Virus record (IMG/VR): IMGVR_UViG_3300032087_004307
Coordinates: 1 to 64,000 of that record
Direction: 5' to 3' (one strand)
Origin: a virus
DNA length: 64,000 bases
Position 1 is the stretch's first letter, and each line of letters begins with the position of its first letter. The translations under genes and the position numbers were made by a program. This document shows positions 1 to 64,000 of this stretch, piece by piece. The notes below the pieces were generated by a model. It saw only the letters and a list, made by a program, of their open reading frames with translations, had not been told where the DNA came from and ran no database searches.

Positions 1-407
1 GTTCCAATAATAATAGTACCAGCAGCATCAGCGTACCATGTTACAGTTCCTGTACCTGTTGTATTTGCAGAAAGATTTAAGGTGTCATTTAAGCAAATAG
101 GGTTAACAGGATTTATACTAATTGTATTTTGTGGATTAATTGTTATTTGTACAGAATCTACAGAAGGACAAGCATTTCCTGCAGAAGTCGTATTATAATA
201 AATAGTATAACTACCAATCCCTGTTAATGTAATATCAATTTCTCCTGTTGTTGCATTAATAGTTCCTGATGGAGATATAGTAAATGTACCACCATTAATA
301 CTATAACTCAATAGACTTTGCGTTTTGGCCTTTAATTGGGCCTGTTGATTATTTAATGTTACTCTGTAATTCGCAAATTCCAGAGCCTTTGTCAAGCGGG
401 TACTCAT
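1..407 (-). CDS. Ig-like repeat virion/adhesin protein, C-terminus beyond window
   Basis: Open to the left edge, so only the first 135 residues are visible. The first ~35 residues (MSTRLTKALEFANYR...) are a compact, charged N-terminal segment. After it come beta-rich, Thr/Asn-rich stretches that read like tandem Ig-like/PKD-like modules: one with a SISPNPVNPICLND-type pattern, then a TVTWYADAAG-type strand. Such modules are common in large secreted proteins of Bacteroidetes and in phage fibres. I infer a structural or adhesin role, because it lies in the fibre region and has its own late-type promoter box 5 nt before the ATG. It also holds the only GCWGC word I found in the window, which may mark recent acquisition. 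The exact family is not recognised. Confidence 0.6.
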   Translation of the reverse strand, partial: MSTRLTKALEFANYRVTLNNQQAQLKAKTQSLLSYSINGGTFTISPSGTINATTGEIDITLTGIGSYTIYYNTTSAGNACPSVDSVQITINPQNTISINPVNPICLNDTLNLSANTTGTGTVTWYADAAGTIIIG

Positions 408-412
408 GTGTA

Positions 413-420
413 TATTTATA
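413..420 (-). promoter_or_regulatory. Late promoter box TATAAATA, leaderless
   Basis: On the minus strand the sequence is TATAAATA, then 5 nt (TACAC), then the ATG at 407. It matches the T4 late promoter box exactly. Transcription from such a box normally begins a few nt downstream, so the message would start at or next to the ATG, with no ribosome binding site. Confidence 0.7.
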
Positions 421-424
421 AGTC

Positions 425-455
425 AAAAAAAAGCCAGTTACTGTGAACTGGCTTT
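425..455 (-). terminator. Rho-independent terminator
   Basis: Read on the minus strand there is a perfect 10-bp stem (AAAGCCAGTT / AACTGGCTTT) with a 6-nt loop, followed by a run of eight T. It lies 17 nt after the stop of the fibre gene at 472-1491 and would end that transcript before the next late promoter at 413-420. Confidence 0.88.
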
Positions 456-471
456 AAAAGTTGTATTTTTA

Positions 472-1491
472 TTATGATCCGCTTATAGTTCCAACACTTA
501 CTGTAGGTGCTGTAAAACTAAAACCTGATCCACTTGCGTCTGGTGAATGAGTTCTACCATTTAATGTGATTGTTCCATCTACACCGTCATTGTTGTAACT
601 TTCATCACCTGTACCTGCAATACCATCTGGTCCTAATGCACCTGCACCTGCGGAATGTGGATCACTAAATGTTGCTTTACATGTAACTATTGTAGGATTG
701 GTTGTGCTGTTTACTTTTGCTTCTAGTCTAAAGAAGTTACTAGCATAACTACCTGAACCAAACTTAGTCCAAATTGTTTGATAACTTGTTGTAAGTTCGT
801 AAAAACCTACGTTGTTGTTTGTTCCTGAAGCACCTGCACCTGTTTGGTAATCTAGAAGTACATTTTCCATTGCACTTAATGTATTTGTCCAGTTAGTGTT
901 CTGTGTGGTTGAACTACCACCGGCTCTTGAAGCAGTAAATCCTATTCTGCCACCACCATTAAAATATGCTCTACACGCCGCTTCTGTGCCCCATGTATAA
1001 GTTGCTTCTGCTGTTAAACTGTTTGCCCAAGCACTAGTGTAAGTTGAACTATCACCTGTTGCATAAGTTCTACTTGCTGGACTAAATCTAGCATTCCAAC
1101 AATCTTGTATGTTTAACATTGTGTTAGTCCAAGTTGTTGCTGTAATAGATCCTCCATCAGCAACATCACTACCAACACCTGATCTAACTGATACACCTAA
1201 AAAGGCACACATTGCCTGTACGTCATCCTGTAATCTTTTAAACCCGCCTGTGGCGTTATCGGCATAAATTAAACCACCTGCTGAAGCGGCATTAACACCT
1301 ACTCCGCCTTGACCCCATCCAAATGTATTTGATGCTGTATATGTTCCGGTTGTTACATCAGCCGCTGTACCTAATAATGAATTCACATTGGTACGCATAT
1401 TATTGAAATCTCCGTCTTCAATACTATCTCCTGCAACAACACCTGTCATTGTAGTGCCACCTGACACATTGTAATTAGATCCTGAAGGCAT
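472..1491 (-). CDS. Tail fibre / virion structural protein
   Basis: 339 residues, rich in Ser, Thr, Gly and Asn, with no transmembrane or signal segment. The N-terminus (MPSGSNYNVSGG...) and internal signatures such as ACRAYFNGGGRIGF and IWTKFGSGSYASNFFRLE are of a kind that recurs in tail-fibre-associated structural proteins of marine T4-like phages. This is recognised from memory and not checked. The gene has a clear ribosome binding site (AGGAGA before the ATG), a GATAAATA late box at 1525-1532 with a ~33-nt leader, and a strong terminator at 425-455, so it is a single-gene late unit. Exact role within the tail is not visible. Confidence 0.7.
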   Translation of the reverse strand: MPSGSNYNVSGGTTMTGVVAGDSIEDGDFNNMRTNVNSLLGTAADVTTGTYTASNTFGWGQGGVGVNAASAGGLIYADNATGGFKRLQDDVQAMCAFLGVSVRSGVGSDVADGGSITATTWTNTMLNIQDCWNARFSPASRTYATGDSSTYTSAWANSLTAEATYTWGTEAACRAYFNGGGRIGFTASRAGGSSTTQNTNWTNTLSAMENVLLDYQTGAGASGTNNNVGFYELTTSYQTIWTKFGSGSYASNFFRLEAKVNSTTNPTIVTCKATFSDPHSAGAGALGPDGIAGTGDESYNNDGVDGTITLNGRTHSPDASGSGFSFTAPTVSVGTISGS

Positions 1492-1524
1492 ATCTTCTCC
1501 TAAAAAAATTTATTCTGTTACTTG

Positions 1525-1532
1525 TATTTATC
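1525..1532 (-). promoter_or_regulatory. Late promoter box GATAAATA
   Basis: GATAAATA on the minus strand, followed by a ~33-nt leader containing AGGAGA and then the ATG at 1491. This is the conventional, leadered form of late promoter in this genome and contrasts with the leaderless one facing the other way at 1555-1562. Confidence 0.75.
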
Positions 1533-1554
1533 CTTTTTTTAACTTTTGCGATAA

Positions 1555-1562
1555 GATAAATA
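1555..1562 (+). promoter_or_regulatory. Late promoter box GATAAATA, leaderless
   Basis: GATAAATA on the plus strand, then 5 nt (TGATT), then ATG at 1568. An upstream in-frame ATG at 1562 overlaps the box and would not be in the transcript. Divergent from the minus-strand box at 1525-1532. Confidence 0.7.
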
Positions 1563-1567
1563 TGATT

Positions 1568-2125
1568 ATGAAAAACATTAAAATAAAGCATAATGTATTG
1601 ACAAAAGAGCAATGTGTACAAATCATATCAGATGCTAAAAATTTCGAATATGATATTCTTAAAAAGGATGTTGCTGAGCAAAATATTCATCTTACAAAAG
1701 AAGAGTTAGATGCAAATACTATAGAAAGAAGTTTTGATCAATCTAGTGACATGCGTAAAGTATCTCAATCGGCCATGGAACCAGTATTTCCAGAATGGGA
1801 CGGTAAACCTGTATACAGATGTAAAGTTATGAAGTACGAAAAAGGTGAGTATGTTCGTGAACACAGAGACGCAGAATGGATGTGTATGAGTAACTATTGG
1901 GCTCCTGGCACAAACAAAAGTTCAGATTCTGTTATGATAATTCCACTTAACGATGATTATCAAGGTGGTGAATTTACTGTTGATAGACAGGTAATCCCTC
2001 AAGAAGTAGGAAGTGTTATTCAGGTTCCTTGTGATGCTTTAGACAGACAAAATAATCCCAAACATGGCGTAAAAACAGTAAAATCAGGTACAAGATACAG
2101 TTTAGTATTTTGGAATTTTAAATAA
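1568..2125 (+). CDS. 2OG-Fe(II) oxygenase, prolyl 4-hydroxylase-like
   Basis: 185 residues from the ATG at 1568. The longer ATG at 1562 lies inside the late promoter box. The iron-binding HxD is EHRDAEW (H99, D101). The distal His is in NPKHGVKTV (H166), and the 2-oxoglutarate-binding Arg is in SGTRYSLVFW (R176). GGEFTVD before the distal His is typical of the P4H-like phage oxygenases. Enzymes of this family hydroxylate protein side chains (usually Pro) or small molecules, using O2 and 2-oxoglutarate. It is the only plus-strand gene among minus-strand fibre genes, is driven by a late box, and its 3' end overlaps the next oxygenase gene by 24 nt tail to tail. I infer modification of a virion protein; the substrate is unknown. 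Confidence 0.82.
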   Translation: MKNIKIKHNVLTKEQCVQIISDAKNFEYDILKKDVAEQNIHLTKEELDANTIERSFDQSSDMRKVSQSAMEPVFPEWDGKPVYRCKVMKYEKGEYVREHRDAEWMCMSNYWAPGTNKSSDSVMIIPLNDDYQGGEFTVDRQVIPQEVGSVIQVPCDALDRQNNPKHGVKTVKSGTRYSLVFWNFK

Positions 2126-2584
2126 TTTATTAAACCATGCAACTAGAGATATTCTAGTTCCTTCTTCAATTTTAGTTACTTCATGATATTCTGTAGATGG
2201 AAATAATATAGTTTGTCCTACATTTAATTTTACAACTTTATCATTAATTTTTAAAACTCCGCCTTTTAAATCAGGGCTTTCATAAATTAATGTAGTTGAA
2301 GACCAAATTCTCTTATTATTACCTTTTGCAATATCTTTATGTTTTGTAAAGTAAGAGCCTTTTTTATATATCAATAGTTCTATTTGGCATACGTTACAAT
2401 CATCAATACAAGAATTTAATTTTTCAGTTATATCCCAAAAACCCTCCATGGTGAGATAAACTTTGTCTGTTACTCTGGATTTAGATAATCCTCTACTAGT
2501 CTTTGCTGGAATAGGATCTGTGTTTATAGCTCTTTCATAAAGTCTTTTTAATTCGTTAGACGTTAATATTGTTCTATATTTCAT
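2102..2584 (-). CDS. Second 2OG-Fe(II) oxygenase
   Basis: 160 residues. It carries the same triad as its convergent neighbour: HxD in FTKHKDIAK (H82, D84), distal His in TEYHEVTKI (H134), and Arg in EGTRISLVAW (R144), with LKGGVLKIND before the distal half. Overall similarity to the 1568-2125 protein is limited outside these motifs, so the two are relatives but not a recent duplication. The start overlaps the end of the preceding gene by 11 nt, which suggests translational coupling at the end of the minus-strand chain that begins at 5562. Substrate unknown; a fibre protein or the product of a neighbouring enzyme are candidates. Confidence 0.8.
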   Translation of the reverse strand: MKYRTILTSNELKRLYERAINTDPIPAKTSRGLSKSRVTDKVYLTMEGFWDITEKLNSCIDDCNVCQIELLIYKKGSYFTKHKDIAKGNNKRIWSSTTLIYESPDLKGGVLKINDKVVKLNVGQTILFPSTEYHEVTKIEEGTRISLVAWFNKLFKIPKY

Positions 2585-3179
2585 TTAAAATAGTGTCTAT
2601 AATTTCCCAATTATCTTCTGCTTTACCATAATTATTTGCGGCACCAACAAAGTCTCCGTCATTTGGTCTTATAATTTTAGGATATATTTTTCCTCTATAC
2701 CTAGTTGGATATGGCCAGGAAAAATCAAATGTTACTTTGGTTACAGCATGTTCAGTATTAAGTTCTAAATCATGATAGTCATTATAACGGTGGAACATAG
2801 TTTCGCCTGGATTTAAAGTTTTTCTAGCCATTTCTATAACTTCAACATTTTCGTGAATAGTAAAATTGCCTCCATCAGTCCAGCACTCTACCCATTCTTC
2901 TCTGTATTCTGCTGGGTTGCTTACTGGCTTTATGTCGTATAATATATTATCATAACTACCATATATTGCTTCTGATGTGAAGTTCTCTCTGTGTGTATGC
3001 ACATATTTGGAAATGGCTTTTATATATTTGTCTGAATAAAAATTTATAAATGTTTGATCTTTCATACATAATCTGATACAACCTAAGCCATGATAATAAG
3101 GTTGCAATGGACTACCTACACCACTATGCCGTTGGTCTTCTTCATCAACAATGTTTTTTCTTAAGTAGTCAATATCCAT
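2574..3179 (-). CDS. Unknown protein in fibre-modification cassette
   Basis: 201 residues, not recognised. Soluble, mixed alpha/beta composition, no signal peptide or membrane segment. A His/Asp-rich stretch (PGETMFHRYNDYHDLELN, roughly residues 122-139) followed by FDFSWPYP looks like a possible metal-binding or cupin-like strand region, but no full motif can be assigned. It overlaps its upstream neighbour (sulfotransferase-like) by 11 nt and its downstream neighbour (oxygenase) by 11 nt, so it is translated as part of the same tightly coupled chain and probably works with them. Confidence 0.7.
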   Translation of the reverse strand: MDIDYLRKNIVDEEDQRHSGVGSPLQPYYHGLGCIRLCMKDQTFINFYSDKYIKAISKYVHTHRENFTSEAIYGSYDNILYDIKPVSNPAEYREEWVECWTDGGNFTIHENVEVIEMARKTLNPGETMFHRYNDYHDLELNTEHAVTKVTFDFSWPYPTRYRGKIYPKIIRPNDGDFVGAANNYGKAEDNWEIIDTILNEI

Positions 3180-3681
3180 ATTTGTATTCTGTTTTAAAAA
3201 AGTTATAAAATCTTTCTGTATGCCTGATTTTTAAATTATGGTGTCTAATTAGTTTATCTATTTCTATTCTGTTAAAAAATAAATCTTCATAATACCAAAT
3301 TTTATCGGTTGCTGTGGCTTCCAAACGATTAAAAGTATCGTAATAAAAGTCCCTGATACCTTTTAATTCTGGTATGCTGTCATCTTGTTTATACTTGTCA
3401 ACAAAGTTTCTGGATTGTTGTGCCTGTTTATAACTTTGAAATCCTGCTTCTTTATCCTTCCTGCTTATGTAAATTACTTTATCATAATTATTTATTGTTT
3501 GTTCCCAATTATCTTTATGATTTACTAAACTTTTAACAATATGTTCTCCCTGTATTGTTACTGGATTCCATTTACTCCAGGGCTCGTAATAAGAATGATA
3601 TTCAAAATAATTGCTGGAGATTGCCTGATACAAAGCACCAGATCCGGATCTAGGAGTTGCTAGTATTAATAAATTTTTCAT
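3169..3681 (-). CDS. Sulfotransferase-like protein
   Basis: 170 residues. The N-terminus MKNLLILATPRSGSGAL is the 5'-phosphosulfate-binding loop of PAPS-dependent sulfotransferases (PRSGS at residues 10-14). A second recognisable piece, KVIYISRKDKEAGFQSY, resembles the 3'-phosphate-binding strand and helix, where an Arg and a Ser are usual. Members move a sulfuryl group from PAPS to tyrosine, sugar or lipid hydroxyls. The protein is shorter than typical family members (often 250 or more residues), so it may be a minimal version. It overlaps the nucleotidyltransferase-like gene by 4 nt and the next gene by 11 nt. The target is unknown; fibre protein or surface glycan are guesses from context. 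Confidence 0.72.
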   Translation of the reverse strand: MKNLLILATPRSGSGALYQAISSNYFEYHSYYEPWSKWNPVTIQGEHIVKSLVNHKDNWEQTINNYDKVIYISRKDKEAGFQSYKQAQQSRNFVDKYKQDDSIPELKGIRDFYYDTFNRLEATATDKIWYYEDLFFNRIEIDKLIRHHNLKIRHTERFYNFFKTEYKYGY

Positions 3682-4169
3682 GCTTTTAACTTTATTAAGT
3701 CACTTAGCAATATGGGATAAGTCCATTTTCGTTCTTTATATTTTGTATCTTTTCTGGCAAATATTTGTGTGACTTTAAAAAGTCTGGGATTTATTTCTAT
3801 TGCTTCTCGGCCGTGATAATCATTGTCTTTTTGTCGCCAAAGTTTATATCTGGTAATCTCTTCATCAAAATAATATATATCATCCGTACATTCGTTAAAT
3901 CTGGAAATATGTTTGAATAAATTTGTGTTTGGGCTCAACACAGGATCTAATGGAAGTGGAAACAGATTGCGGTATTTTCTATATACATCTAACACCTGTT
4001 TTCCTATTTCAGGTGTAACTTCGCCTATAATGGTAATATCAACATCAGGTGTTTCATTATAGGGAAAATTTCCCATTAGGTAAATATCATGATCTGGAAA
4101 TTGTTCTATTAATTTATCGCTTTGTATAAGTTCAATAAAATCATCCAGTTGTTGGCGCATAGTCTCCAC
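3678..4169 (-). CDS. Nucleotidyltransferase-like protein
   Basis: 163 residues. The segment IYLMGNFPYNETPDVDITIIG resembles the core of Pol-beta-type nucleotidyltransferases: a Gly-containing loop (G33) followed by an acidic pair (D42, D44) on a beta strand. The usual GS motif is replaced by GN, so activity is uncertain. Such enzymes attach a nucleotide to proteins, antibiotics or RNA. The ATG lies inside the 3' end of the Hint-domain fibre gene (29-nt overlap), which ties its translation to that gene. A second ATG three codons later (MRQQLDD) is equally possible. No helix-turn-helix or toxin/antitoxin partner is visible, so a role in the fibre-modification cassette is more likely than a MNT-type antitoxin. 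Confidence 0.5.
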   Translation of the reverse strand: METMRQQLDDFIELIQSDKLIEQFPDHDIYLMGNFPYNETPDVDITIIGEVTPEIGKQVLDVYRKYRNLFPLPLDPVLSPNTNLFKHISRFNECTDDIYYFDEEITRYKLWRQKDNDYHGREAIEINPRLFKVTQIFARKDTKYKERKWTYPILLSDLIKLKA

Positions 4170-5562
4170 TTACTGTACTCTTAACTGTTGTGTCTGTATG
4201 GTACACATAATACCAACCAGGATTAGTTCCCAGATATACTGGATCTACATCTTCCTTTTGATAAGTTGCACCAGTTACTTCCTGGCATGTTCTTCCGTCT
4301 TCAGTCTGAGCTTGTAGCATTGCTTCTATAGGTGCCCAATGAGAGACTCCTGTGGCATCGTCTGTGAGATATATTGGGTGGTCATTTGTTATGTGTAAAC
4401 CATCCATATCCCAATAACCAGGTCTGTTATGTGTTCTGGCTTCTGTGACTTCAACATATTGATCAGCAACTGTGGTATCTTCTAGATCACCTCTGGCTAA
4501 AATTTTATCTCCCACAACAATGTCACCTATTCTTACAAGACCACTTCCTTCCTTATATACTTTCATATCTGGCATAATACATGTAAAGCTCGGATATTCG
4601 TATGCGTCTGCCTCTAAATCTAGGACGCCAAGGGCACTATTATAAGTGTGTATTTGATCATCCTGTCCATTTATTCTAATCTGTAATGCGGCATATCCAC
4701 TGCTACCGCCGTCTAAAATTGTTTGGCCATCTTCACCTTCATCAACATTAGTATGAACACCTAAAGAGTTGTAACAAATATTGCCACCACTGCCTCCTAA
4801 AATTGCAGGAGTAATCTCTTTCCAAGCACCAGTCCAGTCACCACTACTAAGGCTATTAGGAATCACAAATTCTTGCTGATTACTATAACTTCCACCAGGC
4901 TGAATTCTGGCATATACTCCATCGCCTATTGCATCAGCATCTCCTTGATAAGTTATACTAACATCTTCTAATATCCATCGAGCTTCTATTTTTGTACACT
5001 GAGTTCTTTTACTGTTCCACAGGCCTAGGCCAATACTTGTAGTACCAGTGGTTGCCGGGCCGCTATAACTATGATCTAGCATTTTTATCAGATCAGCATA
5101 ATAGTAAAATGTACTACCTCCATAGGTAAAAGAGGACTGACTGGTAGCAAAATGTATATTCATTGTGGTTGTTGCTTTAGCATTACCGGTACTGTCGACA
5201 TCAGTATGAGTAAAGTAACTACTACCAACAGAGGTTGCTTTATTTCCATTTTCACCCAAAAGTCTCCCTAATGTAAATCCCCAAAGACTGTAAAATTCTG
5301 ATATTTTAGGGTCGGCAGGTAATTCAGCAAGAGTGTACGACCACATACCTGTACCTGGATTAAACGTGGCGGCGGTGGCGTTTTGATATGTTTCAAAAGG
5401 AATATTTATATATGCAGAACCACCTGACAGATAATCGTTATAACTATCACTAGCCAATCCACGTAATGATACATTTGTTGCGGCAGGAAATGTACTAGGG
5501 TTACCCAGTTTCTCTAGTAATATATCCCTCATGGATATTTCTCCTGATGCTGGTAATGTCAT
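4141..5562 (-). CDS. Tail fibre-type protein with C-terminal self-processing Hint domain
   Basis: 473 residues. The N-terminus MTLPASGEISMRDILLEKLG is a start common to phage tail and fibre proteins. Residues ~40-320 are a beta-rich, Gly/Ser/Thr structural body. From about residue 328 the protein turns into a Hint (hedgehog/intein) module: it begins with Cys (TCIMPDMKVY), continues with RIGDIVVGDKIL, and has the TxxH block in HITNDHPIYL (T392, H395). There is no His-Asn pair or following Cys/Ser at the C-terminus, so true splicing is unlikely; N-terminal cleavage at Cys328 is the expected activity. It heads a chain of overlapping genes (nucleotidyltransferase-like, sulfotransferase-like, unknown, oxygenase). 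The stop lies 2 nt from the next fibre gene upstream. Confidence 0.8.
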   Translation of the reverse strand: MTLPASGEISMRDILLEKLGNPSTFPAATNVSLRGLASDSYNDYLSGGSAYINIPFETYQNATAATFNPGTGMWSYTLAELPADPKISEFYSLWGFTLGRLLGENGNKATSVGSSYFTHTDVDSTGNAKATTTMNIHFATSQSSFTYGGSTFYYYADLIKMLDHSYSGPATTGTTSIGLGLWNSKRTQCTKIEARWILEDVSITYQGDADAIGDGVYARIQPGGSYSNQQEFVIPNSLSSGDWTGAWKEITPAILGGSGGNICYNSLGVHTNVDEGEDGQTILDGGSSGYAALQIRINGQDDQIHTYNSALGVLDLEADAYEYPSFTCIMPDMKVYKEGSGLVRIGDIVVGDKILARGDLEDTTVADQYVEVTEARTHNRPGYWDMDGLHITNDHPIYLTDDATGVSHWAPIEAMLQAQTEDGRTCQEVTGATYQKEDVDPVYLGTNPGWYYVYHTDTTVKSTVSGDYAPTTG

Positions 5563-5563
5563 A

Positions 5564-8500
5564 TTACTTCTCGTTTAGTTGGCGTTTTAAGTCGTCTACT
5601 TCTGCTTTTAAATCTTTTATAGACTCTATTAACAAGCCTACCATTTTTTCGTATTTAACTGCCAACATACCATCTTCACGTTCTGTTACAACTTCTGGTA
5701 ATACCTTTTGTACTTCCTGTGCTATAACACCAGTGTCATGTCCTTCATATACGTCTTGCTTGTCGTTCCAATCGAACTCAACACCACGTATTTTTGTTAA
5801 TTTTTCTAATGCATTTTCAATTGGTTTAACATTGTCTTTTAATCTTTCATCTGAACTATAATAAGCAACAACGTCGCCTGTGGATCTGACCAATCCAAAT
5901 TGTACTGTACTTGTTGTATCAGTTGCTTGGTTTGAACTATACGTTGTATAACCAGGTCCATTTGTAAATTGGTTTAAATTTGAATAAGTTGTATTGGTAT
6001 CCGTCCAAGGTACATTAACATACATTTGACCACTTGATAATTCAACTGGATAGTTTTTACCATTCTCGGAATATCCAATTTTAACAAGACCTAATGTACT
6101 AGAAGTTGCTTGTGAATAAGTTGTATCTGTATATGAAGTTAAATATCTACCGTCTAAATCTACAACATGGTTACTAATTCCAGACATTGATAATGTTAAT
6201 TGTCCGTTGCCACTATTCCATGTAACACCATCAACATAATAGTTATCGTTGGTGTCGGTATTTACTACCGTTTCAGTTCCGTGTGTTAGACCGGTAACAT
6301 GACCAAATTCATCAAATGTTAATCCTGTAACATACCTTCTACCACTTGCAGTTAAATCACTAACACTTGAGGTATCTTTATGACTAAACACAGTTCCGTT
6401 AAGTTCCAGGCCATTTCCACTAGCAGTATATGTTGTGTTAGTATTTGTGTCTACCCAAGGAACATTAACATACGCCTGCCCACTTGCATTTAGTTCAATA
6501 GGATAATTTTTACCGCTTTCTGGGAATCCAATTTTTACAAGTCCTAATGTACCGCTTGATGCTGTTGAATAAGTTGTATTTGTATCTGTCCAGGGAACAT
6601 TTACAAATGCTTGAGCACTTCCATTAAGTTCTAATGGATAATTTTTCCCATTCTCAGTATAACCAATTTTTAATATACCTGCAGTACTGCTGGTTGCTGT
6701 ACTATATATAGTATCTGTTGTACTATATCTGCCATCTAGATCTACTGTTTGGTTTGTTGTACCATTTACACTTGCTGTTAATACACCAGTACTAGTATTA
6801 AAAGATAAACCGTCTACATAATAATTTGCTGTACTTACTGATCCGAAACTAAATGTACCGTCACCGTCAGATTGTAGAACCTGTCCTGCTGAATTAGTTG
6901 AGTCTATGTCAGTAAGGTTTACAAGTGTTGTAACACCTGAAGGCAATGCTGTTGCCTCCCATCTGTTATTAGATCCATTCCAAATAAGAGCTTGTTGGTC
7001 GGATGGGCTACTATAACTTACATCTGACAAATCTGTTAAATCAGCCGCTCCAATTCTGGCATCTGCTCTAGCATTTGTGTAGTATAAATTTGTGCCTTCT
7101 GATAAATTAGTTGTTGACTTGGTAGCCAAACTTGTATCTGCAGGTGTGAATGTAAAAGTACCGTTTCCATTATTATATGTTAAAGCACCATTACCACTTG
7201 CACTATTACTTGTTACACTAAAATTACTGTATGTTGTAATATCTGTATAAGTACTACCATCATTTGTAAACTGCCATTTGTCTGTGCTTTCGTTCCATCT
7301 GAGTCTTACATTTGTAGAACTTCCGCGTTCAACTTCTATTCCTGCATTTTCGCTTGGTGTTCCTGTTACATCACTGTTAAGTGTTATTTCATTATCTGCA
7401 ACACTTAAAGTTGCGGAGTTGACCGTTGTTTGTGTACCAGTTACATTAAGATTTCCTGATATTACTACATTTTGGCTAAAGTTTGTGTCATTAGAAAATG
7501 TTTTTACACCAGCAATAGTTTGAGCACCACTTGTTCTAACAACTGTATTATCTACATCTGTAGTTAAAGTTGTACCTGATGCAGATGTTGTTATACCATC
7601 ACCGCCTGTAAATGTCATTGATGCACTATCTACTGTAGCATTACCAATTATTACTGCACCTGTGCCTGAGTCACCACCAAAGTCTAAGTCTTGTGCTTTA
7701 TCTTGAGTTTCAACATAACTCTTTAAGGTAGCAATTTCTGTATCTACAAAAGTTTTTACTGCTCTTTGTGTAGGTAATTTGTTGTCACTATTAGAAGATA
7801 ATGAACCAGAGCTATCAAAGTCTGTTATCGATATTGAACCGTCAAATAAATCACCAAATGTAATTCTTCCGCTAAATGTTCCATTTATAGCACTACCAAT
7901 ACTTCCTGAATTTATTTGTAAGACATTATCTGTTAATGTTGCACCATATATTGTGGCATTACTTCTAATGGTTTGGTTTACTTGTAAATGATTAGTAATA
8001 TTAACATTGCCTGTTAAATTTGAATTACCTGTTACTGATAATATTTCACCTACATTTACGTTTGCGTTAGCATGTACGTCATATGTATAAAGATCTGCAA
8101 AAGCCTTTTCTGAATTCCCTAAAATACCTAAATTGTCTGTTGCAGTTTCTATTTCTGCTTGACCACCGTCGCCTAATTTTACTCTTTGTGCAAAAAGTGT
8201 ATCAAAGTATTGTGTAGAACTTCCTAAAGTTAAAGAACCTGGTGAACCAGTAGGTATAAAACTAATATCGTCAGTAATAATACTTGCCGCTGATACAACC
8301 TGACCTGCTCTAAATAGGGCATTTGCCTTTTGAGCAGTAATGGCTTCTGTTGCCAAATTAACTGCTTCAGCAACATAGTCTTTACGCAAGTTCATACCTT
8401 TATTAATAATTACACCAATACCACCTGTAGCATTTAATTCTGCATAGTAATTTATGCTGTCGCCTTCTGAATTTGATATTACATTATCTGCTGTAAAGGT

Positions 8501-9109
8501 TGCATCATGGTTAAATATAGCCATGATTGTTTCACCATTTGTACTGGTACCGTATAATTCATTACTTGTGGAATTGTTTACATAAACTAATGCCATACAT
8601 GGATGAACTCTTCCTGAAGTATCTTTTAAAAATATTGCTCTAACTTTAGCACCAAATTTTGTAGGGTTATGTACTAAACTATCACCTGATAATGCACTTG
8701 TTTCTTCACCTGCATACCCTGTAGGTTTCCAACTAGCACCATCATAAATGTAAAATTTATTATTAGAGGTATCAAAATATCTTTCCCCTATAATAGGAGT
8801 AAGTCTTGTAGGTGCTGAATTAGTTACTAATGGTTCTAAATTTACCCATTCGCCTGATGTTCCTTTATAAACTCTTAATACATTATCTGTTTTGTCATAC
8901 CATAGTTGGCCAGTTAAAACTGTTCCAGCCGTAGGTGCAGATATACTTGCAAAATTTTCTAATAGTTGAACATCATTTCTCGCAATCTCGTCTGCATAAT
9001 TTTCTGCATTAGTTCCTATCATTGACACTGATAGGGTACTACTGTCAATGACGCCGTCTTGTATTGTAAATTTTAAACTACTATCTGTATTGTTTACTGA
9101 ATATGGCAT
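5564..9109 (-). CDS. Long tail fibre with C-terminal S74 autoprocessing chaperone
   Basis: 1,181 residues. The N-terminus MPYSVNNTDSSLKFTIQDG and a QTIAGVKTF/VERGSSTNVRLRW region are typical of T4-like marine fibres. The middle holds four near-identical repeats ending in YVNVPWTDTNTTY-type segments. The last ~97 residues are an S74 intramolecular chaperone: YYSSDERLKDNVKP (cleavage expected between Ser1086 and Asp), RGVEFDWND, TGVIAQEVQKVLPEVV, LIESIKDLKAEVDDL. This domain trimerises the fibre, then cuts itself off. No promoter or terminator was found between it and its neighbours, so it is probably read from the 9766-9773 late box or further upstream. Part of it is paralogous to the plus-strand fibre at 56049-59708. 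Confidence 0.92.
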   Translation of the reverse strand: MPYSVNNTDSSLKFTIQDGVIDSSTLSVSMIGTNAENYADEIARNDVQLLENFASISAPTAGTVLTGQLWYDKTDNVLRVYKGTSGEWVNLEPLVTNSAPTRLTPIIGERYFDTSNNKFYIYDGASWKPTGYAGEETSALSGDSLVHNPTKFGAKVRAIFLKDTSGRVHPCMALVYVNNSTSNELYGTSTNGETIMAIFNHDATFTADNVISNSEGDSINYYAELNATGGIGVIINKGMNLRKDYVAEAVNLATEAITAQKANALFRAGQVVSAASIITDDISFIPTGSPGSLTLGSSTQYFDTLFAQRVKLGDGGQAEIETATDNLGILGNSEKAFADLYTYDVHANANVNVGEILSVTGNSNLTGNVNITNHLQVNQTIRSNATIYGATLTDNVLQINSGSIGSAINGTFSGRITFGDLFDGSISITDFDSSGSLSSNSDNKLPTQRAVKTFVDTEIATLKSYVETQDKAQDLDFGGDSGTGAVIIGNATVDSASMTFTGGDGITTSASGTTLTTDVDNTVVRTSGAQTIAGVKTFSNDTNFSQNVVISGNLNVTGTQTTVNSATLSVADNEITLNSDVTGTPSENAGIEVERGSSTNVRLRWNESTDKWQFTNDGSTYTDITTYSNFSVTSNSASGNGALTYNNGNGTFTFTPADTSLATKSTTNLSEGTNLYYTNARADARIGAADLTDLSDVSYSSPSDQQALIWNGSNNRWEATALPSGVTTLVNLTDIDSTNSAGQVLQSDGDGTFSFGSVSTANYYVDGLSFNTSTGVLTASVNGTTNQTVDLDGRYSTTDTIYSTATSSTAGILKIGYTENGKNYPLELNGSAQAFVNVPWTDTNTTYSTASSGTLGLVKIGFPESGKNYPIELNASGQAYVNVPWVDTNTNTTYTASGNGLELNGTVFSHKDTSSVSDLTASGRRYVTGLTFDEFGHVTGLTHGTETVVNTDTNDNYYVDGVTWNSGNGQLTLSMSGISNHVVDLDGRYLTSYTDTTYSQATSSTLGLVKIGYSENGKNYPVELSSGQMYVNVPWTDTNTTYSNLNQFTNGPGYTTYSSNQATDTTSTVQFGLVRSTGDVVAYYSSDERLKDNVKPIENALEKLTKIRGVEFDWNDKQDVYEGHDTGVIAQEVQKVLPEVVTEREDGMLAVKYEKMVGLLIESIKDLKAEVDDLKRQLNEK

Positions 9110-9121
9110 ATTAATCTTCTA

Positions 9122-9760
9122 TTAACTTAATTGTATCCTTACGGTATAAATAATTTCTATAATTCTGTTTTGTGATTTCTGTACTGGGTGGAATACCACG
9201 TGTGTTAGCATTTTACTTGTTGTTATATTTGTATTATCTGTCGGATAACTAAAAAGTGCCAACTCATCAAATACATAACTTCCATCATTATCTGTACTAC
9301 TATCAAATAAATCTTGATCGCTTGGCTCTGCGTAACCCAATGTACATGTAATTTTTAAATCTGTAAATGATGATCCGGATACTACTTCAATTTTGTCTGT
9401 TGAAGTATTATTACTTATAATTTTATTATATGATCTTGAATACAAATCAGCACTTGCTTCAAAACTTTCACTAACACGTGGCGATTTATATACAACTTTA
9501 CCTGCTGTATCAACACTCGTACCGCCATTACCAAATGCCATAAAATGTATTTTAGCATTATCTCGTGCAGTCGAATCTCCACCTAGTGCATTTGCAACAC
9601 CATTTGCCATGTTACCATAGTGAATAGCATTCCTTTTGTTTACAAGTTCCTCACCTGTTTCTTTATCGCGAATCAGTATGTGACCGTTCATACCTATTCC
9701 AGCATGTTCATTAACTGCTTCTGGTTTTTCATTTTTCATTTCTTCGCCTTCTTGTTTCAT
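9122..9760 (-). CDS. Virion structural protein (baseplate/fibre attachment)
   Basis: 212 residues from the ATG at 9760 (MKQEGEEMKNEKPEAVNEHAG). A longer reading from 9775 starts inside the promoter box and is rejected. The body is beta-rich: GMNGHILIRDKETGEELV near the N-terminus, then a central KIHFMAFGNGG stretch and a C-terminal QNRIIEIIYTVRIQLS strand. Proteins of this kind occur next to fibre genes in T4-like marine phages and are annotated as virion structural proteins; the exact position in the particle is unknown to me. A late box at 9766-9773 lies 5 nt from the start codon, so the message should be leaderless. The next gene downstream is the S74 fibre. Confidence 0.72.
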   Translation of the reverse strand: MKQEGEEMKNEKPEAVNEHAGIGMNGHILIRDKETGEELVNKRNAIHYGNMANGVANALGGDSTARDNAKIHFMAFGNGGTSVDTAGKVVYKSPRVSESFEASADLYSRSYNKIISNNTSTDKIEVVSGSSFTDLKITCTLGYAEPSDQDLFDSSTDNDGSYVFDELALFSYPTDNTNITTSKMLTHVVFHPVQKSQNRIIEIIYTVRIQLS

Positions 9761-9765
9761 AACAC

Positions 9766-9773
9766 TATTTATC
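9766..9773 (-). promoter_or_regulatory. Late promoter box GATAAATA, leaderless
   Basis: Minus strand GATAAATA, then 5 nt (GTGTT), then ATG at 9760. The upstream ATG at 9775 overlaps the box, so this site decides the start of the gene. It likely drives the downstream fibre genes as well. Confidence 0.72.
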
Positions 9774-9793
9774 ATCTTCGTTATACCCTGTTT

Positions 9794-12700
9794 TTATTCA
9801 CGACCATGTAGGAATCGCATTATACTTGAACTATCACTAACATTAGCATTTCCTAAGTCTGCTAAACTAACAGCACCATTATCTAACCAAACATTGCTTG
9901 ATGTTGGGTATTTTTTAAATTGTTCTGAGCTGTTTGCATTTATTACCTCAGTACCTGATGCCCAATCTTGTATAGATGTTCCGTTTGTTCCTCTAGTTAA
10001 ACCAGATAGTTTGTTTGTGTTAGTATTTCTTTTTGTATACTCAATTCTTTCTGATCCCACCCATATAATACCTGGAATTCTTGCTAAAGGTTTTGCAAGT
10101 ACACTTGCATTAGCAACTGTTATTTCATTACTATATGTGTATAAATTTGCTGAAGTTGTAGTTGTTGTACTTCCATCTTGTTTAATTCTAATAAATTCTG
10201 AGTCACCGTATATATTATTTGTGATTTGATATTTAACTGTTGAGGCATTTGCACTTGCACTACTTAAACTAGTATTACCTTGTAAATGTTTATGCGATGT
10301 AACTCTAAATATTAATGTCTCTAATGGCTCAACCATAACAAGTTCTTGTGGTCTTTCTTCACCATATAATACACGTTTAAATGTTACCCCATCAAATCCT
10401 TCGTATACTGTTCCATCTCTTTCAAAACTTACTTGATTGCCTGCAATAGCGGTATTAAATACACCTTGATAATTTTTTACATCAACTTGTAAATCTATAG
10501 GACCACTATTCCATTTAGTTCTATTAAATCCTATTTGTGATTGGAACGTATTAGTATCAACACCAAATGCTTTATTAAATAAATCTCCATCAATTGTTTC
10601 ACCTAGGAAATTACCGCCTGTAGCAATTTGTATCAAAGACAATGTTTTATTTAAACTACCACTATTGACAACTGCTGTGATGTTTGCTATACTACTACTT
10701 AGATTAGCACTATTGATTACATTTGTATTTGATACTGCATCAGTTATACTATAATATGTATTTAATTCTGCCGCAAACTGTGTTTGAATAGCAGGATTAA
10801 ATTTAAATGCTCTTTCAGAAGCAGTTACAAGTGTGTTTGCTTGTACATCTGCATTTGATTGTACTGTTAATGTAACCATGTTTCTGGCGATCGCACTATT
10901 GGCCGTATCTGCTACTGGAATTACACTAACATTACTGCCTAGTGCTGACCAGTTTGTACTACTAAAGGAGGAGGCTCCTGCAATGTCTATATTTGCTTTG
11001 TAGTATGTTCCATTATTGACTACATATGAGTTGCGTGGGTAGGTTGCGTTAGCCGTCCATGTAGCAATATTAACTGCTGGTAGATAGTCATGTGGTAATA
11101 ATTGATAATCCACTCTATCAAATTTAATTGTTGTATTACTGTGCCTTATTGGGTCTAAAGATTTATTAGATATACTGTAATAGTTTGTATATGCATTGTT
11201 AGTTTGTATAATATTTGAATCTGCTTGTACAAAGTCGTCTAATATCCTTACATTACCTGTAACAGGGTCTGCATAAGGTGGTTTATCAAAGTCACTTACT
11301 GCATTCGTTCCAATTTTTTCTCTAATAGGCGATTTACCATCTTTATATTCTCTAACTTTTGCTGTATATGGTTTTACTTCATCAAAATACTGTAATACTT
11401 TGTCAAAATTATCAACTTTAAAGCCATTAATTTCGATTAAGTCCTCTTCTTCTTTTTCTACAAACACATAACTAGTTTTAAATGCCCAATCTAATTGCTT
11501 TTGTTCAGTATATGCATATTTCATAAGTGCAAAGAACAGTTTGTTCCATAAATTGGTTCCTGCAAACACATTATCACGTAATGCAACTAATAAAAGCCTT
11601 AATTCACTACTTAATGTGTTGTTTGTGTTGTCTGTATATATAGAAGTTTTTAATCTTACATTATCGTTTTGAATTGATATTAAGTCAAACGTTTTAGTTG
11701 CAGAAATGTACTTATGTAAAGAATAATACTCTGAATTAGGACCTTTTACCTGTACAATAGTATTGTCAGGTATGCTTTGTAATGTATCTAGTTCTTGAAC
11801 ACTATTTACTTTATAGATTGGTTTAAATGTTGCATCATATCTTACTTTCTTATTGGTTCCTGCGTCTACATATTGCGTACCGTACCAATTTACTGTTTCA
11901 ATGTATGTTCTTGAAGCAGGTATGCCGTTATCCCAATCTGGATAATTAGTTGATAACTGTAAGTCTGCTAATATTTCATTTAAAGTATAATGTAACACTT
12001 GTCTAGCACCTTTTAGGTCTTTAAACATACTTTGTCTAGGTCTAAATTTAACTCCATATGCTTCTACTTCACTTAAAAGTGGATCTGGGACTGCTTGACC
12101 TAGTGCATCAGTACCTGCTAAACTGTCAATAAGTTTGTCACTTAAATCTTCAGGAATTATGCTGTTGTTGTCATCTTGTCTAAGCAGTTTCCATGCTGTA
12201 TGTTTTTGTCCTACAGGATTTAAGTTTCTGCTAAAGTTAATCTGTAAGTTTTGCTCATCTTCTCTTAATAATGGAGCAATATTACTTAACACCATTGCTT
12301 TATCACTTACAAAACTGATTAGAGGCAGTCCAGCACCAATAGGATCTGCTAGATATTTTGCTAATGTAAAGGTATCGTACTCTCTTCCTAATTCTTCAAT
12401 AGCAGTATTTTCTAAATCTGTTTTATTCTGTACCCAGAAGTAGTAATAGTTGGCATACCTTCCATTTACTGGATTAATTCTTCTCTCTACAACAAACTCT
12501 GAATTGTTTTTAGGTGTACCAGTACCATTATAATTTACAGGAGGTACAATATCCTCTACCCATTCAAATAATGTAATACCACTACCAGGGAAGGCTTGTC
12601 CCCAATTTAACCATCTGTCACGATTTGTGCCTTGCTCATACCATTTGTAAGCAATAGTGCTTGTATTCCACCAAACTTTACCGATATCTTTTCTACCAAA

Positions 12701-15700
12701 ACCAGTTCTTGCATTATTATATACTACAGGGTCGCTTGGTCCAGTAAATGCGATTTCTTTTTGTATAAATCCTGGTATTACTCCTTTAAAAGGATCATAA
12801 AAATGTAAATCGTATTCTTTTTCACCAGTTTCTTGATCATATATAATTGCATTGTCTACAAAAGTTGTATCAACCAAATTAGGCTGTGTTGCTTTTGCTA
12901 CATTGCTTTCTAAATATGCCCAACCTGAATCATTATAATTATCAATCCAAACATTGCTTAGTGTTTCTAGGTTTACATTTACACCATCTTTAACAACAAC
13001 ATTGCCATTATTTTTATTGTATCTTGCACTCTCTAAATATAACACACTACATTCTTGTTGTAAGTTAAGTGTATTTACTGGCTCTCCACTAGTTGTTCGT
13101 AATTCGTACTGGAACATGTCAGTTGTAAATACAACATTTGCATCTCCTAAAATACTATTAGGATCTTGACCATTACGCCCTACACCTGAATCTGAATCCC
13201 CTGGACTACCATTACTGCCATATCCATCACCAATTGTGTCAATACAATTAATTGATATTACTGGTGAATCTGGTATTGTTGCTACCTGGAATCTGTTATC
13301 GTCTAATAAATTTGTTCCGGATTCTATTTTATTTGCTCTTCTAATTGGTGAGTTAGGTGTTTCTAATACTGCACTAATACATAAACTGTCAATATTATAA
13401 TCTCCAGGCGGTATACCTAGTTTTTCTAGGAATCCTGGTGTAAGTTCATCAATTGCTATACCGTCATATCCAGGTGTTCTGAATTTTAACAAGTCAATTA
13501 AGTCATTTACATTTTCTGTATCAATATGTATTTTATCTGGATCGTATCCTGCATCAAATAATGCATTATTTAAACATGCCGCAATATCTTCTGGGATATT
13601 AATATCTATAACTTGATCTGGGAAGCCTAATTTAGATTTAGCATCTCCCTTTTCAGAGCAGTCAGGTATTTCCCTTGCTGTTAGGAATACCCTAGCACCA
13701 GTACCACCACCAACTAAACCATTAAGTGGGTCATAGCCTCCTGGTGATTCCAGTCTATCGTTATCGTTTAAAGGATCAAATTGTCCTAATCCTGTACCTT
13801 GGAAAAATACTCCGTTTGCATCTACGCCTGATTCGTCTCCTAAACCAACAGCATCGTACTCCAATGGTACACCTTGTGTTAAGTCTGCAGGAAACTGTTT
13901 ATAAATTCCTCGATCAATAATTTGTAAACTTGTAATAGTTCCGTTTGCATCAACACTTGATACAATAAACTTGGCTACTCTAGGTGGTAGTCCTCTTCCG
14001 GTACCTATTTTAACAGATACTTCTGCAGGAATTCCATTTTGTATAGCACCTTCTCCTAAATCTAGAATTTTTACTTTAGGCGGTCTTGCAAAGTCATATC
14101 CTTCACCGCCTGAAATTATTTCTATACTTGCTATTCCACCGTTTTCATTTAATATTACAGTACCTGCTTTTGCACCTGAACCTGGTGTAGTACCGTCTCC
14201 AATATAAACTTTAACATTTCCGGCACTGGTGTAATTCATACCAGGCATATCGATACAGAATTCTGTAATACCACCATATGGATTTTCTATTGGTAACCCA
14301 CCAACTATTCTTAATCTATCACCAACACCATAACCACTACCACCTGTTGTTTTAGAAGTTGTTTTGCTAGAAAGTATTTTACCATTATCCATATCTGGAG
14401 ATGATACATTTCTTCCTGCTCCTGTATAATCAGTAACTGTGCCAGATGCATTATACAAAGTATACATTTGTGATGTGCCTGCTCTAGCATCAACACCTAC
14501 ATTACCATTTGCATATCCGTAACCTGTGGTTGCTGGTATTACTGCTGTATTACTTGTTTCTGTTTCGCTTTGTTCAAATCCTCTAACAACATGGAAGTCT
14601 AATACTTCTTTGTAAATGCCTCCTGAACAACCGTCTCTGATTGTTAATGGCGCATTACTACAACTACTAACTCTTAGTGCTGGTTTGCCATCTTTAAACG
14701 TATCATGTACCATAAAGCCACTGCCTTGAGTACATCTTAAAGCATTTTCAACTACTTTGGTATCTGAACCTGGGAATTTAATTTTTGTATTATTAATAAT
14801 TAATTCATCACCTGGTGTAATACCTGTCATATCATCTAGTGCAATAGTATGTCCAGGAGTAGGTCTACTTAAATCACAATATACTGTTGGACCTGCTGGA
14901 ATATAATTTCCATTTTTGTCTTTAATTTTAGGAGTAATTCCTATAACTGGGCTTTCACTATATGTAACATTACTGTCATATGGTGAGTCTTCAGCCGGCA
15001 ATGTATAACCTGGTTCTAGATTAATTGACCCATTATCAGGATTAGGTAAAATATTAGGTATTTGACCAGGATAGTTTAATATCACATCACTTGCTGGTAT
15101 GCCACCTGATAAATTAAAGTCGTCAAGTACATTTCCTATAACTGTGCCGTCCTGCAATCTAATATCAGTACCTATTTTTCCTGGTGTATATGTAAAGAAA
15201 GTATTACCTTTTTTGTAATAATTGTCTCCTGTATATGTAAGCTCGTTCCAGAACGGATAGTTTGAAATATCTAATGCTCTTAGTTTACCAGGCTTACTTG
15301 GTGCAACGTTTCTTAAAGGTTGTGCAAGAGGTAATATTTTTCCTCCTGTAACACGTTGTACAGTATTGTTTACAAATTGTGAGCCTGTTAATGGTTGATA
15401 TTTTCCATAACTATTACTTGCTGTAACTTTAACTGTCTTTTTAAATATATCAGGAATCATACTGAAACCTGCCATAGGTGCTAATCCCATTCCTCCATAG
15501 TTTGCTGAATAATGATGACTGGTACCTGATTGTTTTATTGACCCGCCACCGCCTCCACCGCCAGGCTTTCCTATACTCTGATAATAATTATACATCATAT
15601 TAGACTGTGATCCGTAACTACTATAGCCACCGCCACCGCCGCCACCGCCACCTACGCCACCATAAGATGCTCCAGTATTTTTCTTAGTGGTTGTTTGGTT

Positions 15701-18700
15701 ACCACCTGGAGAGTAAATAGGTGTCTGTACGCCTGTGGAAGGTGTTGGTGTCTGAGGATTATAAATTGCTACATTACAAGATTGGCCTGGTGCAGGATTG
15801 CTCTTTGGCTCTGGCGGTTTAGGTGGTGTGTCTGGTAATTTGATTACATATCTATATACAATAGAAGGCTTATTAACTTTTACTTTAAGGTAAGTACCAT
15901 TATTAATATCTACCGCTACAGTTAATTTACCACCATATCTTACATTTTGACCAGAGTGTGCGAAGTCTATAACTTTAGAGCCACTACCAAACTTGGTTGC
16001 ATTGTTTGAACCTGCTTTTGTGAGTATTTCTTGTTTTTCAGCATCTGTAAGTTTTATAACTGAGCCTTGGTCCATTGTTCCGCCAAGTCTTTTGCTTTCT
16101 CCACCTTTACTTACACCTTGGAATACTTCTAATCTGTCAGCACCGCTGTACATATCAAATAATATTTCTACTACACCACTTCCTTTTAATGTATAAAAAT
16201 TATTGTCTTCCTGATTTGCTGATCTATTATGTTGCTCATGAAATGTAATATTAGAATTACTGTAATTTTGAGATACAGGCAAGTTAGCATATCCTGATGT
16301 TGATCCTGGGCCCGGCTGTAGTGATTTAGTACATGTATCTAATCCTGATGAGCTTGTAGAAATATGCATACACAAACCATGCCAATGGTTACTACCACCC
16401 CTACATGTGCCTTTAAATTGTATTATGTCTCCTGCAGAAACAGTAAATGCTTTTACTCCACCTGGTCCATTAAAACTAAATCCTTTACCTGTATGTACGG
16501 AATTTTGTCTTCCTAAATTTGTTGTACCATTAGTAACATTGTTAATTTTTACATAAGTTCTATCGTTATAACCACTTCTACCTGCATTATAAACATGAGC
16601 ATAAAAAGTTCCTGCTTTATTGAATTTCAATTTCATATTAAAATTCATTGTGCTACCATTATCACTCCATGTCATAACACCTGCTAAACCTCTAGCACTA
16701 AGTCCGCCTCTACTTCCACCAACTTGGCTAACATATCCTGCATTAGGTCCTTTGAGTACATAATGTCCTGACCAATTTCCTCCAAAACGTCTATCTCCAT
16801 GACCTCTTCCGCTAATACTATAAACTCCAGGATTTCCTGCTGAGTCTACTAATGAGCCACCAAAGCAGGTTGTTGTCATTACTGGAGGACTTACAACTCC
16901 ACCTGATACTGGTACAGCCGGAGTTGGAGGTATATGTATAGGACTACACATATCAACACAAGGTTTTTTACTAATATTTGCAACTGCTTTTCTAGGATCA
17001 ATAATTGGTTTAGCACCACTATCTATTCCGGAGCCTGGTACAGGTGTACCATTCTCATCAGGGAAATTAAATAAAGGAACCTTTGATGGGTCTGTTGGTA
17101 TACCATAATTGTTTTTACTGCCCAAGTAAAATGGATTTTTAGTGCCTGTGTTTAAAGTTGTTGCTGGGTCATTACCAACAGCATCAGTTAAATTGGTTGG
17201 GAAATCTGGATTATTTGGATCATTTACAAATCCTTTTTTATTAATTCTATAATTTAAATCACCTGCTTTTGTTAATCCGTCGCCTAATAATGTATTTTCT
17301 ACATTGTCGGCATTAACATATGGTGAATACCCATCAACTTGTCTGTAATCACTTAAAATAGGAGTAAGTTTATTATTATTTTTACCAGTAATCATTGCAA
17401 ACGATATTTGAGTATGGTCATTATCTACTGCACCACGTCTTAAAGCCATTGCATTGTTAATACTATCTACAACATCTTCTTCTGATTTAATATCTCCTAA
17501 TACAATCTCTGTGTTGTTGAGTTTAATTTTATTGTGATCTACAGTTGTTAAAAGAGCTGGTTTTCCAACATTTAGATTATCAGATTCAAAAGTTGATCCT
17601 GAAGTAAATGCATTTGCGGCCACATAAGTAACAACTCCATTAAGTATTCTTTCACCTTTTGCAAAAGAAGTACTTGGTGCCCATGCTGTAAACTGAGCAT
17701 TGGCCACATCAGCAAAACTAAATGCATCAGAAATAGTAATTGTGTTAGATGTTCCTGTTGTGACTCCTGTCACAGTATAAACTTTGTTGTAATAGTCTGG
17801 TTCAGCCATGTGTACAGCAATACGTTTTCCTACATATTCTTCGCTGATGCCATGGTCTTTATCAGTGTGAATTACCATACCAGGTTTGATAATATTTCCT
17901 GTTTTACTTACATTTGCATTATAAGGTTGGTTAATTACAAAAGTATCTTCTGTAGCACTCTCTATGTAATAATATCCACTATATGCACTAGCAATTAATT
18001 TTACTACATCACCTTGTGCCAAATTATGGTCTACTGTATTGGCTGTAATTTTAGTTTTGCCATAGTAAGCAATGCTTAAAATATCTCCTGAAATATTAGA
18101 TGTAACATTTGCATCATAAACTGTAAATCCTGCACTTGTAACATTTGAGATAGTATAATCTTTTGTATGTAAATTACTATGATTATTGTATTTAAATCCT
18201 GTAACTCCCATTACAGCAGTATCGATCTTGTCGTAATATATACTTGCATTACTATCTAATGGGAAGTCATCGCTTTGTATAGCGATTGCTGTACCTGAAG
18301 GATCTATATCACAAATTGGGTATACTCTTCCATTGTAATCACTATTAGTAGAAACTACTTCAATAGAACTTCCTATTTGAACCATATTGGCTGGCCCATA
18401 AGTTTGTAAATTGCCACTTACAGAAACCCACAACTTCGTAAGATCTGTTTTGCGTACGTCTATCGCTTCGCCACTAACACTTAAATAACTTGTTGGTATT
18501 GTTAGTGAATTGTTATTTCCTATATACTCTGTAGCAGTTGTTTTAACAACTGTACCAGTACCTGTGCCGGCTGTAGTGGCTGTAAATATATCACCTACAT
18601 CATAAGTAACACCTGAAGTACCTGCAGGAAGATTAAAATCGGTATTGCCTAATGAATTAATACTGTACTCTACATTTGCTACTATATTACCTGCAGTAAC

Positions 18701-21700
18701 TTCTGCATACTGAGCCGCTTCAATATCATGTATTGGTATCGGATTGGTGTTACCAGCATAAAATACATCTTGCAATGTTAAGTCTTCACTTAATGACATT
18801 GTTTGTGTATTACTTCCAACACTGAATATTAATGTTTCAGTATTAGAATAATGAGTTAGGTTAATTACAGTCATTGATATTTGAGCAGGTTGCCCTTCTC
18901 TAAAGCCTATAAGATCACCATTTTCCAGATTATACATGCTTGTTGTAATTGTTGCTAAACCTGTTGTAAAAGTAATCTCTGTTCCTGTTGGGAGGGCTAC
19001 TCCGAAAGGTTGTGACAATGTTAAGGTTGTGCTGTCATGTACTGTTGCTATTGTAGATATGTTACCTAGCACAGTACCTTGTGTTGATAAAATCATACCT
19101 TGTGTAAGTCCACTTGTATTGCCTACATTTATTGTGGTATGGGTCGCATTAACATTGGAGGTCAATGTTGCTGTTTTAATTTCTACGTTTGCCACAGCAA
19201 CAGCATTATCGGAAGTTGCTGGTTCAATGTTACTAATTGGCATAACATTTGCTGGTCCAATATTGGCTATGTTTGCCGCAATCATATTTGCACCTGCAAA
19301 ATCTGTTATCTTGACACCTTTTTTATCTACTACTTGCTGGTTAGTCCAAACTACAAATTGGTCAGTTAGGTCTGCATCTTTAATTACCAAATGATAGTCT
19401 AAATATCTGTTATTATCTTCCCCGCCTATTGCATTGTTATCAACGTAACTGAATAAATCTACATCGTTCATATACAAATATGCAGTTTCTGTAATATTAT
19501 CTTGTTCAACAAAGCTCAGTGTTGAGTTTGTATCTGTAAGTTTATAAACATTCCAATCCTGGTTTTCTGCTTTTGCTATGTGAATTGTATCATTTGCTTC
19601 AGGTTTAAAAACTACATTATCACCAAATAATTGTGCAATACTTGGAATGTTAAAAGCACTATACGTTACATTACTTGTATTAACGTATCCTGCATTTGGC
19701 AATGGCTTAAATTTACTATCTGTAATACCCAATGCACTAACATTTGACGTAGTTTTCCAAAGCTCATCTGATCTTAAACCAGTAGGCTTTTTAAGGAATT
19801 TACTAGTATCATCAATATCTAAAAGTATGATTTCATCGTCATTAGCATCTGGTGTAATTTCATAATTTCTTACAGCAGTAATTCTTGCAGTAATATCATC
19901 ATTTGTTGTTGCTTTTATGTTTAGTGTTGCTCCAGGAACGTCGCCTTTAAATGCATCCACAAAATCAATTGTTGAATGCTCAACAATGTAAACATTTGAA
20001 TTTGTTGTGAGTTGTTTTTTAGGCAATAAATCCACATTTGCAAAAGTAATAGTGTTACTTGTTACTGTATAATAAATTATATCGCCTTCGTTTTCAATAT
20101 AGTCTCCGTCAATATAAACATCAATAAATGCATAATCATTATTATCTATAGTAGTGTAATTTGTTGCATCAAAACTTGTACTACCGTTTATAAGATTTGT
20201 TGTTAAACCTGTACTAGTTGTAGTTAAACCGTATGTTATACTACCTGTTGAAGTATCTGCAAGTGGAGATATCTGCCATCTGTCTCCAGCATCGTAATCA
20301 TAATTACTACTAGATACTGTTGAGTTATTAACTAATACATTTATATTTGCTTTTACAGTATTATTTGCAGTGGATAATTTATAACGTTGTCTAGGTTGAT
20401 ACCTTTTAGAATTTTCTAAATTTAATTTGTTTAATGTAACATTACTATCATCGTCGCTTAAAGCAAAATCGTTACCTGAAATTTTTAAGTATGTAAAGTA
20501 TCCAACATTTGAAGCATTGCTACTTATATTGCTTACTGCACTAGTTGTAATTACACTTGCGGTAATACTAGCATTAATTGTGGCATCTTGGTTTATAAAT
20601 GTGGCCACATTTGCTAAGTCTGTAATACTGCCTAAGTTATATGTTGATGAAACATTTGCATTTCCACTTGCATTAATAACAGTTAAATTTCCTAGTCCTG
20701 TTATATTTGAAACATCGCTGTTCACTAATAAATTTGCATTGGCATTGCTATATTCTTTTAATGTTACATAACCACTAGACATTGCGTCTACTTTAACAAA
20801 AGTTTGTGTAGTGTCGTTAGTAACAATGTTTGCTGTTTCAATTGTTAAGCCTGTTCCTGCAACATATCCTGTTCCTGCATTAGTAATGTTTACGCCACTA
20901 AGCTCTCCATTACTATTTAAAATTGCTTCTGCTGTTGCAACATTACTTCCTGTTGTAGGATTGTTTATTGTAATAGTTGGCAATTCAAAATATCTGTGTT
21001 TAGAATTTATAACATCAATTCTGGAAACTGTTCCTGTTGTATCTTGTGGGAAGGCTAATGATATAAGTTGTGGATCTTGCACAACATTTGCTCTATCTAT
21101 TTTTAATTCAATACTTTGATTATTAGCAACATCACCAAAGTCACCAACTTTAATAGCCCATTCGTCATAAACGTTCATATCTCCCTGAACAATTTTACTA
21201 CTTCTTGCTATTCTGCTTAAACTGGTTCCAGTTCCTTTATTCTGGATCATTCCTTTATAGAAGTCAAACTGTTGATCGTCTGTAATATCTAATTCGTTAA
21301 GATATGATCTTTCCTGATAACCATATAAACGTCTACTTGCTTCGTATACATCACGTTCTACGGGTACAAATCCTTGCTCTGTATAACGGCCCATTGTTTG
21401 AGCTAAATTGTCTAAGTTAGGTATAAGTTCGTCACCATTTACAATAAACCCGCTCGTGGTTAATTTTCCGTCCCAATCTAAAGTTCTGGTTGCTTTAATT
21501 TTTATACGATTTTGTCTCTGATTTATAACAGGGTCATTTACGGTATCAGCAAAGTCTGTTACATTGTCTATTACCATAGCATGTTCTATTTCTTTACTAT
21601 ATAATACTATTCCATATATGTCAGAACCTGTTGGAGGAGTTATCTCTATACTAGTTCCTTCTCTTAAAATATCACATTCTGTAGGCTCTATTGCTTTACC

Positions 21701-24700
21701 TGTTTGGTCCATAATTGAGAACATGTCTCTTTCTGATCTATTTACTTTTGCTACAAATCCATTAGGTGGAGTGAATTTTAATTTACCTGCTAAAGGAGAA
21801 AGTTCTATGGTGTTACCTACTTGCCAACTTCCTGTAGTCCAGAATAAATATTGTTTTGCACCAAATAACCAATTTCTAGTATCGCCTATACTCACGTCAT
21901 ATGTTGATAAGTTGTAGCCTGCTCTTTCCTGATACCTTCCTAAGGCAATTAGGAAATTGAATAAACTTTGAATGTTTGTATATTCTGTTTCATAATAAAC
22001 ACGTTCTACTATGTTTGTAGACTGTTGATAATACGTTGCACTTGCAGTATCTTCTTGAGGTAAACTACTTATAGATTGCCAAAATACTATGTTAAAAGTA
22101 TCACTACTTGGTACATCAGATTTGGCTTTGTAGTAAGCACCGTTATGTATAATATAAGAATTATTTGAATATGAAACGTTTGCTGTCCATGTACTATGAC
22201 TTACTGTATTACCGCCTACCTGTACATTTTCTGTGGGGCCGTTGGTATCAAGTTGTAATGTATCAAAGTAACCTAACTTTTTATCATAACCTCTAACTTT
22301 CCAACCATCAGCAGTTTTTTCTACAATTACACCACTATAATAGTTTCTTGTTTTATATCCTGAGTCATGTATAGCAACTGTGATATTATCATCCGGTAAA
22401 ATTAAGTTTGTAGAACTACCTGTGGCACTATATTGATCTAATGTCAACCTCATTGTGTCTTTGTCCACAAATCCAGCAAACCTATGTCCTAGTTTTATAT
22501 TTAAAGTTCTTATTTTTTGTGCAAAACTTTCTGAGGTATTAAGGCCTTGGAAGTTAAGCCATGAATGTATAAACTGGGTATATCCAATATTTGTAATATT
22601 ATTTCCATTACTATCTAAATCACCATGAATATTAAAGTCGTTGCTGTCTGTAAATAACCATTTCTTTCTAGTTACTGTGCTAACTGGATGTCTTTTATCT
22701 ATATCTGTAATAACAATTTTAGTAGGGTCTGAAAATACTGTTGCAAACAAACCTGGTTTTGCAATTAGTAATGCCTCTACTACAGCAAATGGATATGATA
22801 CTGAATACTTCCATGCATTTTCTACTGGAGCACCATCTCCTAATTTCCATGGATCACTGATATTATTTGTTGTTGTTTGCACTTCTGAGAACAAACTTTG
22901 TAAAGCCATATTTGCAGTAGAATCAAATGTTCCTTGATTGTTATTATTTCCTGCATTAGGTAGTGCAAAAAACTTATTACTATATGTACTGTCTTCTGGG
23001 TTTGGAACAGTATTGTTTGTAAAGGATTTTGTGCCACCACCAATGTGATATGGGAACATTGGGTTACCATTATCATCTTGTGTGCAAACATAATAATAAA
23101 TTGGTGTGCTTGGTGATTCAGGCGTTTTACCGAATCTTACATTGTATTTTCCTGCACCATTATTACCTACATATCCTGGTTGACTTGCGAGATTACTATC
23201 AAATGTAAAGTCTTCAACAAACTCTCCTGTATGTGCACCACCTATTGATGTATCTCTGGTAGCCGATACTTTAAGAGAAAAACAACTCTTTATATTTGTA
23301 ATTTCGTTATCTGTTATATCACCATTAGTATCTAAACCTTTGTAACCATATGGTCCGTAAATTGGTAAGCCGTCAAATGCCCAACCCACTATGCCTGAGT
23401 GTGTTGTTGCATTACCCCATGCTGTTTCACCTACTACTTCTGCATTTATTGTGTGGTAATATTGCACACCGTCGCTTGTAGTATTTCCTAATGCAAAGGC
23501 ACTATTTGCCAATTCAACTCTATTGTAATGATAGTCTGAAGTTCCGTAAAAATTTGTATCCTGAATATTATAAATAGGTAGTCCGTTATTAAGTACTCCA
23601 ATTGCACCGTCTGTTTGTGCTGTTTCACTTGCTATGTTACTACTTAAATTTTTCCTTGGAATACTGTACCTAAGTTTTTGCTGTTTTGCATCAGTATATT
23701 CTATGCTGTTATCTGCAATACTTACATTATGTGTTAAGATATTTGTACTTTCAACAAAAACATTTGCATTATTATAATTAACATTTAAACCATCTAAACT
23801 TCTAAAACTTGTTGTAACATAACCCTGTGATGTATTAACTATTGTATTTGTAAATGTAGGTGTTAAAGTTGTACTTCCTGTTGTTGCAATATCGTAAGGA
23901 GATTTTAACTGCCCTTCAGTATTTACAGGTAAGATATCAAGTAATCCTATTCTTCTAAATGGATTAAATTCTGCTAATTTATATGTATTATTTGTTAAAT
24001 TTTCTCTACTACCACTAATAATTTTACCTTGTTCAATATCACTCCACATAGGTGAATTACTACTGCTATAGTCTGTGTACGTTGCAGTAATATATGTACT
24101 ATCCCACCATGCTGGTTTTTCTGTAAAGCCTAGCATTTCCCATGGATGAGTATGTGGTCTTACTGTATCATAATAATACTCGTACCAACCTCTCCAATGT
24201 CCAGGTGTATCGCTTGTACCCCTATAGTTCCAGGTAAATTCATTAGTTAAGTCATAAAAATCATTTGCAATAGGGTCTACTTTATTCTCAGAAGTCCAAT
24301 TAGCAAAGTTTAAATTTAATAAATCATGCCAATCATTATTTTCATAATCTGTTTGTCTAAAATATCCAGGTTTTATATTTACTTGGCTATATAACCCTAG
24401 GCCATTAGCATTTCTAAATTCTGCTTTTGCGGAATTATACAACCTGTTTTCAAATTCTAGTATTATGTCGTCTCTTCTGTCGCCTAATAATGCAGTTCTT
24501 GAACCATCATGACCTACTATTAATGTTTGTGGTGTTTGGAAACTGCTATCTGTTTCTTTAGCAGGTTGGTAGAGAGGGTATAAACCCATAGCACTTGGTG
24601 TTGGAGGACATTGGGCACTATCTCTATCTGTATTGTAAAATTTAAATGTTATTGTATCACCAGTATTAAAATCATTTGAATTTAAAATACTTATTGTAAT

Positions 24701-27496
24701 TGGGTTGTATGAAGTAATTGTGTAGTCTTTATCAACACACAGTAAAGTTCTTTGACTATCTCTGTCTTTATATACTAGTAAACTATTTTCTATTTTATCT
24801 AAATCATAATAGTTTGTGGCTGTGTAATCTACAACTGTGGTGTCTGCTACCGTAAAACTTTCTTCTACATAATTATCGCCAAAAGGTAGTAAGTATGTTT
24901 GGTTAAATACTTTTCTTCCAACACTAAATGATATAACATTCCTAAGAACTTTCTCTAAAACAAATTCATTTGATAAGTCAGTTACGTCATATGAATTAAA
25001 ATAATTGTTTAATTCATTTAAAAATCTTTTTCTGTATTTTGCATATTCTCTTGCATTAAATCTGATAGCGTCAACTAAATTATGTGGCTTATTATCTAAT
25101 AAAAATACACCTAGTAAAGTGTCTTGTAATGGTTGCACAATATCAGTTGCATATTCACTTTGCTTACTGGTTTCAGTAAAGTTATTATCAGCAAGAACAT
25201 TTCCTGAAAAATCAGTTTGGCCTTTCATATAGTTTGCAAAATGATCTAAATACTCAGGTTCTGAAATTGTAGATATTTCTGTATTTAATGGATTGTTTTT
25301 CCAACTTAATGGTACACTATGTTTGCTAATACTGTTTTCTGCGATGAGTCCAGTACTAGATTTTACAAAAATATCTATTAAAGTACCTTTAACAAAATTA
25401 AATGTATTAAATTTAATAAATCCATCACCGTTATATGTAAAGTCTGTATTGGTTACTCCATTTACTTTTACTAAAATATCGTAACCACTGTGGTTGTTGG
25501 TATCTACATTTGGTACAGCACCACAAAAATATAAAACTGTTTCATTATCTACGTCTACACTTGATAGTTCAAAGTGTGTATCAATACTCTGTGTAGATTT
25601 TTTATTTGTATCTTTAAATAGAGTATGATATTCAGGTGTACTTTTGTTTAGTTTGTAATAGTAATATCCTTTTTGTTTAGTTGGTGTTGTAGAACCTATT
25701 GCTGTGTATTCATAACTCTCTGTTAAACCAAAATTTTGATATTCAATTTCACTGGCACTTTTAAATGCTTTATAACTTAATGGGAATCCATATTCTAAAT
25801 CATTTGCGCCTGTACCTATTTTGTGAGCAAAAAGTTTGTTACCCTCAAAGTTATTTAATGGGTATAAACTGCTATCTCCTAAATATGTCTTATCATCTTT
25901 ATAAAGATTAAACAGCGGTGGAGTAGATCTATTTGATTTAGTTTGAGCTAGTTTTAATCCTGTCGCAGTATAATAATATTCTAACCCTGTTTGCGATGTC
26001 CCTTTGTGTACACTAACAATGTCTCCAACTGCTAATTTCCTAGATGGAATTGCAGAAAAAGTAAGGTTAGACCCTGATACAGTTATTTCATATATTTCCT
26101 GAGAAATTGCTACTGACTCATTAGGGAAAATACATGTCAAGCCATTTACTAGTTTAATACCATCAACTAATTGATCAGGTGCTAAGTTTTGAGCCTGAGT
26201 AAATGTTAAGTCGCTTACTGAAATATCAACATTACCTTTATATGTAGTACCATGATTATACAACTCTATATGTGCATCATATTCTAAAATAGGTCGCAAT
26301 GCTCTCTTTTCTGAATTTGGTATTCTATCAGTTGCATCTAAATAGTTTTGTTTGTGCCACCAGAAGTTATTTTTACTCCAAATATTATTATTTGTGGCTC
26401 CTCTCTCTAAATGAATATAATCTTTAGATGTATTATAGGTATAAGGTGCAGATTTACTAGACGACATGTCAACAAGTCTAATGCTTGATCCTACACCTTC
26501 AACAATGTATTTTTGTCCTATAGTAGTTGTGCTAGATATTACATATGGCTCAATAAATTTTATCACCATTCCATTTCTAAATGCTTTACCACCTGCAGGT
26601 GTATAGGACTTTTTGCCTATAATGTCTCTTTCAATATCAATATAATTTTCACTACTAGGATTAATGTCTATAGCAGAAGGACCAGTAGAATGTGTAATTT
26701 TACCACCTGACGTCCATGCAGTAAAGTTTGTAGTATCTAATGGATTTCTTAAATCTTTATCTGTAAAAAGTTTAAATGTCCTTGATGTAACCTTTTCAAT
26801 ATAGTATGTTTGATTATTAACTTCAGTCATACCAGATACACCAGTAATTACAATTTCATCTCCTGAGTAAAAATTGTGGTCTTGGTTAGTTGTTACTATT
26901 GCTGGTGAACTTTGTGTAATATCTGGGCTAAAGGAATAAGTATCCAATGTTGCGTCGTTTACAAAACTACTACCTGAAGTAAAATCTCTATTAGCAATAT
27001 AATACTCATTTCCGTTTTTAATAACGTCATGAACAAAAAAGTTTGTGTCTGCTGTCCAAGATGCTACAGTATGACAGTTTGCAGTTGTTTCTGGATCCCA
27101 ATAATACTCTTGAAAGTTTAAAAACTTATCTGTATTAATTGGCGGTAAAAATGTTTTAAAATCACTTGAAAAGACTTTATTTTGATTTATAGTATTTGCA
27201 CCATATATCTTTAAGGTATTTACTGCTTCATCAAAAAATATAAAATCTTCACTATCACCAGTTGTAAGGTTTAAAGTGTTTATTACAGGAGATAGATTAT
27301 AAAAAGATCTATCTATTGTAGGTTCTTTTAGGAATGATATATTTACATTATGATCATCACTAGTTTTCTTTCCAATGAATCCAGTAATAATTTCACTATT
27401 TGCCTCTGCAAATAATTGCTCAACAGTACTTTCAAAAAAGTTTTTAACTGCTGTAGTCTGATGTACTACTGGTAACTGTTCGTAAATTTTTGCCAT
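9794..27496 (-). CDS. Giant baseplate wedge/structural protein (5,900 residues)
   Basis: One uninterrupted 17.7-kb frame. The N-terminus MAKIYEQLPVVHQTTAVKNF matches the start of the very large baseplate proteins that follow gp6 in marine T4-like phages, so it occupies the gp7 position. Visible pieces: a YHYH-type domain near residues 1330-1480 (VGWAFDGLPIYGPYGY); a Pro-rich linker near 3880; Gly runs near 3950-3985; and four short aromatic modules near residues 145, 1770, 3275 and 5480, each of the pattern W..N..Y..N.YV.NNG.YYKA, like chitin-binding type-3 (CBM5/12) modules. The central part (2200-3300) is Asn/Thr/Val-rich and beta-repetitive. The start is 1 nt from the gp6 stop, so it is co-transcribed with gp6 and gp25. 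T4 gp7 is about a thousand residues, so this protein is several times larger. Confidence 0.85.
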   Translation of the reverse strand: MAKIYEQLPVVHQTTAVKNFFESTVEQLFAEANSEIITGFIGKKTSDDHNVNISFLKEPTIDRSFYNLSPVINTLNLTTGDSEDFIFFDEAVNTLKIYGANTINQNKVFSSDFKTFLPPINTDKFLNFQEYYWDPETTANCHTVASWTADTNFFVHDVIKNGNEYYIANRDFTSGSSFVNDATLDTYSFSPDITQSSPAIVTTNQDHNFYSGDEIVITGVSGMTEVNNQTYYIEKVTSRTFKLFTDKDLRNPLDTTNFTAWTSGGKITHSTGPSAIDINPSSENYIDIERDIIGKKSYTPAGGKAFRNGMVIKFIEPYVISSTTTIGQKYIVEGVGSSIRLVDMSSSKSAPYTYNTSKDYIHLERGATNNNIWSKNNFWWHKQNYLDATDRIPNSEKRALRPILEYDAHIELYNHGTTYKGNVDISVSDLTFTQAQNLAPDQLVDGIKLVNGLTCIFPNESVAISQEIYEITVSGSNLTFSAIPSRKLAVGDIVSVHKGTSQTGLEYYYTATGLKLAQTKSNRSTPPLFNLYKDDKTYLGDSSLYPLNNFEGNKLFAHKIGTGANDLEYGFPLSYKAFKSASEIEYQNFGLTESYEYTAIGSTTPTKQKGYYYYKLNKSTPEYHTLFKDTNKKSTQSIDTHFELSSVDVDNETVLYFCGAVPNVDTNNHSGYDILVKVNGVTNTDFTYNGDGFIKFNTFNFVKGTLIDIFVKSSTGLIAENSISKHSVPLSWKNNPLNTEISTISEPEYLDHFANYMKGQTDFSGNVLADNNFTETSKQSEYATDIVQPLQDTLLGVFLLDNKPHNLVDAIRFNAREYAKYRKRFLNELNNYFNSYDVTDLSNEFVLEKVLRNVISFSVGRKVFNQTYLLPFGDNYVEESFTVADTTVVDYTATNYYDLDKIENSLLVYKDRDSQRTLLCVDKDYTITSYNPITISILNSNDFNTGDTITFKFYNTDRDSAQCPPTPSAMGLYPLYQPAKETDSSFQTPQTLIVGHDGSRTALLGDRRDDIILEFENRLYNSAKAEFRNANGLGLYSQVNIKPGYFRQTDYENNDWHDLLNLNFANWTSENKVDPIANDFYDLTNEFTWNYRGTSDTPGHWRGWYEYYYDTVRPHTHPWEMLGFTEKPAWWDSTYITATYTDYSSSNSPMWSDIEQGKIISGSRENLTNNTYKLAEFNPFRRIGLLDILPVNTEGQLKSPYDIATTGSTTLTPTFTNTIVNTSQGYVTTSFRSLDGLNVNYNNANVFVESTNILTHNVSIADNSIEYTDAKQQKLRYSIPRKNLSSNIASETAQTDGAIGVLNNGLPIYNIQDTNFYGTSDYHYNRVELANSAFALGNTTSDGVQYYHTINAEVVGETAWGNATTHSGIVGWAFDGLPIYGPYGYKGLDTNGDITDNEITNIKSCFSLKVSATRDTSIGGAHTGEFVEDFTFDSNLASQPGYVGNNGAGKYNVRFGKTPESPSTPIYYYVCTQDDNGNPMFPYHIGGGTKSFTNNTVPNPEDSTYSNKFFALPNAGNNNNQGTFDSTANMALQSLFSEVQTTTNNISDPWKLGDGAPVENAWKYSVSYPFAVVEALLIAKPGLFATVFSDPTKIVITDIDKRHPVSTVTRKKWLFTDSNDFNIHGDLDSNGNNITNIGYTQFIHSWLNFQGLNTSESFAQKIRTLNIKLGHRFAGFVDKDTMRLTLDQYSATGSSTNLILPDDNITVAIHDSGYKTRNYYSGVIVEKTADGWKVRGYDKKLGYFDTLQLDTNGPTENVQVGGNTVSHSTWTANVSYSNNSYIIHNGAYYKAKSDVPSSDTFNIVFWQSISSLPQEDTASATYYQQSTNIVERVYYETEYTNIQSLFNFLIALGRYQERAGYNLSTYDVSIGDTRNWLFGAKQYLFWTTGSWQVGNTIELSPLAGKLKFTPPNGFVAKVNRSERDMFSIMDQTGKAIEPTECDILREGTSIEITPPTGSDIYGIVLYSKEIEHAMVIDNVTDFADTVNDPVINQRQNRIKIKATRTLDWDGKLTTSGFIVNGDELIPNLDNLAQTMGRYTEQGFVPVERDVYEASRRLYGYQERSYLNELDITDDQQFDFYKGMIQNKGTGTSLSRIARSSKIVQGDMNVYDEWAIKVGDFGDVANNQSIELKIDRANVVQDPQLISLAFPQDTTGTVSRIDVINSKHRYFELPTITINNPTTGSNVATAEAILNSNGELSGVNITNAGTGYVAGTGLTIETANIVTNDTTQTFVKVDAMSSGYVTLKEYSNANANLLVNSDVSNITGLGNLTVINASGNANVSSTYNLGSITDLANVATFINQDATINASITASVITTSAVSNISSNASNVGYFTYLKISGNDFALSDDDSNVTLNKLNLENSKRYQPRQRYKLSTANNTVKANINVLVNNSTVSSSNYDYDAGDRWQISPLADTSTGSITYGLTTTSTGLTTNLINGSTSFDATNYTTIDNNDYAFIDVYIDGDYIENEGDIIYYTVTSNTITFANVDLLPKKQLTTNSNVYIVEHSTIDFVDAFKGDVPGATLNIKATTNDDITARITAVRNYEITPDANDDEIILLDIDDTSKFLKKPTGLRSDELWKTTSNVSALGITDSKFKPLPNAGYVNTSNVTYSAFNIPSIAQLFGDNVVFKPEANDTIHIAKAENQDWNVYKLTDTNSTLSFVEQDNITETAYLYMNDVDLFSYVDNNAIGGEDNNRYLDYHLVIKDADLTDQFVVWTNQQVVDKKGVKITDFAGANMIAANIANIGPANVMPISNIEPATSDNAVAVANVEIKTATLTSNVNATHTTINVGNTSGLTQGMILSTQGTVLGNISTIATVHDSTTLTLSQPFGVALPTGTEITFTTGLATITTSMYNLENGDLIGFREGQPAQISMTVINLTHYSNTETLIFSVGSNTQTMSLSEDLTLQDVFYAGNTNPIPIHDIEAAQYAEVTAGNIVANVEYSINSLGNTDFNLPAGTSGVTYDVGDIFTATTAGTGTGTVVKTTATEYIGNNNSLTIPTSYLSVSGEAIDVRKTDLTKLWVSVSGNLQTYGPANMVQIGSSIEVVSTNSDYNGRVYPICDIDPSGTAIAIQSDDFPLDSNASIYYDKIDTAVMGVTGFKYNNHSNLHTKDYTISNVTSAGFTVYDANVTSNISGDILSIAYYGKTKITANTVDHNLAQGDVVKLIASAYSGYYYIESATEDTFVINQPYNANVSKTGNIIKPGMVIHTDKDHGISEEYVGKRIAVHMAEPDYYNKVYTVTGVTTGTSNTITISDAFSFADVANAQFTAWAPSTSFAKGERILNGVVTYVAANAFTSGSTFESDNLNVGKPALLTTVDHNKIKLNNTEIVLGDIKSEEDVVDSINNAMALRRGAVDNDHTQISFAMITGKNNNKLTPILSDYRQVDGYSPYVNADNVENTLLGDGLTKAGDLNYRINKKGFVNDPNNPDFPTNLTDAVGNDPATTLNTGTKNPFYLGSKNNYGIPTDPSKVPLFNFPDENGTPVPGSGIDSGAKPIIDPRKAVANISKKPCVDMCSPIHIPPTPAVPVSGGVVSPPVMTTTCFGGSLVDSAGNPGVYSISGRGHGDRRFGGNWSGHYVLKGPNAGYVSQVGGSRGGLSARGLAGVMTWSDNGSTMNFNMKLKFNKAGTFYAHVYNAGRSGYNDRTYVKINNVTNGTTNLGRQNSVHTGKGFSFNGPGGVKAFTVSAGDIIQFKGTCRGGSNHWHGLCMHISTSSSGLDTCTKSLQPGPGSTSGYANLPVSQNYSNSNITFHEQHNRSANQEDNNFYTLKGSGVVEILFDMYSGADRLEVFQGVSKGGESKRLGGTMDQGSVIKLTDAEKQEILTKAGSNNATKFGSGSKVIDFAHSGQNVRYGGKLTVAVDINNGTYLKVKVNKPSIVYRYVIKLPDTPPKPPEPKSNPAPGQSCNVAIYNPQTPTPSTGVQTPIYSPGGNQTTTKKNTGASYGGVGGGGGGGGGYSSYGSQSNMMYNYYQSIGKPGGGGGGGSIKQSGTSHHYSANYGGMGLAPMAGFSMIPDIFKKTVKVTASNSYGKYQPLTGSQFVNNTVQRVTGGKILPLAQPLRNVAPSKPGKLRALDISNYPFWNELTYTGDNYYKKGNTFFTYTPGKIGTDIRLQDGTVIGNVLDDFNLSGGIPASDVILNYPGQIPNILPNPDNGSINLEPGYTLPAEDSPYDSNVTYSESPVIGITPKIKDKNGNYIPAGPTVYCDLSRPTPGHTIALDDMTGITPGDELIINNTKIKFPGSDTKVVENALRCTQGSGFMVHDTFKDGKPALRVSSCSNAPLTIRDGCSGGIYKEVLDFHVVRGFEQSETETSNTAVIPATTGYGYANGNVGVDARAGTSQMYTLYNASGTVTDYTGAGRNVSSPDMDNGKILSSKTTSKTTGGSGYGVGDRLRIVGGLPIENPYGGITEFCIDMPGMNYTSAGNVKVYIGDGTTPGSGAKAGTVILNENGGIASIEIISGGEGYDFARPPKVKILDLGEGAIQNGIPAEVSVKIGTGRGLPPRVAKFIVSSVDANGTITSLQIIDRGIYKQFPADLTQGVPLEYDAVGLGDESGVDANGVFFQGTGLGQFDPLNDNDRLESPGGYDPLNGLVGGGTGARVFLTAREIPDCSEKGDAKSKLGFPDQVIDINIPEDIAACLNNALFDAGYDPDKIHIDTENVNDLIDLLKFRTPGYDGIAIDELTPGFLEKLGIPPGDYNIDSLCISAVLETPNSPIRRANKIESGTNLLDDNRFQVATIPDSPVISINCIDTIGDGYGSNGSPGDSDSGVGRNGQDPNSILGDANVVFTTDMFQYELRTTSGEPVNTLNLQQECSVLYLESARYNKNNGNVVVKDGVNVNLETLSNVWIDNYNDSGWAYLESNVAKATQPNLVDTTFVDNAIIYDQETGEKEYDLHFYDPFKGVIPGFIQKEIAFTGPSDPVVYNNARTGFGRKDIGKVWWNTSTIAYKWYEQGTNRDRWLNWGQAFPGSGITLFEWVEDIVPPVNYNGTGTPKNNSEFVVERRINPVNGRYANYYYFWVQNKTDLENTAIEELGREYDTFTLAKYLADPIGAGLPLISFVSDKAMVLSNIAPLLREDEQNLQINFSRNLNPVGQKHTAWKLLRQDDNNSIIPEDLSDKLIDSLAGTDALGQAVPDPLLSEVEAYGVKFRPRQSMFKDLKGARQVLHYTLNEILADLQLSTNYPDWDNGIPASRTYIETVNWYGTQYVDAGTNKKVRYDATFKPIYKVNSVQELDTLQSIPDNTIVQVKGPNSEYYSLHKYISATKTFDLISIQNDNVRLKTSIYTDNTNNTLSSELRLLLVALRDNVFAGTNLWNKLFFALMKYAYTEQKQLDWAFKTSYVFVEKEEEDLIEINGFKVDNFDKVLQYFDEVKPYTAKVREYKDGKSPIREKIGTNAVSDFDKPPYADPVTGNVRILDDFVQADSNIIQTNNAYTNYYSISNKSLDPIRHSNTTIKFDRVDYQLLPHDYLPAVNIATWTANATYPRNSYVVNNGTYYKANIDIAGASSFSSTNWSALGSNVSVIPVADTANSAIARNMVTLTVQSNADVQANTLVTASERAFKFNPAIQTQFAAELNTYYSITDAVSNTNVINSANLSSSIANITAVVNSGSLNKTLSLIQIATGGNFLGETIDGDLFNKAFGVDTNTFQSQIGFNRTKWNSGPIDLQVDVKNYQGVFNTAIAGNQVSFERDGTVYEGFDGVTFKRVLYGEERPQELVMVEPLETLIFRVTSHKHLQGNTSLSSASANASTVKYQITNNIYGDSEFIRIKQDGSTTTTTSANLYTYSNEITVANASVLAKPLARIPGIIWVGSERIEYTKRNTNTNKLSGLTRGTNGTSIQDWASGTEVINANSSEQFKKYPTSSNVWLDNGAVSLADLGNANVSDSSSIMRFLHGRE

Positions 27497-27497
27497 A

Positions 27498-30400
27498 TTA
27501 TCTATCAGTTCTCAAAGTTTGAGATGTTATTTTTTCTACTATTGTAATGTCATTAACTGTAGCAGTATTAATAAAAAGTTCATTAGGCTCTGCTTTTACC
27601 TGGAATAAATCTCCAAATGTACCTTCTGTGTTCTTAGGAAGTATAACGATACTGCCTACAGCATTGCCCATATTTTGATGTATGTAACTTGAAAGTTCAG
27701 TAAAGTAAAAAGTTTCACCAAATTCCCAATTATCAGCATTAAAATAGGAATTAAAAAGTCTTATAATTTTAGATTTAATTTCATTATCACTTAAATTAGT
27801 TCCAGGGATTTTTACAATTTTAAACTTTGCCTGATATGAGGATTCTGCATCACTACCAAAGAGTGTTTTAAATTTAGCACTTCTATACACTATTGTATCA
27901 CTAGCACTTTTAAACTCATTTAACTTTTCAAATTCATTTGCTAATTCTTCACTTGTAGGTGCTATAGGGTATGGTGTTCCTGGCACATTTATATATTTTT
28001 GTATCTCTGTATAATATGTTTGTGTTAATACTAACATCTCTACAACATTACTAATACTAGGATCTATCCTTACATCATTAGGTGCTGTATGATTCCATTT
28101 TAGTATAACATTTTGTGGGTCTTGTATTGCAGTATTTTGTGTACTTGCTCTACCCTCTCTCACAATGTAATCTGAAGTTTCTACTAAACTTATTGTAGAA
28201 GCATTTGTACTACTTGCCTGCATTTGATAAACTTTTTTGTTTTCTGTTACATAAATTACTAGCCCATTATACCTTGGTTCTGCTTCTCCAGAATTATTAA
28301 GTGTTTGTGCAATAGCAACTGTGTCTACTATTAAGTAATTAACTGTCTTCCAGTCTGTTTGATTAATATAACTAGCAGGAGATAGGTAATTAGTATCTGT
28401 TAAATTAATACCAGTTTCTCCACGATAATCTAAAAACAAACCACTTACTGGTCTGTCATATGTGTAGCCATCAAAGTCTGTGTAATATTCAAAAAATACT
28501 AAACTTTGTGGGCTTACAAAATCATCATATTGTAATGGCTCATCTGGTACTAAATCTTCATCTGAATCTATAGGTGCCACTTTTACTTTTCTAGGGTCTA
28601 CATACCCGTCTGCTTCTTTAAAGGTGTCTGAAATAGTCCATTTTATGTCTTTGCTGAGCTTCTCTTTATCGTTTAAATAAATTACGTTTAGTTTATCTAC
28701 ACTAAAGTTTGTACTGCTATCTGAGGCGTGTAATTGCCCTGTAGAATTTTGTAAGCCTGTATAAATTAATCTACCTGTTTGTGCTGTTGCATTGGCGTTT
28801 TCTAAAATTATTCTACCTGTTGCAGATGTATTAGCACTACTTCCACTAACTCCGTATGAGTGAATAGATGCGTTACCTCTATAAAATTCTACAAATCCTG
28901 TGTTTAGGTTTTCTTGTTTATAGTTTATTTCACCGTTAGCGTCAAATATATTATATCCAAATGTAGTGTTGTCAAAGTCTACAGTGACGTTTGCGGGTAA
29001 ATGCTCTACTCTACCTGACACGTTTGCAATAGTAACATTAGTTCTTAAACCAAATGCTGTATTGTCTTCATAAAACGTGTTTAAGTTTATTGCGGCTTCG
29101 TCAACAAATCTGTCATTTGCAACAACTTGTGCATTAGATAAGCCTGTGCTTCTCAAAATACCAAAATTACTTTGCCACTCACAATCAATATCATACCAAT
29201 AATAGTTTCTACTTCTTAATGGTATCATAGGTACTGTGGTTTGCGGAGTATAAGTTTGTCCTGTTTCCTGACTTTGCCAAACCTCACCTAAATTATCATC
29301 ATCATTATCATACCATTTAAACACTTCTGTAACACCAGGTTTAGTGTTTAGTGTATTAAATGTTATAACATCTCTAACTGCTTTGGTAGAATTATCTGTA
29401 ACTTTAACACTTTTTACATTATAGAATTTAAGATTTTCTTTACTCTGTATAACATAGTCAAGTCCTCGTATGCTTACATTATAATCATATGCACTATTAG
29501 ATATTGCGTTGTATTGAAAATGTATTAAATAACTTGCGTCTGCATTTGCATTAGATGTATCTTTTGCATTAGCATAAGAAAATTCTGGTAGTACGCCGTT
29601 TACTGGTGTAGTTAAATTTTGATTTTGTATTATAAAATATTCATCTAATGCAGGGTCATATCCTAAACCAAATGAGCGTTTGTTGTTTATCTCACTAATA
29701 ATTGTATTTTGCTCTGTGGCAGTGAATGTCTTTCTTAATGTACTAATTATTTCATTTGCAGACCATCCGTTAGGTACGTCACTACTTAATGTTATAGGTC
29801 CAGTTGATGTACTTAGGCCACTTGATAACTGACCATTATTGTCTATTCTGGTAATTCTTACCCATTTATAATCTGTTAAATCAGTAGGATTAACGAACTT
29901 AATAAAGTTGTTTTCTTTAAACATTGATGTTTCAGCAGTAGTGTTTATTAAAACACTTGTGGTTGTTGTACCACTTATTAATGCCGTTTCTGTTATATAC
30001 CCTGTGCTGTTTAAAGTTTTAACAGGCAATGTTGCCCATTTTATATCTCTACCACTAGTGTCAAAAGTAGCAGGAGTTGTAGCAATTACACTTTTTCTGA
30101 ATGTATTGTACATAAAGTTGCTAAGTTCTTGTTTCTTTAAGTATAAAGGAATTACACTATTAACAACTTCTGACGCAGTATTATTTTCATTAATTGTGAA
30201 TTTTTCTGATACATTATTTTTATCAGCATATATTACACCATCTTCTGCATAAGATTCTATACTTTGGAATGTTCCTGTAGGATCAGTAATATCAATATAC
30301 CTACTATGCCCTGCATGTGTTCTATTTGTTGCCTTTAATTTTTTAATATTGGATGATTGGCTTGATGGAAAAACCTGATAATCCTGAGCACTAACCATTC

Positions 30401-31688
30401 TGTTTTGTGTATAGAATGTTTGTGGTGCATTTGCTTTTACATTAGTTAATGTTTCTGCAGGTAAACTGTTGTTCACTGCTGATCGTAATCCAAACGATAA
30501 TGTTAAGTTATGTTCTTCACCACTAGCATTTTCGTATGGTACAACTATACTTAAATTTGTTGCATCATCAGGCTGTATTGTATATGTTTCTGCGGCACTG
30601 GTTCTATACCATATTCTAAAAATACCGTTAGGGATATTTCCAAAGTTGCCATCTGGGAATTTAACTCTAATTCCATCATTGTTTAAATTTTCTACAGCAT
30701 ATAAATTTCTAGTACCCAACTGCTGACTATTATAGTTTAATGTTTGTCCTACAGTATTTGGAATTTTAGTCCATTGATTTGCTACTGTACCACCTGTTGT
30801 AATTTCCTGAACATACACATCAGTTTCGTTAATGTTTTGTATATTAATATCTTGAGATCTACTTACTACAGGCGTAGTAAAATCATAATCTTGATAAGCA
30901 AAAGTTCCTTGTTTAAATAATAAAAAGAAACCTGAATTATTACTTGCTATTCCTTGACCATCGTTTCTGTAAAATAGTCCAAAATCTGTTAATGGGTCTG
31001 GTGTATCTTCATAAAAATACTTTCCATCTATAAAATCACCATTAACAATTTCACAAGTCCTATTTACGCCATTTGCATTTATATTAAATGAATATGCTAC
31101 TGGCGAACCTATTGTTGTGTTAATTAGATACTTTTCAGTATTAATGTTTGCAATTTTACCTGTTTTAACAGGAGCAGTAAATCTATTCGTACTGCTCATT
31201 GCAGAGTTTAAAATTGTAATAAATTGTTCATAACTGTCTGGGTTGTTTGCATCGTCCCAAAACACTTTGGTGTTACTTAATTGGTTGCCTTGGCTATCAA
31301 CTAATGCTTCAGAAGTTTTTACAGCAGACAGTTTCATTAATCCACTTGCAGGGATATTTCGCTTAGGATTATATCCTAACATTCTTGCTAGTTTAAATAC
31401 TGAGTCTCTTCTTTCTGCAGTTTCCAAAAAGTTTTCCCTAGTATTAACATCCATTCTGAATGCAATACTGGTACTTAGGAATGCAAGTAATTCTAGTATA
31501 GCAATAAATTCTGAACTTTCTGTATAGTCGTTAAAGTTTTCAGGAAAATTTGTTCTTATATATTCAACTAATGCTGTTCTAATTGAATCAAAATCGTATG
31601 CCTGAAAGTCTACCTGACTAAAAACTTTATATGCTAATTTCCAGTCCTCTGCCGCAAATAAATTATTTTGTCTATTAACTGTTGCCAT
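27498..31688 (-). CDS. 6: Baseplate wedge subunit gp6
   Basis: 1,396 residues. The N-terminal region (FRQNNLFAAEDW-type start, SIRTALVEYIRTNFPENFND, EFIAILELLAFLSTSIAFRMD, RMLGYNPKR) is the gp6/J-like baseplate wedge signature, in which the first ~150 residues form the helical core around the hub. The C-terminus (ELANEFEKLNEFKSASD..., ELSSYIHQNMGNAVGSIV) also matches gp6-type proteins. T4 gp6 is 660 residues; here beta-rich insertions roughly double it. Order gp25, gp6, giant gp7-like protein agrees with T4. The start lies directly after the gp25 stop (TAATAATGG), so the three are translated from one late message beginning at 32068-32075. Confidence 0.88.
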   Translation of the reverse strand: MATVNRQNNLFAAEDWKLAYKVFSQVDFQAYDFDSIRTALVEYIRTNFPENFNDYTESSEFIAILELLAFLSTSIAFRMDVNTRENFLETAERRDSVFKLARMLGYNPKRNIPASGLMKLSAVKTSEALVDSQGNQLSNTKVFWDDANNPDSYEQFITILNSAMSSTNRFTAPVKTGKIANINTEKYLINTTIGSPVAYSFNINANGVNRTCEIVNGDFIDGKYFYEDTPDPLTDFGLFYRNDGQGIASNNSGFFLLFKQGTFAYQDYDFTTPVVSRSQDINIQNINETDVYVQEITTGGTVANQWTKIPNTVGQTLNYNSQQLGTRNLYAVENLNNDGIRVKFPDGNFGNIPNGIFRIWYRTSAAETYTIQPDDATNLSIVVPYENASGEEHNLTLSFGLRSAVNNSLPAETLTNVKANAPQTFYTQNRMVSAQDYQVFPSSQSSNIKKLKATNRTHAGHSRYIDITDPTGTFQSIESYAEDGVIYADKNNVSEKFTINENNTASEVVNSVIPLYLKKQELSNFMYNTFRKSVIATTPATFDTSGRDIKWATLPVKTLNSTGYITETALISGTTTTSVLINTTAETSMFKENNFIKFVNPTDLTDYKWVRITRIDNNGQLSSGLSTSTGPITLSSDVPNGWSANEIISTLRKTFTATEQNTIISEINNKRSFGLGYDPALDEYFIIQNQNLTTPVNGVLPEFSYANAKDTSNANADASYLIHFQYNAISNSAYDYNVSIRGLDYVIQSKENLKFYNVKSVKVTDNSTKAVRDVITFNTLNTKPGVTEVFKWYDNDDDNLGEVWQSQETGQTYTPQTTVPMIPLRSRNYYWYDIDCEWQSNFGILRSTGLSNAQVVANDRFVDEAAINLNTFYEDNTAFGLRTNVTIANVSGRVEHLPANVTVDFDNTTFGYNIFDANGEINYKQENLNTGFVEFYRGNASIHSYGVSGSSANTSATGRIILENANATAQTGRLIYTGLQNSTGQLHASDSSTNFSVDKLNVIYLNDKEKLSKDIKWTISDTFKEADGYVDPRKVKVAPIDSDEDLVPDEPLQYDDFVSPQSLVFFEYYTDFDGYTYDRPVSGLFLDYRGETGINLTDTNYLSPASYINQTDWKTVNYLIVDTVAIAQTLNNSGEAEPRYNGLVIYVTENKKVYQMQASSTNASTISLVETSDYIVREGRASTQNTAIQDPQNVILKWNHTAPNDVRIDPSISNVVEMLVLTQTYYTEIQKYINVPGTPYPIAPTSEELANEFEKLNEFKSASDTIVYRSAKFKTLFGSDAESSYQAKFKIVKIPGTNLSDNEIKSKIIRLFNSYFNADNWEFGETFYFTELSSYIHQNMGNAVGSIVILPKNTEGTFGDLFQVKAEPNELFINTATVNDITIVEKITSQTLRTDR

Positions 31689-31690
31689 TA

Positions 31691-32062
31691 TTAATCATCC
31701 GTACTACTTGTGACGTACTCTAAAAATAAAGTATCTTCACTATTAAGCAGTTTATATTTTATTTTAACTTCTGCTTGTATAGTGTGATCAAGAACTAACA
31801 GGTTTGTTTCCTGATACTCAACTCTTGGATCGCTATTAACTATTCTTTCTATGTCGTCTTTAATTATTTCTTGTGTTTCAGGATCTTCTGGTTCCATAAG
31901 GTAATCCCATATAACACTTCCAAACGTAGGTCTCATCACACGTTCGCCTATCCTAGTATAAAAATGATTTAGCAAATCTCTCTTTACTAGATCAGCATCC
32001 GTCAGAGTATATGGTGCCCTAACTTTATCTACTGTACTAAATCCTTTAAATAATGTTGCCAT
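31691..32062 (-). CDS. 25: Baseplate wedge subunit gp25
   Basis: 123 residues from the ATG at 32062 (MATLFKGFSTVDKVRAPYTL). The longer reading from 32083 runs through the promoter box and is rejected. Family signatures are DADLVKRDLLNHFYTRIGER, VMRPTFGSVIWDYLMEP and the EIIKDDIERIVNSDPRVE helix. gp25 is the lysozyme-like-fold wedge protein that nucleates sheath and wedge contacts in contractile tails (also called GPW/gp25). It is the first gene of a three-gene wedge operon. A GATAAATA box sits 5 nt before the start codon, predicting a leaderless message. Confidence 0.93.
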   Translation of the reverse strand: MATLFKGFSTVDKVRAPYTLTDADLVKRDLLNHFYTRIGERVMRPTFGSVIWDYLMEPEDPETQEIIKDDIERIVNSDPRVEYQETNLLVLDHTIQAEVKIKYKLLNSEDTLFLEYVTSSTDD

Positions 32063-32067
32063 GCAAG

Positions 32068-32075
32068 TATTTATC
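32068..32075 (-). promoter_or_regulatory. Late promoter box GATAAATA, leaderless
   Basis: Minus strand GATAAATA, 5 nt (CTTGC), then ATG of gp25 at 32062. Family alignment of gp25 independently places the start at this ATG, which supports the leaderless reading. It drives the 22-kb wedge operon. Confidence 0.77.
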
Positions 32076-32105
32076 ATATTCATTATAACAAGTTTTAATT
32101 AATAG

Positions 32106-32134
32106 TTGACTTATAGTACTTTTTATAGTATACT
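32106..32134 (+). promoter_or_regulatory. Sigma70-type promoter, leaderless
   Basis: TTGACT (32106-32111), a 17-bp spacer, then TATACT (32129-32134). The predicted +1 is 7 nt downstream, at 32141, which is the first base of the GTG start codon of the hydrolase. There is no Shine-Dalgarno sequence in between. Confidence 0.75.
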
Positions 32135-32140
32135 CACAAA

Positions 32141-32746
32141 GTGAAAAATGCAATCTACTTACATGGCGCAAATGCCAGCCCAGAAAACTTTAATTATTTT
32201 ACTTTGAAGTTGCCTGAGCATAAATTTATGGCTCCAGCATATGATATGGAGGACGATCCGTTTGATATTGTAGAAATATTAAGGATTCGTAAAGAAAGAG
32301 AGTTTGGTAAAGAGCCAGTAGTGGTTGTGGGGCATAGTTTTGGTGGTTTAATTGCTAGTTGGTATGCTAGTGTATACCCTAGGCGTGTTAAACACTTAGT
32401 TACTATTGCTACACCTTGGGAGGGCACACCAGTCGCTAGAATATTTGGTATGTTCTTTAAAGGAAAAGTTTTCCAAAATACAAAACCAGGTGCAGAAGTA
32501 CTATCATTATTACAGGAAAAGAATTTTAATGGTAAGCATACTAATATCATATGTACTAGAGGTTCTAATCCTGTTGCAGGGCTAGGTGGTAAAGCAAACG
32601 ATGGTATGATATCTTGTGATAGTCAGGGTGCAACACCGCCTGGGTTTAAGAACACTCAAAACATCACAATAGAAGCAGGTCACAGTGAAGTTTTGTTAAA
32701 TAATACTGTAACAGACCTATTACAGAATATAATTTTCGAGGAATAA
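32141..32746 (+). CDS. Alpha/beta hydrolase (esterase/lipase-like)
   Basis: 201 residues, starting with GTG. The order of motifs is complete: an oxyanion-hole start AIYLHGANAS, nucleophile elbow VVVGHSFGGL (Ser66), an acidic residue in ANDGMISCD (Asp153), and catalytic His in AGHSEVLL (His180). TIATPWEGTP after the nucleophile is typical of the triacylglycerol-lipase-like/PGAP1-like branch. No signal peptide, so it acts in the cytoplasm. It is followed after 1 nt by a small coiled-coil gene. The promoter is host-type, so expression is probably early, unlike the flanking late baseplate operons. The substrate (lipid, polyester or acyl group) cannot be told from sequence. Confidence 0.85.
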   Translation: MKNAIYLHGANASPENFNYFTLKLPEHKFMAPAYDMEDDPFDIVEILRIRKEREFGKEPVVVVGHSFGGLIASWYASVYPRRVKHLVTIATPWEGTPVARIFGMFFKGKVFQNTKPGAEVLSLLQEKNFNGKHTNIICTRGSNPVAGLGGKANDGMISCDSQGATPPGFKNTQNITIEAGHSEVLLNNTVTDLLQNIIFEE

Positions 32747-32747
32747 A

Positions 32748-32942
32748 ATGGCCGAAGTTTCCACATTAAATAATACATTAGAAGAAGAACTAAGAATTAT
32801 GTTAGTTGAAAAAAATAACGAGTGTGCGTCTTTAAGAGCTCATATTGAATTACTAGAAAAAGCAGTTGCTGAAGAACAAGAACAAAAATACAGGTTACTT
32901 GTTGAAAATGCTGATCTTAAAAAACTGATAAAAAATAATTAA
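32748..32942 (+). CDS. Small coiled-coil protein
   Basis: 64 residues, almost entirely one predicted amphipathic helix with Leu heptads (LRAHIELLEKAVAEEQEQ). No known family. The ATG follows the hydrolase stop almost directly, so the two are co-transcribed; its 3' end overlaps the convergent baseplate hub gene by 4 nt. A dimeric accessory or regulator of the hydrolase is possible but not shown. Confidence 0.65.
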   Translation: MAEVSTLNNTLEEELRIMLVEKNNECASLRAHIELLEKAVAEEQEQKYRLLVENADLKKLIKNN

Positions 32943-35719
32943 TTTACTCTATAACCTAATTCTACATATTTGCGATCTTTAGCAAATTTTAGCATCGCTC
33001 TAAGTTGGCCAAAGGATAGATTTTTATCTATTTTGTCAATCCCCATTTCAGCATGAGTTAATTTAAGCCAGTCAGGTGTTGTAAATAACTCTATTTCATA
33101 CTCACGTCTTTGAACATAGTCTTGTCTAACTTGTACTAAACTTTCAGAACCAACTTTTCCTGTTCTCCAACGTTTCATATATTTTGGAACTTCTGCATAA
33201 TTACCTTTATTAAGTTCTACAAGTAATTCGCTATTTGCAAAATTATTAATACCTATATGTGTAGCAAAACTTACTAATGCAAGAGTTTGGTTTTCACTAA
33301 TAGGTACTGTAATAAGTTGGGATATCTCTCTTTTAGCATAATTTAAATCACTTACTAATGCCATTTGTTGCCCTGCAGGACCTATACCATTAGATACATC
33401 AATTACTTTTGTGCCAGTTTTTCTATCTGTGAAGATTAAACTAGGTCCATCTACAGTCAAGTCTACCCCTTTCTTTTCTAACTCTGCTTTAACTATAGGG
33501 AAATTAGTTCCATTAATTCCCATTGAACCCATAGGATAACCACTTACAGGGTCTATGGCGTCTCTTGGATCTAGGCTTTTTAATTTATCAGCATGAGTTT
33601 TTAGATCTCCTAATTTGCCTTGTAATCCTTCTGCTTTGTTAATAACATCGGTAGCAGTATTTACAGCATCCATCACTTTGCCTTTTAATGCACTTACATC
33701 TAAACCTTCTATGTCTATTGGTAAATCGAACATGTCTAAACTAAACTGTCCTATTCTGGCTTCTATCTCTTTTAATTGTTTAGCCATACCTATGATTTTA
33801 TCTGCTTTTGCATTTGCTGTAGGGAACCTAAATGCAGGAATGGCTATACCCATTGCCGCCATAAGCCCACTCATATTATTAATACTTGCTAAATTTTGTA
33901 AACTTGCAGGTAAAAAATTACTGATCATTCCTTGTAAATCAGCCATATTAGGTATCATACTTGTGATATCTCCTATAGCATTACCTAAGGCCGCTCCTGC
34001 ACTATCTAATCCATTTCCTATTGCGTTTGCAACATCTGTTGCTGTGCCAACAGCACCACTAACTGGGTCTTTAAACCCATTTCCAAGTTTTGTTCCCTCT
34101 GGAGTATTAACTTCTGCAGGATTATCATCACCAGGGCTTGTTTGTCCTGGAAGAGCTTCAGCATCTGCTGTTGCGTCTTCTTCCATTGAATCTTGATCTT
34201 CAGTAGTAGGATCGTATTGAGAGTGTCCTACATATGGCTCTGCTGTTAGCAATGTTCCAACAATGGTTGATATCTTTTGTTTGTTTCCAGGTCTTTTTCC
34301 ACCACTTGTTAAAGCAACATCACCTTCCCTGTCGTATTCTGGTGCATCACTTGATTGATCTTCTACCTCATTTCCGTCTAACGAGTCTGCAGAAATTTTA
34401 TTTGCTTCTAATCCTGTTAATAATGGTGCCGGCCCTGTGTTTAAATTTATTATTCCACCTGAAATGCCTGTTAATGGCGATGTAATACCTACACTAGGAG
34501 CACCTATACCAACAATTCCTGCAACTGCTTTGATATCCACACCCACTGTTGTGGATGTAATTGATGTCGCTGTACCACTTGCTGTCTTTAGCATGTTACC
34601 ACAATTAATATCTATGTCGCCACCTATAGCAGATAATTGAGCATTACGAGTTGCCAACATTCCTATATCTGCGGCCGCATGTAAATTAATTTTACCACCT
34701 GAACCTAATGGCGGCATACCAATTTTACTGAGTTTAGAACCTTTATAGTCTCCTCCGATATTATCACCTGCGGCTTTTATTCTTACATTTTGTCCTGCTT
34801 CTATATTAACATCATAATCAGCACGAAGATTAAAGTTCTTTTTGGCTCTTAGGTTAATATCACCTTCACCAAAAACATTTATATTACCCATCATGTCTAT
34901 TTCAAGCCAGCCTCTGCCGTCTTTATTAATCATGTAGATAGTGCCTGTGACGTCGTCTAACAGTATTTGTTGTCCTTTACCACTCCTAAGTCTTATCATT
35001 GCAGAGTCAGGATGGTCGTCCATAATAAATTGATGTCCTGCGTAAACAGGAGTTATCCCATCTTTGCCTCTAGCACCTTTTGTTAAAATACCAGTAACCA
35101 TGCTGGGAGTTTCTCTCCTAGCACCTGATGTTCCAACACCTCGTATAGTGTCGTTTATAAGGCCTTGTTTTGTGACTGCTTCTGCTAAATCATGATGTAT
35201 AGGGCTAAGGATATCGTTAAACCCTTGTTGTTCAGAATATTTATTTTTTTCTGCTACAGGTGTTTTAAACTTTCCGCCTTGAAAACTTTTTCCTGCTGGA
35301 ATACCAGGTAACATATTGTTAAATTGATCAGGTAAAACATGACTTATTACATATCCATATTTCCTATTACCTTCTGCAAAGGCAACTAGTACCTGACTAC
35401 CAACATCTGGTGGAGAGAACCACATTCCATAACTTTGTTGTGTATTCTCAAATTTTTCTGTTTCATCTGGTTTTACATTCTTTGTGTTAGATATACCACC
35501 AAATGGAGTTGAAAATTTTACCTTTTTAATTGTTTTAACTTTACTACCCGATGTTTTATGTAGCCCAGGAATTTCTACCAATAAGGAACCATTTAAAAAC
35601 TCGTCTTTATTATTAATAACAGTAGCCAAATATATACCGTTATCTATATCTGCATCTTTGTTAAAGTCAGGCTGATGATAACTGTCTGTTAATTTACCTG
35701 ATTTGTTTATGCCAGCCAT
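32939..35719 (-). CDS. 5: Baseplate hub gp5-like with lysozyme-like C-terminal domain
   Basis: 926 residues. Residues ~25-150 are an OB-fold (NGIYLATVINNKDEFLNGSL, WFSPPDVGSQVLVAFAEGN) as in gp5/VgrG. Residues ~230-400 form a needle region with repeated IN(L/V)xA-type strands (GDINLRAKKNFNLRADYDV). A helical, Ala-rich linker follows. The C-terminus is a GH24-like lysozyme half: NQTLALVSFATHIGINNF, YMKRWRTG, QRREYEIEL. The catalytic Glu motif usually found before this part was not located, so cell-wall cleaving activity is uncertain. In T4, gp5 is the tail spike and lysozyme, but with the lysozyme in the middle. Overlaps the next gene by 1 nt in an operon of hub genes running from 39783 to 32939. 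Confidence 0.82.
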   Translation of the reverse strand: MAGINKSGKLTDSYHQPDFNKDADIDNGIYLATVINNKDEFLNGSLLVEIPGLHKTSGSKVKTIKKVKFSTPFGGISNTKNVKPDETEKFENTQQSYGMWFSPPDVGSQVLVAFAEGNRKYGYVISHVLPDQFNNMLPGIPAGKSFQGGKFKTPVAEKNKYSEQQGFNDILSPIHHDLAEAVTKQGLINDTIRGVGTSGARRETPSMVTGILTKGARGKDGITPVYAGHQFIMDDHPDSAMIRLRSGKGQQILLDDVTGTIYMINKDGRGWLEIDMMGNINVFGEGDINLRAKKNFNLRADYDVNIEAGQNVRIKAAGDNIGGDYKGSKLSKIGMPPLGSGGKINLHAAADIGMLATRNAQLSAIGGDIDINCGNMLKTASGTATSITSTTVGVDIKAVAGIVGIGAPSVGITSPLTGISGGIINLNTGPAPLLTGLEANKISADSLDGNEVEDQSSDAPEYDREGDVALTSGGKRPGNKQKISTIVGTLLTAEPYVGHSQYDPTTEDQDSMEEDATADAEALPGQTSPGDDNPAEVNTPEGTKLGNGFKDPVSGAVGTATDVANAIGNGLDSAGAALGNAIGDITSMIPNMADLQGMISNFLPASLQNLASINNMSGLMAAMGIAIPAFRFPTANAKADKIIGMAKQLKEIEARIGQFSLDMFDLPIDIEGLDVSALKGKVMDAVNTATDVINKAEGLQGKLGDLKTHADKLKSLDPRDAIDPVSGYPMGSMGINGTNFPIVKAELEKKGVDLTVDGPSLIFTDRKTGTKVIDVSNGIGPAGQQMALVSDLNYAKREISQLITVPISENQTLALVSFATHIGINNFANSELLVELNKGNYAEVPKYMKRWRTGKVGSESLVQVRQDYVQRREYEIELFTTPDWLKLTHAEMGIDKIDKNLSFGQLRAMLKFAKDRKYVELGYRVN

Positions 35720-38538
35720 TATGTATTACCCTTCTCGTTTTTTTTGGAAATATAAGCATCATATTGTGCTTGTGTAATTCTGCCTTCTTTAAGTAAGTCT
35801 TCTGCTGTTTTTCCTTTATTAACACCGTTTGCTAATGCCCCTTCAACATATATATGATCTCTATTTTCTGGTGTGGAATCATCTGACTCTGTATTAACTC
35901 CATCTTGTTTTTGGGCACTTCTAGTATTTCTAAAACCGTCTACATAACTAAATTTGTCTTTCTGTCGGTCTATGTTAGTTAAACTAATTGCTGTTTCTTT
36001 TATACCTTCTACGTCTATTTTATATTCTCCGTTATTCAAACTATGTACAACCTTTTTTACCTGATATATTCCTGAAATAAAATAGGATGTACCATCACCT
36101 TCTTTTATCCACAGTCCTGTGTTATTGTCTTCATTTTCTACATCTGGGTCAAAAAGCCTAGGAGAATTTAAACTAAACAGGAAGAAATTATCTACACTTG
36201 TTGTTAGATAGTTATCACCATCCTCTGATGTTTCTTTAACAGTTTCGGCGGATTGTCCTGGTGTTTGTTTATCTCCAGTTTTATGAACAGGTTTTCCTAA
36301 CCACCAAGGGTCTCCCCTTAATTGCATATTTAATTTCATTAAAAAATCTTGTGCTTGGTGTTGATCATAAAGATATGTAAATAAGTTGTTTTTAATACCT
36401 TTTGTAGTACCCACATTTGCAAAACCCTGCTTATGTAAATACTCTTTTCTTTGTGCCACACCTGTGGGATTTTCTTCCTTGCTTGTCTCATCTTTACTTG
36501 TTCTTGTCTCTTTTATTTTTTGGCCACTTGCAGTAAGTTGCTCTGCATACTTAGTATTACCTATAAGATCACCACCATATACAAAACCAGACGTTGAAGG
36601 GCTAAATTCTTCACTTTGTGTGACTACATTTGCCTGAGAACTTGCTGATTTTTTTGCGGTTAAATTATCTGCTACAGCCTGTGCTGTTGCCTGAGTAGAC
36701 AAAACTTCCTGTAATTTTTGTGCGGCTGTGCCGGCAGTATCTTGTATTAAATTTTTTATTTCTGATTGAGTAAAGTTTGCCGCATTTCCTAAATCATTTA
36801 AAAATTGTTCGCCTTTCTTTAGGTCGTCTTTTAACTCTTTAAGTTGATCAAAAAAGTTTCCTTTTTTATCCTGTGATGCTTTTAGTAATTTATCTACACC
36901 TTTTGTTTCTAAATCTTCATTTTTATTAACTGGTGCTGGATTCATTATATGCGATGCATTTAAACTTACATCTCCTAACATACCTCTATCAGGCGGCAAT
37001 AATAATGCAATACCATTATTATAACTTAGATCACAACTTAATATTTGATCGTTTCTACCTGTAAATATATACTCATAGGCCTTTTTTATTTTCATTTGAT
37101 TAACACGTTGGCCTGTTTCTGTAACTGTTAGGTTATTATTTTTATCTACTTCTTCTGAAAATACAGCAATGTCAGTTCTGTCTGTTAAAAATGTTCTGGG
37201 TATTATGTGTGCTTTTTTCTGATAATGTTTATGTTTTTCATCATAGCCTAAATATTCTACACTACCTGAAAAATTATACCACATAATTTGTTTTGTTGCA
37301 TCTACATCTTCTACACTTCTTTCTGCTGTAGGCTCTAGCTCTGTTCTTATTGTTTTGCTCATGAATTCTTTATTCATGGAAAGAATAATTCCTAACACTC
37401 TATCCATCGATATGCCTTCTTTAAGTGTAACTGAGATAGCATTAGTTTCTGGATTTTTGTTAATTGATGTTCCTTCTTTAGATTTTATGGGTCCTTCTGA
37501 TTCTTCCCTAGCCGCGTCAACATCTTCCGCTTCAGTAACTGCAACATCAATAACCTTACTTAATACTTCTGTATCTTGTATATCTAAACTCTGATCTTGT
37601 ATATCCAGGCCTGGCACATTTTTACTTGCTTTTTGTTCACCATTTTTTGATTCTGTAGTTTTATTCTCTAACCCAAAACTTATTCTTTCTGGCAAGTCTT
37701 CTTTTTCATTATAATTATTAATCTGAGTTTCCAAGTCTGACAACATTTCATATATTGTAGAACCTGTGATATCTATCATTGTTCTAGTTCTAAAAAATGC
37801 ATCTGCCGTGTAACTATCGTCCTTTACTACAGTTTCAAAGTCATATGTAGAACCGCTCTCGTCGATGTTCATACTGAAATTTTTAAGTAACAACTGATAA
37901 ACATATGGCCCTGCGGCTGTTATAAATCCGCCACCTGCTTCAGAATTCCAATTGTCTATATTTTCGTCTGATTCTTTTCTGCCTCTCCATGTTATTTCTA
38001 AAAATAATGGACAGTCCATTGCATCAGGTGGAGCACCCAAAAAAGTTCTTGCCCTAACTATTTGATCTGGAAAGTCTGCGGCGTTAGGCTGTGTAATTGT
38101 GAAATTAACTGTTGAAGCGGCTGTACCACTTCCACCAGGAACTGTTACTATTTCCAAGCCATCTATGCCAACTTCTGTAACACCTGTTTGTGCTAATACT
38201 ACTGTATTTTCTGGTAGATCATCTACAGAGTTATTTAAATATCCTCTTCCAGAAGTTGTTAGTGTTCCTTTTTCTGCTTGATCTTTTCTTGATTCTTCGC
38301 CGCCAGTTTCTTCAGTATTTTGTTCTGGTGTTGCTTCGCTACCTGGAGTACCGTTTTTTGATCCTGGACCAATCATGTATAGTTTTAAATTGTACTGTGG
38401 TAAATCATATCTATCTAATTGGTTACCTAATATTTCACCAACAAATTCATTTATAATTTTAGGAGCACTTTGTTCTGAGGGTACAGTTTCTTTTTTAGGT
38501 ACACCGCCGTGATATCCCATTTCTTCTGGTAATGGCAT
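35719..38538 (-). CDS. Baseplate hub-associated structural protein (gp27 position)
   Basis: 939 residues, polar, without membrane segments. Pieces such as TVNFTITQPNAADFPDQIVRAR, CPLFLEITWRG and YTADAFFRTRTMIDITGSTIYEMLSDLETQIN suggest an early beta-domain resembling the hub-ring domains of gp27-like proteins. The middle part is helical and Lys/Glu/Gln rich. The C-terminal region (FISGIYQVKKVVHSLNNGEYKIDVEG) reads like the domain by which hub proteins bind the spike. Position between gp5 and gp53/tube-cap genes supports a hub role. Direct family assignment is tentative; the protein is more than twice as long as T4 gp27. Confidence 0.6.
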   Translation of the reverse strand: MPLPEEMGYHGGVPKKETVPSEQSAPKIINEFVGEILGNQLDRYDLPQYNLKLYMIGPGSKNGTPGSEATPEQNTEETGGEESRKDQAEKGTLTTSGRGYLNNSVDDLPENTVVLAQTGVTEVGIDGLEIVTVPGGSGTAASTVNFTITQPNAADFPDQIVRARTFLGAPPDAMDCPLFLEITWRGRKESDENIDNWNSEAGGGFITAAGPYVYQLLLKNFSMNIDESGSTYDFETVVKDDSYTADAFFRTRTMIDITGSTIYEMLSDLETQINNYNEKEDLPERISFGLENKTTESKNGEQKASKNVPGLDIQDQSLDIQDTEVLSKVIDVAVTEAEDVDAAREESEGPIKSKEGTSINKNPETNAISVTLKEGISMDRVLGIILSMNKEFMSKTIRTELEPTAERSVEDVDATKQIMWYNFSGSVEYLGYDEKHKHYQKKAHIIPRTFLTDRTDIAVFSEEVDKNNNLTVTETGQRVNQMKIKKAYEYIFTGRNDQILSCDLSYNNGIALLLPPDRGMLGDVSLNASHIMNPAPVNKNEDLETKGVDKLLKASQDKKGNFFDQLKELKDDLKKGEQFLNDLGNAANFTQSEIKNLIQDTAGTAAQKLQEVLSTQATAQAVADNLTAKKSASSQANVVTQSEEFSPSTSGFVYGGDLIGNTKYAEQLTASGQKIKETRTSKDETSKEENPTGVAQRKEYLHKQGFANVGTTKGIKNNLFTYLYDQHQAQDFLMKLNMQLRGDPWWLGKPVHKTGDKQTPGQSAETVKETSEDGDNYLTTSVDNFFLFSLNSPRLFDPDVENEDNNTGLWIKEGDGTSYFISGIYQVKKVVHSLNNGEYKIDVEGIKETAISLTNIDRQKDKFSYVDGFRNTRSAQKQDGVNTESDDSTPENRDHIYVEGALANGVNKGKTAEDLLKEGRITQAQYDAYISKKNEKGNT

Positions 38539-38539
38539 A

Positions 38540-38842
38540 TTAACCTCCTGTAACTGCGTTTACGGATTCCATAGATGGTAATTTAATTACTATGCCTGCT
38601 TTAAAATCCCTGATTGGATCTTTTAAAATATCTGGATTCCTTAATGCGAATACCCACCATAATGATGTCGCACCATAAACTTTATGGGCTAGTATGTCAG
38701 GTCTTCCTGCAACATCTGTTCCTATTTCATATTCTTCATCATATATGCCTTTAGGCATTTTAGGCAGGTTATTTACGTCTAAAAAATTGTCGTATGTTCC
38801 TGCATTTTTAAGAAAACTATTTGAACTGTGAAATTTTGCCAT
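38540..38842 (-). CDS. 53: Baseplate wedge subunit gp53-like (LysM-type)
   Basis: 100 residues. The core GRPDILAHKVYGATSLWWVF followed by ALRNPDILKDPI and a final FKAGIVIKLP is the LysM-like motif of gp53-type baseplate proteins. T4 gp53 is about 196 residues, so this is the minimal domain plus a short N-terminus. In T4, gp53 links wedges around the hub. It sits between two hub/tube genes: the stop of the upstream gene touches its start, and its own stop lies 1 nt from the next ATG. Confidence 0.8.
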   Translation of the reverse strand: MAKFHSSNSFLKNAGTYDNFLDVNNLPKMPKGIYDEEYEIGTDVAGRPDILAHKVYGATSLWWVFALRNPDILKDPIRDFKAGIVIKLPSMESVNAVTGG

Positions 38843-39783
38843 TATATAAATCCGTCTGAGTATGCTTGTCCTGATGTAAGTCCAGTTATGTCAAATCTCT
38901 TTCTGAGCTTCTGTGGTGTGTAATTTACTGACAAGTTAATTGAAACTAATGCGGCCGTAGGCACATAAGTTACTGTATCTTTAGCACCCATTTTATAATG
39001 TACAGGCACATAGTCTACATCTTCCCCATATTGAATGGAATAATCTTTTACTATAACAGGAACTTTATTAAAACCATGCTCACCCAAGTATTCAAATAAT
39101 AATACTGGAGGTGGTGTCCCTGCAACACCTTGTGCTACAGCAGAATCTCCTGAAAAACTTTTTGTTATAACTTTTAAAAAACTAAACACGGCCAGCATGT
39201 ATCTGGCTTCATCAATATCGTTTGCTGTAAATTCTGAAGCAATAGGTAGTTCTGGTGGTCTGCTATTAATATATGAATGTATTGGATAATTCATACCCTG
39301 CAATTCATGTATATTATAATTAGCACCTGCTGATACGAAAATTTGAGGAGTATATTGCCAAATAAGACCCCCTGAATCTATAATTGGTTGTAATATGTTT
39401 GTGCCACTTAATGCACCGTCTTTTGCGTATGCTTGTCCATATACATAGGCGGCTCCTCCGGCTTTGGGTCTTAATCTTGCTCTCCAATCGTAATTTTCTT
39501 GTACTTTACTTGCTGATCCTTCTTTGCCCAATGCACCAAATTGTTCGCTTTGTTGTTGTAATTCTCCTCTTAATTGGAGTTCACTTAAATTTCTAGCACC
39601 AAAAAGTAAATTTTGGTCTGGATTTCTTGGAGGATTACTTAGTCCTGGTAAAAATTCTCCTAGAGGACTTGCTCCTAGCAAATTGCCTGCTAGTCTTCTT
39701 GCCACAGGATTCTTTATACCACCAATTTTTTGGTTGGCTAAATTTCCTAAATAACCCTGTGCGATGTTTTTTAAAAAGTCCAT
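38842..39783 (-). CDS. Baseplate/tail tube cap-like structural protein
   Basis: 313 residues. An N-terminal Gly/Asn/Leu-rich helical tract (to ~residue 50) is followed by WRARLRPKAGGAAYVYG, LIWQYTPQIFVSAGANYNIHE, YINSRPPELPIASEFTANDIDEARYMLAVFSFL and a C-terminal LSVNYTPQKLRKRFDI. This combination occurs in T4-like marine phages in a protein thought to cap or start the tail tube (gp48/gp54 group). I recall the pattern but cannot say which of the two. First gene of the minus-strand hub operon, with a late box at 39803-39810 and a 19-nt leader containing TTAGGA. Confidence 0.65.
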   Translation of the reverse strand: MDFLKNIAQGYLGNLANQKIGGIKNPVARRLAGNLLGASPLGEFLPGLSNPPRNPDQNLLFGARNLSELQLRGELQQQSEQFGALGKEGSASKVQENYDWRARLRPKAGGAAYVYGQAYAKDGALSGTNILQPIIDSGGLIWQYTPQIFVSAGANYNIHELQGMNYPIHSYINSRPPELPIASEFTANDIDEARYMLAVFSFLKVITKSFSGDSAVAQGVAGTPPPVLLFEYLGEHGFNKVPVIVKDYSIQYGEDVDYVPVHYKMGAKDTVTYVPTAALVSINLSVNYTPQKLRKRFDITGLTSGQAYSDGFI

Positions 39784-39802
39784 ATATTCATCCTAATACT
39801 TC

Positions 39803-39810
39803 TATTTATC
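39803..39810 (-). promoter_or_regulatory. Late promoter box GATAAATA
   Basis: Minus-strand GATAAATA, 19-nt leader with AGGA, then ATG at 39783. It drives the hub operon. It lies ~70 bp from the divergent sigma70-type promoter of the gp55 operon, so the two units can be used at different times. Confidence 0.75.
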
Positions 39811-39881
39811 AGTTTTATTAAAGCATGTTATAATATTTCCTATAAACATTTCCAGTTTTCACTTATTGTGGTAAATATTAA

Positions 39882-39909
39882 TTGACAATACACTAGAACT
39901 GTGTATAAT
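39882..39909 (+). promoter_or_regulatory. Sigma70-type promoter of gp55 operon
   Basis: TTGACA (39882-39887), 16-bp spacer, TATAAT (39904-39909): close to an ideal host promoter. The leader (about 35 nt) carries a strong GAGGAG ribosome binding site before ATG 39952. This would place the late sigma factor and nuclease genes under early, host-polymerase control. Confidence 0.85.
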
Positions 39910-39951
39910 ACTAACAATATAAATGAATTATAATTTTGAGGAGAGTTATTA

Positions 39952-40821
39952 ATGGCACAGCCTAAAAAAGTAAATTATCTTAACAACAAAGATATCCTAA
40001 AAGAAATCCATAAAAGTAAAATGACATACTGCTGGTTAGCAGATGAAAAGTATCATGGGTTTGATATTATACTGGAAGATATAAAAAAGATTAACAGAAA
40101 TAGTATAAAAGCCGCAAGAGAAAATAAAGCCGCAAGAATGCAGTATGATGCATATCAGGCCGCAATGGCATTACATGATCCTAAAGATTACAGAAATAAA
40201 CCTAAACAAAAAGAGTTCGCTGTAGAGCCTAAAAGCATAGACAAGGAAGACTTAATTTTCCGTGTAATGACTATGGAACATATTCCGCTCGAGCCAGGCA
40301 GAAAAAAGAATCCTAGGAATGAAGCAGAAACAAAAGCAAAGGTAAATTTTCCTCCTTTTAAACATTACGCATACGTTGGTGATGAGTTAAAGGAAGTAGC
40401 AAGAAGTCATTGGGAAGGTGGATTAGGTAATGGACACTTTAATCCAGAACATGGAAAAATCACAAACAAACTAGGAACTATGTTTTTAAAACTAGTTGAA
40501 AGATATTCACACAGAGGTAACTGGAGAGGATATACTTATGTAGACGAAATGCGTGGACAGGCATTACTGCAATTAAGTTATATTGGACTACAGTTTAATG
40601 AGCAAAAATCAGACAATCCATTTGCTTATTACACAGCCGCCGTTAATAATAGTTTTACAAGAGTACTTAACTTGGAAAAAAGAAACCAAACAATCAGAGA
40701 TGATATTCTGATTGAGCAAGGGCATTTACCAAGTTATGGAAGGCAGATTCAACATCAGAACGAATTGCGTGAGCTTCGTGAAGCCGCAGAACGAAGCCAA
40801 AATTCAGATATTAACGATTAA
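39952..40821 (+). CDS. 55: Late transcription sigma factor gp55
   Basis: 289 residues. The C-terminal half holds the gp55 core: GYTYVDEMRGQALLQLSYIG, FNEQKSDNPFAYYTAAVNNSF, RVLNLEKRNQTIRDDILIEQG. In T4 this small sigma protein binds host RNA polymerase core and reads the TATAAATA box, together with gp33 and the sliding clamp. The N-terminal ~130 residues, including a Lys/Ala-rich helix (KAARENKAARMQYDAYQAA), are longer than in T4 gp55 (185 residues). Its target in this genome appears to be GATAAATA. It is the first gene of an operon with gp47 and gp46, behind a strong host-type promoter. Confidence 0.9.
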   Translation: MAQPKKVNYLNNKDILKEIHKSKMTYCWLADEKYHGFDIILEDIKKINRNSIKAARENKAARMQYDAYQAAMALHDPKDYRNKPKQKEFAVEPKSIDKEDLIFRVMTMEHIPLEPGRKKNPRNEAETKAKVNFPPFKHYAYVGDELKEVARSHWEGGLGNGHFNPEHGKITNKLGTMFLKLVERYSHRGNWRGYTYVDEMRGQALLQLSYIGLQFNEQKSDNPFAYYTAAVNNSFTRVLNLEKRNQTIRDDILIEQGHLPSYGRQIQHQNELRELREAAERSQNSDIND

Positions 40822-40827
40822 TTTTTT

Positions 40828-41847
40828 ATGAGCCAACTGTTTAAGACAGCGGCTTGCTTTACGGATATTCATTACGGATTAAAGCAGAACAGCCGTTTAC
40901 ACATACAAGACTGCCACAGGTACATAGACTGGTTTATTGCTGAAGCAAAGGCCAGAAATGCAGAAACCTGTATATTCCTTGGTGATTGGAATCATCACAG
41001 AGCAAGTATTAGTGTTGCAACTATGAATGCGTCTATTCAAGACTTTAAAAAATTAAATGATGCATTTGAAACTGTTTACTTTATAACAGGCAACCATGAC
41101 TTATACTATAAAGACAAACGTGAACTTAACAGTATAGAGTATGCCAGAGACATGTCTAACTTTGTAATGGTGGATGAGCATTTTTTACAAGATGATGTAG
41201 CAATCATACCTTGGCTTGTAGGTGACGAATATAAACAAGTTGCAAAAATGCAAGTTAAGTACATGTTTGGGCATTTTGAATTACCATACTTTAAAATGAA
41301 TGCAATGGTAGAAATGCCAGATCATGGCGGGGGCATAAACGACAAAATGCTAGGCGGTCCAGAGTATGTGTTTAGTGGTCACTTTCACAAAAGGCAGTTT
41401 AAAAATAATATTCATTATATTGGAAATGCTTTCCCACACAATTACGCAGATGTAGACGACAATGAACGTGGTGCTATGTTCCTTACATGGGGAGAAGAGC
41501 CGCAATATGTAAACTGGGCAGAGTGTCCAAAATATAAAAGATTTACATTAAAAGAACTTTTAGACGATCATCAAAATTTATTAGATGAATACACTTATGC
41601 CAGAGTATCTCTAGACGTAAGTATTAGTTATGAAGAAGCAAACTTTGTAAGAGAGAAATTTGCAGAGCAATATGGGGTAAGAGAACTACAACTTATTCCA
41701 ATAAAAGAAGAAGAAGAATTTGAAGGCGGTGAAATACAATTTGAAAGTGTAGATCAAATTGTACTAGCCCAACTAGATACTATAGACAGTAATACAATAT
41801 CTAAAGAAGTATTAGTTGACATATATAACAGCATAGAAACCCAATAA
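40828..41847 (+). CDS. 47: Recombination nuclease subunit gp47 (SbcD/Mre11-like)
   Basis: 339 residues. Calcineurin-like phosphoesterase motifs in order: CFTDIHYGL, CIFLGDWNHH, YFITGNHDLYYK, then YVFSGHFHKRQF. It forms the nuclease half of a complex with gp46, processing DNA ends for recombination-dependent replication and for degrading host DNA. The gene starts 6 nt after the gp55 stop, and its own stop (TAATG) overlaps the gp46 start. Confidence 0.95.
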   Translation: MSQLFKTAACFTDIHYGLKQNSRLHIQDCHRYIDWFIAEAKARNAETCIFLGDWNHHRASISVATMNASIQDFKKLNDAFETVYFITGNHDLYYKDKRELNSIEYARDMSNFVMVDEHFLQDDVAIIPWLVGDEYKQVAKMQVKYMFGHFELPYFKMNAMVEMPDHGGGINDKMLGGPEYVFSGHFHKRQFKNNIHYIGNAFPHNYADVDDNERGAMFLTWGEEPQYVNWAECPKYKRFTLKELLDDHQNLLDEYTYARVSLDVSISYEEANFVREKFAEQYGVRELQLIPIKEEEEFEGGEIQFESVDQIVLAQLDTIDSNTISKEVLVDIYNSIETQ

Positions 41848-43613
41848 TGTTAAAGATTAAAAACGTATCAGCAAAAAACTTTATGAGTGTTGGCAACAAC
41901 ACACAGGCAGTTAATTTTGATAACTGTCAACTTACACTTGTATTAGGACATAACTTAGACATGGGCGGAGACGGTAGCAGAAATGGTACTGGTAAAACTA
42001 CTATAATAAATGCATTAAGTTATGCTCTTTATGGCGATGCCTTAACAAACATTCGTAAAGATAATCTAATAAACAAAACAAACGGTAAAGGTATGATTAC
42101 CACAGTTGAGTTTGAAATACAAGGCAAACAGTACCGAATAGAACGTGGAAGAAGACCTAATATTTTAAAACTTTACATAGACGGAGAAGATGCTGTTGAC
42201 GGTGAGCAACAGGGCGATAGCAGAGAAACACAGAAAGAAATAGAAAAAATTATTGGCTTTCCACATAATATGTTTAAGCATTTAATTGCATTAAACACCT
42301 ATACTGAACCGTTCTTGAGTATGAAGAACAATGATCAAAAGGATATGATTGAGCAGTTATTGGGTATTACAGAACTGTCACAAAAAGCAGAAATACTTAA
42401 AGAGCGACAAAAAGTTACTAGAGATAGTATAAAAGAAGAAGAAATTACTATCAATGCTATTAATAAAAGCAATGAACGAATAGAAAAAAACATACAGGAA
42501 ATAGAAAGTCGTAGCAGAGCATGGCAAAGTAATAAAGATGTAAAAATTACAGAACTAGGAACACAAATTATTGACATGGAAAAACTTGATATTGATCAAG
42601 AATTAAACAATCATAAAACCATAGTTGAAGTAAAAGAAAAACTAGCAAACAAACAGATATTAGATACTGAATTAAAAAGATTGGAAACTAGTGTAAACAG
42701 GAGTTCAGAAAAACTACTACGTCTAGAAAAAGATTTAGAAAGTGCAAAAGCAGGTGTTTGCCCAGCATGTGAACAACCTACTGCTCATTTAGACACACAT
42801 GAACAATATACAAAAGAAGTAGAAGAAGATATTGCTACTGAGCATTTATACTTTGCAGAATTAGAGGAACGTAATAAAGAAATACAAACAGGCCTAGAGA
42901 AGTTTGATGATATACCAGAAATGCCCGTAACATCATACAGCACATTAGAACAAGCATTGCAACATAAACACAATTTAGATACTATGCGTTCTCAACTAGA
43001 AGAAAAAGTAGACGAGGAAAATCCTTATATAGAACAAATAGAAAGTCTTAAAACATCTGGGTTACAGGAAATTAGTTTTGAGGTTATGAACGAGCTGACT
43101 CATTTACAAGAACACCAAGACTTTTTATACAAGTTGCTAACGAGTAAAGATAGTTTTATTCGTAAGAAAATTATAGACCAAAACATTGCATACCTTAATC
43201 ACAGGCTATCTTACTACTTGGAAAAACTTGGATTACCACATGAAGTAAAATTTGCAAGTGACTTAGGTGTAGAAATTACAGAATATGGCAGAGACTTAGA
43301 CTTTGATAATTTAAGTCGAGGTGAACGTAACAGACTTATACTTGGTTTAAGTTGGGCATTCAGAGACATATATGAAAGTTTAAACAGACCTATGAACCTA
43401 ATGTGTATTGACGAACTTGTTGATAGTGGCATGGACAGTATGGGTGTAGAGAATGCACTAGCAGTACTGAAAAAAATGCATCGTGAACAAGGCAAAAATA
43501 TCATGTTAATATCTCACAAAGAAGAACTGATAGGTCGTGTAAACAATGTATTAACTGTGGTAAAAGAGGGCGGCTTTACAAGTTATAATACCGATACTGA
43601 GTATGTTGGTTGA
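41847..43613 (+). CDS. 46: Recombination ATPase subunit gp46 (SbcC/Rad50-like)
   Basis: 588 residues. Walker A is GDGSRNGTGKTT with an insertion typical of T4-like gp46 (Lys50). A coiled-coil arm spans ~170-440, with the zinc-hook turn GVCPACEQP near residue 305. The signature LSRGERNRL and Walker B LMCIDELVDS are near the C-terminus. Works with gp47 as a DNA-end-processing complex at replication forks. Overlaps gp47 by 1 nt and the next gene by 11 nt, so all are coupled. Confidence 0.95.
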   Translation: MLKIKNVSAKNFMSVGNNTQAVNFDNCQLTLVLGHNLDMGGDGSRNGTGKTTIINALSYALYGDALTNIRKDNLINKTNGKGMITTVEFEIQGKQYRIERGRRPNILKLYIDGEDAVDGEQQGDSRETQKEIEKIIGFPHNMFKHLIALNTYTEPFLSMKNNDQKDMIEQLLGITELSQKAEILKERQKVTRDSIKEEEITINAINKSNERIEKNIQEIESRSRAWQSNKDVKITELGTQIIDMEKLDIDQELNNHKTIVEVKEKLANKQILDTELKRLETSVNRSSEKLLRLEKDLESAKAGVCPACEQPTAHLDTHEQYTKEVEEDIATEHLYFAELEERNKEIQTGLEKFDDIPEMPVTSYSTLEQALQHKHNLDTMRSQLEEKVDEENPYIEQIESLKTSGLQEISFEVMNELTHLQEHQDFLYKLLTSKDSFIRKKIIDQNIAYLNHRLSYYLEKLGLPHEVKFASDLGVEITEYGRDLDFDNLSRGERNRLILGLSWAFRDIYESLNRPMNLMCIDELVDSGMDSMGVENALAVLKKMHREQGKNIMLISHKEELIGRVNNVLTVVKEGGFTSYNTDTEYVG

Positions 43614-44385
43614 TATCCATTTAGGGTACAACAAAGATTATACCCTTACTTACGAACTTTTTGATAATCGTGTTGCTAAACGTATATGGGAACGTTTCCA
43701 GGAAACTGAATTTGACTATGTAAGCAGAACACAGTTTTATAACTTTGGTGAAACTGAAGAAGATGTAAAAGCTCGTTTAGATGAATCCATACAAAAAATT
43801 AAAGAACTAGACCCAAACATGCCTTTAGATTGGTTAAACGATCTAAATAAACTTCATACTGCCTTCCCTGACAATGTAAAGCAGAGTACTGGTGAACTAA
43901 ATCACTGGTGGAGTATGTTCAATTATCATTTACACCATTTAGAGGATATCACAAGATACCAAAACAAACGATTTTTATTTTGCTCACAAGATCAAGGAGA
44001 GCCTTTGCAGGAAGAAGACTATGATCTTTTTTCTCCCACAAGGCTTACAAATCATCTGTATATGAATTACCCACATGTGGGTAAACACATTATGGAGTTA
44101 GCAATAGATAATGATGTGGATATACCTGCACATCATATTGTGCCTACATCAATACTAAAAAATGATTGTGTTGCCTGGTTTGGTAGAAGTGTGTTTGCGG
44201 ATAATCCAGATAAAGTTGTAAAACAGATCAGAAGATGGTGTGTCAAAGTTAATAACAAACTGCCTTACCCAATAGACGACAAAAGACTTGCTATAGGACA
44301 TATTCCATTAGGCAAATTAACACACGAACCAGATTTAGACATTATAGCAAACAACCAATATTTTCATAGTGTAACATGTTATTAA
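43603..44385 (+). CDS. Unknown protein in gp46/47 operon
   Basis: 260 residues, not recognised. Rich in aromatic residues and His (HWWSMFNYHLHHLEDI, HHIVPTSILKNDCVAWFG), with a soluble alpha/beta pattern and no membrane or signal segment. The ATG is inside the 3' end of gp46 (11-nt overlap), so translation is coupled to the recombination nuclease. A terminator begins at its stop codon. A DNA-metabolism role is a guess from context only. Confidence 0.72.
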   Translation: MLVDIHLGYNKDYTLTYELFDNRVAKRIWERFQETEFDYVSRTQFYNFGETEEDVKARLDESIQKIKELDPNMPLDWLNDLNKLHTAFPDNVKQSTGELNHWWSMFNYHLHHLEDITRYQNKRFLFCSQDQGEPLQEEDYDLFSPTRLTNHLYMNYPHVGKHIMELAIDNDVDIPAHHIVPTSILKNDCVAWFGRSVFADNPDKVVKQIRRWCVKVNNKLPYPIDDKRLAIGHIPLGKLTHEPDLDIIANNQYFHSVTCY

Positions 44386-44401
44386 GTCCTTCGGACTTTT
44401 T
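44384..44401 (+). terminator. Terminator after gp55-gp46 operon
   Basis: AAGTCC, a TTC loop and GGACTT, followed by TTTTT. The stem starts at the stop codon of the 43603-44385 gene. It is a short stem, but in the expected place. On the minus strand the same hairpin has no T run, so it acts one way. Confidence 0.6.
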
Positions 44402-44849
44402 AAGTCTTCGTTAATTCGTTTCGTTTCACTCAACTCATTTACTCGACTTAAATTCTCTTCGTTATCACGAAGGTAGGAGTCATAATTCTCCTATACAGGA
44501 GAATATGTCATCACGATGGGTCATCGTCATCGTAAACTCGGGTGCTATTAGGAACCGGTGAGCCTTCTGTCCCCATACACTACCGTCTCATCTCACGGAA
44601 ACACTATAACCTAGTTACGTTTAGTTATACTGCTTGTAGGTTGCTTATTCTCATTCCTACTTCCTTTTAATACTGATTGTCGTGTGTTTGTATCTTGTCC
44701 GCTATACATCTCTAAATCCCGCACCAGGATTACTGGATTGTCGAAGAGCCCGAATTATAGCCTCGGTTGGGGCCGGTGTATAGTCCTATGTGTGCCTGTG
44801 TTGTGCCTTGATGTGAATTGTGTTCTAACTTGCGTTTTAACACTCCTAC
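44402..44849. other. 448-nt region without a gene, rich in hairpins
   Basis: No convincing reading frame on either strand. The composition is visibly more balanced in GC than the coding DNA on either side. Hairpins seen: CTTCGT/ACGAAG (44457-44472, loop TATC), ATTCTCCT/AGGAGAAT (44485-44504, loop ATAC), ACGATG/CATCGT (near 44513). TAGGAG at 44474-44479 can instead pair with CTCCTA at 44488-44493, excluding the second hairpin. It lies between converging genes. No tRNA cloverleaf fits. Possible readings are an untranslated regulatory or stable RNA, or remains of a mobile intron beside the GIY-YIG gene. I cannot decide between these. Confidence 0.45.
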
Positions 44850-45272
44850 TTATAAGGTCTTTAAGGCCTCTTTGAGGATTTTCGAACCACCTACTCTGAC
44901 GTTGATGATTCCGTTATAATAGTCGTCAGTTTCAAGTACTCGCCTCTCGAATTGCTCTCGGGCTTCTATGTAACTTGCTACTCCTCGGCTAGGGCAATAG
45001 TACAATATTTCTCTACGAAATTTGTCTTCTCCTAGTTCTAATACATCTGCATTAAGATGATCACTACTACCCCAATAAGTACGCCAGTCACTTTCTTTAG
45101 TGCCACGTCTTTTATTCTTCTTGCCTTTTAGTGGGGGTTTTGTGGTCTTAAATTTTGCTAACTTTTTACCAACATATTTTTTGTTGTTAGTTAGGTTTGT
45201 AATTAAGTAAACAAATGCTTCGCAGTCATCTGGCAGTTCTGTGACTTCTTTGTTATTATAGTGCCAGCTCAT
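44850..45272 (-). CDS. GIY-YIG domain protein (putative endonuclease)
   Basis: 140 residues. The GIY-YIG core appears as VYLITNLTNNKKYVGKKL (residues 21-38), then a basic stretch KGKKNKRRGTKESDWRTYWG and the metal-binding Glu region SYIEAREQFERRVL, ending in YYNGIINVRVGG. This form is widespread in T4-like phages and is related to Seg-type homing nucleases, but it is short and has no visible DNA-binding C-terminal module. Its ATG shares one base with the stop of the gp51-like frame (TAATG), so it is translated together with the tail-assembly genes. Whether it is a mobile nuclease or domesticated is not clear. Confidence 0.8.
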   Translation of the reverse strand: MSWHYNNKEVTELPDDCEAFVYLITNLTNNKKYVGKKLAKFKTTKPPLKGKKNKRRGTKESDWRTYWGSSDHLNADVLELGEDKFRREILYYCPSRGVASYIEAREQFERRVLETDDYYNGIINVRVGGSKILKEALKTL

Positions 45273-45508
45273 TATAAGTCTTCAGTACCTTGCTGACCAT
45301 TTTTCTTTTGAACATAATTATTTAAAACTTTGATAAATTTATTTCTTTCCATAGGACTCATTGCCCAAACTTCATTGTATGATATTTTACCTTCAGAATA
45401 GATTACCATTTCCATTACGTTAGTAATAAGTGCCTCTGACTCTTTTTTGAGCTTCTCTAGATACCCGAGAATTTCTTCGGGTTCGGCTCTTCCTAGGAAG
45501 CCGTGAAA
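45272..45508 (-). CDS. gp51-like frame, read by -1 frameshift from gp26
   Basis: 78 codons, open in the -1 frame relative to the gp26-like gene, from the slippery site to a TAA at 45274-45272. The frame has no good ribosome binding site and its first ATG is far inside (45415); upstream it is closed by a TGA only a few codons before the slip. This is the pattern of a frameshift extension, not a separate gene. The predicted fusion is about 362 residues. The visible sequence is helical (AEPEEILGYLEKLKKESEAL) and ends with ISYNEVWAMSPMERNKFIKV, which resembles short gp51-like baseplate hub assembly proteins of marine T4-like phages. Inferred role: long form of a tail-assembly chaperone acting with the tape measure protein. 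Confidence 0.68.
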   Translation of the reverse strand, partial: FHGFLGRAEPEEILGYLEKLKKESEALITNVMEMVIYSEGKISYNEVWAMSPMERNKFIKVLNNYVQKKNGQQGTEDL

Positions 45509-46359
45509 AAATTTACAGGGTCAAAATTAATACCTGCTTCAAACTCTTTAGGTCCCTTTTCAACCTCACATTCTTCACAAGTAAACATCATAGTTTTTTG
45601 TATACCAATTTTATTGACTTCTGTTACTGCTGTTTCTACTGCTTTACCAATACTGGCTTCAGTATTATCTAAAAATTCTTTAATATGATCTCTATCTGTA
45701 ATAGTTTGTTCATCTTTCCCCTTACCAATAGTAACACTATGCACAGCATCAACAATTAATTGATAGTTCATATCTGCCATTTTCATGAAACTTTCATTAA
45801 AAACTTTCAGTTTGTCCATATCGTCTGGTAGTTCACCTAAAACTTGTAAACTTCTAGAACTCTGGAAACTGGTGATTCCGGCTTCTATAGTGTTTTTGTA
45901 TTTAAACGGCTTAATAGAAATTTTTAAATTTTCTGCGGCGTCTACCTGATAAATTTCTTCTAACTCAACCATACTTTCTATAGCACCTTCAACACTTGCT
46001 ATGCCTGTGATTGAGTTTTCACAAGAAGGGCAAGGTGCTGTGACTTCAATATCGTCACCATGTGTTGCTCCTTGTACAGCAATTAGTAAAACATCTACGT
46101 CATTGGAAATCATCTCTCTGACATTTTTTACATTTGGCACACAACTCTTTATAAGTTGGCTAACGGCTTCACCATTGAGTAAAGCATCTGGATTCTTCAT
46201 TATGAGCTCGTCTTTAGCAGTCATGGGAAAGACTGGCAGTTCACCACTTTCAGGATATTCCACAATATCTTTTGTGTAAAATTTACCTCCTGAAGGTAAC
46301 CTCACATATAGTTTGGGCGATCTAAAATATTCGCTTAACGGATTTGGTGTATTTGACAT
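45493..46359 (-). CDS. 26: Baseplate hub / tail assembly protein gp26-like
   Basis: 288 residues in the zero frame. MSNTPNPLSEYFRSPKLYVRL and PVFPMTAKDELIMKNPDALL are the start of the gp26-type family in marine T4-like phages. There are two Cys pairs, APCPSCENS (near residue 112) and FTCEECEVE (near residue 263), likely binding one zinc. The last codons run over a slippery site, so part of the ribosomes should continue into the -1 frame. The gene is divergent from, and only 98 bp away from, the tape measure gene. AGGAG lies before the ATG. By position and frameshift it corresponds to the short form of the tail-assembly chaperones of other long-tailed phages; that link is inferred. Confidence 0.78.
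   Translation of the reverse strand: MSNTPNPLSEYFRSPKLYVRLPSGGKFYTKDIVEYPESGELPVFPMTAKDELIMKNPDALLNGEAVSQLIKSCVPNVKNVREMISNDVDVLLIAVQGATHGDDIEVTAPCPSCENSITGIASVEGAIESMVELEEIYQVDAAENLKISIKPFKYKNTIEAGITSFQSSRSLQVLGELPDDMDKLKVFNESFMKMADMNYQLIVDAVHSVTIGKGKDEQTITDRDHIKEFLDNTEASIGKAVETAVTEVNKIGIQKTMMFTCEECEVEKGPKEFEAGINFDPVNFFTAS
45505..45514 (-). other. Predicted -1 frameshift site
   Basis: Minus-strand codons GTA AAT TTT TTC hold two overlapping canonical heptamers: A AAU UUU (45514-45508) and U UUU UUC (45511-45505). Either slip leads into the same -1 frame. Downstream, a CGGCT/AGCCG hairpin (45503-45484) and a perfect 6-bp hairpin ACCCGA/TCGGGT (45482-45463) could pause the ribosome. The zero-frame stop is 10 nt past the site. 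Confidence 0.72.
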
Positions 46360-46385
46360 TTATTAAAACTCCTGTTAATTATTCT

Positions 46386-46393
46386 GATAAATA
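46386..46393 (+). promoter_or_regulatory. Late promoter box GATAAATA (tape measure operon)
   Basis: Plus-strand GATAAATA with a ~63-nt leader to ATG 46457, which has AGGA before it. It points toward the oppositely oriented box at 46418-46425, so the two transcripts start within each other's promoter region. Confidence 0.7.
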
Positions 46394-46417
46394 TATAAGT
46401 GATACTTATCCACAAGG

Positions 46418-46425
46418 TATTTATC
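46418..46425 (-). promoter_or_regulatory. Late promoter box GATAAATA (gp26 operon)
   Basis: Minus-strand GATAAATA with a ~58-nt leader to the ATG at 46359. Faces the plus-strand box 24 bp away. Joint late control of chaperone-like and tape measure genes is plausible. Confidence 0.7.
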
Positions 46426-46456
46426 ACTATTAAAACTAGTGTTTATAGGAAAACCG

Positions 46457-49093
46457 ATGTCAACTATTACATATACAGATGATGGAGAACAAAAAAATGT
46501 ACCCATGTGGGCTACAGAAAGCACTCTTCAGAAACTTGTAGAAGCATTAGGTGGCAAAACTGACGATAAAAGCACAAAAACTTTAAATGAAAATTTAAAG
46601 AACTTAAATGATAATCTTAACAAGAATAATAAGGACGGCAAAAAGAATGCTGAAACTTATGAAAAAGCAGTAAAAGACTTTGAGGAAAATACAGTAAATT
46701 TAGGATTATCCTTTAGAGCAGGAATGGAAAAAACATTCGGTACTGTAGGTAAAGTTTTAGATAAGACATTGGGATTGGCCGCTTTAGTGGTGGGTACAGC
46801 TCTAACAACATTAGGTGCTAAGTTAGTTCAGACAGCAAATAATTTTGCTACACTTAGCCAAGTTGGTTTAACATTAAATGGATCAACAGCAGAAAACATT
46901 GCTAGATTTAATGAATTAGGTATGACCTCAGAGATGGCAACTCAGTTTATGAGGGATAATGCTCAAGCAGTACAGATTTTAGGTGCTAAATCGATGCCAG
47001 CTCTAATGCAGTCGTTCCAACAAGTTACAGTATTTGGTTCAGACCTTGGATTATCTTTAAAACAAACGAATAAGTTATTTGGTGATGAGATTACATTAAG
47101 AACAAACTTAATTAATTTAGGCAGATTAGATGCTAGCCAAAGAAATAGCATGATAAATCAGATTGCCAAAACCGCTAAAACACAACAGATATACTCACAA
47201 GCATTAGGTGTTAGTACAGATGCTATGAGAGATTTTGCGGCACAGGTTTTAGGTAATAACGAAATGCTAATGGCCAGTTTCTTAAGAATGCCCAATCAAA
47301 TCAGAGCTCAACTCACAACAGGCATAAGCGAATTTGTATCTGTTATGAGAGCAACAGGCGGCGAAGCAGGTGGTGAAATAGCCGCGGCTATAATTGATGC
47401 GGCCAGCATGGGAGCAATAGGGTTTAGTGATGCCGCTTTTGGATTCATCACAGTATTGCCACAATTATCAGACAACATGCAACGTGTAATTAATGACTTT
47501 AATAGTGGAATGATAAACGGTGAGCAAGCCGCAATGGCTATTACTAACGAATTAGGTAATCTTTCAGATGCAGAAAAAAACAGGGTGTTCTTACTAGCCA
47601 GGGCCGGAGATGAACAAGCAAAAGCAATGGCGAATGCTATTACTCAATTTGAACAATCTGCAGACAGAATGAAAAAACAAGGAAATACTCTGGAAGGTGT
47701 TCAGCAAGGATTCCAGGTCTTTCAGGCAGTTATAGACAAAGTAAAAGGACAGTTTAGTGCCGCTTTTAATTCCTTTATAGAAGGATTTGGATCAGTTTTT
47801 ACTAATTCAAATGATTTTGCTAATTTGTTGAAAGGCGTTACACAGGCTTTTCAACCAGTTGTTAAGGAATTGTTTGGCCTTGAGGCAGGTGCAGGAAAAA
47901 CAAGTGAAAAATTAAAAGATCTTGGAGCCGATCTTGCTGAAAAATTGTTACCTAGAATACAAAGTTTTGCAAACTGGGTTGCTGACACAATAGTTTTCCT
48001 AAAGGGATATTTTAGTCAGTTTAAAAACATGAGCATTGGTGAAATTTTGATGAGTATGCTCAAAGATGCCGGGTCAAAAATACTGGAAGGTATAAAATAT
48101 GCTCTAGATCAGGTTCCCTGGTCTAAAGTTGCTTTCTATATTGCGGCAGGTATTACAACTGCCTTTGCCGCCATTAAATTAGGTAGTATGCTTGGCTCAG
48201 CACTAGGTGGATTGTTTGGCCTGGGCAAAGGCGGAGCAGGAGCGGCCGCAGGAATGACAGCAATGGCAGGCGGATTAGCCGCATTTTCAAATCCGGCTGT
48301 AGCATTAGGTTTAGGTGCAATAACACTAGCAGTTATAGGATTAGCAGGTGCCTTTTCATTAGCCAGTTTAGGCTTTGAAGCATTTGGTAAAATGATGAAA
48401 AGCATACTAGATGGCGTGGGACCAGTAGTGGAGTCATTTGGTATAGCCATTAAAAGTGTATTTGAAGGCATAGGAAGTGTAATAGAGAGTGTGGGCGATT
48501 CCATATCAGGGATAGTAAACTCTATTGGGAACGTTATTGCAAAATATGGCGAAATGAAAGTAGGCAAAATTAATGCTGAAGCAGATGCAATGGTAAAAAC
48601 CACACAAGCCACAACAGCCGCAATAACGGATTTATCAAGTCTAGACCCGCAAAATATTATGGGACTAGCAACTGGTATTGATGCAATGGGACTAGCATTG
48701 GAAAGTTTTGCAGAAACAATGACTCCTGGATTTTTAGACACCATAGGACAAGGTTTTGCAAGTCTAATAGGCGCTGATTCTCCAGTACAAGCAATTATAC
48801 AATTATCTAATGAAGCAGATCCTGTTAAAATTATGGATGTTGCTAAAGCAACTATGGCCACAAATGCCGCAAATGCAGGTGCAACAGCATTAGATCCATC
48901 ATTAAGTCAAAATAGCACAGATAACAGTAGCCAAACTAATACTGTTAATAATACAACAAATAACTCAAGCACTTCAGATACTAATATAGATCTTTTAGAA
49001 ACATTAAATGTATTAGCAAATCAAAACGATTTACAGTTAGAAGCACTTAAAAAGTCTAATAGAATATTAGGTGAAATATCTAATAAGCAATAA
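46457..49093 (+). CDS. 29: Tail tape measure protein (gp29 position)
   Basis: 878 residues from ATG 46457 (MSTITYTDDGEQKNVPMWAT), preferred over an in-frame GTG at 46439 because AGGA lies just upstream of the ATG. A Lys/Asn-rich helix covers residues ~50-85; a hydrophobic segment LGLAALVVGTALTTLGAKLV lies near residue 115; a long helical region continues to ~500. Two strongly hydrophobic stretches follow near 560-600 and 610-650 (IAAGITTAFAAIKLGSMLG, ALGLGAITLAVIGLAG), as expected of a tape measure that meets the host membrane. The C-terminus has an Asn/Ser/Thr linker and a final helix. T4 gp29 is 590 residues; a longer tape implies a longer tail. Next to the chaperone-like gene, as usual in tailed phages. 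Confidence 0.78.
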   Translation: MSTITYTDDGEQKNVPMWATESTLQKLVEALGGKTDDKSTKTLNENLKNLNDNLNKNNKDGKKNAETYEKAVKDFEENTVNLGLSFRAGMEKTFGTVGKVLDKTLGLAALVVGTALTTLGAKLVQTANNFATLSQVGLTLNGSTAENIARFNELGMTSEMATQFMRDNAQAVQILGAKSMPALMQSFQQVTVFGSDLGLSLKQTNKLFGDEITLRTNLINLGRLDASQRNSMINQIAKTAKTQQIYSQALGVSTDAMRDFAAQVLGNNEMLMASFLRMPNQIRAQLTTGISEFVSVMRATGGEAGGEIAAAIIDAASMGAIGFSDAAFGFITVLPQLSDNMQRVINDFNSGMINGEQAAMAITNELGNLSDAEKNRVFLLARAGDEQAKAMANAITQFEQSADRMKKQGNTLEGVQQGFQVFQAVIDKVKGQFSAAFNSFIEGFGSVFTNSNDFANLLKGVTQAFQPVVKELFGLEAGAGKTSEKLKDLGADLAEKLLPRIQSFANWVADTIVFLKGYFSQFKNMSIGEILMSMLKDAGSKILEGIKYALDQVPWSKVAFYIAAGITTAFAAIKLGSMLGSALGGLFGLGKGGAGAAAGMTAMAGGLAAFSNPAVALGLGAITLAVIGLAGAFSLASLGFEAFGKMMKSILDGVGPVVESFGIAIKSVFEGIGSVIESVGDSISGIVNSIGNVIAKYGEMKVGKINAEADAMVKTTQATTAAITDLSSLDPQNIMGLATGIDAMGLALESFAETMTPGFLDTIGQGFASLIGADSPVQAIIQLSNEADPVKIMDVAKATMATNAANAGATALDPSLSQNSTDNSSQTNTVNNTTNNSSTSDTNIDLLETLNVLANQNDLQLEALKKSNRILGEISNKQ

Positions 49094-49117
49094 CCTAGCC
49101 AGGTAAATAAATTTTAG

Positions 49118-49146
49118 TTGACAATAATCGATAAATAGTGTAATAT
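49118..49146 (+). promoter_or_regulatory. Combined sigma70 and late promoter of portal operon
   Basis: TTGACA (49118-49123), a 17-bp spacer, then TAATAT (49141-49146). Inside the spacer lies GATAAATA (49130-49137). The two promoters cannot be used at once, and they give start sites a few nt apart. AAGGTG is the ribosome binding site before ATG 49166. Confidence 0.65.
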
Positions 49147-49165
49147 AATACATTAAGGTGCATTT

Positions 49166-50884
49166 ATGAGTTGGAAGAAATATTTTTCAAGTGTTGATAA
49201 CAGTGGATTACCACTAAACGTCACTGGAAATAATACAAGTACAGACGGTCCAGGAGCCGCATCTAGCAGATATGCTAGTTGGTTACCTGAGGTTTATGCT
49301 GGTGCTCCAAACAGATTAATGAGATATATGCAGTATGACCAAATGGACAGTGATTTGGAAATAAATGCGGCCTTAGACACTATTGCAGAGTTTGGCACAC
49401 AGGAAGACGAGCATACAAAACTGCCATTAAGAGTATATTACAAAGGCAGACCTAGTGATACAGAAGATAAAATTCTTTCTAAGTCATTACAGCAATGGTG
49501 TAACCTTAACGAAATTCATAAAAGAGTATTTAGAATATTCCGTAGTACAATAAAATACGGAGATCAGTTTTTTGTAAGAGACCCTCAAACATATAAACTG
49601 TATTGGACAGACCCTGCTAATGTAGAAAAAGTTGTTGTAAATGAAAGTGCTGGTAAAAAGATTGAAACATATTTTATTAAAAATTTAGCACCTAATTTTG
49701 GAGAACTATTAGCAACTAATCCAGCCGCACTACATAAGTCACCTTATGGTGCTGGTAGTGGCCAAATGCTCAACACTAATAATTCCAGTAACCAAGGCAG
49801 TTACTTAACAGGCAGTATAGATGGTGTTAACCAAGGTGTGCCTGTTGATGCAGAACATGTTGTACATATCAGTTTAACAGAGGGTATGGATCATGCTTGG
49901 CCATTTGGTATTAGTATTTTAGAACCAATATTCAAAGTTTTTAAGCAAAAGGAGTTGCTTGAAGACTCTATTATTATTTACAGGGTACACAGAGCACCTG
50001 AAAGACGGGTATTCACTATCGACGTAGGTAATATGCCCCCTCATAAGGCAAGGCAGTATTTGGAACAAATTAAATATGAAGTACAGCAAAAACGTGTACC
50101 TAACAAAAACAAGAATGGCGAAAACGTAATTGATGCCGCTTATAATCCAATGAGTATGTTGGAAGATTATTTCTTTGCCGCAACATCAGAAGGCAGAGGC
50201 AGTAAAGTTGATACATTACCAGGTGGTGAAAACTTGGGACAAATAGATGATCTAAGGTATTTTAATAATAAACTGTTACGTGGTTTAAGAATACCAGCAA
50301 GTTATTTGCCAACAGGACCAGAAGATGGAAGTGCAACATATAATGACGGCAAAGTAGGTATTGCTTATATTCAGGAATACAGATTTGCTAGATATGTAGA
50401 AAGACTGCAAAAACAAATACAAGAAGATTTAGACAGAGAGTTTAAACTGTTCCTCAAATTTAGAGGAATAGAGATTGATAGTGGTGACTTTGACGTTAAG
50501 TTCAATGTTCCAATGAACTTTAGTAGTTATAGAGATTTACAATTAGATACAGAAAGAGCTAATTTGTATAACACCGTTGCCGCAATACCGTTCTTGGCTA
50601 ATCAGTTTAAAATGAAGAAGTTCCTTGGACTTACTGATCAGGAAATTAAACAAAACGAGGAAATGTGGAGAGAAGAAAACAAATACGAAAAATTTGCAGA
50701 TGACAAAACTCCAGCAGACCTTAGAAATATAGGTATCAGGCCAGAGCCAGACGCCGCAGTAAATCCAGATATGGAATTAAACCCTGATCAGATACCAATG
50801 GCAGATCCTTTAGAAGATCCGCTAAATACTGATGCAGGAGTTATTCCGCAAGTAGGAGCAGGAACACCACCAGAGACTATATAA
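49166..50884 (+). CDS. 20: Portal vertex protein gp20
   Basis: 572 residues. Portal signatures of T4-like phages: RYMQYDQMDSDLEINAALDT, GTQEDEHTKLPLRV, YGDQFFVRDPQTYKLYW, EHVVHISLTEGMDHAWPFG, YRVHRAPERRVFTIDVGNMP, GRGSKVDTLPGGENLGQIDD. Twelve copies form the ring through which DNA enters the head and to which the neck binds. Slightly longer than T4 gp20 (524). No terminase or tail sheath/tube gene precedes it, unlike in T4; the tape measure gene does. Stop TAATG overlaps the next ATG. Confidence 0.95.
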   Translation: MSWKKYFSSVDNSGLPLNVTGNNTSTDGPGAASSRYASWLPEVYAGAPNRLMRYMQYDQMDSDLEINAALDTIAEFGTQEDEHTKLPLRVYYKGRPSDTEDKILSKSLQQWCNLNEIHKRVFRIFRSTIKYGDQFFVRDPQTYKLYWTDPANVEKVVVNESAGKKIETYFIKNLAPNFGELLATNPAALHKSPYGAGSGQMLNTNNSSNQGSYLTGSIDGVNQGVPVDAEHVVHISLTEGMDHAWPFGISILEPIFKVFKQKELLEDSIIIYRVHRAPERRVFTIDVGNMPPHKARQYLEQIKYEVQQKRVPNKNKNGENVIDAAYNPMSMLEDYFFAATSEGRGSKVDTLPGGENLGQIDDLRYFNNKLLRGLRIPASYLPTGPEDGSATYNDGKVGIAYIQEYRFARYVERLQKQIQEDLDREFKLFLKFRGIEIDSGDFDVKFNVPMNFSSYRDLQLDTERANLYNTVAAIPFLANQFKMKKFLGLTDQEIKQNEEMWREENKYEKFADDKTPADLRNIGIRPEPDAAVNPDMELNPDQIPMADPLEDPLNTDAGVIPQVGAGTPPETI

Positions 50885-51093
50885 TGAGACTTAACGAATT
50901 TTACAATCCAGAATTTGATGATTTCCAGAAAGCAAACGCCAAGGAAAGAAGAAAGCCTAAACTTACTTTAGAGCAGTTAAACAAATTGCGTAAAGTAAGA
51001 GCTATCAAACGTGCTGAAGATATCGAACACAAGAAGTTTGTTAGTGTGATGTATCAAGCACCAACAGATGCTGGTACTGGTGGCATTATCTAA
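50884..51093 (+). CDS. Small basic protein after portal (prohead core candidate)
   Basis: 69 residues. Basic N-terminal two thirds (NAKERRKPKLTLEQLNKLRKVRAIKRAEDIEHKKF), probably one or two helices, then a short tail ending GTGGII. A small protein with MRLNEFY-type start and LTLxxLxKLRK sits just after gp20 in marine T4-like phages; T4 has gp67 (prohead core) here, but gp67 is acidic. So the position agrees and the chemistry does not. Coupled to gp20 by a 1-nt overlap. Confidence 0.65.
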   Translation: MRLNEFYNPEFDDFQKANAKERRKPKLTLEQLNKLRKVRAIKRAEDIEHKKFVSVMYQAPTDAGTGGII

Positions 51094-52033
51094 ATTATAC
51101 GTCGAAATATTAAACGACGGTAAACCCTTAACACCTAGGCTCGAAGCACAATTAACAAAGTGTGACTCTAATACTCAGGTTGTAATAGACTATAGTACTG
51201 AAAGTAATTCTTACTTTGATTCCAGCAAAAACATATTTAAAACTATACATGAAATAGTGGAAAATGCAAAAATTAAGCCAGAAAATGTTACTTTATATAC
51301 AGGAAATCTTGTAGTATATAGGGCATACTCACGGTTTTTAACGCATTTCCAGGGCATAAAACCTTTTAAAAAAGTAGAATATAAAGACTTCTGGTTGCGT
51401 CAAACAGTAGAAATGCATAAAGAATATGTTGAAACTAATACTGACCTCATAAAACCCAAGTACTATTCCAGTTTAAATAGAGCATGTAGATCCCACAGGG
51501 AAATGGCTCGGGAATATCTGATGTATAATGATTTGCTAGATAAAGGTATTTGTTCTTTTATCTGGATAGGTGAAAGTGCTGATGGAATCTCTGATACAAA
51601 TGATTACTTTCATTATGTAAAAGAAAACACCAAAGACTTTAATTCAGTATTTGACAATACATATTATGATTTAATAACTGAAACAAATACAGGATTAGAA
51701 TCACCAGATTGGTTTTTAGATGTATTTTTTACAGAAAAATTATGGAGAAGTATATACTACAAACGGCCCTTTTTACTGATAGGAAATTATAGATCTTTGC
51801 ATTACTTGAAGGAAATGGGATTCAAAACTTTTGATGGTGTGTTGTTTGATGAAAGTTATGATGAAGAAGCAGACCATTTAGTCAGAATAGAAAAGGTTTT
51901 AAAAGAAAACAAACGCATAATACAAACTAAATCTTTAAAAGAACTACATAGAATAATGAATTCCACAGAAATGTGCGAAATACTGCAACATAATTATAAA
52001 ATGATAAATAACATTGCAAAACACAACTCATAA
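51068..52033 (+). CDS. Accessory protein in head operon, glycosyltransferase-like ending
   Basis: 321 residues. It overlaps the preceding gene by 26 nt, so an alternative, later start cannot be excluded. The C-terminal part FTEKLWRSIYYKRPFLLIGN, YLKEMGFKTFDGVLFDESYD recurs in uncharacterised proteins of marine phages and loosely resembles the donor-binding end of family-10-like glycosyltransferases. There is no certain family. No head gene of T4 matches it, and it breaks the usual gp20-67-68-21 order, so it appears to be an insertion. A short GC-rich hairpin (GGCTC/GAGCC at 52062-52076) follows 29 nt after the stop. Confidence 0.65.
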   Translation: MLVLVALSKLYVEILNDGKPLTPRLEAQLTKCDSNTQVVIDYSTESNSYFDSSKNIFKTIHEIVENAKIKPENVTLYTGNLVVYRAYSRFLTHFQGIKPFKKVEYKDFWLRQTVEMHKEYVETNTDLIKPKYYSSLNRACRSHREMAREYLMYNDLLDKGICSFIWIGESADGISDTNDYFHYVKENTKDFNSVFDNTYYDLITETNTGLESPDWFLDVFFTEKLWRSIYYKRPFLLIGNYRSLHYLKEMGFKTFDGVLFDESYDEEADHLVRIEKVLKENKRIIQTKSLKELHRIMNSTEMCEILQHNYKMINNIAKHNS

Positions 52034-52103
52034 CAGTTTTTCACACTGAAGCACACTAATCGGCTCGTTTTGAGCCCATTTAAGCATAAAAACACAGTAT
52101 TAC

Positions 52104-52111
52104 TATAAGTA
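52104..52111 (+). promoter_or_regulatory. Possible late promoter box TATAAGTA
   Basis: One mismatch from TATAAATA, 65 nt before the acidic prohead gene. Found in the only sizeable gap of the head operon, after a hairpin at 52062-52076 that lacks a T run. Would let prohead core, protease, scaffold and capsid be made from their own late start. Confidence 0.4.
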
Positions 52112-52176
52112 TATAACAGGCACATCTGAAACATACGTTTCTGTGTGCAATAATTTATTAAATTGGAGAGACCACA

Positions 52177-52968
52177 ATGTCAGAATCAAGAACACAATTA
52201 GAAAACATTCTTGAACTTCTACTTGCTGAAGAAAACGAAAAAGCGGAAGAGCTTCTTCATGAGTATGTTGTTGCAAAAGCAAGAGCAGAATATGAGAAAG
52301 TTTTAGACGAAGACGTTTCTGAAGAAGAAGCAGTTGAAGAATCAGAAGAATCAGAAGAAGAAGCAGTTGAAGAATCAGAAGAATCTGAGGAAGAGGCTGT
52401 AGAAGAAACAGCAGAATACGAAGAAGAAGCAGTTGAAGAAGAAATCAGCGATGTTGACCCTGCTGGAGACTTTACACAAGAAATTCTTCAAGACGAAGAA
52501 GAAATTGAAGGCGACGAGCAAGACGAAGCAGAAGGTGATGAAGAATCACATGATGAAGACTTAGAAGATAAAGTTGACAACATTGAAGACGAGCTTGAAG
52601 ACCTTAAAGCAGAATTTGAAAAATTACTTGCTGACGAAGAAGGTGACGATGAGCCTAAAGATGAAGATGAAGCAGAAATGGACATGGAAGACGAACTTGA
52701 TTTAGAGTCAGTTGAATATGACCTAGATGAAGAAGTTGCAGAAGAAGATGAAGTTGTTGAAGAAGCAACTAAATTATCTGACAATGTAGCGGCTCCAAGT
52801 GCACCTGCAGACGACAACAAAGATGCACCACTTCCAAGTGGCGGATCAAAAGTTGAAGCATCAGGTTCACCTGTTAAAATCAACGATGGCGGCGAAGGCA
52901 ACCACGGCGATTCAGCAAAAGATCACACACCATCAGACAACATTAAAGTAGAACCTAAGAAAGTTTAA
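52177..52968 (+). CDS. Highly acidic prohead core protein (gp67/gp68-like)
   Basis: 263 residues. MSESRTQLENILELLLAEEN followed by AEELLHEYVVAKARAEYE is an N-terminal helix pair like that in prohead core proteins of marine T4-like phages. Residues ~48-90 are an acidic repeat (EEEAVEESEES, four 11-residue units), and the rest to ~200 is mostly Asp/Glu. The Pro/Ser/Gly tail is unstructured. In T4, acidic gp67 is an abundant core protein that gp21 cuts into internal peptides; this gene sits directly before gp21. GGAGAG precedes the ATG by a good distance. Mature particles probably contain fragments of it. Confidence 0.7.
   Translation: MSESRTQLENILELLLAEENEKAEELLHEYVVAKARAEYEKVLDEDVSEEEAVEESEESEEEAVEESEESEEEAVEETAEYEEEAVEEEISDVDPAGDFTQEILQDEEEIEGDEQDEAEGDEESHDEDLEDKVDNIEDELEDLKAEFEKLLADEEGDDEPKDEDEAEMDMEDELDLESVEYDLDEEVAEEDEVVEEATKLSDNVAAPSAPADDNKDAPLPSGGSKVEASGSPVKINDGGEGNHGDSAKDHTPSDNIKVEPKKV
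52321..52440 (+). repeat. 33-nt tandem repeat inside acidic prohead gene
   Basis: Unit GAAGAAGAAGCAGTTGAAGA..., 33 nt. Copies at 52321-52353, 52354-52386 (one base different), 52387-52419 (diverged) and a partial one at 52420-52440. In frame, each adds 11 acidic residues. The first two copies are nearly identical, which suggests recent expansion by slippage. Confidence 0.8.
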
Positions 52969-52995
52969 TTACTTTTAATAGTTTGAGGAAATTGC

Positions 52996-53619
52996 ATGGC
53001 TAACAAGTTATACGAATATATGAGTCCCGAGCAGTCTGGAGTCCAGATAATGGAATCCAAAGACGGTAAGGACTTGTTTATGAAAGGTTTATTCATCCAG
53101 GGCGACGTAAAAAATCAGAATGGAAGAGTTTATCCTAAAGAAGAGATAGCAAAGGCATGTGAAAGTGTAAAAGAACGTCTTGCAAAAGGCGAGACTGTGA
53201 TGGGTGAGTTAGATCACCCTGAAGAGTTACAAATAAATTTGGACCGTGTAAGTCATATCATTACAGATTTGTATTGCGATGATTCAAACGGTTTAGGCAA
53301 ACTTAAAATTATAGAAACACCTATGGGAAACATTGCAAGAGCATTGTTAAAGGCGGGAGCAAAACTTGGTGTTAGTAGCCGAGGTTCAGGAAACGTAAAC
53401 GAAAGTGGACGTGTTTCAGACTTCGACATCGTAACAGTAGACATTGTGGCGCAACCAAGTGCCCCTGATGCCTACCCAAAGACTATATATGAGAGTTTAT
53501 TTAATATGCATGGCGGTGCACAGATGTTTGATACCGCTTCAGCATTAACACACGATAAAAGTGCAGAAAAACACTTGATGAAAGCAATCACTGGTTTCAT
53601 CAATGAATTAAAAATATAA
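52996..53619 (+). CDS. 21: Prohead protease gp21
   Basis: 207 residues. Motifs: GLFIQGDVKNQNGRVYP, the catalytic His in MGELDHPEE (His74), and the catalytic Ser in LGVSSRGSGNV (Ser127 or 128), followed by DIVTVDIVAQPSAPDA. This herpes-protease-like serine enzyme cuts scaffold, core and capsid proteins at (L/I)xE sites during head maturation and then degrades itself. Same size as T4 gp21 (212). Lies between core and scaffold genes as in T4. Confidence 0.94.
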   Translation: MANKLYEYMSPEQSGVQIMESKDGKDLFMKGLFIQGDVKNQNGRVYPKEEIAKACESVKERLAKGETVMGELDHPEELQINLDRVSHIITDLYCDDSNGLGKLKIIETPMGNIARALLKAGAKLGVSSRGSGNVNESGRVSDFDIVTVDIVAQPSAPDAYPKTIYESLFNMHGGAQMFDTASALTHDKSAEKHLMKAITGFINELKI

Positions 53620-53632
53620 GTAGGAGACTACT

Positions 53633-54745
53633 ATGGCAGTGAATTTTACAGAACTACTTGAGAATGCAGAGCTAACAGAAGATGTTAAATCTGCTCTTCA
53701 AGAAGCATGGGAAGGTAAAATTTCTGAAGCAAGAGAAGAGCTTACAGCGGAACTTAGAGAAGAATTTGCTCAAAGATATGATCATGACAAAAGTCAGATT
53801 GTTGAAGCAGTAGACAAATTTATTTCTGAAAAAGTTGAAGCAGAAATTTCTCAAATTGCAGAAGAAAAACAGTCCCTTGCAAACGACAGAGTAAAATACA
53901 CGAAAGCAATTAGTGAACATGCTAAAGTACTTGACAAATTTGTAACTGAAATGGTTGCTAAAGAAGTTAAAGAACTAAGAGCAGATAGAGCTAGAACAAC
54001 TGAGCACGTTGCAAAATTAGATAATTTTGTAACTGAGCAATTGGCTAGTGAACTATCAGAGTTCCACGAAGATAAAAAATCTTTAGTAGAACAAAAAGTC
54101 AAAATGGTAAGAGAAGGCAAGAAGCAATTAGCAGAAGCCAAAATGGATTTCATTAGGAAAGCGGCTGACAAAGTGGAAACAGTTGTCAACAAAACTATTA
54201 CTAATGAAGTTAAATCTTTCCGTGATGATATTACTAATGCACGTGAAAACGACTTTGGTCGTAGAATTTTTGAAGCCTTTGCTAACGAATACGGTACTAG
54301 TTACTTAAACGAAGCAAAAGAGATCAAGAAAATACAAAAACAAATTACTGAAATGGAAACAAAACTTAATGAATCTAAGCAAGAAATTGCTGAGAAAGAA
54401 GATGCAGTTAAATTAACTGAATCTAAATTAAGAATTGCAGAAGACACAATTAACCGTAAGGAAACATTGAACAGTCTAATGGCACCACTAGGTAAAGAGA
54501 AGAAAGAATTGATGTTAGATTTACTTGAAAGTGTAAAAACAGACAAACTGGAAGAGTCCTTTAATAAGTACTTACCTTCAGTATTGGATGGAGAAGCACC
54601 AAGAGTTAAGAAAACATTATCAGAATCCGTTGTCAGTGAACACACTGGCGATAAGGCAATTGTTGTTAAAGCAGATGCCGACGAGAAAGCGGATGATATA
54701 GTAGAAATTGATATGATCCGCAAACTAGCCGGACTTTCAAAATAA
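53633..54745 (+). CDS. 22: Major prohead scaffold protein gp22
   Basis: 370 residues, nearly all helical and coiled coil, rich in Glu and Lys (VKSALQEAWEGKISEAREEL; RIFEAFANEYGTSYLNEAKE; TINRKETLNSLMAPLGKEKK). The C-terminal ADDIVEIDMIRKLAGLSK end is typical of gp22. It is the removable core on which gp23 assembles, and is destroyed by gp21. Some 100 residues longer than T4 gp22, mainly in the N-terminal coiled coil (repeated FVTEMVAKEVKELR / FVTEQLASELSEF units). 13 nt after gp21. Confidence 0.92.
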   Translation: MAVNFTELLENAELTEDVKSALQEAWEGKISEAREELTAELREEFAQRYDHDKSQIVEAVDKFISEKVEAEISQIAEEKQSLANDRVKYTKAISEHAKVLDKFVTEMVAKEVKELRADRARTTEHVAKLDNFVTEQLASELSEFHEDKKSLVEQKVKMVREGKKQLAEAKMDFIRKAADKVETVVNKTITNEVKSFRDDITNARENDFGRRIFEAFANEYGTSYLNEAKEIKKIQKQITEMETKLNESKQEIAEKEDAVKLTESKLRIAEDTINRKETLNSLMAPLGKEKKELMLDLLESVKTDKLEESFNKYLPSVLDGEAPRVKKTLSESVVSEHTGDKAIVVKADADEKADDIVEIDMIRKLAGLSK

Positions 54746-54760
54746 TTAGGAGTTATAAAA

Positions 54761-55900
54761 ATGGCAAACTTATTTGAAAGCAACTGGTCCGCAACTAAAG
54801 ACGCTTTACTAGAAGGACTTTCTGGAAACAGAAAATCTAGTCTAGATGTTGTCCTCGAAAATACAAAGAGACATTTGTCCGAGGCCGCAACAGCAGGTGC
54901 CACAGGTGCAGGTTCAGTAGCGACATTAAACAAGGTTATGTTACCACTAATTAGAAGGGTTATGCCTTCTGTTATTGCTAACGAACTAGTAGGTGTTCAA
55001 CCTATGACTGGTCCAGTAGGGCAAATCCACACACTAAGAGTCAGATATTCTGAAACTGGTGGTGGAGCAACAGCAGGTGACGAGGCTTTAAGTCCTTTTA
55101 AACTTGCTAGTACTTATGCAGGTTCTCCAGATGCTACGGCAACTGCTGAAGGACAAGCAGGTAGAAAAATGAGCATTCAGATCTTAAAAGAAACTGTTGA
55201 AGCGAAAACCAGAAGGTTATCAGCAAGATGGACTTTTGAGGCGGCTCAAGATGCAGAAAGTATGCACGGCGTTGACGTTGAAGCAGAAATTATGCAGGCT
55301 TTAGCACAAGAGATCGTAGTTGAAATCGACCAAGAAATTATCGGTTCACTAAGAACTCTAGCAGGTGCTGGAACAACTTTAGACTTTAGTTCACTAAGTG
55401 GAACAAGTATTTACGTTGGTGACAGACATGCGGCTTTGGCTATTGAGATCAACAGAGCGGCTAACAGAATCGCGGCTAGAACAAGACGTGGCGCTGGTAA
55501 CTACATTGTTGTTTCTCCAGAAGCATTGACAATCCTACAAAGTGCGTCAACTTCAACATTTGCTAGAACAACTGAAGGATCTTTTGAAGCACCTACAAAT
55601 ACTAAATTTGTTGGTACTCTTAACGGTTCTATCAAAGTTTTTGCTGACAACTATGCGGCTGACGGTACTAAAGTACTTGTTGGTTACAAAGGATCAAGCG
55701 AAACTGATGCTCCAGCATTCTACTGCCCATATATCCCATTAATGAGCACAGGCCCAGTAATGGATCCAAGCAGTTTTGAACCAGTAGTAAGTTTCATGAC
55801 CAGATACGGTTATAAAGAACTTACAAATACTGCTTCATCTCTTGGTAATGCGGCAGACTACGTTGATGCAGTTACTTTAAGTAACGTTGCATTCCAGTAA
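54761..55900 (+). CDS. 23: Major capsid protein gp23
   Basis: 379 residues, HK97-type capsid fold of the T4 lineage. Recognisable: VMLPLIRRVMPSVIANELVG, VQPMTGPVGQIHTLRVRYS, ARWTFEAAQDAESMHGVDVE, YIVVSPEALTILQSA, PVVSFMTRYGYKEL. A likely gp21 cut is after LSE (Glu41) in RHLSEAATAG, giving a mature form of about 338 residues. Clearly shorter than T4 gp23 (521); the inserted chitin-binding-like domain of T4 is missing. Last gene of the head operon with a strong terminator ~57 nt after its stop. TTAGGAG precedes the ATG. Confidence 0.95.
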   Translation: MANLFESNWSATKDALLEGLSGNRKSSLDVVLENTKRHLSEAATAGATGAGSVATLNKVMLPLIRRVMPSVIANELVGVQPMTGPVGQIHTLRVRYSETGGGATAGDEALSPFKLASTYAGSPDATATAEGQAGRKMSIQILKETVEAKTRRLSARWTFEAAQDAESMHGVDVEAEIMQALAQEIVVEIDQEIIGSLRTLAGAGTTLDFSSLSGTSIYVGDRHAALAIEINRAANRIAARTRRGAGNYIVVSPEALTILQSASTSTFARTTEGSFEAPTNTKFVGTLNGSIKVFADNYAADGTKVLVGYKGSSETDAPAFYCPYIPLMSTGPVMDPSSFEPVVSFMTRYGYKELTNTASSLGNAADYVDAVTLSNVAFQ

Positions 55901-55956
55901 GCCGAAAGACTTACCGGTTTCAAAGTAGACCAGTTACTAGTTCAACTAGAAACATT

Positions 55957-55987
55957 AAAAGAGGACTTTTTAAGTCCTCTTTTTTTG
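55957..55987 (+). terminator. Strong terminator after capsid gene
   Basis: Perfect 12-bp stem AAAAGAGGACTT / AAGTCCTCTTTT with a TTT loop, running into seven or more T. It separates the head operon from the fibre operon that starts at 56013. Confidence 0.93.
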
Positions 55988-56012
55988 ACTAAAAAATCTA
56001 TATGTTAAAAAT

Positions 56013-56020
56013 GATAAATA
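56013..56020 (+). promoter_or_regulatory. Late promoter box GATAAATA
   Basis: 28 nt before ATG 56049, with AAAGGA in the leader. Directly after the capsid terminator, so it starts a separate fibre unit. Confidence 0.78.
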
Positions 56021-56048
56021 GTCTTTATATATTAAAGGATTATACTAA

Positions 56049-59000
56049 ATGGCTACAAACAATACCTATATAAATGCTCAAGATGACTTTACAGTTAAGG
56101 GTAACCTAACCGTTGAAGGTAATGTAACACAGGTCAGTACAACTATTAATGAAAACAGAGTTGCGGCTGAAGAATTTATTATCAACTCTGATGGTGAAAA
56201 CACAACAGCAAAACTGACACTTAACAGTAATAATACTTTTGCAAACATTAGTTTTATTGATGGCGGCAACATGGTTGTTGAGCCTAATCTACAAGGTAAT
56301 ATTATAATAGGTTCAGGCCAAACACTAACAGTGGCGGGCGGTGCCAACATTCAGGGTAACATATTTTTTGGTAATGTATCAGGTGTGGCTAGTGAAGCCA
56401 CAATGTTTACTGATTTGGTTACAGTTGTTTTATCAGGAGATGCTACAGGCCAAGCACAATTTCAAGGTTCAGGAAATACAGCAACAATACCATTAGTATT
56501 AGATTCAGTAAACAGTAATACAGGAAGTTTTGGTGATGCCGCGACAATTCCAAACTTTACAGTAAATGCAAAAGGACTACTTACAGCCGCAGGTGAAACA
56601 GCAGTAAGTATTACATCATCACAAGTATCTGATTTTACAACTTCAGCAAGAGGTGTTTTATCAGGAAGTTTGGGTGTAGAATATAATAATTCATCCGGAG
56701 TTGTATCTTTAAGCCAATATGGAGGAGCAGGACAGTTTGGTAGTGCTACAGCAGTTCCTCAAATAGTAGTAGACGGTGGCGGAAGAATATCATCGTCAAG
56801 TAATGTTACTATAGCAATCCCTAGTTCACAAATTACAGATTTTACATCAAGAGTTAGATCAAATATTACAGTATCAGATTCAGGTGGAGACGGTTCTTTA
56901 GCATACAATAGTACATCTGGTGTAATTACATATACTGGCCCAAGTGCAAGTGAAGTAAGAGCTCACTTTACAGGCGGAACAGGTATAGATATCTCAAGTG
57001 GAACAGTTGCTATTGATAATACTGTAGTCCAAACAACAGGCACACAAACAATAAGTGGTGCTAAAACATTTACAGGCACAGTTGACTTAACAGGTGCTAC
57101 ATTGCCAGGTAATATAACATTTGCTGGAAATATCACAGCAACAAATATTGATACAGTAACCCAAACAGATTCAATTATAACAGATAATAACATTTATCTA
57201 AACCAAGGTGGTTCAAACAGAGACGCAAAAATTCAAGTAGAGCGTACACCTGCAAATGCATATTTAATGTGGGACGATGGAACTAGCAGATGGCAGTTTA
57301 GTAATGACGGCTCATCAGATAACAATATGCTTACACTTTCAGACTTTAGTAGTGGTATAACAAGCGATATAGTTACAACAGGAAAAATTTTATATAGTAA
57401 CATGTATAGTACGGAAGGAGATCTTCCTAGTGCGAGTACATATCACGGAATGTTTGCTCATGTACATGCTACAGGAAAAGGATATTTTGCACATGGCGGC
57501 AACTGGATCAAATTATTAGATGAAACAAATTCTACAACCGCAAACTTAACAGAAGGTAGCAATTTATATTATACCACAGCAAGAGCAAATAGTGCCATGG
57601 ACGCCTATTTAAGTGGCGGCGACGGAATAGATTATACTTCAGGGTCAATAGATGTAGACAGTACTGTTATAAGAACAACAGGAAATCAAAGTTTAGCAGG
57701 TGATAAAACATTTACAGGTAAACTAGTAGTACCTACAACTGCAACAACAGAAGCAAACGCAATTTATTCAGATGGTAACGAAGCATACATTTATATAGAC
57801 GGTGTTGCAAAACAGATTACTCCAACAGCAAGTGTTGGTAGTGTTGAAGATGTTGGCACAGGAGAAATTGATTTATATGCTGGAAACAGAATAGCAAGTA
57901 ATGTTACATATCATGGTGTTAAAAGTTTAAGTAGTGGAACATATACAAGTGTTTCAGAAAATGCTAATGTTGTAACAGTTGAAGGTGACATATCTGCAAT
58001 TAGAGGTGCCTTTAGTGCCGTGGATAATGCAGGTGACGGAACATTCACATATAATAGTAGCACAGGACAATTTAGTTACTCTGGTGTTTCACAAAGCCAA
58101 ATAAGAAGTGAATTTAGTGCAAATGGAAGTACATTAAGTTACGATAGTGGCACAGGTCAATTTACAAGTACAGCAGATAATTATGGTAATTGGAAATTTG
58201 ATACAGAGACTGGAAGTCCTTTTACTGTTAGTAGTACAGAACAAATTATATTCAACGGTGGTACAGGAATAGATATTACACATAGTGGTAATACTATTAG
58301 TATTGTAAATACAAATACAGCAGATATAACTTCAGTATTAGCAGGAACAGGTTTAACAGGTGGTGGTACATCTGGAGATGTTACACTTAATGCAAACAGT
58401 TCATTTATTAGAGGGTTGTTTAGTGGCAGTGGTGACATAAGTTATGACAGCAGTACTGGACAATTTAGTTTCACTGATTCAGATAGAAGTGATGCTACTA
58501 TAAGAGGATTATTTAGTGGTAGCAGTGGTGTAAATTATGATAACTCAACAGGAGTCATTACAGCCGATACAGCAGAAATTAGAGCAATGTTTAGTGGCAG
58601 TGGTGACATAAGTTATGACAGCAGTACTGGTGCATTTAGTTTTACAGATTCAGACAGAAGTGATGCTACAATCAGAGGACTGTTTAGTGCTAGTGGCGAT
58701 TTAAACTATAATAGTTCAACTGGTGTATTTAGTTTTACTAACGATGCTGGTGACATAGAAAGTGTTACAGCAGGAGTTGGACTATCAGGCGGCGGTTCAA
58801 GTGGAGCAGTTACATTAGATGTAATAGAAGCAACAAGTTCAGCATATGGTGGTATAAAGGTTGGATATACAGAAAATAGCCAAAACTACCCTGTAGAATT
58901 AGCCAGTGGAAAAGCATTTGTAAATGTACCTTGGGTAGATACAAATACTAACACAACATATACTGCTGGAACAGGATTAAGTTTATCAGGAACACAATTT

Positions 59001-59708
59001 AATGTTACTGGACTAACAGTTTCAGAATTAGCAGGAGGATCATTACAAACAAGTGGTGAAACTTTTGCAAATAATGATACGTCATTAATGACATCTGCCG
59101 CAATAGAAGATAAAATTTTAAGTTATGGTTATTCAACCACAACAGGTGATATTACAGCCGTTGTAGCAGGTAATGGTTTAACAGGTGGTGCTACAAGTGG
59201 TAGTGCAACATTAACTGTTGACTTGTCAGACACAACCACTTTCACAAGTACTAATACTGCCAGTAGAGCAGTTGTAAGAGACGGCTCAGGTAATTTTGCG
59301 GCAGGCACAATTACTGCAACAGCAACACAGGCCCAATATGCGGATTTGGCTGAGAAATACGAAGCAGACGCAGACTATGAACCAGGTACTGTTTTAGTTA
59401 TAGGTGGCGAAAAAGAAGTCACAGTAACAGATGAAGCCGGAAGTTACAAAGTAGTAGGTGTTGTTAGTACAGACCCAGCATACTTAATGAACAGTCAAGC
59501 AAACGGTGTAGCAGTAGCATTACGTGGTAGAGTACCATGTAAAGTAATTGGAAATGTAAACAAAGGAGATGTACTTGTTGCAAGTGATACTCCAGGATAC
59601 GCAATGGTAGGTGCATCAGTACATACTCTTAGTCCGTTACAAATAGTTGGTAGAGCATTAGAAAGTAAAACTGATGCACAACCAGGCATTATCGAAATTA
59701 TAGTTTAA
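56049..59708 (+). CDS. Long tail fibre protein with repeats
   Basis: 1,219 residues of beta-rich, Ser/Thr/Gly/Asn-rich sequence. It contains a QTISGAKTF / VERTPANAYLMW region and a VGYTENSQNYPVELASGK - FVNVPWVDTNTNTTY unit that are paralogous to the minus-strand fibre at 5564-9109. Near residues 780-890 a GSGDISYDSSTG...FSFTDSDRSDATIRGLF unit is repeated. The C-terminus (QYADLAEKYEADADYEPGTV, VVSTDPAYLMNSQANGVAVA, PLQIVGRALESK) is a compact domain often closing fibres of marine phages. No S74 or other cleaving domain was seen, so the end probably remains attached. Late box at 56013. Confidence 0.87.
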   Translation: MATNNTYINAQDDFTVKGNLTVEGNVTQVSTTINENRVAAEEFIINSDGENTTAKLTLNSNNTFANISFIDGGNMVVEPNLQGNIIIGSGQTLTVAGGANIQGNIFFGNVSGVASEATMFTDLVTVVLSGDATGQAQFQGSGNTATIPLVLDSVNSNTGSFGDAATIPNFTVNAKGLLTAAGETAVSITSSQVSDFTTSARGVLSGSLGVEYNNSSGVVSLSQYGGAGQFGSATAVPQIVVDGGGRISSSSNVTIAIPSSQITDFTSRVRSNITVSDSGGDGSLAYNSTSGVITYTGPSASEVRAHFTGGTGIDISSGTVAIDNTVVQTTGTQTISGAKTFTGTVDLTGATLPGNITFAGNITATNIDTVTQTDSIITDNNIYLNQGGSNRDAKIQVERTPANAYLMWDDGTSRWQFSNDGSSDNNMLTLSDFSSGITSDIVTTGKILYSNMYSTEGDLPSASTYHGMFAHVHATGKGYFAHGGNWIKLLDETNSTTANLTEGSNLYYTTARANSAMDAYLSGGDGIDYTSGSIDVDSTVIRTTGNQSLAGDKTFTGKLVVPTTATTEANAIYSDGNEAYIYIDGVAKQITPTASVGSVEDVGTGEIDLYAGNRIASNVTYHGVKSLSSGTYTSVSENANVVTVEGDISAIRGAFSAVDNAGDGTFTYNSSTGQFSYSGVSQSQIRSEFSANGSTLSYDSGTGQFTSTADNYGNWKFDTETGSPFTVSSTEQIIFNGGTGIDITHSGNTISIVNTNTADITSVLAGTGLTGGGTSGDVTLNANSSFIRGLFSGSGDISYDSSTGQFSFTDSDRSDATIRGLFSGSSGVNYDNSTGVITADTAEIRAMFSGSGDISYDSSTGAFSFTDSDRSDATIRGLFSASGDLNYNSSTGVFSFTNDAGDIESVTAGVGLSGGGSSGAVTLDVIEATSSAYGGIKVGYTENSQNYPVELASGKAFVNVPWVDTNTNTTYTAGTGLSLSGTQFNVTGLTVSELAGGSLQTSGETFANNDTSLMTSAAIEDKILSYGYSTTTGDITAVVAGNGLTGGATSGSATLTVDLSDTTTFTSTNTASRAVVRDGSGNFAAGTITATATQAQYADLAEKYEADADYEPGTVLVIGGEKEVTVTDEAGSYKVVGVVSTDPAYLMNSQANGVAVALRGRVPCKVIGNVNKGDVLVASDTPGYAMVGASVHTLSPLQIVGRALESKTDAQPGIIEIIV
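58417..58459 (+). repeat. 43-nt direct repeat in fibre gene (copy 1 of 2)
   Basis: Identical over 43 nt to 58588-58630, 171 nt (57 codons) away, so in frame. Part of a longer, diverged repeat of about 57 codons. Unequal recombination would add or remove whole fibre units. Confidence 0.85.
58588..58630 (+). repeat. 43-nt direct repeat in fibre gene (copy 2 of 2)
   Basis: Second copy of the repeat at 58417-58459; downstream of both, the sequence diverges at the third codon positions, indicating selection on the protein after duplication. Confidence 0.85.
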
Positions 59709-59734
59709 AAACTGATGTTTGCGTCGTAAACATC

Positions 59735-59742
59735 GATAAATA
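59735..59742 (+). promoter_or_regulatory. Late promoter box GATAAATA, leaderless
   Basis: GATAAATA, 5 nt (TTATT), then ATG 59748. No ribosome binding site before the ATG. Puts the diiron oxygenase-like enzyme in the late class. Confidence 0.74.
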
Positions 59743-59747
59743 TTATT

Positions 59748-60824
59748 ATGAAAATCATTAAAGGCCAAACTCCTACGGAAATTGTTCTGCACGAGGACGA
59801 ATATCCAACAGGACTTGAACCCACAGACATTGTGGAAATATTTCAAACTCCACTAACAGGTGCATATAATTGGGATTATACTGTACAAGACAATCGTGTA
59901 AAAAAACTTTACGAACTAGGCAAACAGTTAAACTGGAATGCTGAAGTTGATGTTGATTGGTCTCCGGAGTTTAAACCATTATCAGATGAAGAATTTGACT
60001 TTGAAAACAATCAATGGGGTAAACATCCTGAGTATGCTAAATGGGATAATGACAAACGCAAAGAGTTTATCAGAGATTTGAATGCTTGGAGCATCAGTCA
60101 ATTTTTACATGGCGAACAAGGTGCTTTATTAGTAGCAAGTCAGTTGGCCAGTTGTGCTCCTACATTTAATGCAAAACTGTATGCGGCTTCACAAACATTT
60201 GATGAAGCAAGACATGTAGAAGCATTTAACAAATATTTACAAACCAGAATACAAAAAACTTGGCCCATAGGCAGAGCCCTAAAAGGATTGCTGGATAAAA
60301 TATTAACTGATCCACGTTGGGATTTAAAGTTTATAGGTATGCAAATTGTTATAGAAGGATTGGCACTTGCCGCCTTTCAGGCAAGTAAAGATGCCAGTAA
60401 CGATCCTGTGTACAAGGAAATGGTAGGATACATTATCAGAGACGAAGCCAGGCACGTTACGTTTGGTGTAAACTATTTAGAAGAGTATGTAAAAACACTC
60501 ACAGAAGAAGAACGTAACGACAGGGCACAATTTGCCTTAGAGGCCTGTACTGTAAGCAGAAACAGATTGAGAGCATATGATGTTTGGGAAAAATATGGTA
60601 TGGACTTAGAGTTTACAGAAGAATATAATAAAACAAATGTGTTTCAAGCACAATTCCAAGATGTATTATTCAGCCGAATAATGCCCAACCTAAAAAGAAT
60701 AGGACTACTAACTGACGAACTTATACCTGAATATGAAAAACTAGGTGTAATGGGTTATGCAGATGGCGACTCAGATTTCGAAACCAGTTGGGAAGAACTA
60801 AGTAAACCACTTAAAACAGTATAA
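59748..60824 (+). CDS. Ferritin-like diiron oxygenase-type protein
   Basis: 358 residues. A four-helix diiron site is complete: Glu123 in FLHGEQGALL, Glu153 and His156 in FDEARHVEAF, Glu203 in IVIEGLALAAF, Glu233 and His236 in RDEARHVTFG. The two DEARHV motifs and the FLHGEQGALLVASQL helix match a group of bacterial ferritin-like proteins related to AurF-type N-oxygenases and ribonucleotide reductase small subunits. The radical-forming Tyr and C-terminal tail of NrdB are not apparent, and no NrdA is next to it, so an oxygenase or desaturase role is more likely than dNTP synthesis. It sits alone between fibre genes under a late, leaderless promoter. Substrate unknown. Confidence 0.8.
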   Translation: MKIIKGQTPTEIVLHEDEYPTGLEPTDIVEIFQTPLTGAYNWDYTVQDNRVKKLYELGKQLNWNAEVDVDWSPEFKPLSDEEFDFENNQWGKHPEYAKWDNDKRKEFIRDLNAWSISQFLHGEQGALLVASQLASCAPTFNAKLYAASQTFDEARHVEAFNKYLQTRIQKTWPIGRALKGLLDKILTDPRWDLKFIGMQIVIEGLALAAFQASKDASNDPVYKEMVGYIIRDEARHVTFGVNYLEEYVKTLTEEERNDRAQFALEACTVSRNRLRAYDVWEKYGMDLEFTEEYNKTNVFQAQFQDVLFSRIMPNLKRIGLLTDELIPEYEKLGVMGYADGDSDFETSWEELSKPLKTV

Positions 60825-60827
60825 AAA

Positions 60828-60835
60828 GATAAATA
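60828..60835 (+). promoter_or_regulatory. Late promoter box GATAAATA with long leader
   Basis: Begins 3 nt after the diiron gene stop. The transcript would carry a ~110-nt leader before ATG 60951, much longer than other leaders here. Confidence 0.72.
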
Positions 60836-60852
60836 TATGTAGACGGAGAAGA

Positions 60853-60935
60853 CTGTGTCGTCACTCATGAATATCATGAGGACACAGACTAGGGTTCTTA
60901 AGGCATGGTGTCCTTATCACAACTCCTAGAACTGA
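60853..60935 (+). promoter_or_regulatory. Structured leader with alternative hairpins
   Basis: CTGTGTC (60853-60859) pairs with GACACAG (60881-60887), and inside it CTCATGA (60864-60870) pairs with TCATGAG (60874-60880) around an ATA loop: 14 bp with one GTCA bulge. The GGACAC at 60880-60885 can instead pair with GTGTCC at 60908-60913, breaking the outer stem. TAAGG/CCTTA and GTTCT/AGAAC offer further stems before the start codon. The layout is that of a regulatory leader; no known class is recognised. Confidence 0.5.
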
Positions 60936-60950
60936 CCTGGATAATAAAGT

Positions 60951-62426
60951 ATGGCGATTTTTGGAAATTTTAAGGGTACCACGCAGTCTGAATTTCAGAT
61001 TGGAAAAACCTCTGAAGGTTCAAAAATATCATCTGGCACATTACCCGATAGCGGTATCTCTAACGGTGATATCTATATAGATAGTTCTAATTCAACATTG
61101 CAGGTATATAATAATGCCTGGGTAAGTGTAGGAAGTACTTTAGCAGACTTGAACGTTGACTCTGGTACATTATTTGTAGACAGCAGTAACGATACAGTCT
61201 CCGTCGGCTCAACTAGTTCAAATGACAAACTATTTGTAAACGGTAGTTTAAGATTAGGAACAAACCCAACATTAAAATTTAGTGGTGCATATTTAGATGT
61301 AACCCACAGTAATGGAACTGCTACCCAGTTAAGAGTAAGAGATAACGGTTCCGGTTCAGACCCAATATTTAAAGTTTATAATGCAAGTAATAATGCAGAA
61401 GTATTTAAAGTACAGGGCTCGACAACTACTGTAACAGGTGATATTAATGTATCCACATCAAATCAAAATGCTTTAGTTCTTGACTCAACAAATAACGATG
61501 GTCCTGTTACTGTATTTAAAAATAGCGGAACAGAAACAGGGTACATTGGAAATTCAGAAGCATTAATAACAAATGGCGGAACAGCCAATTTTGGAATCAG
61601 AGCACAAGGACATCTAACACTATCTGCTAATGGTAATAATGAAACATTTAAAATTAGTAGTACAGAAACAATAGTAACAGGTAATGTTGTACCAAGTGCA
61701 AACGTAACATACGATTTAGGTACTGATACAGCAAGATGGAAAGATTTATACCTAAGTGGCAATACCATAAAATTAGGCACAACAGCAATTAGTGTTACAT
61801 CAGATAATGAAATAGATTTCTCTGATACTGCTAATAGTAGTGTAAAAAGGAAACTAGTTGTTGATGAAATTGAACTAGGAAGTGGTAGTGATAAAATTGT
61901 TTTAAGAAAAGGTTCAGACGGTAAATTTGAATCCAAAGCAAAAAACAGAAGTACAAAAGCAGAAAGTTCTGTAAAGGTTGATTTAGATGACAATGATACA
62001 GACGACTTATCAGAAGGTTCAACAAATGTATATTTTACAACAGCAAGAGCAAATAGTGCCATAGATGCTAAACTTACTGGAGACATTACATTAGGTAATG
62101 TTACCTCACAATCCACAAACACTGGTGTAGTTGAGGGTGTTGTTTTCCAACCAATAACAGATTATGGTAGTATTACAAATTCAGCAAATATAACTATAGA
62201 CTATGGTGCAGTAAACGAAGCAGGAATAGTTCCAGCAATTGGTGACTTTGAATATCTAAATGATATTTTTGGACCAACAGGCGACAGTTTTACAGTATCA
62301 TCACTTCCAAGTGCGGCACAACCAGGACAAATGATATATGTTTCAGATGAAACTGGCGGTTCAGTTATGGCATTTAGTGATGGCAGTAACTGGAGAAGGA
62401 TAACAGATAGAGCAGTAGTAAGTTAA
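60951..62426 (+). CDS. Tail fibre structural protein
   Basis: 491 residues: MAIFGNFKGTTQSEFQIGKT start, a DIYIDSSNSTLQVYNNAW strand region, repeated beta turns with VNGSLRLGTNPTLKFSG and YDLGTDTARWKDLYLSGNTI units that are common in phage fibres, then SSVKRKLVVDEIELGSGSDK and a C-terminal YVSDETGGSVMAFSDGSNW-type tip that ends in VVS. No cleaving domain. Ribosome binding site is weak (GGATAATAAAG), which fits control by the structured leader. 18 nt before the next fibre gene. Confidence 0.8.
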   Translation: MAIFGNFKGTTQSEFQIGKTSEGSKISSGTLPDSGISNGDIYIDSSNSTLQVYNNAWVSVGSTLADLNVDSGTLFVDSSNDTVSVGSTSSNDKLFVNGSLRLGTNPTLKFSGAYLDVTHSNGTATQLRVRDNGSGSDPIFKVYNASNNAEVFKVQGSTTTVTGDINVSTSNQNALVLDSTNNDGPVTVFKNSGTETGYIGNSEALITNGGTANFGIRAQGHLTLSANGNNETFKISSTETIVTGNVVPSANVTYDLGTDTARWKDLYLSGNTIKLGTTAISVTSDNEIDFSDTANSSVKRKLVVDEIELGSGSDKIVLRKGSDGKFESKAKNRSTKAESSVKVDLDDNDTDDLSEGSTNVYFTTARANSAIDAKLTGDITLGNVTSQSTNTGVVEGVVFQPITDYGSITNSANITIDYGAVNEAGIVPAIGDFEYLNDIFGPTGDSFTVSSLPSAAQPGQMIYVSDETGGSVMAFSDGSNWRRITDRAVVS

Positions 62427-62444
62427 TTTTAAACAGGAACACAC

Positions 62445-63881
62445 ATGCCAAGAGCAAAAAAGTCTGCTACGAAGACAGAAAAGAAAGTAGTAGCAAAGAA
62501 AGAAGCAGTTAAAGAAACATCTTCGGAAATAGATGTAAAAAAATTAAAGGCGGCACTTAAAAAAGAATTAAAGAAAGAGTTGCAAAGCCAAATAGATGAA
62601 AGTTTTTTAATGTGGGGAGCAGAGACTGAAGATCCAGAACCCACAGCAGATGCATTTGTAGATATGGATTTGCTAAGAGCTGAGATATCAGCAGAGTTTA
62701 AGAAAGAATTTGATAAAAAAATTGCACAAATTAAAAGTGTTAGTGCAGGAGAAACACAGGCATTAAATTTGTCTAATAATTTAGTTGATATTTCTGCTAC
62801 AACAGATGGAATAACTGTTAGTAAGTCAGGAGAAGATAATGTTGTGTTTACTGTTACAAAAAACGGTGCTTTAGCATTTGGTAACAGATCGCCAAGAACA
62901 ACTGGCTATGGTACAGCACATTTTAGAATGAAAGGTGCAGGTAAATCTCCCATACCTACAAATGGTGTAGGTAGTACAAGAGGACTAATAGTAGAGGGAG
63001 ATGGTGACGATACAAATACATTTATTTTCAGAGCATTAAGTACTGGAAATAGACAAGGGTTTAATGTAGGTAGTACAGGAAAAGTTTTGTTAGGTACAAA
63101 TGAAGATCCTGATAATAGTTTATTTACTGCTTACAATAATGATTTTGATGTAGACGGATTTAATATAATTACTGCGAGTAAGTATAATGCAGGAAATGTT
63201 ATTAATTTACAACATGCATCAGATGTAAGTGACGCATATAATTTTATTGATGCTAAAAATAATTGCAATGAAGATATTCAAGCAAGTATGTTTAGAGTAA
63301 ATGGAAAGGGCGAAACTTTCACACACAAAGGATTTTTTAGTAATAGTTCAGGTTATGCAGAATTATTTGAATGGGCAGATGGTAATCCACAGAACGAAGA
63401 TAGAACAGGATTTACGGTTGCCATAAATGCAGATGGCCGACTTATAGATGCTAATGATGATAATGAAAGTATAATTGGAGTAGTAGTTGAAAGTGCGGCA
63501 GTTATAGGTAACACAGGTTGGAATATTTGGCAAGATAAATTTAATGTAGACAAAACGGACTACCTTAAATATAAAGTTGTAGAATGGAAAGACGATTCAG
63601 GAGTATTACATAGTGAATATGTATCAAGTTTAAGTCCTAGTTTTGCCTTACCAGAAGATGCCATAATTTATGAGACTGATGAAGACGGTAAAGATTTAAA
63701 AAGACCGTTGTTATCTAAAACTTACGATGCAGATAAGGATTACACACCAAGAATTAAAAGAGGATGGACACTGGTAGCATTAAAAGGTACAGTGAACATG
63801 TATAGAGGACAAAACATAAGAAGTTCCTGGATAAAGATAAGGGACTTAAATGACGAATTAGAACAGCGAATATTGTTATAA
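62445..63881 (+). CDS. Fibre protein with C-terminal G2-type autoprocessing domain
   Basis: 478 residues. A Lys-rich, helical N-terminus (residues 1-45; VKKLKAALKKELKKELQSQ) is followed by an acidic link and a second helix, then a beta-rich shaft (~100-290). From ~292: SGYAELFEWADGNPQNEDRT, DDNESIIGVVVESAAVIGN, RIKRGWTLVALKGTVNMYRG and a final helix. This is the Peptidase_G2/IMC pattern of intramolecular chaperones known from phi29-type neck appendage proteins, which fold trimers and cut themselves off. Basic N-terminus is unusual for a fibre and may be an attachment or DNA-contacting segment. A late box follows at the stop. Confidence 0.82.
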   Translation: MPRAKKSATKTEKKVVAKKEAVKETSSEIDVKKLKAALKKELKKELQSQIDESFLMWGAETEDPEPTADAFVDMDLLRAEISAEFKKEFDKKIAQIKSVSAGETQALNLSNNLVDISATTDGITVSKSGEDNVVFTVTKNGALAFGNRSPRTTGYGTAHFRMKGAGKSPIPTNGVGSTRGLIVEGDGDDTNTFIFRALSTGNRQGFNVGSTGKVLLGTNEDPDNSLFTAYNNDFDVDGFNIITASKYNAGNVINLQHASDVSDAYNFIDAKNNCNEDIQASMFRVNGKGETFTHKGFFSNSSGYAELFEWADGNPQNEDRTGFTVAINADGRLIDANDDNESIIGVVVESAAVIGNTGWNIWQDKFNVDKTDYLKYKVVEWKDDSGVLHSEYVSSLSPSFALPEDAIIYETDEDGKDLKRPLLSKTYDADKDYTPRIKRGWTLVALKGTVNMYRGQNIRSSWIKIRDLNDELEQRILL

Positions 63882-63882
63882 T

Positions 63883-63890
63883 GATAAATA
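63883..63890 (+). promoter_or_regulatory. Late promoter box GATAAATA
   Basis: Directly after the stop of the G2-domain gene, 44 nt before ATG 63935, with AGGGG as ribosome binding site. Confidence 0.75.
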
Positions 63891-63934
63891 CATTATATAA
63901 AATTTTGCTAATAAGTAAATATTAGGGGTTAAAA

Positions 63935-64000
63935 AATGGCAACAGCAATTCAAAGACGTCGAGGTACAGCCTCCCAGCATAGTTCTTTTACTGGACTAGC
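63935..64000 (+). CDS. Tail fibre protein, N-terminus only
   Basis: Cut by the window edge after 22 codons: MATAIQRRRGTASQHSSFTG. The start MATxIQxRRGTxxQHxxFTG is characteristic of fibre and virion structural proteins of marine T4-like phages. Nothing more can be said. Confidence 0.72.

Follow-up and report, generated by a model that had tools for sequence, protein, structure and literature searches.

A nucleotidyltransferase-like and histidine-rich protein pair encoded behind tail fibre genes: a candidate fibre-modification cassette in viral contigs

Phage adsorption is usually explained by the sequence of the fibre alone, and enzyme genes that lie directly behind a fibre gene raise the question of what they act upon: the fibre, the surface that the fibre binds, or something unrelated to either. 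We analysed such a locus in a stretch of 64,000 bases (the window) from the 65,737 bases of IMG/VR record IMGVR_UViG_3300032087_004307, where five minus-strand ORFs overlap in series (5562-2102) and a 2OG oxygenase ORF (1562-2125) is convergent with them. All of these ORFs are present as a preliminary description had claimed; position 1568, given there for the facing oxygenase, is the second ATG of an ORF that begins at 1562. The genes upstream of the cassette encode tail and baseplate proteins of a T4-type myophage, and the closest major capsid proteins, at 68.5% identity, belong to jumbo Pseudomonas phages of the PA5oct type; the earlier label 'T4-like' holds broadly. The features of the locus are as follows.

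5564..9109, minus strand: long fibre protein, first of the fibre pair, with a C-terminal S74 intramolecular chaperone (Pfam PF13884, 9.6e-19; PHROG tail-fibre families, to 1.4e-32)
4141..5562, minus strand: small fibre protein ('MTLPASGEISM' type) with a C-terminal Hint domain, 473 aa (ORF; assigned by position and shared N-terminal motif, without family match)
4144..4581, minus strand: Hint (intein-like) domain, Cys1 at 4581-4579, TNDHP block B, C-terminal His-Asn absent
3678..4160, minus strand: minimal nucleotidyltransferase-like protein (NT), core gene, 160 aa from ATG 4160; the alternative GTG 4169 gives 163 aa (3678-4169)
3169..3681, minus strand: sulfotransferase-like protein (ST), optional gene, 170 aa, PAPS-binding type motifs, weak Pfam match
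2574..3179, minus strand: histidine-rich core protein (the "unknown" of the preliminary description), HTH...H, 201 aa, five invariant His, without family match
2102..2584, minus strand: 2OG-Fe(II) oxygenase A, 160 aa, at the end of the operon (PF13640, 3.7e-11)
1562..2125, plus strand: 2OG-Fe(II) oxygenase B, convergent, 187 aa (PF13640, 2.9e-7)

Gene order and the constant core

Relatives were gathered by scans with the NT, ST, histidine-rich protein and Hint sequences, which yielded seven further contigs: L002 (G001), L003 (G002), L005 (G003), L011 (G004), L024 (G005), L025 (G006) and L026 (G007). The sample thus comprises eight contigs including the window, some of them from related phages. 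L024 is cut inside the gene for the histidine-rich protein, and the upstream side is readable in seven of the eight; the ST and histidine-rich protein genes of L011 were left out, being broken by many small frameshifts near the contig end that look like sequencing errors. The gene orders are:

Window, L002 and L003: fibre, Hint fibre, NT, ST, histidine-rich protein, 2OG
L005: collagen-like fibre, Hint-free fibre, NT, ST, histidine-rich protein; on the opposite strand, 2OG and PLOD-like genes
L011: as L005 through NT; remainder error-ridden
L025: fibre, Hint fibre, NT, histidine-rich protein, 2OG; ST absent
L026: fibre, two small genes, Hint-free fibre, NT, histidine-rich protein; ST absent, no 2OG behind

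L002 and L003 also carry an extra gene (88 and 92 aa, respectively) between the two fibre genes.

In all seven readable contigs the gene immediately 3' of the fibre is NT, and this small fibre protein is of the 'M-x-x-P-x-S-G' type wherever it can be read. Profile searches found NT once in seven of the eight records and the histidine-rich protein once in all eight, always at the cassette places (a second match to the latter in L011 is the same broken gene); where both are visible they occur together, once each (7/7), and no relative of the pair without a fibre neighbour was found in these searches of the eight records. The remaining members behave differently: ST, by profile search, is present in five of the eight contigs and missing in L025 and L026; the Hint domain occurs in four contigs (3/5 records by profile, plus L025 by reading and alignment) and is absent from L005, L011 and L026; a 2OG gene follows the cassette in most contigs, with turnover of the gene at this position. 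The constant core is fibre - NT - histidine-rich protein, and ST, Hint and 2OG are optional. What had been described as a fibre-linked gene set is a real and conserved operon, whose core pair was found beside fibres in other viral contigs and, in the records searched, was not found away from them. The idea that its members form a single functional set was not supported by the comparison: since some contigs lack Hint or ST, the parts are not one obligatory pathway, and a single fixed pathway made up of all the genes in the run was rejected with ST, Hint and 2OG each absent or displaced in relatives. Occurrence of the same genes away from fibres, named beforehand as evidence against the proposal, was seen for 2OG genes, which in these genomes also adjoin DNA-replication genes and for this reason say little, but not for the core pair.

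The overlaps, reported earlier as 4-29 nt, are present as well. In the window they measure 29 nt between Hint fibre and NT (20 nt if translation begins at the ATG, which is the more likely of the two starts as it matches L002 and L003), then 4, 11 and 11 nt, with oxygenases A and B overlapping tail to tail by 24 nt. The NT/ST overlap of 4 nt and the ST/histidine-rich protein overlap of 11 nt recur in independent viral contigs (4/4 with both genes readable), the Hint/NT overlap of 20 nt recurs in three contigs, and in contigs without ST the NT gene overlaps that of the histidine-rich protein by 8 or 11 nt. Because the same sizes recur across contigs, the pattern is more than chance. In five of seven contigs the NT start is nested inside the fibre ORF, by 20 or 29 nt, and in the other two it lies 2 nt behind the fibre. 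Promoter and late-promoter scans performed no better than shuffles.

Comparison of the window with L002 gave identities of 29% for the fibre part, 65% for Hint, 61% for NT, 75% for ST and 73% for the histidine-rich protein; the 29% applies to the N-terminal 327 aa of the Hint protein against both L002 and L003. By these identities, a variable fibre is followed by a conserved tail module. Between L002 and L003, dN/dS is 0.12 for NT, 0.03 for ST, 0.16 for the histidine-rich protein and 0.29 for Hint, values by which the cassette genes are under purifying selection. These results bear on the possibility that separate genes merely hitch-hike with a recombining fibre module and share no joint function: this would suit Hint, ST and 2OG, which come and go independently, but NT and the histidine-rich protein are never apart in seven contigs even though the fibre N-termini diverge to 29% identity, and the purifying selection also speaks against it, so that we regard hitch-hiking as quite improbable.

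The encoded proteins

The six aligned NT members share three invariant Asp residues, D39 and D41 in a DxD motif and D72 as the third, whilst the hG[GS] motif is degenerate (MGN, WSN, WSS, WGT). NT has no Pfam or PDB-sequence match. Its AF2 model (pLDDT 54) starts with helix-strand-strand-helix, and the top PDB matches of this model in Foldseek are weak ones to 1ylq, MNT and HI0073 (prob. 0.96-0.63, E 0.09-0.27). Together this is suggestive of a Pol-beta-type minimal nucleotidyltransferase of the HI0073/MNT type. MNT proteins transfer NMP to a partner protein, as with HEPN partners (PMC7641770, PMC11586414), and NT shares with HEPN-MNT and HI0073-type proteins the catalytic Asp pattern, the best, though weak, fold matches and the two-gene unit; it differs in having a partner that cannot be recognised as HEPN, in its link to a fibre and in sequence similarity too low to be detected.

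The partner, the histidine-rich protein, matched nothing in family searches, HEPN and other toxin families included. H30, H61, H63, H130 and H136 are invariant in six members; five His among 30 invariant columns would arise by chance with a probability of about 0.006 given the composition, and H61, H63 and H136 are spaced as HxH...H, in the manner of a metal site. On this pattern it is probably a metal-dependent protein and possibly a cupin-type metalloenzyme; its AF2 model reached a pLDDT of 37, and Foldseek on that model was uninformative. Membership of the HEPN-MNT toxin-antitoxin group was rejected with the partner lacking a HEPN match. A broader proposal would see in the two genes a pair for counter-defence, RNA modification or a toxin-antitoxin function, with no relation to the fibre, that is retained as a moron where the late operon ends. 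MNT antitoxins are indeed among the best fold matches of NT, and the overlap of 8 or 11 nt without ST makes a two-gene unit; against this stand the lack of any toxin family match for the partner and the constant position of the pair behind a fibre gene, as morons usually move around. We consider this proposal quite unlikely.

In the case of ST, the motifs ATPRSGS (5'-PSB) and YDKVIxISR..AGF.SY (3'-PB) are invariant in four members, of which two match PF13469 (best E 6.6e-4); the window ST matches only PF09037, below the cut-off (E 0.014). ST is best described as PAPS-dependent sulfotransferase-like, with weak Pfam support. Supply of PAPS by the phage itself was rejected, as a search of five contigs, all of them possibly fragments, turned up no APS kinase. 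Sulfotransferases of the same broad family (PF13469) occur in OM43 phages and in Synechococcus phage S-SRM01, where the authors call their function in phages unclear (PMC10580990); the ST of the cassette differs in that it gave no convincing tblastn match to any isolate phage.

Both oxygenases retain their ligands (A: HKD, H134, GTR; B: HRD, H168, GTR) and score above the PF13640 cut-off, by which they are bona fide members of the 2OG-Fe(II) oxygenase family. Oxygenase A is unlike the 2OG protein at the same position in L002, L003 and L025 (26-31% identity), whilst oxygenase B is related (42-48%) to the co-directional 2OG that follows the cassette in these three contigs: on these identities, A has in the window taken the place that relatives of B hold elsewhere.

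The first 87 residues of the Hint domain, as a profile, match PDB 2LWY in register (E 1.2e-4). Matches of the profile to 'Cake' and 'Scone' in the PDB were discarded: they look like summed weak matches to designed propeller repeats and vanish without that stretch. As in bacterial intein-like (BIL) Hint domains, Cys1 and TxxHP are present (Cys1 and TxxH, here TNDHP, are invariant in the four Hint contigs). The domain differs from the BIL type in its fusion to a phage fibre and in its C-terminus, which reads VSG[DN]Y[AS]PxT in 4/4 contigs and lacks the splicing His-Asn. A splicing intein was rejected on this ground; with His-Asn absent, N-terminal cleavage, or transfer of the fibre C-terminus to a nucleophile, is to be expected instead of splicing. 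The predicted cleavage site is just before Cys1, and the Hint-free fibre of L005 ends near the point where Hint would cut.

Fibre or host envelope as the possible target

The probable role of these enzyme-like proteins is to add chemical groups, either to the fibre or to its binding target. Fibre neighbourhood alone is not proof of the former, since the fibre regions of marine myophages are known as hotspots for surface-sugar genes (PMC7029224). In the main rival reading the cassette would modify the host envelope late in infection (lipopolysaccharide or capsule sugars), which would block superinfection or the loss of progeny to debris, and fibre adjacency would follow from the region being a host-recognition hotspot. 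Sulfotransferases commonly act on glycans, a point in its favour. Further support comes from the pelagimyophage host-recognition clusters, which mix fibres with LPS-type glycosyltransferases (PMC7029224), and from jumbo phages, which carry surface-sugar clusters (PMC7824862). Pelagimyophage clusters and the present cassette have in common enzyme genes beside variable fibres in T4-type phages, marine ones in the former case, but differ in that no LPS-type glycosyltransferase was seen in this cassette. More widely, the cassettes show no apparent gene for a glycosyltransferase or for sugar-nucleotide metabolism, the five contigs searched gave no APS kinase, and the nested NT start in 5/7 contigs suggests a tie to the fibre itself. 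Modification of the host envelope appears somewhat unlikely to us.

The reading that we favour, tentatively and at a little below even chances, is a fibre-linked post-translational modification cassette: NT and the histidine-rich protein as a core whose translation is tightly coupled to the 3' end of a small variable fibre gene, into which ST, 2OG and a self-cleaving Hint domain are plugged or from which they are lost. The nested starts fit enzymes placed under the translation of the fibre itself, and modification of a late structural product. The operon layout would allow fibre and enzymes to be made together, presumably from a late mRNA. Where Hint is present, with its Cys1 and TxxH residues in place, it could cleave before Cys1 and release a mature fibre ending near the end of the Hint-free L005 fibre. 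NT might then transfer NMP or a similar group to a fibre hydroxyl, as MNT does to HEPN partners, with the histidine-rich protein acting alongside it; where encoded, ST may add sulfate and 2OG a hydroxyl. Altered receptor binding as the outcome is speculative. No common modified site is visible, because the fibre proteins share little across contigs beyond the short N-terminal motif.

The best indirect support for fibre modification comes from L005, by analogy. There the fibre ahead of the cassette is 2110 aa long and contains about 260 collagen-type triplets, and the cassette is opposed by a gene for a PLOD-like GT+2OG protein (PF25342, 2e-32), found in this one record of the eight; such a neighbourhood suggests a fibre-modifying role. 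The mimivirus PLOD-type enzyme L230 modifies viral collagen to yield glucosylated hydroxylysine (PMC4691112), and in both cases a viral lysyl hydroxylase-glucosyltransferase type of enzyme is paired with fibrous proteins of the virus itself. The window differs from L230 in having neither a PLOD domain nor collagen repeats, and in its enzyme folds. Collagen hydroxylation was rejected for the window, which holds no Gly-X-Y runs of eight or more. The more specific proposal, namely that the phage nucleotidylates (and in some members also sulfates) its own tail fibres through a nucleotidyltransferase and a histidine-rich enzyme that act on the fibre made immediately ahead of them, with Hint cleavage of that fibre as a linked step in some phages, is in our estimate rather unlikely.

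The preliminary description knew of no described T4-like system with this gene set. None of the isolate phages had a convincing match to Hint, NT, ST or the histidine-rich protein, and the titles, abstracts and passages of the papers found on the topic do not describe the set. Bacterial and archaeal genomes yielded no convincing relative of ST or the histidine-rich protein in a scan that needs short exact peptide patterns and may miss distant ones. Enzyme genes beside fibres are already known; this particular set is a new form of that arrangement. A fibre cassette would give phage sulfotransferases, whose role is called unclear (PMC10580990), a testable substrate. If the cassette travels with the fibre, the adhesive surface of these phages would consist in part of added groups, and their binding would not be readable from the fibre sequence.

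Fibre region around the cassette

In the window, the cassette is enclosed by a fibre region, with two genes for fibre- or virion-like proteins located downstream of it, and no family match was found for the product of the first of these:

472-1491, fibre- or virion-like protein
3-407, fibre- or virion-like protein

The tail region of the window also contains an ORF of 5900 aa (9794-27496), which is exceptionally long by the standards of phage structural proteins.

Cassette relatives on other viral contigs

Additional 2OG-type oxygenase genes on the contigs of the cassette-bearing loci L003 and L002 adjoin replication-type genes (DNA polymerase, helicase), and 2OG-type genes are therefore not specific to fibres:

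L013 (L003 contig) 698-1291, 2OG-type oxygenase
L016 (L002 contig) 1246-1827, 2OG-type oxygenase

In the related locus L011, the sulfotransferase-like gene and its neighbour encoding the unnamed His-rich protein (8465-9620) exhibit numerous small frameshifts close to a contig end, which are probably sequencing errors.

Collagen-like fibre and PLOD-like gene

In L005, a further related locus, two genes were found to be adjacent:

321-6653, collagen-like phage fibre (2110 aa; ~260 collagen-type triplets)
9650-10696, PLOD-like protein combining glucosyltransferase and 2OG parts (PF25342, 2e-32)

This pair may be the phage equivalent of mimivirus L230, a PLOD-type enzyme acting on viral collagen.

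Follow-up and report, generated by a model that had tools for sequence, protein, structure and literature searches.

Does the gp26 locus of T4-like marine phages make two proteins from one start by a programmed -1 frameshift, and how would such a system relate to T4, in which 26 and 51 are separate genes? A conserved tail-assembly chaperone frameshift was reportedly described by Xu, Hendrix and Duda in 2004. G-T frameshifting is called conserved in long-tailed phages 'except T4' in the available part of PMC5009743. The question arises here from a stretch of viral DNA of 64,000 nucleotides (the window; positions 1 to 64,000 of IMG/VR record IMGVR_UViG_3300032087_004307), for which the original prediction joined a gp26-like and a gp51-like frame by such a frameshift, next to the tape measure gene, and took the products for a chaperone pair. 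Judged from sequence, it is highly probable that one start yields two proteins by a -1 slip and that the pair acts as tail-assembly chaperones.

Organization of the locus in the window

The features of the locus are collected in Table 1. The first frame is preceded by an AGGAG, 9 nt ahead of the ATG at 46359..46357. Its assignment to gp26 is firm: the product matches PF12322 (T4_baseplate) with an E value of 2.8e-13 and 50.5 bits, against a curated cut-off of 24.5, which makes it a family match, and it also matches phrog_150 (E 3.2e-18). The complete record of 65,737 bases, which may itself be a fragment, contains one PF12322 match and has the slip motif, and thus does not follow the T4-type two-gene arrangement.

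Table 1. Features of the gp26 locus in the window
Feature	Coordinates	Strand	Remark
AGGAG, likely ribosome binding site of the gp26-like gene	46369..46373	minus	by eye
gp26-like gene, 0 frame, short product	46359..45493	minus	288 aa; stop included in coordinates
Slippery heptamer A_AAU_UUU	45508..45514	minus	in phase X_XXY_YYZ
Slippery heptamer U_UUU_UUC	45505..45511	minus	in phase X_XXY_YYZ
0-frame stop TAG of the gp26-like gene	45495..45493	minus	
Extension in the -1 frame past the slip, forming the C-terminal domain of the long product	45272..45505	minus	77 codons plus stop 45274..45272
Two predicted RNA hairpins	45503..45484 and 45482..45463	minus	one predicted fold
SegE-type GIY-YIG endonuclease gene	44850..45272	minus	PF19835, E 5.1e-34
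Divergent neighbour, probable tape measure gene	46457..49093	plus	878 aa

The gp26-like gene ends in the codons GTA AAT TTT TTC ACG GCT TCC TAG. The first four of these (45516..45505 in plus-strand coordinates, read on the minus strand) hold two overlapping in-phase slippery heptamers, just as predicted. The main slip site that we infer is U_UUU_UUC, which is overlapped by A_AAU_UUU and lies 9 nt ahead of the stop. According to the available text of PMC4066793, U_UU.C ranks second among tetramers in E. coli, heptamers of the type H_HH.U_UU.Y are among the most shift-prone or efficient, and U_UUG is weak among tetramers.

The -1 frame, preceded by a stop at 45523, is open over positions 45520 to 45275 and comprises 82 codons up to its TAA. 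It thus does open just before the slip, and 77 codons follow the slip, not 78 as counted earlier. Its end at the start of the next gene is borne out, as the TAA overlaps the ATG of the SegE-type endonuclease gene (TAATG). This homing-type endonuclease (PF19835) is present in a single copy in the 65,737-base record, and its gene is a neighbour outside the frameshift system.

The gene on the other side of the gp26-like gene is adjacent, as the original prediction had it, and divergent. Its product matches a tail protein family (phrog_1204, E 5.5e-4) and, in blastp, the gene at the same place in phage MIJ3 (E 4e-10). These matches are weak; the gene is a probable tape measure gene. In phage HTVC008M, the gp26 locus is one small gene away from, and upstream of, a gene that matches tape-measure PHROGs (E 8.4e-12).

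The two hairpins noted after the slip site do appear in the predicted fold of a 103-nt stretch (-24.0 kcal/mol, z -1.25). When 68 nt are folded (z -1.97), the second hairpin alone is left, and a 41-nt fold has a z of -1.40. As frameshift stimulators, the hairpins were rejected: the folds outdo shuffled sequences by a small margin only, and the presence of the first hairpin varies with the stretch that is folded. A family alignment of 17 sequences revealed no conserved structure downstream of the slip (-2.72 kcal/mol, with 1 of 13 pairs changed on both sides). The hairpins are probably incidental.

Conservation of the slip motif and the -1 frame

Alignment of the gp26 loci of related phages, which had been proposed as a check, found both the heptamer and the -1 frame to be widely kept. 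Both heptamers are present in all of the 24 closest IMG/VR relatives of the window, and their -1 frames are 82 to 88 codons long. Scans of IMG/VR yielded 248 loci, including a cyanophage-type set (the best 80 of 593) and a jumbo-type set (the best 80 of 329). Two loci, L048 with an early stop and L055 cut at a contig end, were left out, and the 246 classed loci comprise 211 with UUUUUUC, 11 with UUUUUUU, 3 with AAAUUUU only, 20 with U_UUC only and 1 that is cut. In terms of the 245 assessable loci, UUUUUU[C/U] is found in phase in 222, AAAUUUU as the sole heptamer in 3, any heptamer in 225, and the U_UUC tetramer alone in 20, all of the Ackermannvirus type; every one of the 245 carries on in the -1 frame. 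Clustering at 90% identity gives 154 clusters, with 137 UUUUUUC, 5 UUUUUUU, 3 AAAUUUU and 9 tetramer cases.

In all loci of the cyanophage-type set (best 80 of 593), UUUUUUC begins exactly 10 nt ahead of the stop, and none of the 18,704 other codon positions of their gp26 genes has an in-phase U6[U/C]. The codon before TTT TTC in this set is AGT (40 loci), TCT (20), GCT (11), AAT (8) or GAT (1), so that its final base is T throughout, and other Phe-Phe pairs in the same genes are coded by TTTTTC in 2 of 79 cases. The jumbo-type set (best 80 of 329) has UUUUUUC in 75 loci, UUUUUUU in 1 and AAAUUUU only in 3, with 1 locus cut by a contig end, and the -1 frame is open for at least 50 codons in all 79 uncut loci. 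Eight of the 11 HTVC008M-type loci have UUUUUUU and one has UUUUUUC; one has an early stop and one is cut. The Ackermann-type set (n=53) is divided into 33 loci with a U6 heptamer and 20 with U_UUC only, and includes one extension of fewer than 35 codons.

The -1 extension is kept in the tetramer-only phages of the Ackermannvirus type (named records L036, L037, L039, L040 and L140, and 20 of the 53 IMG/VR loci). A TAATG is found at the stop in 3 of the 5 named phages and in 2 of the 20 IMG/VR loci. A weaker slip and re-initiation are proposed as alternatives for these loci.

A tblastn search found gp26 relatives in 63 named phage records, including the jumbo phages RaK2, 121Q, GAP32 and MIJ3. 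Thirty named phages were picked by hand from the match lists to span families, and are therefore not a random sample; they overlap with the IMG/VR list (RaK2, 121Q, GAP32, HTVC008M, Vibrio YC). In 21 of these 30, UUUUUU[C/U/G] is found in phase and followed by a -1 extension (Atu_ph07, SCTP-2, Phosso, MIJ3, RaK2, HTVC008M, P-SSM2, S-CAM22, S-PM2, phiM7, nt-1, Aeh1, Aeromonas G2, Desulfovibrio 7757, RHph_I34, 121Q, GAP32, Vibrio 2.275, XaC1, XacN1 and CM1). Five have U_UUC only (FKP10, UTK0005, Vibrio YC, Vibrio K362 and Cygsa01), and four are of the T4 type (T4, RB43, Aeromonas 31 and Krischvirus LF73P4). The heptamer of RHph_I34 is UUUUUUG, which counts against the slip reading in this phage, since U_UUG is weak in the part of PMC4066793 available.

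Start codons and selection in the -1 extension

In the window, the -1 frame has no ATG, GTG or TTG in the first 30 codons after the slip, and the earliest is the 31st codon. The 24 close relatives have none in the first 12 codons of the -1 frame, and the extensions of MIJ3 and Desulfovibrio 7757 have none at all. In the cyanophage-type loci (best 80 of 593), some such codon is present within 8 codons after the slip in 79 of 80, and ATG is the fourth -1-frame codon in 59 of 80. It is possible that cyanophages additionally make a separate small protein by re-initiation.

The -1 extension is under purifying selection. After the 0-frame stop, the extensions of the window clade have a mean pS of 0.635 and a mean pN of 0.316, with pN below pS in 91 of 91 pairs and a mean pN/pS of 0.49. 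No such excess is seen when this stretch is read in either of the remaining frames (pS 0.378 and pN 0.388; pS 0.266 and pN 0.408). For the cyanophage extensions (best 80 of 593 loci), pS is 0.644 and pN is 0.153 over 2,924 pairs; 3 of the 80 extensions were left out because they run into a contig end, as were 2 of 2,926 pairs for a pS of at most 0.05. Nine members of the window clade were chosen for having no early start, and in these the 18 codons past the 0-frame stop, which precede any start, have a pooled pS of 0.540 and a pooled pN of 0.180 (pooled pN/pS 0.33), with pN below pS in 36 of 36 pairs. As these codons are selected and are out of reach of an ordinary start in their own frame, they provide the strongest single argument for slipping. 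The original prediction withstands the findings by which it was to fall, an independent second gene with its own start and ribosome binding site, or a heptamer that is not conserved: heptamer and -1 frame are widespread, and in the window clade no start lies near the beginning of the second frame.

Relation to T4 gp26 and gp51

T4 gp26 and gp51 both match PF12322 (E 8.8e-64 and 3.9e-52) and match each other in blastp (E 2e-6), and residues 147-246 of T4 gp51 match phrog_634. The C-termini of T4-type gp51 proteins correspond to the cyanophage-type -1 extensions (hhalign 97.6%, E 3.3e-12). For the extensions of the jumbo set, hhalign gives 36% (E 3.8e-4) against gp51 and 76% (E 2.4e-5) against the cyanophage set. 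Direct matches of the window extension to phrog_634 or T4-type gp51 are weak; in the window clade, 2 of 14 members match phrog_634, with a best E value of 0.0023. The description of the second frame as gp51-like is thus secure for the cyanophage version and weak for the window itself, where the link to gp51 is indirect, by a profile link mainly through the cyanophage set.

In T4, genes 26 and 51 are divergent neighbours. The two are separate genes, as originally stated; gp51 is a gp26 paralogue with the extension fused in frame, and not the second half alone. A role of gene 51 as the plain downstream partner of gene 26 is ruled out, because the genes are divergent and paralogous. In RB43 (L142, 4001..5294), the gp51-like and gp26-like genes are arranged in tandem on one strand, unlike the divergent pair of T4. 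Among 28 named records, 25 have one PF12322 copy and two, T4 and RB43, have two copies; no PF12322 match was found in SCTP-2.

The poly-U heptamer is absent from 11 of 11 T4-type gp26 genes, and the Phe-Phe pair of T4 gp26 is coded TTC TTT. T4-type gp26 genes do hold other patterns: T4 and L147 have an in-phase X_XXY_YYZ lying 103 nt ahead of the stop, RB43 has one at 16 nt, and L146 and L152 each contain a U_UUY tetramer. In a tree of 53 rows, T4-type gp26 and gp51 form one clade (99/95), within which gp51 is grouped with support of 100/99, and the tetramer-only phages also form a clade (99/99). Quick trees without the long rows recover the same T4 clade (SH-aLRT 96 and 97). The rows were chosen by hand, with a broken gp51 of 120 aa (L155) and SCTP-2 left out, and the root is not fixed. 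With this proviso on the root, the simplest history is that an ancestral slip was replaced by duplication in the T4 branch.

Predicted structures

The gp26 model (pLDDT 82.4) resembles mostly viral library proteins named baseplate hub or baseplate, together with uncharacterised proteins, some of about 500 residues. The latter include proteins of 507 to 553 residues from RSF1, RP12, Special G and Eowyn (Foldseek E 2e-6 to 4e-5), phages which we take to be phiKZ-like. By this resemblance, it is possible that these are tail chaperones. The AlphaFold2 model of the extension is all-helical (pLDDT 83.9). A sequence search for relatives of gp26 or the extension with solved structures gave none below E 0.16, and the gp26 model has no fold match in the PDB at E<=0.001, the best Z of 7.6 being to unrelated chains.

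Discussion

The computed basis of the proposed mechanism consists of both frames, the conserved slip motif, the purifying selection, the absence of a usable start in the window clade, and the T4 paralogy. Most ribosomes would stop at the TAG and release gp26, and a fraction would slip back by one base on A_AAU_UUU / U_UUU_UUC to make a gp26-extension fusion of 362 residues. Holding the tape measure protein would fall to the N-domain that both forms share, and the helical C-domain of the long form would recruit tail subunits or the hub. In the T4/RB43 branch, two genes would take the place of the slip, gp26 as the short form and gp51, in which a gp26 copy is joined in frame to the extension, as the long one. 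Frameshifting at the gp26 locus is very likely real, the slipping being what we infer from the kept motif and frame, and the majority of the family members sampled seem to produce their short and long forms in this way. The role as tail-assembly chaperones is likely, because of the position of the locus, the T4 gp26/gp51 paralogy and the analogy to lambda G/GT.

The analogy to lambda extends to a short protein and a -1 extension from one start, a heptamer close to where the first frame ends, and the vicinity of a probable tape measure gene. However, the gp26 locus encodes another protein family, PF12322, and the neighbouring gene is divergent in the window and in several jumbo relatives. T4 shares the N-domain family and, in gp51, the C-terminus that corresponds to the cyanophage extension, but has two paralogous genes without the poly-U heptamer in place of one gene with a slip.

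The -1 frame is annotated as a separate small gene in, for example, Phosso, HTVC008M, P-SSM2, phiM7, 121Q and RHph_I34. Such a gp51 would be translated by stop-start re-initiation, for which the early start codons of the cyanophage loci could serve, as could the TAATG at the 0-frame stop of 121Q, nt-1, Vibrio YC, Vibrio K362 and Cygsa01, and the heptamer would matter little. Yet re-initiation leaves the invariant in-phase heptamer unexplained. It also fits poorly with the window clade, in which the codons that precede any start are conserved under purifying selection, and with the start-free extensions of MIJ3 and Desulfovibrio 7757. We therefore regard it as very unlikely, except in those Ackermann-type phages in which the heptamer is gone, where it may apply. 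The probability that sequencing or assembly error has split one long gene is negligible: single-base indels in a T6 run are common, but hundreds of records share this break, and the distance from the beginning of the run to the stop ranges from 7 to 40 nt.

The frameshift could also be real and the pair not chaperones, but part of the baseplate hub, the second form being structural. The annotation of gp26 as baseplate hub suits this idea, as does the genetic work placing gp26 in the hub that is cited in the accessible part of PMC3004832, and the structure searches gave no fold link to known chaperones. However, Table 2 of the same source has gp26 and gp51 as hub assembly chaperones, with gp51 outside the final particle. 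A short and a long product encoded close to a probable tape measure gene fit the lambda G/GT plan (as far as PMC5009743 is available), and the title of Vladimirov 2022 refers to T4-like phages as having tail assembly chaperone genes. A hub component is thus unlikely, and a chaperone pair made by -1 frameshifting is the preferred reading.

The two-gene chaperone pair of T4 is already published (Vladimirov, Gautam, Davidson 2022); as cited in the available text of PMC10885494, that work found short and fused long chaperone genes in some T4-like phages, without frameshifting. It may also cover the frameshifting relatives, and their newness is thus not claimed here. The literature matches listed, mostly titles and the starts of abstracts, contain no gp26 frameshift in cyanophages or giant phages, and the available parts of PMC3711429, PMC11948020, PMC11364771, PMC11821841 and PMC3121705 have nothing on this gene pair. 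The accessible part of PMC9024508 names both proteins as possible chaperones and adds nothing more on the pair.

In the available part of PMC3037559 (Sullivan 2010), cyanophage gp51 is described as short, without the first 200 residues, and gp51 as absent from Aeh1. The cyanophage gp51 annotated as 'baseplate hub assembly catalyst' (phrog_634) is the -1-frame extension called from an internal start; it was taken there as an independent, truncated gp51, whereas it is here the second half of a gp26 fusion. In Aeh1 (L137, ~3717), a like extension is found unannotated in the -1 frame behind UUUUUUC. Frameshifting at gp26 would explain both the truncated look of cyanophage gp51 and its apparent lack in Aeh1.

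On the evidence of the sequences compared, it is probable that the poly-U -1 frameshift of gp26 is ancestral and dominant across the wider T4 superfamily, including the giant phages, that the T4 pair is a later duplication which froze the frameshift product as gp51, that the Ackermannvirus-type site has worn down to U_UUC, and that T4 is the exception, with gp51 misannotated in many marine relatives. The gp26 frameshift, very likely real, would be a broad case of the known tail-chaperone frameshift and would account for T4 as the exception. If so, the 'except T4' clause shrinks to the T4/RB43 branch, and ocean and giant phages follow the rule. Gene annotation would change in many genomes, and the family would offer a natural comparison between a slip site and a gene duplication as means of setting a protein ratio.
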